This document shows positions 1 to 34,343 of a DNA stretch of 34,343 nt, piece by piece. Source of the DNA: an uncultured Candidatus Poseidoniales archaeon (lineage in GTDB: Archaea; Thermoplasmatota; Poseidoniia; Poseidoniales; Poseidoniaceae); contig CACLCM010000016.1 in NCBI GenBank assembly GCA_902605365.1, positions 1-34,343 of the forward strand, in the 5' to 3' direction. A program made the position numbers and the translations under genes. Within the stretch, counting starts at the first letter, position 1; every line of letters starts with the position of its first letter. The notes beneath the pieces were generated by a model that was not told where the DNA came from, did no database searches, and saw only the letters and a program-made list of their open reading frames with translations.

Positions 1-579
1 GAAGGTGGTTCAACAATTATTGAAGTCTCAGCCACTCTTCACAACGATTCAGTTGATGAGTTCCCAGTTAGTTTCGATGAGGATCTCGTAACCCTGACCA
101 AGTGGCTATGTGGCAGAGGAACTACAACTGCGCAATTCTTTGCTTGGGCAGATGTTGACCAATCTGGCGAAATAGACATGTTCGAATTATCAAACGCACT
201 GCAAGTTGCAGACATCGCAGACCTTCCACCATGGGAAATTGAAGATTTAGTCAAGATAATGGACATAAATTCTGATGGAAGACTGAACTTACCCGAACTA
301 GATATCGCACTTCTAAACATCAGAAACAAACTTGGAATCGAATTCATTCCTTACATCGAGGAAGAAGAATCAGAAGAAGTTGAAGATGAAGCAGAAGAGG
401 TTGAAGAACCTGAAGTCGAAGAGGAAGCAGAGGAAGTAGAGGAAGAAAAATCCTCAGTACCTTCTAAATCTGAATTGAATAAGATGAAGAAAGCGGAATT
501 AGTAGACTTGGCCAAATCCATGGGCCTGTCTAGTAGTGGTACAAAAGCTGTCTTGATTGAACGCATTACTCAGGCGTGA
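1..579 (+). CDS. EF-hand pair plus SAP domain protein, 5' truncated
   Basis: The reading frame is open from base 1, so the start lies outside the window; 192 codons are visible. Two canonical calcium-binding EF-hand loops can be read: DVDQSGEIDMFE (about bases 151-186) and DINSDGRLNLPE (about 262-297), each with acidic or polar residues at positions 1, 3, 5, 9 and 12 and Gly at 6. A strongly acidic Glu-rich linker follows (about 355-450). The last ~35 residues (about 475-576) match the SAP fold, a helix-turn-helix typically binding DNA, with the pattern MKKAELVDLAKSMGLSSSG. The visible part before the EF-hands is not recognised. The stop overlaps the next gene's possible GTG start (GTGA), so the two are probably co-transcribed. 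A calcium-responsive nucleic-acid-binding role is inference. Confidence 0.8.
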   Translation, partial: EGGSTIIEVSATLHNDSVDEFPVSFDEDLVTLTKWLCGRGTTTAQFFAWADVDQSGEIDMFELSNALQVADIADLPPWEIEDLVKIMDINSDGRLNLPELDIALLNIRNKLGIEFIPYIEEEESEEVEDEAEEVEEPEVEEEAEEVEEEKSSVPSKSELNKMKKAELVDLAKSMGLSSSGTKAVLIERITQA

Positions 580-584
580 AAGCA

Positions 585-1859
585 ATGCGCATTGGTTTGG
601 TAGGTAAGCCAAACGTTGGCAAATCGACATATTTCAGTGCAGCAACATTAGCCAAAGTGGATATTGCAAACTATCCCTTTTGTACAATTGAGGCAAATGT
701 AGGTGTTGCTTTCTTGGCTGCACCTCAAACTTGTCCATGCAAAGATTTGCGAGAGCGTCTAGAATCGGATGGAAGATTGGAGCCAGTTTCACAAGATGAC
801 CCGCGGCAGGGAAGTATTTGTGAGCCAAGGACAGGAACATGTGTCGCACATATTCGCTTAGTTCCAACGTTTTTGGTAGATGTTGCAGGCTTAGTTCCCG
901 GTGCTTCAGAAGGCCGAGGTAGAGGTAACGCATTTCTTTCAGATTTAGCAAATTGTGATGCCTTGATACAGGTTGTAGATGCTGCTGGCTTAACCGATAT
1001 TGAAGGAAATCCAATCGCAGCCGTTGATGATGTAGAGGCATCTCTCAAAGAAGAAACAGCGTTCTTGACCGCTGAATTAGATTCATGGATCCACAGTATC
1101 CTAGATGATGGATGGTCAAGAGGCTCTCGTCGTGTACAAGCTGAAGGCGAGAAAGGATTGACAACTTTCCTCCATGAAAGGTTCACAGGGCTAGGTGCTA
1201 ATTTGTCACATGTACTCCAAGCCTTGGATGGTTTTAGAAATCAATGGGGCGATATTGATACTCCTTGGATGTGGCCTGAAGAGAGAGTGCATTCGCTTGC
1301 GTTTTATCTTCGCCAGCAACTTTTCCCAATTCATATCGCTGCAAATAAAGCAGATTCTGCAAAAGGAACTCCTTGGGATGCAATTCAAGCAAACGGTATG
1401 ATTCAACCTACGATGGCAGATATGGAATTGGCTCTGAGAAGAGCAGACTCCAGCGGAATGATTTCATATTCTCCTGGGAGCGATACATTCGAAATTGTAG
1501 ATGAGTCCAAACTCAATCCTGCTCAAATTAATGCATTGTCTTCGATGAAAGAAAAGTTGGCACAATCAGGAGGGACTGGTGTCGCTGAATTACTATCTCG
1601 TGTACTATTCGATGCCTTAGACCACGTAGTTGTATATCCAGTTGCAGATGAGACTGCTTGGAAAGATGGAGAAGGTAGAATCCTTCCAGATGCCTTTGTA
1701 GTTCCAAACGGAATCGAAGCCAAAGCTCTGGCCTACAAAGTTCACAGCGATTTGGGAGACGGTTTCATCAAAGCAGTTGATGGTAGAACCCGTCGGATTG
1801 TAGGTTCCGAGCACGAATGTGGCGATAATGACGTGATTAAAATCCACGCTAAGTCGTAA
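585..1859 (+). CDS. OBG/YchF-family GTPase, Ygr210-like, with C-terminal TGS domain
   Basis: A P-loop GTPase of the OBG family. The G1 motif is GKPNVGKST near the N-terminus, G3 is DVAGLVPGASEGRGRGN, and G4 is NKAD, which suggests GTP specificity; YchF proper is ATP-preferring with an altered G4. The N-terminal half carries a short insert with CPC and, later, C-x5-C, as in archaeal/eukaryal Ygr210-like members, possibly a metal site. The C-terminal ~80 residues, from about VVVYPVADE to the end, fit a TGS domain. About 424 residues is a usual family length. I chose ATG 585 because family members begin directly with the M-x-I-G-L-V-G-K-P strand; a GTG at 576 overlapping the previous stop (GTGA) is the alternative. 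The family is linked to ribosomes and translation; the exact role is unknown. Its stop abuts the convergent gene at 1860. Confidence 0.9.
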   Translation: MRIGLVGKPNVGKSTYFSAATLAKVDIANYPFCTIEANVGVAFLAAPQTCPCKDLRERLESDGRLEPVSQDDPRQGSICEPRTGTCVAHIRLVPTFLVDVAGLVPGASEGRGRGNAFLSDLANCDALIQVVDAAGLTDIEGNPIAAVDDVEASLKEETAFLTAELDSWIHSILDDGWSRGSRRVQAEGEKGLTTFLHERFTGLGANLSHVLQALDGFRNQWGDIDTPWMWPEERVHSLAFYLRQQLFPIHIAANKADSAKGTPWDAIQANGMIQPTMADMELALRRADSSGMISYSPGSDTFEIVDESKLNPAQINALSSMKEKLAQSGGTGVAELLSRVLFDALDHVVVYPVADETAWKDGEGRILPDAFVVPNGIEAKALAYKVHSDLGDGFIKAVDGRTRRIVGSEHECGDNDVIKIHAKS

Positions 1860-3503
1860 TCATTCTTCTTGTCGAACTGCTTCAAGTTCAACACGTGGAA
1901 TAATTTCACTCGTCATTTCAGGCGAGGATGCAGGTACTGGTGAAACCATCTCGCCTACGTCAAGGAATAGACTTGGACCGTTTGCCATGAAGTATACAGA
2001 GCCACGACCAGTTCTGGAATCTGCAGGCTGTGGGTCTGGGCTTGATGCACATGCATCAATACAGCCATCTGCAAATGCGATGTAAACACGACCTTCAAGG
2101 TCGATGTGAAGGTCGTTGAAATCCAACAAGTTGCGGTTTGATCCACCTTGGTCACTTCGGCAATCACCGCTGTTCAGACACATTGCACCAACTTGTACAG
2201 GGTCGTCAGTGACTCTTCGTGTGTGGAATATTGGGTTTTCATCTAGAGCATTCAGACTGTAGGTAACATAGAGGTGGTAGTGAACTCCATTAGGCGCATA
2301 GTGTCCATTTCCATTCCAATTATTGCCATCGATGTCCGTTGTGTTTAGCAGTGAGCCATTCTCGCTTCCAAGATAGGTAATTGCGATTCTACCAGGGTCT
2401 CCTGCATCAGTTTGCGGGAAAGTAGTGGATATCACTTCAGCCGGACTGATGCGAATACTTTGCGAATCCCAAGTATCACCTGAGTCAGTACTCCTAGCCA
2501 TGTAAATTCCTTGGTCAGCTCCTGTCCAAATATGGTATGCGTTGGATTCACTATCGGTCGCAACTTCTGAATTCTTTCTAGGATTTGGAGTGCTGGTATC
2601 TTGGCCCATCTCTCGAGTATCCCAGGTTAATCCGTTGTCTTTAGACAAAATAACTGCAGGTGTAGCGACTCTTGGAGTGACATATACTGTACCGTCAGGA
2701 GCGGTAGTTATCGCTCCATGTAATCCACCATTACTGGTTGCTAGGCCGTATATTTGGCCACCAGTAGGGAATGTCGCACCTCCATCATAACTGGTGTAGC
2801 AAAATATTCCAGCTAGTTTGTTGTAACAAAAGTAGACTGCCTCTGAGTAAAATGGACTAAGTTGTCCAGGTATGCCATATCCTGCATCAACCCAAGGTCC
2901 AGAGCCTAGTTTTATGTGGTCGTTTAGAGGAATAGGTCCACTGTCGTATGGGTTACCTAGCCACGACTCCCCATTGTCATCTGACCAACCAATCCAGGTA
3001 GTAAAAAGCCCCATCATGTGGATATTGAAGATTCGGTCAGTAACTGGGTCGACCCATCCATATGGGTCACTGGTAAATGGTGCTTGAGTTATGTCTGCAG
3101 TATTTTCCCAAGTAGCCCCATAGTCACAAGAGCGCATTGGCTTTTCCATAGCGATAAAGAACATACAACCATTCGATGTAACTCCAATACTAGGCTCCTT
3201 TCCAGTTTCACCGACATCGCTGAAAATGTAATCAATTTCTAATGGTGCCTCATCTACTGCCATACCAAAACCGTCAGTAACAAAGACCCGGGGGTCATTG
3301 AATTCAGGTTCAACAACCTCTAGTTCCACGACTTCTTCTGAAGAAAATACGTAATAGAGAACAGTTGATGATAATAGTAAGATCACTAATCCAAATGCCA
3401 TTGCCTGGACCATTGTGAATGGGCCTGCCATAGCGGGCTCGAAGATTGCATCTGGGGCATCATCTTCTACCAATTCAGCATCTTGAATCTCTTCCTCAGC
3501 CAT
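1860..3503 (-). CDS. membrane-anchored Asp-box (BNR/sialidase-like) beta-propeller protein
   Basis: 547 residues. An acidic N-terminal tail is followed by one hydrophobic helix at about residues 29-52, then a long extracellular region, consistent with an N-terminally anchored exported protein. Five Asp-box motifs (S-x-D-x-G-x-[TS]-[WF]) are visible at about residues 125, 174, 238, 287 and 338: SCDYGATW, SDDNGESW, SYDGGATF, SKDNGLTW, STDSGDTW. Asp boxes mark turns of sialidase-type propellers. I do not see the FRIP motif or a clear arginine triad of true sialidases, so binding or another glycosidase-like role is as likely. ATG 3503 is supported by AGGTGA five bases upstream (3509-3514). It lies 10 bases after the zinc-ribbon membrane gene and is probably last in that operon. 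Its stop abuts the OBG GTPase stop on the other strand. Confidence 0.85.
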   Translation of the reverse strand: MAEEEIQDAELVEDDAPDAIFEPAMAGPFTMVQAMAFGLVILLLSSTVLYYVFSSEEVVELEVVEPEFNDPRVFVTDGFGMAVDEAPLEIDYIFSDVGETGKEPSIGVTSNGCMFFIAMEKPMRSCDYGATWENTADITQAPFTSDPYGWVDPVTDRIFNIHMMGLFTTWIGWSDDNGESWLGNPYDSGPIPLNDHIKLGSGPWVDAGYGIPGQLSPFYSEAVYFCYNKLAGIFCYTSYDGGATFPTGGQIYGLATSNGGLHGAITTAPDGTVYVTPRVATPAVILSKDNGLTWDTREMGQDTSTPNPRKNSEVATDSESNAYHIWTGADQGIYMARSTDSGDTWDSQSIRISPAEVISTTFPQTDAGDPGRIAITYLGSENGSLLNTTDIDGNNWNGNGHYAPNGVHYHLYVTYSLNALDENPIFHTRRVTDDPVQVGAMCLNSGDCRSDQGGSNRNLLDFNDLHIDLEGRVYIAFADGCIDACASSPDPQPADSRTGRGSVYFMANGPSLFLDVGEMVSPVPASSPEMTSEIIPRVELEAVRQEE

Positions 3504-3513
3504 TTAAATCACC

Positions 3514-3900
3514 TCAGTGACCTTTAGGGCGTTCATATTCGGGGGTCAATCTTGCCATAACGGCCATGTGCTTAGATGATAAGAAGAACATGTAAACAGG
3601 AACTAGTAGTGTGAATACTCCTAGGAGAATAAGTGTGTACAGGCCCCAAGGGTCAACATCTTTGATGTATAATGTCCACGCTATCCACACGACTGAAAGC
3701 CACATTATAGGAGACCAGCGGCGGGCTAGTGCAGAGAATCTCGCATTTGTAGTCGACTTATCATACAATGAGGCCGCTTCTTCTTGGGTGACTAAGCCCA
3801 TCTCTACACCACAGCGAACACAAACTTGTGAATTGGGTCCATTCCCGTGAATAAACTGTTCACGAGCATAGGTGCCGTAGCAGTGACGACAGGTCGGCAT
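3514..3900 (-). CDS. small zinc-ribbon membrane protein, two helices
   Basis: 128 residues, not recognised as a named family. The N-terminus has two CxxC knuckles (CRHC at about 4-7 and CVRC at about 27-30), which fit a zinc ribbon. Two hydrophobic helices follow at about 62-80 and 85-108, and the tail is short and basic/polar. I chose ATG 3900 because it directly precedes the zinc knuckle and has GGTGG about eight bases upstream; a TTG at 3933, inside the upstream gene, would add 11 residues. It sits just after the fused aminodeoxychorismate synthase gene and just before the Asp-box propeller gene on the same strand, so it is probably co-transcribed. Any link to either neighbour's function is unknown. 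Confidence 0.75.
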   Translation of the reverse strand: MPTCRHCYGTYAREQFIHGNGPNSQVCVRCGVEMGLVTQEEAASLYDKSTTNARFSALARRWSPIMWLSVVWIAWTLYIKDVDPWGLYTLILLGVFTLLVPVYMFFLSSKHMAVMARLTPEYERPKGH

Positions 3901-3926
3901 GTATTGTGCCACCAACAATCTCCATT

Positions 3927-5879
3927 TCAACAATGCGATGCTCTCGTAAGAAATTCAGCAAAGACCAACATCCCATTTGGTGAACCAATCGACTCCGGAT
4001 GGAATTGAACACCGTAGGTGTTTCCATCTCGTATTTCCATTGGCAGTACACCAGTTTCATCGGTTGAGGTAATTTCAATGTCACCATTTCCTGACAAAAT
4101 TAGTGAGTTATAGCGAGTCATTACGTGTTTTCCTTCTTGCAATAATCCGTTACCATTCGAAATGATATTGCAAGGTACTCCATGAACTGGTCCAAGAGGG
4201 CTTTCAATTAGTTTCATTCCGCGATTGATTCCAATCGCTTGGTGTCCCAAACAGATCCCTAGAACCGGAATATCAAGAGAAGCCGCATGCATGGATAGTG
4301 GAGATATTTCAGGACGCCCAGGGCCTGGTCCGATTACCACCGCATCATGCTCAATTTCAGTGATTCCGCCTCTCCCGTCCAAGACATCTACATCACAACC
4401 AAACGATTTCAATGCATGAATTATATTGTGAGAGAAAGAGTCGAGATTATCGATAAAAGCAACACTAAGGTCAAATTGTTTTTCAGGAATGAAGGGTTGT
4501 TGTTCTAGATAGAGAGGATAGATTCCCAATTCACCCTTTGGCAAAGATTTGGTTTCAGGATTTAGCCATCCGCAAGCGCGTCTAAGAGCAGCCGCTTTCC
4601 AAATTGCTTCAGCAACCTCGGCTTCGGGATTGCTTTCTATTGTAATCCCACCTCCTGCAACAACAGTTCCTTGCCAACCTTCAGGCGAATATCTTGCTTC
4701 GAGAGTTCGAATCATAATGTTCCAAGTAGAATCTCCTGTGTGAACATCAATCCATCCCATAGAACCGGTCCAGAACGACCTTGGCTTCTGCTCGATTTCA
4801 TCTATTGCAGCACAGACTACCGTTTTTGGGCAACCGGTAATGCTTCCGCCAGGAAATAGAGCCTGCAGTGCATCTATTCCATCTTTTTCAGCATCTAATT
4901 CGCCAGTGATCTGAGAGACCAAATGTTGTACATTAGCATAGGCTTCAACATCAAATCTAGATTGAAAAACGCTGCCAGGTTGAGATACTATTCCCAAGTC
5001 ATTTCTTTCGAGGTCTACCAACATTCGATGCTCAGCTCTTTCCTTTCTATCGTGAACTAAATCTCTGCGAAGTAGAGATTCCTGGTCCGAGTCTGAGCCT
5101 CGAGGCCTAGTGCCTTTTATTGGAGCAGTCATAACTTCTCCATCCTTTGTTTCAAGCAGTATTTCAGGGGAGGAAGATGCTAGAGCAATACCAAGGTCTG
5201 CAGCTTCGATATATCCGCTAAATGGTGCAGGGTTATTCATTGCCAGCCTGTGGAATATTGTAGATGGGTCTTCTTCCAAAGGGCCGGTCCAAGTTCTTCC
5301 AAAGTTGAGTTGATACAATTCTCCTGCAGTAATTGAATGTTTTATTTTCTTGACAATTTCTGCATGTTCAGCATCACTATGTGATGATTTTTCGCCTTCA
5401 ACTCTGACCGTATTCGCAACTTCAGGGATAATCACTTCAGATTCATCCCAAGAATCGACCAACCAAAGAATCGCAAGAATTTCACCTTCAGCAGGAGGGT
5501 ATTGTAAGGATATTGGCTGAGTCCATTGTACTAGGTCGTATGATAGCGCACCCGCCCAAACCGAGCCGTTTGGAGTATGAGGTTTCAGCGCCCTCAACAT
5601 CGATTCCAAATTCATCGAATTGAGAATATTAGTGACTTTCCAACCTTGGTCTGTAAAATCTTGAAGTGCACCTTGCATCGGTTTTTTGGTTTTAGAAATA
5701 ATAGTCTCACCACTAAGCGGAGAGTGAGTTTTTTGAGAATCAATATTTGGTTGAGTAATCACCAATCTCTTCTTCATTCCTTTAGCAAACATACTACGAG
5801 TCGCCAGATGAGATTTTGGTCCACCTGATAGTAATAGAATTCTATCTTCGCCCTGTGAAGCGATTAGACGATCTATCAT
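3927..5879 (-). CDS. pabB: aminodeoxychorismate synthase, fused PabB-PabA
   Basis: 650 residues combining a chorismate-binding domain (about 90-440) and a class I glutamine amidotransferase (about 470-650). Chorismate-domain motifs are PIKGTRPRG (about 253-261), GGSITGCPK (about 344-352) and GGGITIESNPEAE. Lys255 in PIKGT matches the catalytic Lys of PabB, where anthranilate synthase TrpE has Ala, so I favour p-aminobenzoate synthesis: chorismate plus glutamine to 4-amino-4-deoxychorismate. The amidotransferase shows GPGPGRPE, the nucleophile in GICLGHQ (Cys543) and FHPES (His627). The domain order is synthase first, amidotransferase second. ATG 5879 overlaps the pabC-like stop as ATGA, with GGAGAGG about seven bases upstream; a TTG at 5909 is less likely. 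The adjacent class IV aminotransferase supports the assignment. Anthranilate or salicylate-type activity is not fully excluded. Confidence 0.9.
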   Translation of the reverse strand: MIDRLIASQGEDRILLLSGGPKSHLATRSMFAKGMKKRLVITQPNIDSQKTHSPLSGETIISKTKKPMQGALQDFTDQGWKVTNILNSMNLESMLRALKPHTPNGSVWAGALSYDLVQWTQPISLQYPPAEGEILAILWLVDSWDESEVIIPEVANTVRVEGEKSSHSDAEHAEIVKKIKHSITAGELYQLNFGRTWTGPLEEDPSTIFHRLAMNNPAPFSGYIEAADLGIALASSSPEILLETKDGEVMTAPIKGTRPRGSDSDQESLLRRDLVHDRKERAEHRMLVDLERNDLGIVSQPGSVFQSRFDVEAYANVQHLVSQITGELDAEKDGIDALQALFPGGSITGCPKTVVCAAIDEIEQKPRSFWTGSMGWIDVHTGDSTWNIMIRTLEARYSPEGWQGTVVAGGGITIESNPEAEVAEAIWKAAALRRACGWLNPETKSLPKGELGIYPLYLEQQPFIPEKQFDLSVAFIDNLDSFSHNIIHALKSFGCDVDVLDGRGGITEIEHDAVVIGPGPGRPEISPLSMHAASLDIPVLGICLGHQAIGINRGMKLIESPLGPVHGVPCNIISNGNGLLQEGKHVMTRYNSLILSGNGDIEITSTDETGVLPMEIRDGNTYGVQFHPESIGSPNGMLVFAEFLTRASHC

Positions 5880-6562
5880 CTCCAGTCCTCTCCTAACGCA
5901 GAGATGCAAACCTGCTGCAAATTATTGGTTCCATCTCCGATTTCAACATCATCCAAGACAGTAAGTCTCGCAGCGCCCATCCCGGTTCCCAGTAGAATAA
6001 ATTCCTTAGCGCGTGCTACCATTCTTTCATTCAGCCGCCCTTCACTAATTACAAATCCAGCGTCTTCGATTGCCGATTTACATATTTCAAAAGTCACAGA
6101 ATCCACTCCTCCCATTTTGGAATCACTAATCCACACAACTCCATCGTCATCCAATACCAATGGCATTACTCTGTCACCATCGACAATACAGAATTCATGC
6201 ACCAAAAGGGCCACATCTGCCCCTTTTTTGAAAGATTCAATGGTTATTTCTCGGTATGGGTTCCAATCTCCATGTTTGGTTCCCATTACCTTGCGAGTCC
6301 ACCTAGGGGCAGGGACAGTAATCCCTTCTGCTTCCATGTGTATTTCTTGATAGAACGGCTTTGAATTGAACTCAACACCGTTTGAATCAACTTGTATTCG
6401 AATCAAACCATCCAAACCAGGAGGAACTTCGATTTCAGGAATCGAAATCCCAAGAACTGCAGCGTGCTTCTTCAACCGATTCAGATGTAAATCGAGATGG
6501 AATAAGTGACCATCTCTAGCTCTGACGGTGGTAAACACCGCACTCTTAGGGCCCTCCATCAT
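5876..6562 (-). CDS. pabC: class IV PLP aminotransferase, probable aminodeoxychorismate lyase
   Basis: About 228 residues, slightly short for the family. The N-terminus fits the class IV signature (T-x-R-x-x-x-G-x-x-F-x-x-x-x-H-L-x-R-L). The Lys in GTKHGDW (about residue 96) is the likely PLP lysine, and LLGTGMGAARL near the C-terminus matches the phosphate/carboxylate-binding Gly-Thr turn. The family includes branched-chain and D-amino acid transaminases and PabC. Direct 4-base overlap (ATGA) with the fused PabB-PabA gene makes 4-amino-4-deoxychorismate lyase, giving p-aminobenzoate and pyruvate, the best inference. ATG 6562 starts four bases after the upstream stop, suggesting translational coupling; ATG 6559 or ATG 6580 (14-base overlap) are alternatives. 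The sequence diverges from bacterial PabC, so specificity is not certain. Confidence 0.75.
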   Translation of the reverse strand: MMEGPKSAVFTTVRARDGHLFHLDLHLNRLKKHAAVLGISIPEIEVPPGLDGLIRIQVDSNGVEFNSKPFYQEIHMEAEGITVPAPRWTRKVMGTKHGDWNPYREITIESFKKGADVALLVHEFCIVDGDRVMPLVLDDDGVVWISDSKMGGVDSVTFEICKSAIEDAGFVISEGRLNERMVARAKEFILLGTGMGAARLTVLDDVEIGDGTNNLQQVCISALGEDWR

Positions 6563-6566
6563 GCAA

Positions 6567-9500
6567 TCACAACAAGTCATCCAAGAAGGAGGTGTCTATT
6601 CCTCCCTGTGCAGGCTGCTGTTGCTGAACAGGCTGTGTCCAACGCTGAGGTTGTGGCTGTTGAGCAGGTTGCTCGATACGTTGTGCAGCCGCATAAATGT
6701 CATTTTGTTGAGCAGGCTGTATGGCTGCTGGCGGTGCGACAGGTGGTGCAACTTGTCCGCCGAAACTTCCTGTATCATCCCAGCCATCTCTGGCTTGAAT
6801 TCCCCAAGTGGCTTCTTGCAATTCCCACTCCTTGTTTCTTGCAGGACTTCCGCCCCGTCCTCTGAATACTAGGATGAGTAGGATTACTGTCACAAGAAGT
6901 AAGCCTGCTAAAATCAAATTATCTGTAGTCAATAATTCTCCCAAATTTGTAGACGAGTCATCACCATCAGGGGAGTCTTCTCCACTATCGGATTGCCCAG
7001 GAGGGCCAATCCTTTCAGAATCAATTATCTCACGGCTGAATTGGCTATCTTTAGCAGAAACTCCAATCCACCAAGTTGTATCATCACTTAGTTCAGGGAA
7101 GACACTTGGAGTAATCATGAACGAATCTGAAGACCCAGATTCACCCACCATATTAGCATCTACAACTTCACTAAACTCAGAATCAGAGATGTATACCACA
7201 TATGAGCGAACACTTGGGTCAGTACTGTGGTCCCAAGATACCAAGATGGAATCATCGATCCATTCTAATTCTAAACCTTCAATGTCAGGTAAGTATGCTG
7301 CCTTGTCATCTACACCATCATCGATAGCGATAGCGGTTGATGTAACTAAATTATCTCGATGCGCATTTCCTGAAGAATCTACAGCAACTACTGCTACCGT
7401 AACCGGCAGGTTTGGAATTACCAAAGCATCGTATGCTAAGATCTCGATAGTTAGCGGCAACTCAGGACTTCTGTCGAAAGTTGCGATTGGGTTCTGAGGG
7501 CCATTACCATCTGCGCCTACCGATGTGAAGGAGAATGCAGCAGCATATACTTCGTAACTACCGATATCACTAGATTCTGATAATGCGAACTCTAGTTGAA
7601 CCGCAGTACCGTCATCACTTGGCATATCATACAGGTCAATATCTTCGAGACGGTCAGGAGGTGTAGTATCCGCTAGATTATCAATTGGCGTAACCATAGC
7701 TGTATTCAAATTATCAAGGTGTACATTGCCCTTGATATCGTGAACTGTGATTGCCACATACAACTCAATATCTGGCTGAATCTGACTTGGCAATGCTGAA
7801 GAAATACTGCTTCCTCCATACAGTGCTGTATTCAAGGTCAACTGAATTGGACTCTTTTCAGTGTCAATCCATTGTTTGTTCAACACGATACAGCCACATT
7901 TTCCTGGCTCAGTTCCTGCCTCAACCCAGAAGTCAGTCAGGTCATCCAGTGGATATTGTGCAACCCAGATAACATAGTAATCGAAGTCATCTACTTCGGT
8001 TGGAGCCCATGAAACATCGATTGCAGTACCATCATCATCAGGGTGGTCCCAAGCGTTTAGTTCAACGATTCTATCAGGTTCGCTAGCGCCATCAATATTG
8101 TTGACATACGGAGTAACTTCTAGAATTGTAACATCTCCAGTGTCTCCATTCAGCCACTTGTCGTAAGCAACCGCTCCAATCCAGTATGGCTGGCCGTCAA
8201 TCAATTGGTCTTCACCGATTGAATCTATGATTGTCATATTTGTTTCACAGTCAGGAACGATTGCCGCTTCTACCATTCCGTCTACATTACCAGGTAACAT
8301 TTCATTTTCCTTTAGCATCATGTATACTACAACATATGCACAGTCACTGGCAACGGAATTATCCCATCCCATCTGTACTCTTCCACCGTCGTCTTCAGGG
8401 ACATCTTCTGCCCAAACGCCGGTGAGTTTTGGCGGAGGAACGCCGTCATTGACTCCTCCAGTAGGCACTACTGGCCCGATCACTGTTGCATTCACCAGAT
8501 CCTCTTGACCGGATTCATCAACACAAGTGAATGCAAGCCAATGTGGTTTACCTGCTTCCAAAGTTAGAGTGCTGACATTTCCTGCCTGAGGTAAGATTTC
8601 AGCGTTTAGAGTCAAACCTAGTGCATCGGTCACTTCAGTCGTGGAAGCGTAAACGTGAGTACTTGCAAGGTCCAATGCGTTACATCTTGCCCACTCTGCA
8701 AAGACTTCACCATCTACTGCTACAAACTGGTCTCCAGATACAGCGGTAGCCCATGCAGGAGGTATAGGGACTTCATCGGAAGGTGTAGCTGGGCCAAATG
8801 GTGTAGAAGGAATTCCAAACCTTCCATCGTTGTATTCTACAACAACAACTGCCCAATATTCGACACCATCTTGAAGAGATTGTCCTTCAATAGTTGTAAT
8901 TTCAGTTTGTAGCCTAGAGTGCAGGCTGACTGAAGCATCAGGTGTTCGAGGCTGTAATTCAGATACAGTAGGTTGCGAAGTCCAAGGGCCTTCATTCAGA
9001 TAAACGAGATATCTTGAGAAGTCCTCATCGTGGACCAAAGTCCAATTCGCCATAAGAGTAGAACCGCCGTCATCAGGCCTATCCCATAGAGAGAGACCTT
9101 GTATTGGAGTTTCAGTTCTGAACCAATCATAGGTCAATTTGACCCACATGCTGCCATTGGATGGAGAACTGACTTGAAGATTAACATGGCGAGTTCCATT
9201 GATCAGTATTCCATTATCCATTGCATATTGCATACTGGACATGAACGTCGGGTCATTGGAGAGGTTGACTGTAGAGTTCCATTTCATGTCAACTAACTTG
9301 GCCCATGTTGCAGCTCCATCTACTGGAGAAGAGAGTGTCAGAGGTACGTTCTGCATAGAGATTCCATGAGCCCCCGCAGTTCCATCATCACTCAATGTAA
9401 CCGCATTAGAAGAGTCAACTAATACAACTTGCATTCCAGGATGAGTATAATCTGTAACATCTTGGAATTGTAACTGGAATCCTAATGACAGAGGGTCTGC

Positions 9501-12500
9501 CCTTCTTAGGTCAAAGGATTCAACCTCGTCACCGGTATTCAAGGACCAAACTTTCAGTCCATCAGATGTTGAGATAGTCACGTATGAATTTGAAACAACG
9601 CTACCACCAGTCGCATCTTGTGCACTGTAGCGGCCAATTATTGGGTTTCCATTGATACCCGCCTGTACAACGGTCCCTCCGTTATCACCGATTGCAATTA
9701 GGTATGAACCATCAGAACGCATACTGTAGACAGGCCACTCTTCCATAGAGAATACATTGACTCCTGTATTGAATTGATTACTACTTCGTACCCAGTGAAC
9801 TAGAGGGCCTATATCTGTTGCAATATGAACTCCCCAAATGTCTGAGGCGACCGCAGTTACCGAGTTTGAAGGCAATTGGTCAAATTGATGTAGATCCATA
9901 ATAGTTTGATTGGCAGCATTGAATTGAGTAATTCCTGGTCTTTCAGTACCCCTGCCATCATGCGATATGAACAAACTAGGCGTGCCTGCGGAAGAAGTTG
10001 TTTTTCCTACTAAGGCCCAACTAGATGTGCCCATCATCCCATCAGCAGCAGTGTAAGATGAGAATGAATCTGTAGTTGTATCATACATCGACAAACCATT
10101 AGGAGTGGCCATCCAGATATTTCCATCAAATTCGATAATATCTTCGACATAAGATATTGGCAAACCGTCGAGAGCTGTCCATGCGGTATCCCAAGTATTT
10201 CCTGTACTATTCCATCTACCAACACCGTCATTTGTTGCTATGTAGGTTGTTTCATCACCAACATTATTCGAGACTGTCAAAAACCCATTTACATTGTTTG
10301 AAGGTAAACCTGCAAGCAACCTTCCAGCAGTATATGTGTTAGATGTTGTATTGAATATTTGAATTCCGGCAGACGAGGTTCCCGAACCTTGTAAACCGAT
10401 GAATAAATCATCACCTACAACAGCAAGACCATCTTGGAAATTATGTATACCTGCAGGAAGAGGTTGTAGCATGCCAGTTGTGGTATCTAACATCCTCAAC
10501 CCCCGGTTGTTGCTAGCGAGGTACAGATCAGTTCCTACTAATTCGATATCAGTAACAGCAGCATTTGCAGGGATTGTCCATCCCTTTTGCCATTCTACCG
10601 AACCATTTGCTAATTTTAATCCCTGTAGCACTCCAGAACCGGTGTTCTGCCATGAAGCTGAAGCAACCCAAAGGTGAGTTTGGTTTCCAGCCATTGAAGT
10701 TACTTGACCGCTTACTAGGTTAGGTAATGCGTGAAGAGTGTTCTGTCCTAATTGACCCAATGTGTCAACGTGAGAATATCCTGAAGTCCCTCCTGCTTGA
10801 CCTATTAGCCATTGAGTGCCAAGCCAATCTATTGAAGAAACAGCAGAACCAGTAGACAGGATACTAGCAGTTCCTACTGTGGCACCATTAGCCGAGAGTA
10901 CAGCATATCCGCCTCCGATTACATTGTCACCTTCTGTTCCAATATCGTAACCAATAGCCAGTTTTCCTCCAGCGAATTCCATTGCACCCCACCAGACAGG
11001 GTCTGTTGGAATATTGTGTGAAGATGCTGTAAGTTCAGATAACCAAAGACCGGTATTGTAATTGTATCGAGATATTGGTTCAGAATCGTCATTGTATCCT
11101 ACATAGAGAATGTTACTTGAATCATCACAAGCCACGGCAGCAGCATCACCATCTGCTAACCTTGTGGCTGTTGTGAAAGTCGATAAGACGGTCCCATTAG
11201 TTAGGTCAAACCGGGCAACTCCGCCGTTGTTTGCTGTTAATGAAACGTGGAATATTCCAGCGCACATAGCCATTCCAATTGGGTATCCATTTGGTATTCC
11301 ATTAATGCCTGTGTCCCACGAAGTCCAAGACCCTGCGCCATCTAGATGCATGATTTCTCCATCAAGCCCTTGCCATCCCTGGTTTCTTGCTGTACCTACG
11401 ACTAAGTCTGTACCATTTGTCCATAACTCGTAAACAATATCATCTGCAGAGTTTGGCAATCCAGAACCAGCAGTCCAAGTGCTTAACCAAGAAGAACTAG
11501 ATTCATCAAATCTAGCAACACCATCTTCGGTTGCGAATAATATTTCACCATCAAATTCTAGGATTTCTCTAATTGGGAATTCAAAGTTATCCCATTCTCC
11601 GATTTTACTTCCATTCGAAGCAAAAGCTTCGAGTTTAGATTCGCCCCAAGATATCCAATTTGTGCCGGTTGAAGAGATGAAAGATGTCACTCTATCCACC
11701 GAGCCGCTAGGCATCAATTCAGCCTGCCATGAATCGGTGGTGAGGTTGTAAAGTGCGATTCCACCACTGCCTTGTGTTTGCCACCACTGTCCACTAGCAA
11801 CCGAAACATGGAGCACATCTCCAATAATTTCTAGGCCGTAAACATCTCCTCCATTTTCATCGACTTGTGCTCCCGCATCAAGTGTAGATTTTGATGTAAA
11901 GTTTGCAATATCAATTCGATAGACGCTATCTGAAGTGTACTGCTGGTGGTAGTATAGGGTGTCCCCGTAGATCGCTAAATCGTAAGGGTCGCCATTTCCT
12001 GAGTAGAGACTACTAGTTTTCTCAATATCATAAACTTCTGAACCAGTGGTAACATTGAGTAGCTGGAAACCATCACTTCCTCCAACCCAGATGTGTCCTG
12101 GTCTGAAATCTGCAACCAATCCTGTAACTTCTTCATTTCCTCCATCGAGATAATTGTCTTCGGTCCAAGTGGTTAACCAATTATTGTTTGGAACATCATA
12201 TCTTGCAACACCAATGCCGTTAAGCCCGATATATGCAATATCATCAATAACGACCACTAAGGCGTTATCAGTCTCTTCTCCTGCTTCCCAGGTGCCGGTT
12301 ACAGAGAATGAAGACTTATCGATAATTCCAACCCCACTGGTAGTTCCGCCAAATACGGTAGAACTATTCATGCCGATAGAATAAACTCCCCAATTTGGCA
12401 TCCCATCTTGCGCATTTACGCAATCTTGAATTGAAGTCTGACTGTATTTACAGACTCCAATATTTGTTGCTGAGTATGCAGTTGAGCCATCGAATATGAA

Positions 12501-14834
12501 ATCAAAATGTTGGTCAGGTTGTAAATTCCAACTGTTGCCTTGGCTGAGAGATGTGGCTGAATTACCATTCCAGACAATTGCACCGTCGCCTGTACCAATG
12601 TATAATCCACCACTAACAGTATTTTCTTCCAAAGCGAATACCTGGTTACTAGGAAGTACTTCAGTAGAGCCAGCATTACCCCTGTCTGGCTCGACAGTCA
12701 GTGGGATCAATATTTCACCAGTTGAAAGGTCCTTTCTAGCAACTCCATAGCCTGACAATCCCATGTGTAAGATTTGAGGGTTAGTTCCATAAATTGCCAC
12801 TGGAGCGAAATCGACATCATTGATTCCGGTTGAAACCCATGAGCCTAAGAATGAATTATTAGCGATGACATAACGATTGAGACCATCTCCTGCAGTGCCA
12901 ATATACGCCACTCCATTGTGAATTGCAATACCCGTTGGCGAATCGCTATCGAGGTCACTATTTCCTTCATTCAAGTTAACGATTGAAGTTGAAGAAGACG
13001 TGTTGAAAGCGGTTGCTCCATTTTGGGGATGAATCGTAACGACCCAATCTCCTTCAACATCCAATCCTGAAATGACATCTGACTGCATACCATCTCCTAT
13101 GTCCCATGTATCCAGTACATTGCCCATTGTGTCAACAACGTGCACACCACTTCCTAATGTTCCCACCAATACATTGACTCCATCATTTACGATTTGAGAA
13201 ACCTCATCGCCCATGTCGATTGATGAAAGCCATCTTGCTTGACTAATTGAGTATCTATCTAGATAGTTTTCACTTCCAATATAAATCACGCCATCGAACT
13301 GCATGGCATCAGTCATGTCACCGGATGAAGGGCTACTGCCAATAACAAAGTCACCAGTGTATAGCGGAGTATTTCCAGGTTCCAGCATTGCAAATACAGC
13401 ACTACCATCGGTTACCAATACAGTATCGTTATTTGGGCTTCTAGAGCCTGCTGCTGGCCAATAAATGATATTTTGTCCACCATTCATTTGACCGATAGAA
13501 GAGAGAGGAGTATTAGTTGCAAATGTGCCTGAAGTTGTATCGTATGTGTGCACTGTAGTGTCGGCTAGAATTAGAATATCATTGTTGACGACGGTCATGC
13601 CCTTGACATCATTTGACGATAACCAATTGCCGTCGTTCCAGGTCGCTAACCAAAAGTTACCAGACAGATCTCTTCTCGCAATTCCCGCATCATATGAAGA
13701 AATTAGTAATTGGCTACCCGAAACTGCAAATTCACTGATATCATCTGAATGCAAGTTGTTAGCAGTCGACCAAGGCGCCAATGCAGACATTGCAGATACA
13801 TCCCATCTTCCAACTCCTCCTCCAATTATCGCGGCATAGATTATGCCATTGTGTTCAAAGGTTTCCTCTGGAGTTCCTGCTGGCCAATTACTAGTGGAAC
13901 TTGCTTGTTCAAGCGTCCAGCCAGTACCTGCTGTGTTAAGCGTGAAAATTCCGGATTGGCTGAATGCAAACAAGTCTCCATTGCTGCCAACATGAACTTG
14001 ATTCCAAGCCCCACCCGAAGGCTCAGCAGGTAAGTCGGTATTCCAACTGGTGTCATCTAAATTGACTGAATGAAGTTCTCCAGAATTAGTAGTAACTAGC
14101 ATTCTGTTGTTTGCAGCATCCATTTCTAGGTCAGTAACATAATTGTCGTCTTCGCTATTCTCTAGTTCAAACACATCAATTATGTTGGGTGATGACTTTG
14201 CGTCTAGTACAGAAATTGTATCGCCAATAGCCATGTACATTCTTCCATCTGCTGGATGAATTTCATAATCTTCGATATAAATTTCTACAGGGACAAGCGA
14301 TGTGAACGGGTCTGCAGGAGCTAACACTTCCAGAATGAAATCAGTGATTTCTGAAGAGGAAGGTACTGTGACTGTAGCCCCAACATCTGCATTTGGAGAA
14401 AGCCTTCCTTGGTGAGGATTATTTCCATCGAATCCGAACGATTGGCCTAACCAGCCATTCCCTCTCCAGTCAAACAATACCTGCCCGGTGTCTGGCGAAA
14501 GCAGAAGAGGTTCTTGGATTGAGACTCCATCAGAACCATCTACTCTTACTTCCATGGATACATTCTCTAAAACTGCACCTGGGGCGAAATTTAACATCCA
14601 ATCGGCGGTTGCTTGGGAACCATTAATTGCATTCGCACCAGTGGCGTTTAGCAAAACCCAACCAGTGTCTTCTGAACCTTCTTTTGGCCAAATTGTACTG
14701 TTGCCTGTATCATGCGCACTAACCAGTGGCGATGAAAGAATTGGACCCAAAGATGCCAACAACATTACTGTCACGAGTAGTATGGCTCGAGCGCCAGCAC
14801 TAGCAGGGCCTACGGCCCTGTTGAGATTGTTCAT
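6567..14834 (-). CDS. giant cell-surface protein: multiple beta-propellers, FnIII repeats, C-terminal anchor
   Basis: About 2755 residues. A basic/hydrophobic signal peptide (AILLVTVMLLASLGP, cleavage probably near SAHD) leads into a beta-sandwich-like N-terminal region. From about residue 150 to 1850 the sequence is propeller-like, with a recurring blade signature around G-[VIL]-x-[RKV]-[YFW]-D followed by W-L-x-T-W. About six FnIII-like domains follow, starting near 1905, 2020, 2140, 2258, 2393 and 2518; several open with a D-x-P-x-D-D-G motif. An acidic Ser/Gly/Asp stretch precedes one transmembrane helix (about 2638-2658), then a basic stop-transfer and a Q/P-rich cytoplasmic tail ending in FLDDLL. 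ATG 14834 is chosen because a TATA-like box lies 26 bases upstream, as for a leaderless mRNA; ATG 14843 and TTG 14891 are alternatives. The function is not known; adhesion or polymer binding is inference. Confidence 0.9.
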   Translation of the reverse strand: MNNLNRAVGPASAGARAILLVTVMLLASLGPILSSPLVSAHDTGNSTIWPKEGSEDTGWVLLNATGANAINGSQATADWMLNFAPGAVLENVSMEVRVDGSDGVSIQEPLLLSPDTGQVLFDWRGNGWLGQSFGFDGNNPHQGRLSPNADVGATVTVPSSSEITDFILEVLAPADPFTSLVPVEIYIEDYEIHPADGRMYMAIGDTISVLDAKSSPNIIDVFELENSEDDNYVTDLEMDAANNRMLVTTNSGELHSVNLDDTSWNTDLPAEPSGGAWNQVHVGSNGDLFAFSQSGIFTLNTAGTGWTLEQASSTSNWPAGTPEETFEHNGIIYAAIIGGGVGRWDVSAMSALAPWSTANNLHSDDISEFAVSGSQLLISSYDAGIARRDLSGNFWLATWNDGNWLSSNDVKGMTVVNNDILILADTTVHTYDTTSGTFATNTPLSSIGQMNGGQNIIYWPAAGSRSPNNDTVLVTDGSAVFAMLEPGNTPLYTGDFVIGSSPSSGDMTDAMQFDGVIYIGSENYLDRYSISQARWLSSIDMGDEVSQIVNDGVNVLVGTLGSGVHVVDTMGNVLDTWDIGDGMQSDVISGLDVEGDWVVTIHPQNGATAFNTSSSTSIVNLNEGNSDLDSDSPTGIAIHNGVAYIGTAGDGLNRYVIANNSFLGSWVSTGINDVDFAPVAIYGTNPQILHMGLSGYGVARKDLSTGEILIPLTVEPDRGNAGSTEVLPSNQVFALEENTVSGGLYIGTGDGAIVWNGNSATSLSQGNSWNLQPDQHFDFIFDGSTAYSATNIGVCKYSQTSIQDCVNAQDGMPNWGVYSIGMNSSTVFGGTTSGVGIIDKSSFSVTGTWEAGEETDNALVVVIDDIAYIGLNGIGVARYDVPNNNWLTTWTEDNYLDGGNEEVTGLVADFRPGHIWVGGSDGFQLLNVTTGSEVYDIEKTSSLYSGNGDPYDLAIYGDTLYYHQQYTSDSVYRIDIANFTSKSTLDAGAQVDENGGDVYGLEIIGDVLHVSVASGQWWQTQGSGGIALYNLTTDSWQAELMPSGSVDRVTSFISSTGTNWISWGESKLEAFASNGSKIGEWDNFEFPIREILEFDGEILFATEDGVARFDESSSSWLSTWTAGSGLPNSADDIVYELWTNGTDLVVGTARNQGWQGLDGEIMHLDGAGSWTSWDTGINGIPNGYPIGMAMCAGIFHVSLTANNGGVARFDLTNGTVLSTFTTATRLADGDAAAVACDDSSNILYVGYNDDSEPISRYNYNTGLWLSELTASSHNIPTDPVWWGAMEFAGGKLAIGYDIGTEGDNVIGGGYAVLSANGATVGTASILSTGSAVSSIDWLGTQWLIGQAGGTSGYSHVDTLGQLGQNTLHALPNLVSGQVTSMAGNQTHLWVASASWQNTGSGVLQGLKLANGSVEWQKGWTIPANAAVTDIELVGTDLYLASNNRGLRMLDTTTGMLQPLPAGIHNFQDGLAVVGDDLFIGLQGSGTSSAGIQIFNTTSNTYTAGRLLAGLPSNNVNGFLTVSNNVGDETTYIATNDGVGRWNSTGNTWDTAWTALDGLPISYVEDIIEFDGNIWMATPNGLSMYDTTTDSFSSYTAADGMMGTSSWALVGKTTSSAGTPSLFISHDGRGTERPGITQFNAANQTIMDLHQFDQLPSNSVTAVASDIWGVHIATDIGPLVHWVRSSNQFNTGVNVFSMEEWPVYSMRSDGSYLIAIGDNGGTVVQAGINGNPIIGRYSAQDATGGSVVSNSYVTISTSDGLKVWSLNTGDEVESFDLRRADPLSLGFQLQFQDVTDYTHPGMQVVLVDSSNAVTLSDDGTAGAHGISMQNVPLTLSSPVDGAATWAKLVDMKWNSTVNLSNDPTFMSSMQYAMDNGILINGTRHVNLQVSSPSNGSMWVKLTYDWFRTETPIQGLSLWDRPDDGGSTLMANWTLVHDEDFSRYLVYLNEGPWTSQPTVSELQPRTPDASVSLHSRLQTEITTIEGQSLQDGVEYWAVVVVEYNDGRFGIPSTPFGPATPSDEVPIPPAWATAVSGDQFVAVDGEVFAEWARCNALDLASTHVYASTTEVTDALGLTLNAEILPQAGNVSTLTLEAGKPHWLAFTCVDESGQEDLVNATVIGPVVPTGGVNDGVPPPKLTGVWAEDVPEDDGGRVQMGWDNSVASDCAYVVVYMMLKENEMLPGNVDGMVEAAIVPDCETNMTIIDSIGEDQLIDGQPYWIGAVAYDKWLNGDTGDVTILEVTPYVNNIDGASEPDRIVELNAWDHPDDDGTAIDVSWAPTEVDDFDYYVIWVAQYPLDDLTDFWVEAGTEPGKCGCIVLNKQWIDTEKSPIQLTLNTALYGGSSISSALPSQIQPDIELYVAITVHDIKGNVHLDNLNTAMVTPIDNLADTTPPDRLEDIDLYDMPSDDGTAVQLEFALSESSDIGSYEVYAAAFSFTSVGADGNGPQNPIATFDRSPELPLTIEILAYDALVIPNLPVTVAVVAVDSSGNAHRDNLVTSTAIAIDDGVDDKAAYLPDIEGLELEWIDDSILVSWDHSTDPSVRSYVVYISDSEFSEVVDANMVGESGSSDSFMITPSVFPELSDDTTWWIGVSAKDSQFSREIIDSERIGPPGQSDSGEDSPDGDDSSTNLGELLTTDNLILAGLLLVTVILLILVFRGRGGSPARNKEWELQEATWGIQARDGWDDTGSFGGQVAPPVAPPAAIQPAQQNDIYAAAQRIEQPAQQPQPQRWTQPVQQQQPAQGGIDTSFLDDLL

Positions 14835-14856
14835 GGAACCCATCCGTTTGCAATGG

Positions 14857-14864
14857 TATATCAA
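14857..14864 (-). promoter_or_regulatory. TATA-like box for the giant surface protein gene
   Basis: Read on the minus strand this is TTGATATA. Its centre lies about 26-27 bases before ATG 14834, the classical archaeal TATA-to-start distance for a leaderless transcript. No Shine-Dalgarno sequence precedes that ATG, which fits leaderless initiation. This is prediction from spacing only. Confidence 0.45.
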
Positions 14865-14939
14865 TCGAATGCTCAGTTGTTTTTGGCACAAATATTAGAT
14901 TGAATCAACTTTAGGATGTTTTTTTATTTCCTCCTTCCG

Positions 14940-14948
14940 TATAAAAAA
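14940..14948 (+). promoter_or_regulatory. maeB: TATA box candidate for the malic enzyme gene
   Basis: TATAAAAAA lies in the ~200-base divergent intergenic region (14835-15035), the largest gap in the window. Initiation about 25 bases downstream would leave a leader of about 65-70 bases before the malic enzyme start, containing the GGAGAG ribosome-binding site at 15024-15029. No other clear element is seen in this gap. Confidence 0.45.
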
Positions 14949-15035
14949 TTCATTCCAAATATCGGCTGAATTAGGTTATGTTTCACAAAAAGGTCAAACC
15001 CCGTACTGTATGAGATATCGTTTGGAGAGATGAAA

Positions 15036-17345
15036 ATGGGCGAAGATTGGCGTGAGCGGACCATCAAAAAAGAAGCTCTCGATTATCATGAAGCATCTCC
15101 ACGTGGCAAAATCAAAGTCATGCCTACAAAACCTCATTCTACATCACACGAATTATCTCTAGCCTATTCTCCAGGAGTTGCATATCCTTGTCTTGAAATT
15201 GCCGAAAGACCAGAGGATGCTTATCGCTACACTTCCAAAGGTAACTTAGTCGCAGTTATCTCTAACGGCACTGCTGTTCTAGGGCTTGGAAATATAGGGG
15301 CACTGGCCTCTAAACCTGTGATGGAAGGTAAGGGTTTGTTGTTGAAGACATTCGCAGATATTGATGTTTTTGACATTCAAGTCGATACAGAAGACCCTGA
15401 AGAATTTATCAAAACAGTTTGTAATATCGCTCCAACATTTGGAGGAATAAATCTCGAAGACATCAAAGCTCCAGAATGTTTTGAAATCGAGAGGAGAATT
15501 GCTGAAGCCACAAATATCCCGGTTATGCACGATGATCAGCACGGTACAGCGATTATTTCAGGCGCTGCTTTACTGAACGCTGCTGAATTACAGGGTAAAG
15601 AGCTAGCCACCATCAAAGTGGTAGTGGCCGGAGCGGGCGCATCAGCAATCGCTTGTGCTTCTCATTACATTTCTCTCGGAGTAAAAGTGGAAAATATCTT
15701 GATGTGCGATTCCCAAGGAATTATGACGAAAAGAAGACTTGATGCAGGCGAATTAAATGAATACAAAGCAAAATTTGCTGTCGAAAGAGAGGATGGCGAT
15801 TTAGCAGATGCATTAGTTGGTGCAGATGTTTTACTTGGACTATCTCGTGGAGGCTTAGTTAGTGGAGAAATGGTCGCCAAGATGGCTGACAAACCAATTA
15901 TATTCGCTCTTGCAAATCCCACTCCTGAAATCATGCCTCATGAAGTTCTAGCAGTTCGTAATGATGCAATCATTGCAACAGGTAGGTCGGATTATCCTAA
16001 TCAAGTAAACAATGTTCTTGGATTCCCTTACATCTTCCGAGGCGCCCTTGACGTTAGGGCAAGAGACATTACTCCGGGAATGAAGATGGCAGCGACTCAT
16101 GCTCTAGCCAAGTTGGCGAAGGAACCAGTTCCTGATTACATCGCGCATGCATATTCTGGTGAATCAATGCAATACGGCCCAGAATATATAATTCCAAAAC
16201 CGTTTGACCGCAGAGTATTGATTTGGGAAGCAGCAGATGTTGCTGAAGCAGCAGTAAACGAAGGAGTCGCAGCGATAAAGCCAGAGGATTTTGACAAACA
16301 AGCGTACAAGGAATCTCTTGAAGCAAGACTCGGAATGTCATATTCTGTAATGCGTGGAGTATTCAATCAAGTAAAGGGCCGAGGTAAAAGAATTGTATTC
16401 CCTGAAGGAGACCACGAGAAAGTTATTCGTGCAGCCGCTCAATGTATTGAGCAGGATATATGCAAGCCAATACTTCTTGGAAATGTAGAAAGCATACATC
16501 AAAAAATGGCTGAGTTGAATATTGAATTTGAATGTGAGATTACTAATCCTCGATACGACGAGAGAAGAATCGGGAATTATGATCTTGAATTATTAGAGAA
16601 TCGAAGCCGCAAAGGTATGACGATTATCGATGCCCAGAGATTGCTGAAAAGTCGACCGTACTTTGCAGCACAGATGGTTGAAATTGGAGATGCAGACGGT
16701 TTCCTAGGTGGCGTTAGCAGAAATTATGCAGATGTCTTACGCCCATGTCTTGAGATAATTGGTAGCGATGAAGATAGTCACTGTGCTATTGGATGTTACA
16801 TGATGGTTGTCAAGGGCAGACTAATTTTCCTAGGAGATGCTACGGTAAATGTATACCCAGATAGCAAGGCGCTTGCCGACATAGCAGTTCAAACAGCGAA
16901 GGTTGCACGAAGATTTGGTGTCGAACCTAAGGTTGCTATGTTGTCATTTTCTAATTTCGGAAGTAGTCGAGCACAGCGTTCTGAAAGAATAGAAGAGGCT
17001 ATTGATATGGCCAGAGAAATGGACCAAAAATTGCAAATTGACGGTCCAATGCAAGCAGATACTGCACTTGATATCGATGTTCAATCTGAATATCCATTCA
17101 TGGCTTTCGATGGTCCAGCCAATGTACTGATTTGTCCAAACTTGGCCTCAGCAAACATCGCTTACAAATTATTGGAACAATTAGGTGACGCTGAAATGAC
17201 TGGACCTATTTTGGACGGTTTAGATAAGCCCGTACAATTACTCGCTAGAGCGGATGGAGTTCGGCATATTGTCAATATGGCAGCCATCTGTTCTTTGGAT
17301 GCAATACGCCAAGAGTCATATTGGGCTAGTCTGTCAAATAACTGA
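15036..17345 (+). CDS. maeB: NADP-dependent malic enzyme with C-terminal phosphotransacetylase-like domain
   Basis: About 769 residues, the length of MaeB-type malic enzymes. The N-terminal malic domain shows [12 protein letters not shown] (about 41-52), [23 protein letters not shown] and [10 protein letters not shown] (metal and malate site), followed by a Rossmann segment ([12 protein letters not shown]). From about residue 440 to the end it resembles phosphotransacetylase ([17 protein letters not shown]), which in this family is regulatory and probably lacks acetyl transfer. It oxidatively decarboxylates malate to pyruvate, yielding NADPH. GGAG at 15024-15027 is eight bases from ATG 15036 but only two from ATG 15030, so I chose 15036. 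It stands alone behind its own promoter. Its end overlaps the convergent gene by 20 bases. This bifunctional architecture is chiefly bacterial, so lateral transfer is plausible. Confidence 0.93.
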
Positions 17346-18147
17346 CTTCACCATCTGAGTTTAGGATCCAAGTTTTTCGCCTAGGTCTCCAAAATGCTCC
17401 TGTTACGAATCCGGCACAAAGACCTCCAAACAGAAGGTTTGCCCATCCGTCGATAGCATATGATTCGAAACCTCTGAGAATCGGGATAGTGAAGCTCGGG
17501 ATAATTCCCAGTACAGTAGTCCAAAATAATTCACTGCGAATATTTGCCATTAAGTTGGCATTGTCTGGCACTATCTTAGCATCTCCCTCTCTCTTTGGAG
17601 ATACAACTAATCTGAATCCAACCATTGGAAGGGGTCTGTCCCCAGGTGTGGCAACCCTCGCATAAACGCCTTCACGTGTAGGGTGAGCGGCTTGTGAAAC
17701 CCTGTGTCCAGATAGCGGGCCAATTACTTCCCCAATTCTTGGCCTTCCATCTAATGGTGCTCCTCTATGATTTCCTGTGGCCTCATCAGCTAGCAATTCA
17801 GTCCACCCGCATGGCAAGATTAGGCTATCTTTAGCGCACTCCCATTCAGATTGACTCGGCCTACGAACCTCTCCCTCGAAGTGTGAGGATAACTTAGAAC
17901 ATAACAGGGCAATATCCTCATGTGTAATCATATCTTTAGGCTCATCAGAAGAATCTTCTTCACCCATTATTGCCGCAAATTGCGACTTTGAAATTGGCTT
18001 TTCCAATATCAAATATGACGGTAATTCAACTCTATGTCGTGGCCTTTCATTTGCATAAACCCAGCCGCCTTTGTCAGTTCCCAAGAACACGTTTGATTGT
18101 TTAACTTTAATGAATCGAAGACCAAATACATCTTCGACAATATCCAT
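17326..18147 (-). CDS. FGE-sulfatase (SUMF1)-type domain protein with two C-terminal membrane helices
   Basis: About 273 residues. The N-terminal ~180 residues follow the formylglycine-generating-enzyme/EgtB-type fold: a GTD...ERPRHRVELPSYLI opening, RRPSQSEWECAKDS (the usual R-L-P-T-E-A-E-W-E), GWTELLADE, and a closing PMVGFRLVVSP. Two hydrophobic helices follow (about 205-225 and 235-252) with a short basic tail. The active-site cysteine pair of true formylglycine-generating enzymes, normally just before the GFR motif, is absent, so that activity is unlikely; a binding or altered catalytic role is possible. ATG 18147 has AAGGTG five bases upstream; GTG 18153, overlapping the previous stop as GTGA, is the alternative. 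It is the last of three overlapping minus-strand genes. Confidence 0.75.
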   Translation of the reverse strand: MDIVEDVFGLRFIKVKQSNVFLGTDKGGWVYANERPRHRVELPSYLILEKPISKSQFAAIMGEEDSSDEPKDMITHEDIALLCSKLSSHFEGEVRRPSQSEWECAKDSLILPCGWTELLADEATGNHRGAPLDGRPRIGEVIGPLSGHRVSQAAHPTREGVYARVATPGDRPLPMVGFRLVVSPKREGDAKIVPDNANLMANIRSELFWTTVLGIIPSFTIPILRGFESYAIDGWANLLFGGLCAGFVTGAFWRPRRKTWILNSDGEVSYLTD

Positions 18148-18149
18148 AT

Positions 18150-18872
18150 TCACACCTTCAAAGTTGCTTCAACAGACCTGTACCATTCCATTCCAATTTC
18201 GTGGTCCTCAATTTGCGAAAACTGAGGGTAAGGCGAGATTGAGCGAACATAACCGAACGCTGCAATGTCAACTAGGTCTGGAGAATCTCCGCCAAAGAAT
18301 TGCTTTCCTTCGAATGCACCTACAAACTCACTGAGTAAGTCGTGCCACAACTTTTTGGGAGTGCGACCGTCCTTTTTCACTCTACTACGGGCAATTATGC
18401 CCCACATGACTGGGAATCCAGCCCAGGCGTAAAGTCGCTTGGAGAAAAACCCGAAATTTTCTAATTTGGATACCCGAGTTGTGGTTCGAAGAGCAGATAA
18501 TATGCTGCCATACAATATCGGAATAGTTGCCTTGGACATGTGTAAATCAACCCACTCCATCCATTGATCACGTCTTGCTTCATCGCCATTGTTCCATAAT
18601 TTACCATTATTGTGAACTTCATCAATGTGTTTCATTATTGGTGTAGAATCCACATACACCTTATCTTCTGCATCTACCCAAACAGGGACCTTTTTCCATT
18701 CAGGAGCACTTGGCAGAGTCTTCTTTTGTTTCAGGGGATTTACTTGCAGTCTTTCATGCTCGATATCTAGATGCTCAAGAAGACTACGCACCTTCCAGCA
18801 AAATGGGCAGGTGTACAACATGTGCAGTTTACCGACGCTCGCCATGATTTGTCGGGGAATGCTCTCCTTCAT
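18150..18872 (-). CDS. glutaredoxin/GST-fold protein, resembling prostaglandin E synthase 2
   Basis: 240 residues. A thioredoxin-like N-terminal domain carries CPFC (Cys22 and Cys25), then a VNP segment, KVPVWV (the cis-Pro turn) and DSTPIMKHI, the order seen in GST N-terminal and membrane-associated prostaglandin E synthase 2-like proteins. The C-terminal half is helical, with DLVDIAAFGYVRSI near the end, as in GST C-terminal domains. The CPFC pair suggests thiol-disulfide or glutathione-type redox activity; the substrate is unknown, and many archaea lack glutathione. The ATG at 18872 overlaps the previous stop as ATGA. ATG 18845 is nearer the fold start but has no ribosome-binding site. It lies between a small unknown gene and the FGE-type gene in one probable operon. 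Confidence 0.8.
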   Translation of the reverse strand: MKESIPRQIMASVGKLHMLYTCPFCWKVRSLLEHLDIEHERLQVNPLKQKKTLPSAPEWKKVPVWVDAEDKVYVDSTPIMKHIDEVHNNGKLWNNGDEARRDQWMEWVDLHMSKATIPILYGSILSALRTTTRVSKLENFGFFSKRLYAWAGFPVMWGIIARSRVKKDGRTPKKLWHDLLSEFVGAFEGKQFFGGDSPDLVDIAAFGYVRSISPYPQFSQIEDHEIGMEWYRSVEATLKV

Positions 18873-19207
18873 GATTCATCCGTCTCTCTGGACCCCTCTG
18901 GTCTCCAGCCAGGCTTCCAAAAATTTAGATCGTCTAACCAACTTGAGAAATCATCATCTGTGCAATTCAGTAGCCTATATGCTCGCATATTCAGGCCTTC
19001 AAGCAAAGAGTCATCCATGACGCCTTCTTCATTTGCATCTTTCCATTCTCCCGCCATCTGCCTAATTTGTCTCCTTGCCTCTTCAGGAGAATCGAAGTTC
19101 CTCTCACATGTTTCTTGCAAATCTGCGAGCCATGAACGGGTATCTTTGCGGATAACGTCGGGAATTGCAGGTCCCTTCCGCTTACTCTTGAATGGCCACC
19201 ATCCCAT
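18869..19207 (-). CDS. hypothetical protein, small, charged
   Basis: 112 residues, not recognised. It is hydrophilic and probably helical, with a basic N-terminus (MGWWPFKSKRKG), an acidic C-terminus and several Trp residues. There is no signal peptide or membrane helix. GGAG sits three bases before the ATG. It is the first gene of a three-gene minus-strand unit, with a 4-base ATGA overlap to the GST-fold gene, and is divergent from rlmH across 57 bases. The overlap supports a real gene; the function is unknown. Confidence 0.65.
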   Translation of the reverse strand: MGWWPFKSKRKGPAIPDVIRKDTRSWLADLQETCERNFDSPEEARRQIRQMAGEWKDANEEGVMDDSLLEGLNMRAYRLLNCTDDDFSSWLDDLNFWKPGWRPEGSRETDES

Positions 19208-19264
19208 GCTCTCCGCTCAGGCTACACCATCAATAGTCTTGGGGTTGAACCTCCTGGGCGGGTC

Positions 19265-19678
19265 ATGGGGCGAATAATTGTACATATGCATGGAAAACCT
19301 TCTGACAAGAAGATGGCAGGGCTTATCGATGATTATTCCCAGCGTTTGAAATCTAAGGTTAGACTTGAGATTCATAGTGCCAAATTATCTAATGAGGAGT
19401 ATTTTTCAAAAGTTCCAAAAGATGCAATTTTACTTGATGAGACAGGGGACATGATGACCTCTATCGAGTTCTCTGAAATGTTTCTTGAATGGGGCATTGC
19501 AAGTAAGGAGGCTCACCTAGCAATAGGCCCTGCAGATGGTTTTCCAAAGGACCATGGTCGTAAATCTATTTCCTTATCGCCGATGACATTTCCTCATGAA
19601 CTAGCCACAGTTTTACTAATCGAGCAATTGTATAGATCTTATGAGATATCGAGGGGCAGTTCATACCACCGTGTTTGA
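19265..19678 (+). CDS. rlmH: RlmH-family SPOUT methyltransferase
   Basis: 137 residues. The C-terminal half has the RlmH signature: an IGPADGF loop, then LSPMTFPHELATVLLIEQLY, and a closing YHRV. RlmH methylates N3 of pseudouridine 1915 in helix 69 of 23S rRNA (E. coli numbering), using S-adenosylmethionine, as a knotted SPOUT dimer. Compared with bacterial members the cofactor loop differs: bacterial IGGP-x-G becomes IGPADG. The protein is slightly shorter than bacterial RlmH (~155), mostly at the N-terminus. The start is ATG 19265 with only a weak G-rich upstream sequence. Its stop overlaps the next gene's TTG (TTGA). The archaeal target site is assumed from the family, not seen. Confidence 0.87.
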   Translation: MGRIIVHMHGKPSDKKMAGLIDDYSQRLKSKVRLEIHSAKLSNEEYFSKVPKDAILLDETGDMMTSIEFSEMFLEWGIASKEAHLAIGPADGFPKDHGRKSISLSPMTFPHELATVLLIEQLYRSYEISRGSSYHRV

Positions 19679-20430
19679 CAACAATCAAGAAGAGTACCCA
19701 CCTGCCTCGTTCAATGGAGACTTGGTGGTTTCTTGCTCTGGAGTTTGCGGTTGCGCTTGCTCTTATTACAATGAGTAAATGGCAACCCTTCCCTGGACCA
19801 TCTAAGCGATATGGATATCTTCTCCTGACAATCGCCGCACTACTATTGGTTGGTGAAACAGCTCCTCGGCCAACCGGAGTCCAAGTCCACCTGATTTTCT
19901 TGTTGATTTATGGGGCATTAGGGTTGATCAGAGGAATTCCCAACATGCTCAATTCACGAGATGAAGTGGTAGTAGCCCCTTTCGCAGGTGTGCTGTTTTC
20001 AGTTTCAGCAACTGCACTCATGTCACAGCAATGGGGCACTCTTACCGTGTTTGAAGAATACGCTGCATTTTCTACAATAGTCGTAATTGGAGCTTGCCAG
20101 ACTTGGCTTGTGTTCAGAGGTTTACTTATCGGAAGACTACCCCTTGCTTGGTCTAAAGCAGGCTTGGTCGCGTTAGAGAGAGGTCAGGTTTCTGGCGAAC
20201 ATGGAGCCCTTGAGTGTTTTGAAAATGCATGGGATTTGGAAGAGGAGCATCTTAACCCAATGGCTTGGGTCGCTTTGGAAAGGATTCAAATTTTCTTGGG
20301 GAATTCAGAAGAAGCAAAACATTGGTCAAAGAGATTAGCAGAATCTGGTGGCGAACAAGCAGTTGCTAAAGAGTGGATAGAGGCTATAGATTCCGCTATT
20401 TCCAAACTTAAAGTGTTGGAAGAAGAGTGA
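19675..20430 (+). CDS. polytopic membrane protein with cytoplasmic TPR-like tail
   Basis: 251 residues from a TTG start. About five hydrophobic helices lie in the first ~165 residues (for example WFLALEFAVALALI, YLLLTIAALLLV, LIFLLIYGALGLI). A soluble helical C-terminus of ~85 residues follows, with alternating small and aromatic residues (ALECFENAWDLEEEHLNPMA) that look like one or two TPR-type hairpins. The family is not recognised. TTG 19675 overlaps the rlmH stop as TTGA, suggesting coupling; ATG 19714 would remove 13 residues. No ribosome-binding site is clear for either. A scaffold role in the membrane is only a guess. Confidence 0.7.
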   Translation: MTTIKKSTHLPRSMETWWFLALEFAVALALITMSKWQPFPGPSKRYGYLLLTIAALLLVGETAPRPTGVQVHLIFLLIYGALGLIRGIPNMLNSRDEVVVAPFAGVLFSVSATALMSQQWGTLTVFEEYAAFSTIVVIGACQTWLVFRGLLIGRLPLAWSKAGLVALERGQVSGEHGALECFENAWDLEEEHLNPMAWVALERIQIFLGNSEEAKHWSKRLAESGGEQAVAKEWIEAIDSAISKLKVLEEE

Positions 20431-20503
20431 CTAATCAAAAAACAACGCTTTAATTGATACATCAAAGGGTATCACTTAAGTGGGTCGAAGTAGATTAATT
20501 ACT

Positions 20504-20776
20504 ATGGAAAAGACAGAGAAACAGGAAGATTGGGCACTATCGACGATTAGTTGGTACGCAATATTCGTCTGGTTCGGAGCCTCATTATTTTCTCAGGTAG
20601 TGTATATGGCATTCAACGGGATGCCCTATGATGCGAACCTAATGTTAGCATCAGCAGGACCTATTGCTTGGATTGTAATCGGTCTTGAGGTTCTAGCGTG
20701 GATATTTATCATAGTTTTCTTTTCGGGCAAGGTTGTCAATCGCCTAAATGTTAAACCCCAAGAAACGTCTAGTTGA
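20504..20776 (+). CDS. small membrane protein, two helices
   Basis: 90 residues with two hydrophobic helices (about 15-37 and 48-72), a polar acidic N-terminus and a short basic tail. The family is not recognised. ATG 20504 is chosen; a GTG at 20480 would add eight residues that look like leader sequence. It overlaps the next gene by 29 bases in another frame, so the two are probably co-transcribed. The gap before it (20431-20503) holds AT-rich sequence with no clear motif. Confidence 0.65.
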   Translation: MEKTEKQEDWALSTISWYAIFVWFGASLFSQVVYMAFNGMPYDANLMLASAGPIAWIVIGLEVLAWIFIIVFFSGKVVNRLNVKPQETSS

Positions 20777-21308
20777 GATACAATTTCACCACAGGCTTGA
20801 AGAAGCCTCACTGATAGTGCCGTTCGTGCAGAATGAATGGAATCCACCGCCGCTTGCAGGGCAACCGATGAATTTGAGCGAATTACTCGATGAGATGGCT
20901 CTTCTGGCAATACCAGATGGCTCTAAAGTCGTAACAATCGAAGAGGCAAGAATGGAATTGCCTCAGGCTAAAAAACTGTTAATCGCTCTTCAGTCATTAC
21001 AAGATGAAGCACATAATTTGACAGAAGAACTAGAGGTCTTAGTTGAAGATTTATCGCCTCACCACGAGCATGTTGTCGAGGTCGCAGATCAACTCGGCGG
21101 CTTGGTGAAAGAATGGCAAGCTATCGGAGACTCGTTAGAAAATATGGGTGCTAGAATCGCAGGCTTCGACCCTGGGCATTTAGAATGGCACGGGGTAGTA
21201 GACGGTTATCTTGTATTGTATTCTTGGTGTCAAGGTGAAGATGATATCGAATGGTGGCACCCCTTAGATACCGGCATCAACGGCCGCAGACCTCTTGTTG
21301 AAGCATGA
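20748..21308 (+). CDS. DUF2203-like protein
   Basis: 186 residues. The C-terminal half matches the DUF2203 pattern: an early VVTIEEARMELPQAKKLL (the usual F-T-x-E-E-A-n-x-x-L-P), a coiled-coil middle, and a final block with GVVDGYLVLYSWCQGED, WWHPLDTGINGRRPL. Compared with usual DUF2203 proteins (~120-130 residues) it has about 60 extra N-terminal residues containing HH and Pro-rich sequence. DUF2203 has no assigned function that I know. It overlaps the upstream two-helix membrane gene by 29 bases and precedes the cobalamin adenosyltransferase by 12 bases, so all are probably one transcript. Confidence 0.78.
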   Translation: MLNPKKRLVEIQFHHRLEEASLIVPFVQNEWNPPPLAGQPMNLSELLDEMALLAIPDGSKVVTIEEARMELPQAKKLLIALQSLQDEAHNLTEELEVLVEDLSPHHEHVVEVADQLGGLVKEWQAIGDSLENMGARIAGFDPGHLEWHGVVDGYLVLYSWCQGEDDIEWWHPLDTGINGRRPLVEA

Positions 21309-21320
21309 CTTCGGGTAGAC

Positions 21321-21980
21321 ATGGTCCGAATCACAAAGGTACACACCGGAGGCGGAGATTCCGGTGAAACTTCACTAGTAGATGGTAGTAGAGTTCCTAA
21401 GAGCGATGCACGTATTGAGGTAGTCGGGACATGCGACGAAGTCAACGCTTTACTCGGTCTTGTCCTGATGGAATCTAATCGCTTATCGGATACACACTCC
21501 GACGGAGGAAATCGAGTAACAACTCGACGAGTCAAAGATGTGTGTAATTCAGCAATCGGCCGCCTTCAAAGTGAGTTATTCGATTTGGGTGCAGAACTCG
21601 CCTGCCCACCAGATCAAATTCCAGAATATATGCAATTGATTGACCAGGAGGATTCCGATAGATTATGTGAAGAGATGGATGCTTGGAACGAAGAGTTACA
21701 GCCTCTAGAGAGTTTCATCCTTCCATCTGGTTCAGGGCCGATTGCTGCAATGCATCTGGCTAGGACAGTTATTCGAAGATTAGAGCGTTCTATGGTTGCA
21801 ATCAAGGACGAAATGCGACCTCTGGCATTACAATACGTAAATCGCCTTTCTGATTGGATTTTCGTCCTTACAAGATGGACTTCAGCAAGACTGGGAGAGG
21901 ACGAAACTCTGTGGATTCCTAAGGGTAAAAGAGAAGCTGGCACAGCAGGAATGACTCGTCGCCAAAATGCAAACCGCTGA
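21321..21980 (+). CDS. pduO: PduO-type ATP:cob(I)alamin adenosyltransferase
   Basis: 219 residues. The N-terminal signature TKVHTGGGDSGETSLVDG and VVGTCDEVNALLG fit the ATP-binding start of PduO/MMAB enzymes. The C-terminal motifs MHLARTVIRRLERSM and YVNRLSDWIFVLTRW carry the conserved Arg/Glu and Asn-Arg-Leu-Ser-Asp residues. The enzyme transfers adenosyl from ATP to cob(I)alamin, making the cofactor of methylmalonyl-CoA mutase and class II ribonucleotide reductase. The middle (about 50-70) holds a short insertion with a His/Asp-rich loop. ATG 21321 follows the DUF2203 gene by 12 bases. Its TGA abuts the convergent Nudix stop with zero spacing (TGATCA). Confidence 0.92.
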   Translation: MVRITKVHTGGGDSGETSLVDGSRVPKSDARIEVVGTCDEVNALLGLVLMESNRLSDTHSDGGNRVTTRRVKDVCNSAIGRLQSELFDLGAELACPPDQIPEYMQLIDQEDSDRLCEEMDAWNEELQPLESFILPSGSGPIAAMHLARTVIRRLERSMVAIKDEMRPLALQYVNRLSDWIFVLTRWTSARLGEDETLWIPKGKREAGTAGMTRRQNANR

Positions 21981-22391
21981 TCAGTCACGACCGATTGATT
22001 TCATGTGGGCGTTTACCGCAGCAAGTACACCTTGACTTTCATGGTGAGTGAGCTGATTCATCGCATCTTCCCATTCTAACCAAAGATGCTCAGTATGCTC
22101 GTGACTAATTTTGACAGCCATAGTTTCTGTTTCTGCGATATACCAGAAAACCTGTTTGTCAATTCTCTTACCCTTGTGTCGGAAATCATAGGCGGTTCTG
22201 TATTCAAAACCATCAACAAATTGAATGTCATTTATTCCAGTTTCTTCAGCCAATTCCCTTGCAGCAGTTGCCTTTCTGTCAGCATCTTCATTCTCGATAT
22301 GGCCTTTAGGGAAATCCCAGTGACCTTGAGGATATTGTAGGAGTAGAATTGAACCATAGTTCACTAAGACGACTCCACAAGAGGTCTCCAT
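21981..22391 (-). CDS. Nudix hydrolase, Ap4A-hydrolase-like
   Basis: 136 residues. The Nudix box is GHIENEDADRKATAARELAE plus ETGI (about residues 30-53), preceded by WDFPKG, typical of bis(5'-nucleosyl)-tetraphosphatases. Such enzymes hydrolyse Ap4A and related dinucleotides. Relative to the consensus G-x5-E-x7-R-E-x-x-E-E-x-G, the spacing to R-E is one residue longer and the first Glu position is offset; the metal-binding E-E pair is intact. ATG 22391 is chosen; TTG 22406 is an in-frame alternative. It is divergent from the DHH gene and convergent with the adenosyltransferase. The true substrate could be another nucleoside diphosphate derivative. Confidence 0.87.
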   Translation of the reverse strand: METSCGVVLVNYGSILLLQYPQGHWDFPKGHIENEDADRKATAARELAEETGINDIQFVDGFEYRTAYDFRHKGKRIDKQVFWYIAETETMAVKISHEHTEHLWLEWEDAMNQLTHHESQGVLAAVNAHMKSIGRD

Positions 22392-22442
22392 GGTTTTGTG
22401 ACTCAACTCCCTATTGATAGCCCCATCGCTTCTAAATCGCCC

Positions 22443-22450
22443 TATACATT
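22443..22450 (+). promoter_or_regulatory. TATA-like box upstream of the DHH phosphoesterase
   Basis: TATACATT lies in the 86-base divergent gap between the Nudix and DHH genes, centred about 31 bases before ATG 22478. That would give a leader of only a few bases. No Shine-Dalgarno site is obvious before that ATG. The call is weak and rests on spacing only. Confidence 0.3.
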
Positions 22451-22477
22451 GATGTCTTGGTTTCTCTCGCCAAAATC

Positions 22478-23467
22478 ATGTCGCCTTTAGACGGGATTGT
22501 CCGTGTCGTTGCAGACTCGGATTTAGACGGCTTGATGGCTGCGGCAGTTCTCAAGGCTAGCAACCCTCAAATCGAGGTTCATTTTGCTCATCCAGCCCTA
22601 TTGCGAGGAGGTAGTCTCGACCACTTAATAGACCGTAGTACGGCTATTTGCGATTTACCATTCCATCCAGATTGTGGATTATATTTGGACCATCACCTGA
22701 CCAATAGACCCTCTCCGGAAGAGCAGGAGATTTTTGAAAAAGATGGCGGAGTTTGTCACTGGCGAGACACCCCGTCTGCCGCAAGAGCCGCGTATGATTT
22801 GATGAAAAATCAACTTGACCTGTCACATTTAGAAGAGATAATGCCGATTGTTGACGCACTAGATTCGGGCGGAATTACCCTTGAAGAATTCACTGAAGAT
22901 GGGCCAGTGATACGCCTTTCCCGCTCACTGTCATTATCTGACCCTGATCATATGCAAGTCGTACTAGAACAATTTGCAACAGGAGTAAGTCTTGAGGAAA
23001 TCCTTGCAAGCCATGCTACGCGACTAGATTTATTGGGTGCAGAGCGAGAGAAACAGTCTAAATTAGTCAAGGAAAAAACGGTTATTGTTGATGGTCTAGC
23101 GATCTGTGATTTGAGCGAAACAGGAGTTCGAAGTAATGGTTACCTAATCACAGCATTAGCCGGAGATGAAGCCTATGCTTGTTGCGTAATTCATGGGTTT
23201 ATGGATGGAAGTATCGAGGATGCAAACCGCCCTGCTTTAGGCGCATCTTTCTACGCCAATTCGTTCAGAGGTCAAGAAAATCCGTATGACCTCTCTAAAC
23301 TTGCAACATTGCTGGATGAGACTGGCGGTGGCCATGCAAACGCCTGTGGTTGCCGGATACAACCGTCCGATGGAAGCAAAAGGAAATTGATTTTAGGAGA
23401 CAAAGAACACAATCTTGAACAGTGGCTAAACCTTTGGAAGAATCGAGAAAACCAGATGCTTCGTTGA
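22478..23467 (+). CDS. DHH/DHHA1-family phosphoesterase, RecJ/nanoRNase-like
   Basis: 329 residues. DHH-type motifs are VADSDLDG (about 11-18), a second Asp in AICDLPF, and LYLDHH (Asp71-His72-His73). The C-terminal DHHA1 motif GGGHANACGCRI is near residue 282. The family uses manganese to cut phosphodiester or phosphoanhydride bonds: RecJ DNases, oligoribonuclease/pAp phosphatases and cyclic-dinucleotide phosphodiesterases. The first motif has Asp-Ser-Asp where many members have His-x-Asp, so metal coordination may differ. The size suits a short-substrate enzyme or an archaeal RecJ-like protein, and I cannot tell which. ATG 22478 is chosen because it precedes the first strand; TTG 22457 is an in-frame alternative. 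It is a single-gene transcription unit. Confidence 0.83.
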   Translation: MSPLDGIVRVVADSDLDGLMAAAVLKASNPQIEVHFAHPALLRGGSLDHLIDRSTAICDLPFHPDCGLYLDHHLTNRPSPEEQEIFEKDGGVCHWRDTPSAARAAYDLMKNQLDLSHLEEIMPIVDALDSGGITLEEFTEDGPVIRLSRSLSLSDPDHMQVVLEQFATGVSLEEILASHATRLDLLGAEREKQSKLVKEKTVIVDGLAICDLSETGVRSNGYLITALAGDEAYACCVIHGFMDGSIEDANRPALGASFYANSFRGQENPYDLSKLATLLDETGGGHANACGCRIQPSDGSKRKLILGDKEHNLEQWLNLWKNRENQMLR

Positions 23468-23548
23468 AAAAAATATGCTCCTTATTTGTGGGGAAATATT
23501 ACACAGATTAAGACATCAAATGAAATACTATGTTTCTAGCGAACGGCC

Positions 23549-25879
23549 ATGGAAGGTGTAACCGACCCTAAAATGCTTGAAGGGCGTTCCTTTTACAAGC
23601 TGGGTGAGTTTACTTACGACCACAGAAAGAAAGTCTTGGTCATTGGAATCCTTGCATGTCTCGCAATGGCTTCATTGATGACAATGGGCTCAAATTGGGC
23701 AGAATCCTGGGGAGAGGGAGACCTCGAATCAATGAATGCAGGTAAGATGTATGATGACGCCTTCACCTCTGAAGAGGGAACCCAATCCTTCACTTATCTC
23801 GTATTTCACCCTACTTTAGATGATACATCTAGCGTATGGCAAGATGCTGTAACCGAAGCATTGAGTGATTTTGCTATTCTAGATGATGTTAGTATCGAAT
23901 ACTCATGGGACAACAAAACTGTTGATGAGAGAGGAGAATTCATTTACGAAGATGATGAAGGTTTCTGGGCTTTGAATGTTGTAACCATAAATTTGGAACG
24001 TACTGAAGCAAAGGAATTGTACGCTGAAAATTGGGAAGATGTGGAAATTGACGATGAGGAATTCGAGACCTGGCGAACAGGCGGAGTTGCTATCGATGTA
24101 ATTTTCGATAAGAGAATCCAAGATGATTTGATTACGGCAGAACTTGTCTCAGGTCCATTATCTCTAATTATTTTGCTAATTGTTTTTGGAACAATAATTG
24201 CAGCACTATTACCAATTGGAATTGCGTTCTTGACCGTACTTTCAGCAATGGGGATTACCATTTGGCTATCGAATGTCACGGACGTAACTCAATATGCTGT
24301 GAATATTATTTCTCTAATTGGAATCGGAGTATCAATAGATTATTCCTTATTCATGGTAAATCGATTCCGTGAAGAAATGAACCGCGGTCATGACATTAGG
24401 ACCTCAACAGCGATGACTGTGGCAACTGCCGGTAAAGCGGTATTCTTCAGTGGAGTCACTGTTGGAATTGGCCTAATGGGAATGTTATTCTTTGAAAATA
24501 CAGGAATTCCAAGCCTCGGTATTGGTGGTACATTGGCAGTATCAGTTGCTATGATTTATTCACTGGTTGTTCTTCCTTCTATACTTGCAATGCTCGGTTC
24601 TAGAGTAAGCGACGGATGGAAATTACCGTTCTCCTTCAAGACAGAAAATGATGCCGAAGATGGGATTTGGTCGAGGATTGCGAAGACTGTAATGGAACGC
24701 CCTTGGACTGTATTAATTCCTACATTGGTTATCCTTCTTGGAGCGGGATTACCATTCTTCCAAGCGGAGTTTTCTATGGCCTCTAGAGATGCTCTACCTC
24801 CTGATGATGAAACCCGAGTTGGGTTTGAACACTTAGATGAGAAATGGCCAGAAAGTGCAGCAAACTCTGCACTGATTGTGCTCGACTTTGATGGTGAAGA
24901 CCCGCTTGAGGAAAACAACATTCGTATGATGTATAGATGGGCGAGCGATCAAGTCAATGACTCTCGAGTAATCGATGGTTTTGGTTATGCTTTGGGCCCG
25001 ATGCCCGGAATGTCAGAAGATGAAGTTGTAGACTTCTGGAGTAGTGACGAATTGTCTCCTCAGATGAATGCAACTCGAGAATATAGTCGTCAGTTGTTTT
25101 TAGCAAACAGTACGACGTTTTTCGTATTCTCGTTAGATGGACCAATTACTGGTGCAGACAGTAGAGAATTTGTTAGTGATATTCGAAATGACAGAGCCTC
25201 TTTAATCGACGATTTAGTAATCGGAGATGATGGCGCTCTACTGGTTGCAGGCTTCGCAGCATACAGCCTAGACACGCTAGATGCAATCGCAGATAATTTA
25301 CCAATAGCATTGGCATTTATTTTCATCTCAACAATAATTCTAATCTTCATTCAAGTACGCAGTATAATCATCCCAATCAAAGCAATTGTGATGAATATTC
25401 TATCCATTTCGGCTTCGTTCGGAATGTTAGTATTCGTATTCCAATGGGGTTATGGTGCGGATTTGCTGAACTTTACACCTCAACCGATAGAAGCTACTAA
25501 CCCTGTGATTATGTTCTGTATCGTCTTCGGGTTATCGATGGATTATGAAGTTCTAATGTTATCGCGAATACATGAAGAATGGGAGAGAACTGGTGACAAT
25601 ACCTTAGCGGTTGCAAATGGGCTGCAAAGGACTGGAAGACTGATCACTGGTGCAGCAGCAATCATGGTTGTCGTATTCAGCGCATTCGGCCTTTCCTCTG
25701 TTGTAATATTGAAACAGATAGGGCTTGGTCTTGCTTTGGCAATTCTAATCGATGCAACTATCGTTCGAGCACTTGTAGTTCCGGCAACAATGAGATTGAT
25801 GGGCAAGTGGAATTGGTGGTCTCCAGCATGGCTTGGGGGCTCAAAGAACATTGAAAATGTTAAGGAACCCGAGGAATGA
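23549..25879 (+). CDS. MMPL/RND-family membrane exporter
   Basis: 776 residues with a duplicated RND plan. There is one helix near residues 28-46, an acidic extracellular domain to ~190, and five helices at about 197-350. The second half repeats this, starting near residue 388 with a second external domain to ~580 and a final helix bundle to ~755. MMPL-type signatures recur: IGIGVSIDYSLFMVNRFREE in the first half and FGLSMDYEVLMLSRIHEEW in the second, with Asp-Tyr pairs in the proton-relay helix. Relatives export lipids or hydrophobic compounds using the proton gradient (MmpL, HpnN, SSD-domain proteins). No adaptor or outer component is adjacent, as expected for an archaeon. It is probably monocistronic. 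The 3' end overlaps the convergent gene by 39 bases. The substrate is unknown. Confidence 0.88.
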   Translation: MEGVTDPKMLEGRSFYKLGEFTYDHRKKVLVIGILACLAMASLMTMGSNWAESWGEGDLESMNAGKMYDDAFTSEEGTQSFTYLVFHPTLDDTSSVWQDAVTEALSDFAILDDVSIEYSWDNKTVDERGEFIYEDDEGFWALNVVTINLERTEAKELYAENWEDVEIDDEEFETWRTGGVAIDVIFDKRIQDDLITAELVSGPLSLIILLIVFGTIIAALLPIGIAFLTVLSAMGITIWLSNVTDVTQYAVNIISLIGIGVSIDYSLFMVNRFREEMNRGHDIRTSTAMTVATAGKAVFFSGVTVGIGLMGMLFFENTGIPSLGIGGTLAVSVAMIYSLVVLPSILAMLGSRVSDGWKLPFSFKTENDAEDGIWSRIAKTVMERPWTVLIPTLVILLGAGLPFFQAEFSMASRDALPPDDETRVGFEHLDEKWPESAANSALIVLDFDGEDPLEENNIRMMYRWASDQVNDSRVIDGFGYALGPMPGMSEDEVVDFWSSDELSPQMNATREYSRQLFLANSTTFFVFSLDGPITGADSREFVSDIRNDRASLIDDLVIGDDGALLVAGFAAYSLDTLDAIADNLPIALAFIFISTIILIFIQVRSIIIPIKAIVMNILSISASFGMLVFVFQWGYGADLLNFTPQPIEATNPVIMFCIVFGLSMDYEVLMLSRIHEEWERTGDNTLAVANGLQRTGRLITGAAAIMVVVFSAFGLSSVVILKQIGLGLALAILIDATIVRALVVPATMRLMGKWNWWSPAWLGGSKNIENVKEPEE

Positions 25880-26263
25880 ATGGAAAATCATCAGCGCGAT
25901 TAACAAATCCGCAGCTCTTCCGTGCTTTCTTTTAGCCATCTTATCCTTACGTGAAATTCGGCCCCATCTTGCAGTTATCCAAAGCAAGATAATTCCAATT
26001 GGTCCGGTAAATCCGTGCAGGCTATCTGGGATTAATCCAAGACCGGTATACCACCTTGCAAAAAAGGCGATTAAAACTGTAAGAATTGCTGCCTGAAGTA
26101 TACGCTCACCCACCTTTTCATGGCGTTCCAACGCCTCTCGGCGGGTTTCACCTTTCAGTTCCCGGCTTTTGCGCTTCCAGCCATATTGCCACCACATCCA
26201 AGCAAGTATTACTACCGCCGTGATGGGGTGCAGCAACAGGATAACGGTCCGGAGCACATCCAT
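25841..26263 (-). CDS. four-helix integral membrane protein (DUF4079/cytochrome b561-like, tentative)
   Basis: 140 residues with about four hydrophobic helices (about 3-23, 55-73, 82-98 and 117-137). The first helix has His in LLLHPITAVVIL, and others carry His at GFTGPIG-proximal and LMIFHSF positions; with the basic loop RKSRELKGETRREALERHEK, this recalls small haem-binding four-helix membrane proteins of the DUF4079/b561 type. That assignment is tentative. ATG 26263 is well supported by AAGGTG five bases upstream (26269-26274); GTG 26287 is the alternative. It is divergent from the PIN-domain gene. Its last 39 bases overlap the end of the MMPL gene. Confidence 0.65.
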   Translation of the reverse strand: MDVLRTVILLLHPITAVVILAWMWWQYGWKRKSRELKGETRREALERHEKVGERILQAAILTVLIAFFARWYTGLGLIPDSLHGFTGPIGIILLWITARWGRISRKDKMAKRKHGRAADLLIALMIFHSFLGFLNIFNVL

Positions 26264-26347
26264 TAATTCACCTTCAGACGGTCCCACATGATGGTTGTTT
26301 GGAATGTATTGGGTAGCCGGTGGCTCTAAAGGCGTCCGGCTTAGGGC

Positions 26348-26366
26348 CTCACCCCGGAGGGGTGAG
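26348..26366. promoter_or_regulatory. perfect 8-bp hairpin over the ribosome-binding site of the PIN-domain gene
   Basis: CTCACCCC (26348-26355), loop GGA, GGGGTGAG (26359-26366) form a perfect GC-rich inverted repeat. It contains the GGAGGGG Shine-Dalgarno sequence and ends two bases before ATG 26369. In mRNA it would hide the ribosome-binding site; in DNA it could be an operator. Confidence 0.6.
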
Positions 26367-26368
26367 TG

Positions 26369-29300
26369 ATGCTACAGGAAAATAATCTCGCCGCTTGCCT
26401 AAAATCCGGAATGAAGGATAACCTCCCTCCTGCAACTCGCCAACGCATAGTTGCTAAAACTCCTGAATGGAGAATGTTGGATAAACCATGGAAATCTCTT
26501 CTTCTTATTGCATTAAATGAATTGCAGGTTCCTGGCGAAGATGAGGATGGCCAACCATCAAACATGATGCGAGGTCGCCGATCACCACGTGGTCGTCGTG
26601 GGGGCAGAGGTGCTAGCAGTGGGCCTATGGAGTGGCTTCCTGAATCCAGTGAAGTATTGTTGGATGATGGGTCATCATCTCCTGCTTTCCGCCTTGCAGT
26701 ATTGTTGATTCGCAAAACTATTTTCGCGGATGATTGGGAAGAGTCTTCGGACGCAGTAGTCGATGATTTACGTGAACAAGTTTCGTCAAAAGGGGTTCAC
26801 CCAGTCTGGGCAAAGATGGCAGAGTCTACGCCTATCCTCGCACAATTTGCAGCATTCCCACAATCCGATGTTGCTGAACAAGAAGACGATTCATTCGATT
26901 TGGGTGCTGGCTGGATTGACCCTTCAAAGTCGAAATCTCTTTCTCAGTCTCTGACTAAACTTGACTCTAGTGTGACTAATGCAACCGTCAAAATGGCATT
27001 GCAGAAAGCCAGAGCACAACTCAATGGCAAGAGAGGACTCCGTGACATAAAAGGTCTTGAGGCACTCGAAGGAGAAGCCAGTATCATCAGTGTATTATTG
27101 AATATTCATCTAGAGAATGATGCAACTGATTCATTGAAACAACTTGCAAAGAGCGATTCAGATTTAGCCGATGCACTAACCGATTTGGTACAACTCCGTG
27201 CAGGCAATCCTAGCGATTGGCAGAACTCTCGTTCATTATCAGGAGATGATGAACTCTCCTTGGCAAGAAAGAAGGCTGCTTGGGATTTAATGCCTGAAGA
27301 AGCTTCAAAACTAACCAGTGAAGAACTGGCTGAAGGGTTAGATAATGCATCAACTCCTCAGCAGAAAGAGACTCTTACTTGGTGGAGGTTAGCAGCCTTG
27401 GTCAAGGAAGACTCCTCAGATCTAGCTCTTGAATTACTAACCTCTCTATCTGTAGAGTCGGATGCAGACATGAGCGTTTTGATGCCACTTGTCAAGAAGT
27501 TAGGGGATGATGCCTTCACTTGGCTCGCTTCACAGATTGAAAATCTTGCACCGGAATCGCTTTCCAACATCACTATCGATGAGGAAGTAGGGATTACACT
27601 TCGTGTAGCAGCGGCTCGCAGACTCCATGATATGGGTGCGTCAGTTGGTATCGATTCATCGATTGACCTTTTCACTCGTAGCCTCGATTTGACGCGCCTA
27701 GCCCAAGTTCTGTTAGTTGATGAACAACGCTGCATAGACAACCCTTACTCGACACTACTGGTTGCACATTTGCTTCCTGCAAGAACCAAGGGTTGGAATT
27801 TTGAAACCATTCGCAAAGCAAGGCGCGATGCTCTTTCTACCGTTGACCAAGCAGAGGTTCCTAGTGCCTTCTCTTCCGCTAGTAGAGGATTGATTCTGAT
27901 GCTTGATGGAGCGGCGCAATCCGATGATAATTGGATAGTTGATACACTTGATAAAAATGGAATTAAGGCATTCAACCATTGTCGTCAAGCGCTGAAAGAC
28001 GGAGGAGATGGCTTAGCCGATTCCAAAGTAATCGACACACTAGCCAAGAGTGTTGCAAGTGCAAAATTGAGCGATGTAGAATCTAGATTATTCGATGCGG
28101 TTATTGATACTCTAAGGCTAAATCGAGCATCCTGGCTATTGCAGACTGGCAAAGACTCTGGCGTAATTGAGTTACTCGATGGGTTACTTTCTGGTGAAGT
28201 TACTGCAATGCCTATGATGCATGCAGTGCGACACCTAGTTCTAGAGTACGATATAGGATTAGCAAATCTCGTATCATGGTATCAAGAGAACGACCCTCAA
28301 TCTCCTTGGCACACTCTCGCACGTGCAGCTGTTCATGTCGGAAACGGCGAGGAACTGAACGCAGCTAGAGATTATCGCAAGGCAGGAGACCATGCCGACT
28401 TTGATTATGAGCACAGAATCTTACTTCACCGTAAAGCCCTCATTCATCTAGCGCATGCCGAACAGTGGTCTGAAGCGGTAGCACTTTTGGAACAAGAACC
28501 TGCTCTAAAATCTGCACTGACCAAGAGATTCCAACTCTATCTTAACGTATCCCATATCGCTGCAAGTAAGCGTAATTCCGATGAGGCCACAAGATTGCTG
28601 AAGACTTTCGTTAAGAGAACAGAAATGGTAACTCAAGAAGACCAGCAAGGAAAAACTCAACTCGTCGAGAGAGTCAAGCATTCTGAAGAAGAATTAGACG
28701 TGCTACGAAATTATCCTTCATCTCACCCTAGACCACTTCCTCGTGAACCGTTCTCCGGTAGAGTCAAGGCGGCATTGAACACACTTCAGCGTGAAAGAAG
28801 GCGCAATCGACACACTTTCGAGAATCGTTATTCACAGGCTATGATGCATGACCCGTCAGGCGAAGAAATCTACGAAATCGCTCTCGAAGCCTCAGCAGAA
28901 AAGCCGCTAGAAGGATTGATGCTATTGGAGAGAGCGCAAAACTCTGGACGGTTTTCAATTCTAGATATCAAGAGGCTTGGTGATGCAGAGCGTAGCCTGT
29001 TCGCAACCCACAGGCACAATCTACCAATCAAGCATCGTTCATACTTACGAAATTTGGCGTTGAGCCCTCTAGTAATCTTAGATACAAATATTCTGATCGA
29101 TGAATTACAACACAGAATCTCCAGCAAATTAGGAATTAATGCAGAAGCATCTCTTGACATTGGAGGAAGAGGACGATTCCATCGAATCCTCAAACACCGT
29201 GCACAGCAAGGAGTAATTCAGTTGTGGTTACCGAAGGTCGTCAGACATGAATTAACGGTTATTGCGGGGGACATAGAGCGAATTAGAAGTCTATTTGTAG

Positions 29301-29749
29301 ACACCCTTGTCGATTCAGAAACCCTTGACAGTATACTAACTCCTGAAATTCTTAGCGAGATAGTCACTTCGATCGTCAGTGACTTCTCTACTTGGAAACC
29401 AATGGATTTACATCTTGAAGATGAAGCAGATGATGAAGAGATTAGAAGTGCATTTGAGCAATTCTTCGTAGACCACACCGAGGTATATGACGAAATTACT
29501 ACTATGAAGAGAATGAGTGGGGAGCCAATGCGTACTGCTATCGGTAAACTCGATATCTATCCTGAAACAGCAGATCAGAATCTGATGTGCTTGGCAACTG
29601 CAATGGCTAATCGGTCACTTGGGGAGATTGGCAGTATTCTAATCGCCACAAGAGATTCAGATTTCACACTTGTAGCACGAGGAATCGAAGAGAGATTCGG
29701 ATTCGGAGTAGTTGCAAATAGCCGAGACCTCAACTCTTGGCTACGCTAA
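26369..29749 (+). CDS. large helical-repeat protein with C-terminal PIN nuclease domain
   Basis: About 1126 residues. The C-terminal ~220 residues (from about 904) fit a PIN ribonuclease domain: VILDTNILIDEL with the first catalytic Asp, an acidic central helix, DQNLMCLATAMA, and LIATRDSDF with the terminal Asp pair. The first ~900 residues are mostly alpha-helical and acidic, without a named family, apart from a short RG-rich basic stretch near residues 66-84 (SPRGRRGGRG) that could bind RNA. The region around 660-780 looks TPR-like (LHRKALIHLAHAEQWSEAVA). No antitoxin-like partner is adjacent, and the size is far above VapC toxins (~130). An RNA-processing or quality-control nuclease is inference. 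ATG 26369 is eight bases after GGAGG; GTG 26366 is the alternative. It is probably monocistronic. Confidence 0.83.
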   Translation: MLQENNLAACLKSGMKDNLPPATRQRIVAKTPEWRMLDKPWKSLLLIALNELQVPGEDEDGQPSNMMRGRRSPRGRRGGRGASSGPMEWLPESSEVLLDDGSSSPAFRLAVLLIRKTIFADDWEESSDAVVDDLREQVSSKGVHPVWAKMAESTPILAQFAAFPQSDVAEQEDDSFDLGAGWIDPSKSKSLSQSLTKLDSSVTNATVKMALQKARAQLNGKRGLRDIKGLEALEGEASIISVLLNIHLENDATDSLKQLAKSDSDLADALTDLVQLRAGNPSDWQNSRSLSGDDELSLARKKAAWDLMPEEASKLTSEELAEGLDNASTPQQKETLTWWRLAALVKEDSSDLALELLTSLSVESDADMSVLMPLVKKLGDDAFTWLASQIENLAPESLSNITIDEEVGITLRVAAARRLHDMGASVGIDSSIDLFTRSLDLTRLAQVLLVDEQRCIDNPYSTLLVAHLLPARTKGWNFETIRKARRDALSTVDQAEVPSAFSSASRGLILMLDGAAQSDDNWIVDTLDKNGIKAFNHCRQALKDGGDGLADSKVIDTLAKSVASAKLSDVESRLFDAVIDTLRLNRASWLLQTGKDSGVIELLDGLLSGEVTAMPMMHAVRHLVLEYDIGLANLVSWYQENDPQSPWHTLARAAVHVGNGEELNAARDYRKAGDHADFDYEHRILLHRKALIHLAHAEQWSEAVALLEQEPALKSALTKRFQLYLNVSHIAASKRNSDEATRLLKTFVKRTEMVTQEDQQGKTQLVERVKHSEEELDVLRNYPSSHPRPLPREPFSGRVKAALNTLQRERRRNRHTFENRYSQAMMHDPSGEEIYEIALEASAEKPLEGLMLLERAQNSGRFSILDIKRLGDAERSLFATHRHNLPIKHRSYLRNLALSPLVILDTNILIDELQHRISSKLGINAEASLDIGGRGRFHRILKHRAQQGVIQLWLPKVVRHELTVIAGDIERIRSLFVDTLVDSETLDSILTPEILSEIVTSIVSDFSTWKPMDLHLEDEADDEEIRSAFEQFFVDHTEVYDEITTMKRMSGEPMRTAIGKLDIYPETADQNLMCLATAMANRSLGEIGSILIATRDSDFTLVARGIEERFGFGVVANSRDLNSWLR

Positions 29750-29770
29750 TCTGTCGGATTTACTAGATTC

Positions 29771-31006
29771 TCACATGTGAGAAATCATTGCTTTACCAAA
29801 TGCAGAGCAAGATAGTAATTCAGCATCGTCCATCAATCTTTCAAAGTCGTAAGTCACAGTCTTTGCAGAGATTGCTCCTTCCATGCCTGATACAATCAAG
29901 TCAGCGGCTTCGCCCCAACCCATGTGTCGTAGCATCATTTCAGCGGAGAGGATTAGTGAACCAGGGTTTACCTTATTCTGTCCAGCATATTTTGGAGCGG
30001 TTCCGTGAGTTGCTTCAAAGATAGAGATTCCAGTATCGTAGTTGATATTTGCACCAGGGGCAATTCCAATTCCACCTACTTGTGCAGCTAATGCATCAGA
30101 GATGTAGTCGCCATTCAAGTTCATAGTTGTCAATACTCCATATTCTGCAGGGCGGGTGAGAATCTGTTGTAGCATAGCATCAGCGATTACATCCTTCACA
30201 GTTATTGTATTGCCAGTCTTTGGATTGGTGAAGGTACACCATGGGCCACCATCGAGTTCTGTTGCTCCAAATTCATCCTTTGCCAACTGGTATCCCCAAT
30301 CTCTGAATCCACCTTCTGTGAATTTCATGATGTTTCCTTTGTGAACTATTGTTACACTATCCCTGTCATTATCGATTGCATATTGCATTGCTGCTCTAAC
30401 AATACGAGCAGTTCCTTCTTGACTGATAGGTTTGATACCAAGTCCCGAGGTGTTAGGGAATCTAATTTTGTCAACGCCCATTTCATTGATTAAGAAATCC
30501 ATTACTTTCGCAACTTCTTCAGAGCCAGCTTCCCATTCTATCCCAGCATATACGTCTTCACTGTTTTCTCTGAAGATAATCATGTCTACATTTTCAGGAG
30601 ACCTTACTGGAGACGGTGTTCCTTCATACCAGCGCACAGGTCTTACACATGCAAACAGGTCTAGTTTCTGTCTAAGCGCAACATTGAGTGAGCGTATTCC
30701 TCCACCAACAGGAGTTGTCAGGGGACCTTTTATCGAAACCAATCCAGAGCGCATTGCATCCAGTGTTTCTTCAGGTAGCCATTCTCCAGTATTGTTGAAT
30801 GCCTTTTCACCAGCAAGAGTTTCCACCCAAGTAATCGCTTTGTCACCCGAATAAGCCTTTGATACAGCCGCATCTACAACCTCCATCATTACTGGGGTTA
30901 TGTCTACTCCAATACCGTCTCCTTCAATATAATGTATGATTGGATCATTTGGTACGATTAACTTTCCATCTTCCATGGTGATTGGTGTGCCTGACATGGT
31001 GCTCAT
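29771..31006 (-). CDS. icd: NADP-dependent isocitrate dehydrogenase
   Basis: 411 residues, the usual bacterial length. Motifs include [15 protein letters not shown], the substrate-binding [13 protein letters not shown] (Ser106 equals the regulated Ser113 of E. coli), [34 protein letters not shown], and [17 protein letters not shown]. The Lys-Tyr after HGTAP marks NADP rather than NAD preference. It oxidises isocitrate to 2-oxoglutarate and CO2 in the TCA cycle, yielding NADPH. The sequence is very like E. coli Icd along its whole length, pointing to a bacterial origin. No isocitrate dehydrogenase kinase/phosphatase is nearby. ATG 31006 has no clear ribosome-binding site; ATG 30997 is an alternative. 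It is divergent from the OsmC-like gene. Confidence 0.96.
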
Positions 31007-31082
31007 GCCGGGCCAACTTGAGCCACTTCATCAACACAGCGGTCGACGGTGGTTTCATTTCTAAGCACCATGTGGGCGGGAT

Positions 31083-31469
31083 ATGCAAGGACGTGTTGAA
31101 TGGACTGGGGCTAAAAACATGGTCGGAATTAATTCCAATGGCCAAAAAATTGAGATGGATTGGGATGATGGGCCGAGCCCTATGCAAATCACATTGCAAA
31201 TGGTAGGAGCATGCTCTTTAGTCGACGTCATTCTCGGTTTGAAAGACCGTAAATTTAGTGATGCATGGGTAGAAATGGATGCAACTCGTTCAGAGGATTC
31301 AACTCGACATTTCACTTCTATGCACTTAGTATACCACATCAGAGGAAATGTCCCTCTAAAACTCGTCCAAAGAGTAGTAGAAAAATCTCATGAGAAACAC
31401 TGTGGAGTATCCAATAGTATTCGTCAAGATTGCATCATTACTTCAGATGTAGTAATACATTCTGAATAA
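31083..31469 (+). CDS. OsmC/Ohr-family peroxiredoxin-like protein
   Basis: 128 residues. The OsmC fold is indicated by DDGPSPMQITLQMVGACSLVDV, with the first cysteine (Cys44), and KSHEKHCGVSNS, with the second (Cys107). The family reduces organic hydroperoxides with these two cysteines, usually using a lipoyl or other thiol donor. A third Cys lies at 117. Both conserved cysteines are present, so activity is plausible; whether it is of the OsmC, Ohr or YhfA type cannot be told by eye. It starts at ATG 31083 after a G-rich stretch, is divergent from icd, and ends five bases before the convergent gene. Confidence 0.85.
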   Translation: MQGRVEWTGAKNMVGINSNGQKIEMDWDDGPSPMQITLQMVGACSLVDVILGLKDRKFSDAWVEMDATRSEDSTRHFTSMHLVYHIRGNVPLKLVQRVVEKSHEKHCGVSNSIRQDCIITSDVVIHSE

Positions 31470-31474
31470 TATAA

Positions 31475-32569
31475 TCAGTCAATATTGTGAACAACCCACT
31501 GACCATCTAGTCTTGGTGCTTGGATGCTAACTTGGCATCCACTGGCGAGTAACAATTGTCTTGGTAATGTTTCAAGGCCGGTGATAAGTAAGCCTGCTAG
31601 AGCATCATGAATCATAACCCAATTCTCTGAAATTCCCTCCGGAGCAGGCACAATGCTAGGTTCGCCTTCGACTTTTACAGATGCCCAAGGCCTGACCAAA
31701 CCACCGTCTCCTAAATCAACAATCATCGATAGAGTCATGACATTTCCTTCACTCTTTAATTCAGTAGATGAGGGCATTAAGCGACAGTTCTCTGGCAGGC
31801 CGGAAAGTTCACCTTCTCCCCTATCTCTTCGCATTGCTACCAATCTTCTTACCCACGCTAATAGAACGGTTTGAGAATATACCATCGGATTAGATGGCAT
31901 ATCTGATTCTATCTCAGTATCATTATCCCAGCCCCATTCGCAGCCTTCAGAATCGATAGGCAACAGGTTTGGCATCCATGAGAGGAATGCAGGGTTTGCA
32001 TCCGGATGGTCTATCGAAACAAAGGCAGGTCCGGATGTAAACTCAGTATCCTTTTGCACAGCAATACTGGGAACTGAAATCACTAGTCCGAGGATAATTG
32101 CAAGAGGGTCCAATGCTGGAGGCCATCCATTTAGTGGCTCAGCATCTTTCTCTAACCAAACACCAGCGGCTAATTCTTCTCCTAGCCCTAGCCCACTTGC
32201 GAACTGAAATGCTTCTTTCCAACCTTTCTTTGACAACCCCACATCAAGGGCTGCTCGACCCATCGAGCGTGCGGCAGGAGCTAGGCTATCACGGTCGTTT
32301 AAACCCTCGAGCCATTCGCGAAGAATTTGGTCGCCGTCTCCGAAAGATCTTCTTTCGGTTTTAGAAATTTCAACCATCCAAGATTGCTCTTGTTCGGCTC
32401 TTTCACTGTCAGTGATTCCCAGTTGCTCCTGCAAGTTTTCCAGCATTATGGCACCGTCTCTGGACAGAGCGCCATCTGACCAAGCCAAGGCTAAGCCATG
32501 CTCAAAAGGAGTAGGTGCCACTGAATTAGCCTCCGATAATTCCTCTGACCAATTGTAAATGTCTCTCAA
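31475..32569 (-). CDS. hypothetical protein with TerB-like N-terminus
   Basis: 364 residues from a TTG start, not recognised. The first ~60 residues (HGLALAWSDGALSRDGAIML and on) have the D-G-x-L-S-x-x-E-like pattern of helical TerB/EF-hand-type domains. The rest is mixed, with a hydrophobic stretch (DPLAIILGLVISVPSIAV) near 155-172 that may be a buried core or a weak membrane segment. There is no signal peptide. AGGA sits about nine bases before TTG 32569, and the gene overlaps the upstream one by 44 bases, which argues that the pair is expressed together. The function is unknown. Confidence 0.65.
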   Translation of the reverse strand: MRDIYNWSEELSEANSVAPTPFEHGLALAWSDGALSRDGAIMLENLQEQLGITDSERAEQEQSWMVEISKTERRSFGDGDQILREWLEGLNDRDSLAPAARSMGRAALDVGLSKKGWKEAFQFASGLGLGEELAAGVWLEKDAEPLNGWPPALDPLAIILGLVISVPSIAVQKDTEFTSGPAFVSIDHPDANPAFLSWMPNLLPIDSEGCEWGWDNDTEIESDMPSNPMVYSQTVLLAWVRRLVAMRRDRGEGELSGLPENCRLMPSSTELKSEGNVMTLSMIVDLGDGGLVRPWASVKVEGEPSIVPAPEGISENWVMIHDALAGLLITGLETLPRQLLLASGCQVSIQAPRLDGQWVVHNID

Positions 32570-32924
32570 AAGAAAGTCCTAACTCTCCTCTTTTGCGAGC
32601 CAATAATTCTACTTCGGAAGGGTCTAGAATATCGTCAATCCAAACTGTTTCTAGTAGAAGTTTGTAGGTTGCTTCGGCGCTATTACCAATTGGAGTCTGT
32701 TCGATTGCAGGTGCTTCATCGTCATCAAAAGAGATTACTACGTCCTCAAAATCTGGTTCGTCATCATCGGTAAATGCTGATAGCGGGTCATCATCTTCCT
32801 CAAATGCAGCTAGAGGGTTACTCTTGCTAGCAGAAGGCGTGCTTGTACCAATCTCAAGTTCAGCGAAGGGGTCTATGTCCTCTTCATCATCTTCTGGCAT
32901 ATCAGTCGTCTCAAACGGTAACAT
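32526..32924 (-). CDS. acidic protein with C-terminal TerB-like helical segment
   Basis: 132 residues. The first ~85 are acidic and low-complexity, with repeated Asp/Glu-rich blocks each containing a short PL-x-AF-type hydrophobic element (PFAEL, PLAAFE, PLSAFT). The final ~45 residues (LLLETVWIDDILDPSEVELL and on) are helical with a D-x-x-L-x-P-x-E pattern similar to the N-terminus of the downstream gene. ATG 32924 has GGTGA five bases upstream. It overlaps the next gene by 44 bases. The disordered, motif-rich N-terminus suggests a protein-interaction role (inference). Confidence 0.65.
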   Translation of the reverse strand: MLPFETTDMPEDDEEDIDPFAELEIGTSTPSASKSNPLAAFEEDDDPLSAFTDDDEPDFEDVVISFDDDEAPAIEQTPIGNSAEATYKLLLETVWIDDILDPSEVELLARKRGELGLSFERHLQLVRGIIGG

Positions 32925-32981
32925 ACTATTCACCAAAAGTACCTAAATCGCAATAGTAATTGAAATCATGTATTGATTCAT

Positions 32982-33020
32982 TCATCAAATAACGATGAAA
33001 CACTCGTTCACATTTGATGA
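32982..33020. repeat. inverted repeat (interrupted hairpin) in a divergent promoter region
   Basis: TCATCAAAT (32982-32990) pairs with ATTTGATGA (33012-33020), and inside it AACGA (32991-32995) pairs with TCGTT (33004-33008), leaving an 8-base loop and a 3-base bulge (CAC). That is 14 paired bases in the ~131-base gap between the acidic protein gene and the C-x-C-H surface protein gene. It could be a regulator operator or an RNA leader structure. Confidence 0.5.
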
Positions 33021-33045
33021 TTAACATTGAAGATGAGCGGCTTGT

Positions 33046-33051
33046 AGGAGG
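33046..33051 (+). promoter_or_regulatory. strong Shine-Dalgarno site fixing a GTG start
   Basis: AGGAGG lies four bases before GTG 33056. This selects that start over the upstream in-frame ATG 33017, and makes the signal peptide fall exactly at the N-terminus. Confidence 0.75.
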
Positions 33052-33055
33052 AATT

Positions 33056-33652
33056 GTGAGGCAAGTATTGGCATTACTGTTCATTCTTGTCTTAGCTGGG
33101 CAAAGTTATGCTTTCCCAACAGGGGCTGATGACCGTGGCGATAATGGCTGCTTGTGCCATGGAGGTTCTGATGATTCGACAACAGTTACTCTTTCAGGCC
33201 TACCTGAAATGTACAATACCTCACAAGAATACAACGTTACCCTAACAATAGAATCTCCAGTAGAGATGAATGAGGTTCAAGGCGGCTTCAGGATTTTAGT
33301 TTCTCAAGGCGAAATGGTTGGTGAAGGTTGGCAAATACTACCCGATGACTCAAATGGATATACTCACACTTCAGAGATTAACGATAGAAGAGTATGGAAT
33401 GCAGTTTGGATTGCGCCAGAAGAAACAGATAAATTAGCAACATTTGTAATTCATGGTAATGCGGTAAATGGGAATGAAGAGGCTTCAGGGGATGAATGGA
33501 ATTCTCAATCAATAGCAGTTCCAGGTCCAGATTATACCGGTGATGTTTCTGCTCCCGAATTATCTTCATCTCCTAACAACTTCAAGTTAGCAATTGGAGG
33601 AATAGCGGTTGCACTGGTGCTTGGATTAGCTATACTTGCAGTCAAAGACTGA
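33056..33652 (+). CDS. exported, C-terminally anchored protein with C-x-C-H motif (choice-of-anchor V-like)
   Basis: 198 residues. A signal peptide occupies residues 1-19 (QVLALLFILVLAGQSYA). Just after it comes FPTGADDRGDNGCLCHGGSD with Cys32, Cys34 and His35, then a beta-rich domain (TVTLSGLPEMY, then YNVTLTIESP) of the type found in choice-of-anchor V / reelin-like exported proteins. A C-terminal helix (about 174-196) anchors it. The motif resembles a haem c site but has one residue, not two, between the cysteines, so classical haem attachment is doubtful; metal binding is possible. GTG 33056 is fixed by AGGAGG. Its stop abuts the convergent ftsZ stop (TGATCA). Confidence 0.78.
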   Translation: MRQVLALLFILVLAGQSYAFPTGADDRGDNGCLCHGGSDDSTTVTLSGLPEMYNTSQEYNVTLTIESPVEMNEVQGGFRILVSQGEMVGEGWQILPDDSNGYTHTSEINDRRVWNAVWIAPEETDKLATFVIHGNAVNGNEEASGDEWNSQSIAVPGPDYTGDVSAPELSSSPNNFKLAIGGIAVALVLGLAILAVKD

Positions 33653-34343
33653 TCAGTTTACGAACTCGATATTACGTGACTTGAGAGCACGTAATTGTCT
33701 GTTCTCACTAGCACCATGAATTTGTTCTGACCTAACCCCGGTCAGAACTAACATTACGCGAATATCTTCGCCGAGACTTTCATCGACAGCAGCACCCCAG
33801 ATAATTCTGGCATTTTCAGAAACCTTTCCTTGGATTAATTGTGCACACTTTTCAGCTTCACCTAATGTCAGGTTAGGTCCACCTACAACATTGATTAGGG
33901 CGCCTCTAGCATCGGACACATCTAAATCGAGAAGTGGTGAATGTAGAGCCTCAAGAGTAGCAGCTTCAGCTCTTCCTGGTCCACTAGCAGAGCCCAATCC
34001 AATCATAGCAACTCCTGAACCAGAATTGATAACAGCCTTGAGGTCCTCAAAGTCCAGGTTAACCATTCCATCAGTTGTTAGGAGTTCAGTTACACCAGTG
34101 ATTGCACGAACTAATAATTCATCACCTACTCTAAAGGCACTTGCAAGAGGTAGGTCTCTAACACCTTCAATCTCTAGTAGGCGTTCATTTGGAATCACCA
34201 GAATTGTATCACAGTATTCTCGCAACCTTTCAAGTCCCCATTCTGCATTCTGCTTTCGAAGGGTTCCTTCAGAGTTGAATGGATATGTGACTACAGCGAC
34301 CGTTAGTGCTCCTTGCTCTTTTGCAAGTCTAGCGATGTGGCCA
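33653..34343 (-). CDS. ftsZ: cell division GTPase FtsZ, N-terminal part outside the window
   Basis: 230 codons are visible; the frame is open to the window edge, so the GTP-binding N-terminus (GGGTGTG motif) is not seen. The visible part starts at the ARLAKEQGALTVAVVTYPF strand, continues with TILVIPNERLL and the T7 synergy loop VNLDFEDLK (N-x-D-x-x-D, needed to hydrolyse GTP of the neighbouring subunit), then SGSGVAMIGLGSASGPGRA and a C-terminal tubulin-like domain ending soon after RVMLVLTGV. These features favour FtsZ over CetZ. The protein polymerises into the division ring. The C-terminal tail is very short (~20 residues), with no obvious disordered linker or conserved tail peptide. Confidence 0.93.
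   Translation of the reverse strand, partial: GHIARLAKEQGALTVAVVTYPFNSEGTLRKQNAEWGLERLREYCDTILVIPNERLLEIEGVRDLPLASAFRVGDELLVRAITGVTELLTTDGMVNLDFEDLKAVINSGSGVAMIGLGSASGPGRAEAATLEALHSPLLDLDVSDARGALINVVGGPNLTLGEAEKCAQLIQGKVSENARIIWGAAVDESLGEDIRVMLVLTGVRSEQIHGASENRQLRALKSRNIEFVN

Follow-up and report, generated by a model that had tools for sequence, protein, structure and literature searches.

A conserved solenoid-PIN protein of marine Poseidoniales that may serve as a housekeeping ribonuclease

Introduction

In protein-only RNase P (PRORP), a helical repeat region is joined to a nuclease of the PIN superfamily. PIN nucleases act with two metal ions and four acids, the metal-binding acids of SMG6 being D1251, E1282, D1353 and D1392, and some active PIN domains have a fifth acid (PMC12923823). 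SMG5 and SMG6 combine a TPR-like helical domain, which has extended loops, with a connecting helix and a C-terminal PIN domain (PMC12923823). The VapC toxins (PF01850) comprise about 130 residues and are encoded next to an antitoxin.

Here, we describe a gene located in a 34,343-nucleotide contig of an uncultured archaeon of the Candidatus Poseidoniales, or Marine Group II (GCA_902605365.1, CACLCM010000016.1; the window is this whole stretch of DNA). The encoded 1126-residue protein, referred to as the solenoid-PIN protein, can be compared with each of these systems. It resembles SMG6, the endonuclease of metazoan nonsense-mediated decay, in its TPR-like region with loops, the connecting helix and the C-terminal PIN domain with D-E-D-D acids (PMC12923823). 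However, there is no detectable sequence or fold relation between the two proteins, and the solenoid-PIN protein has a helical insert of about 75 residues and an invariant fifth Asp. It shares with PRORP the helical repeats, the PIN-superfamily nuclease and a five-acid site (PMC12923823), but RNase P RNA is present in the genomes that carry the solenoid-PIN gene, and matches to the NYN family are weak and confined to 3 of 53 members. Like Nob1, it is an archaeal protein with the domain of a PIN endoribonuclease, although a separate Nob1-type protein exists in the same genomes. The VapC toxins have a PIN core with the acids in the same order, whereas the solenoid-PIN protein is far longer, lacks an adjacent antitoxin and has a housekeeping distribution. 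A search of a library of open-licence papers gave no publication naming both PIN domains and the Poseidoniales.

The gene and its product

The gene occupies positions 26369..29749 of the + strand, exactly as a previous reading of the sequence alone had proposed, and its reading frame is intact, with an ATG at 26369 and the stop at 29749. A Shine-Dalgarno-like GGAGG motif is directly visible at 26356..26360 (+). Since this motif sits 8 nt ahead of the ATG, the latter is favoured over an alternative GTG at 26366, a single codon further 5'. Scanning the protein against Pfam returned no family and scanning it against NCBIfam only sub-threshold noise, while a sequence search of the PDB with the protein, a 28-member profile or a C-terminal profile as queries gave nothing meaningful. 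The first 900 or so residues thus belong to no known family in these collections, as the sequence-only reading had stated, and no characterised protein was found to be homologous to the N-terminal region. The solenoid-PIN architecture is real, conserved and undescribed, and it is in all probability built from a known catalytic fold.

The C-terminal PIN domain

The C-terminal domain comprises residues 895-1126 (29051..29746, +; isolated domain model with pLDDT 88.7 and pTM 0.86), and the order of its predicted strands and helices fits a PIN domain. The additional elements are a helical insert at about 977-1050 and a hairpin at 1056-1063. Each of the 53 aligned orthologues has the same five acids: D905 at the end of strand 1 in a DTN motif (29081..29083, +), E961 at the start of the helix after strand 2 (29249..29251, +), D1069 in a PExxD motif (29573..29575, +), and D1096 and D1098 in the motif ATRDSDF (29654..29662, +), which are the fourth and possibly the fifth PIN acid. 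They follow one another in the order of the PIN topology and give the canonical D-E-D-D series plus a further Asp. Moreover, position 1066 of the PExxD motif (29564-29566, +) is Glu in 52 of the 53 orthologues. The motifs DTN, D-Q-N and RDSD that had been picked out from the sequence are therefore present, and E961 and E1066 can be added to them. It is improbable that the PIN domain is catalytically silent and serves for binding only, like that of SMG5: the large scaffold suggests a structural role, but all five acids are invariant, and in a partly redundant set of 138 full-length sequences DTN is found in 137, D.DF in 138 and PE..D in 137.

Profile comparisons point to the same superfamily. 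Models of the PIN clan are among the commonest Pfam matches of the 53 members at E values up to 1, with PIN_12 matched by 22 members, PIN by 10, PIN_3 by 4, PIN_4 by 3 and NYN by 3; the best PIN_4 match has an E value of 3.4e-4. The closest profile family to the catalytic domain is PIN_12 (PF16289), which scores 12.6 bits with the protein of the window and 19.9 and 21.3 bits with the orthologues of G036 and G007, compared with a curated cut-off of 32. No match reached the curated cut-off of a Pfam PIN model where this was checked. Using hhalign, the N-terminal half of the domain matched archaeal PIN alignments with P values of 1e-7 and 6e-5, and none of 100 shuffles was as good; the two PIN sets were fetched separately but share some members, because there are loci with matches to both of the PIN families. 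An unrelated neighbour family, included as a negative control, gave a probability of 0.1%. The C-terminal half was marginal on one set (1 of 100 shuffles as good) and without a match on the other. In the BFVD, the top structural match and closest predicted fold is a phage protein annotated as 'PIN like domain' (A0A8S5M7Q9; prob 0.99, TM 0.42, E 0.058), which differs from the solenoid-PIN protein in having 366 residues, too few for a long solenoid. A fold search of the PDB with the domain model yielded no PIN structure, the best E value being 0.66. Taken with the invariant acids, the profile matches and the PIN-like best structural match support the C-terminal PIN domain proposed in the sequence-only reading, and the domain almost certainly belongs to the PIN superfamily.

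The helical scaffold and the RG loop

An AlphaFold2 model of the full-length protein, built on 53 orthologues (mean pLDDT 84.2, pTM 0.65), predicts helices throughout residues 1-890. Residues 91-890 form an all-helical solenoid (26639..29038, +), and residues 1-54 are helical too. The helix pairs in the region 599-747 repeat every 30-38 residues, which is in the range of TPR repeats, so that the predicted structure agrees with the earlier description of this part as helical and partly TPR-like. The Pfam TPR model has no match above the cut-off in the solenoid-PIN protein, and other members of the family show single weak matches to helical-repeat models. The matches listed in a PDB fold search with the full-length model include IFT-A, the SKI complex, CAND1 and CRM1 with TM scores of 0.09-0.17; these were not accepted as relatives and are read as generic helical-repeat similarity.

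Between the first helices and the solenoid lies a disordered loop (residues 58-83; 26540..26617, +; pLDDT below 50). It contains the Arg/Gly-rich patch that had been seen in the sequence, which we place at residues 68-81 (RGRRSPRGRRGGRG, nt 26570-26611), and the loop is RG-rich in nearly all of the 53 orthologues. In the orthologue alignment, the mean net charge is +3.6 for residues 55-90 and -26.4 for residues 91-560. The positive loop, which adjoins an acidic N-terminal solenoid, appears to resemble RNA-binding patches of the RGG type.

Further downstream, the model and the orthologue alignment place a two-stranded hairpin at residues 749-771 (28613..28681, +), which interrupts the helical repeats and is followed by a conserved motif, YP..LP..F.GR, at 782-798. 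A long helix in the model, residues 864-884 (28958..29020, +), leads into the PIN domain. Because conservation is highest at the end of the solenoid (561-894) and in the PIN domain, the two may form a joint functional surface.

This layout, including the 21-residue helix in front of the PIN domain, is that of SMG5 and SMG6 (PMC12923823). By analogy, the solenoid might dock on mRNPs or on translation complexes that have stalled or are aberrant, and the PIN domain might cut the mRNA. We regard such a surveillance function as unlikely, since no PDB chain matches the protein in sequence and no SMG protein is found among the 50 fold matches listed.

Distribution, genomic context and selection

Orthologues were found in 55 of 61 genomes of near relatives. 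When 293 genomes from across the phylum were sampled, 77 of the 82 Poseidoniales genomes had an orthologue, and none was found in the six genomes of the one further family listed for this class. The remaining 205 genomes contributed just two marginal matches (E 0.005-0.008), which lie in helical segments and not in the PIN domain and were treated as noise. The 211 Thermoplasmatota genomes outside the Poseidoniales hence contain no convincing orthologue, and within this phylum, which the profile search covered, the family is specific to the Poseidoniales and not broadly archaeal. All 80 loci returned from a named genome collection are titled as uncultured marine archaea, either as Candidatus Poseidoniales, Poseidoniaceae or Poseidonia sp. 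or as Euryarchaeota/euryarchaeote. From these titles and the taxonomy, the two gene-bearing families (f1 and f2) are taken here as Poseidoniaceae and, presumably, Thalassarchaeaceae.

In both families, the same gene order recurs: a cobalamin adenosyltransferase, a Nudix protein, a DHH-motif protein, a divergent DUF4079-like gene and the PIN gene. In the window, the DUF4079-like gene encodes 148 aa (25841..26287, -; Pfam DUF4079 E 7e-07, just below the cut-off), and it is kept in place at most loci. On the 3' side follows a convergent gene of the isocitrate/isopropylmalate dehydrogenase family (29771..31006, -; Pfam Iso_dh 4.9e-91, and synteny) or, in part of the second family, another convergent gene set. 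The previous suggestion that no partner gene is adjacent is correct in that an operon or antitoxin partner is lacking; it does not hold for the divergent DUF4079-like gene, which is a conserved neighbour at most loci.

Five Poseidoniales genomes gave no match. For two of them (G298 and G307), the absence is uninformative because the contigs bearing the neighbouring DHH gene are only about 5 kb long, with the match no more than about 1 kb from an end. The other three (G043, G058 and G039) all belong to one genus of the second family and are its only genomes in the sample. In G043, the two genes that flank the PIN locus elsewhere are 46 bp apart (L185, 4217-4731), and in G058 (L186) and G039 (L187) the divergent upstream gene is missing as well. 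Thus, with three genomes of one genus lacking the gene and one empty site, the gene can be lost, and it is not indispensable in all Poseidoniales. This natural loss offers a comparison group. A second copy in G005 (C17; L054, 4226-5116) has neighbours in the gene order of the other Poseidoniales family and, judged by this order, was taken as assembly contamination and not as a genuine duplicate.

Among close orthologues, dN/dS (Nei-Gojobori) is 0.04-0.07 for the whole gene, 0.03-0.07 for the solenoid and 0.04-0.11 for the PIN domain. Given these values and the order-wide orthologues, the observation is far beyond chance. A tblastn search of 50,697 phage records and a search of IMG/VR viral contigs revealed no relative of the protein. 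The gene is best explained as chromosomal, vertically inherited and housekeeping. A toxin or an abortive antiviral effector, in which the PIN domain would be coupled to a large sensor region, would be in line with the frequency of PIN domains among VapC toxins and with the phage-encoded PIN-like protein as the nearest structural match. However, this is very unlikely, as neither an antitoxin nor a mobile context was found at the solenoid-PIN loci, the chromosomal position is fixed in both families, presence is near-universal with low dN/dS in both parts of the protein, and the viral collections hold no copies. The toxin-antitoxin reading is therefore disfavoured by distribution, synteny and the missing antitoxin. 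PIN proteins of the VapC type (PF01850) were not detected at E 0.001 in five sampled Poseidoniales genomes (G000, G035, G036, G037 and G091); they are present in most of the other Thermoplasmatota genomes sampled.

Standard RNA enzymes and the proposed function

The archaeal RNase P RNA was found in 17 of 18 genomes, the one containing the window among them, and a separate Nob1-type PIN_6 protein likewise in 17 of 18; the solenoid-PIN protein itself has no Pfam match to PIN_6. Matches to the RNase PH, aCPSF1 and Pelota families occur in all 14 genomes tested, although the Pelota scores are mostly below the curated cut-off, the Pelota match in the 60%-complete genome of the window is only partial and the aCPSF1 match in G048 is only weak. 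Since these genomes as a group contain all of these components, the solenoid-PIN protein takes the place of none of them, and replacement of RNase P RNA, Nob1, the exosome, aCPSF1 or Pelota is rejected.

These findings bear on what the protein may do. The surveillance function modelled on SMG6 would be compatible with the presence of Pelota-family proteins in the Poseidoniales. However, the three genomes without the PIN gene still encode such proteins, which argues that Pelota and the solenoid-PIN protein are not coupled. An archaeal counterpart of SMG6 that evolved independently, in which the RG loop and the solenoid would recognise the RNP and the PIN domain would cut aberrant mRNA or the mRNA of stalled ribosomes, seems improbable to us.

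We consider it probable that the gene is inherited vertically on the chromosome and encodes a housekeeping ribonuclease of the Poseidoniales, in which a PIN endonuclease is positioned by a TPR-like solenoid and an RG loop. According to this proposal, the D-E-D-D acids and the fifth Asp would bind two divalent metal ions and the PIN domain would cut RNA endonucleolytically, while the solenoid of about 890 residues with its RG loop would bind RNA or a partner particle and thereby position the PIN domain. Catalytic activity, the metal mechanism, RNA as the substrate and RNA binding by the RG loop are what we infer for the protein, whereas the reading frame, its conservation, the domain layout, the PIN assignment, the synteny and the loss in one lineage are computational results. 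Its role would likely be the processing or surveillance of cellular RNA, supplementing the standard archaeal enzymes. In a more specific form of this explanation, the protein would be an endonuclease peculiar to the Poseidoniales that matures a single stable RNA, an rRNA or tRNA precursor, with a role comparable to that of Nob1, Utp24 or protein-only RNase P. This form is possible but tentative. It is consistent with presence across the order, slow evolution and a single chromosomal locus, and precursors of rRNA or tRNA are the targets of several known PIN enzymes, for instance Utp24 (PMC5895043). However, both RNase P RNA and Nob1 are found in the same genomes, and the gene is missing from three genomes of one genus.

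Under the broader proposal of a housekeeping ribonuclease, what this very abundant ocean archaeon encodes appears to be a conserved enzyme for the processing or quality control of RNA and not a toxin. The sequence-only reading had suggested an undescribed archaeal nuclease of this kind. Of this reading, the fusion of a PIN domain to a long undescribed helical region without a toxin-antitoxin context is supported, together with conservation across the order, and RNA processing or surveillance is a putative role. The range has to be narrowed, as the fusion is Poseidoniales-specific within its phylum. If the proposal is true, archaeal RNA metabolism would gain, beside the usual RNA-processing enzymes, a PIN nuclease that is carried on a scaffold and is not part of a toxin-antitoxin pair.

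Other genes of the window

The DHH-motif protein, whose gene keeps its place near the PIN gene, has 336 aa in the window (22457-23467, +) and carries the DHH-family motifs DSDLDG, DHH and GGGH. None of six orthologues has a Pfam match, and the protein is likely a phosphoesterase or an enzyme of the oligoribonuclease type. Moreover, the window contains an open reading frame of 2774 aa without a Pfam match (6567-14891, -), a single protein that fuses chorismate-binding and glutamine amidotransferase domains (3927-5909, -), and malic enzyme domains fused with a phosphate acetyl/butyryltransferase domain (15030-17345, +).
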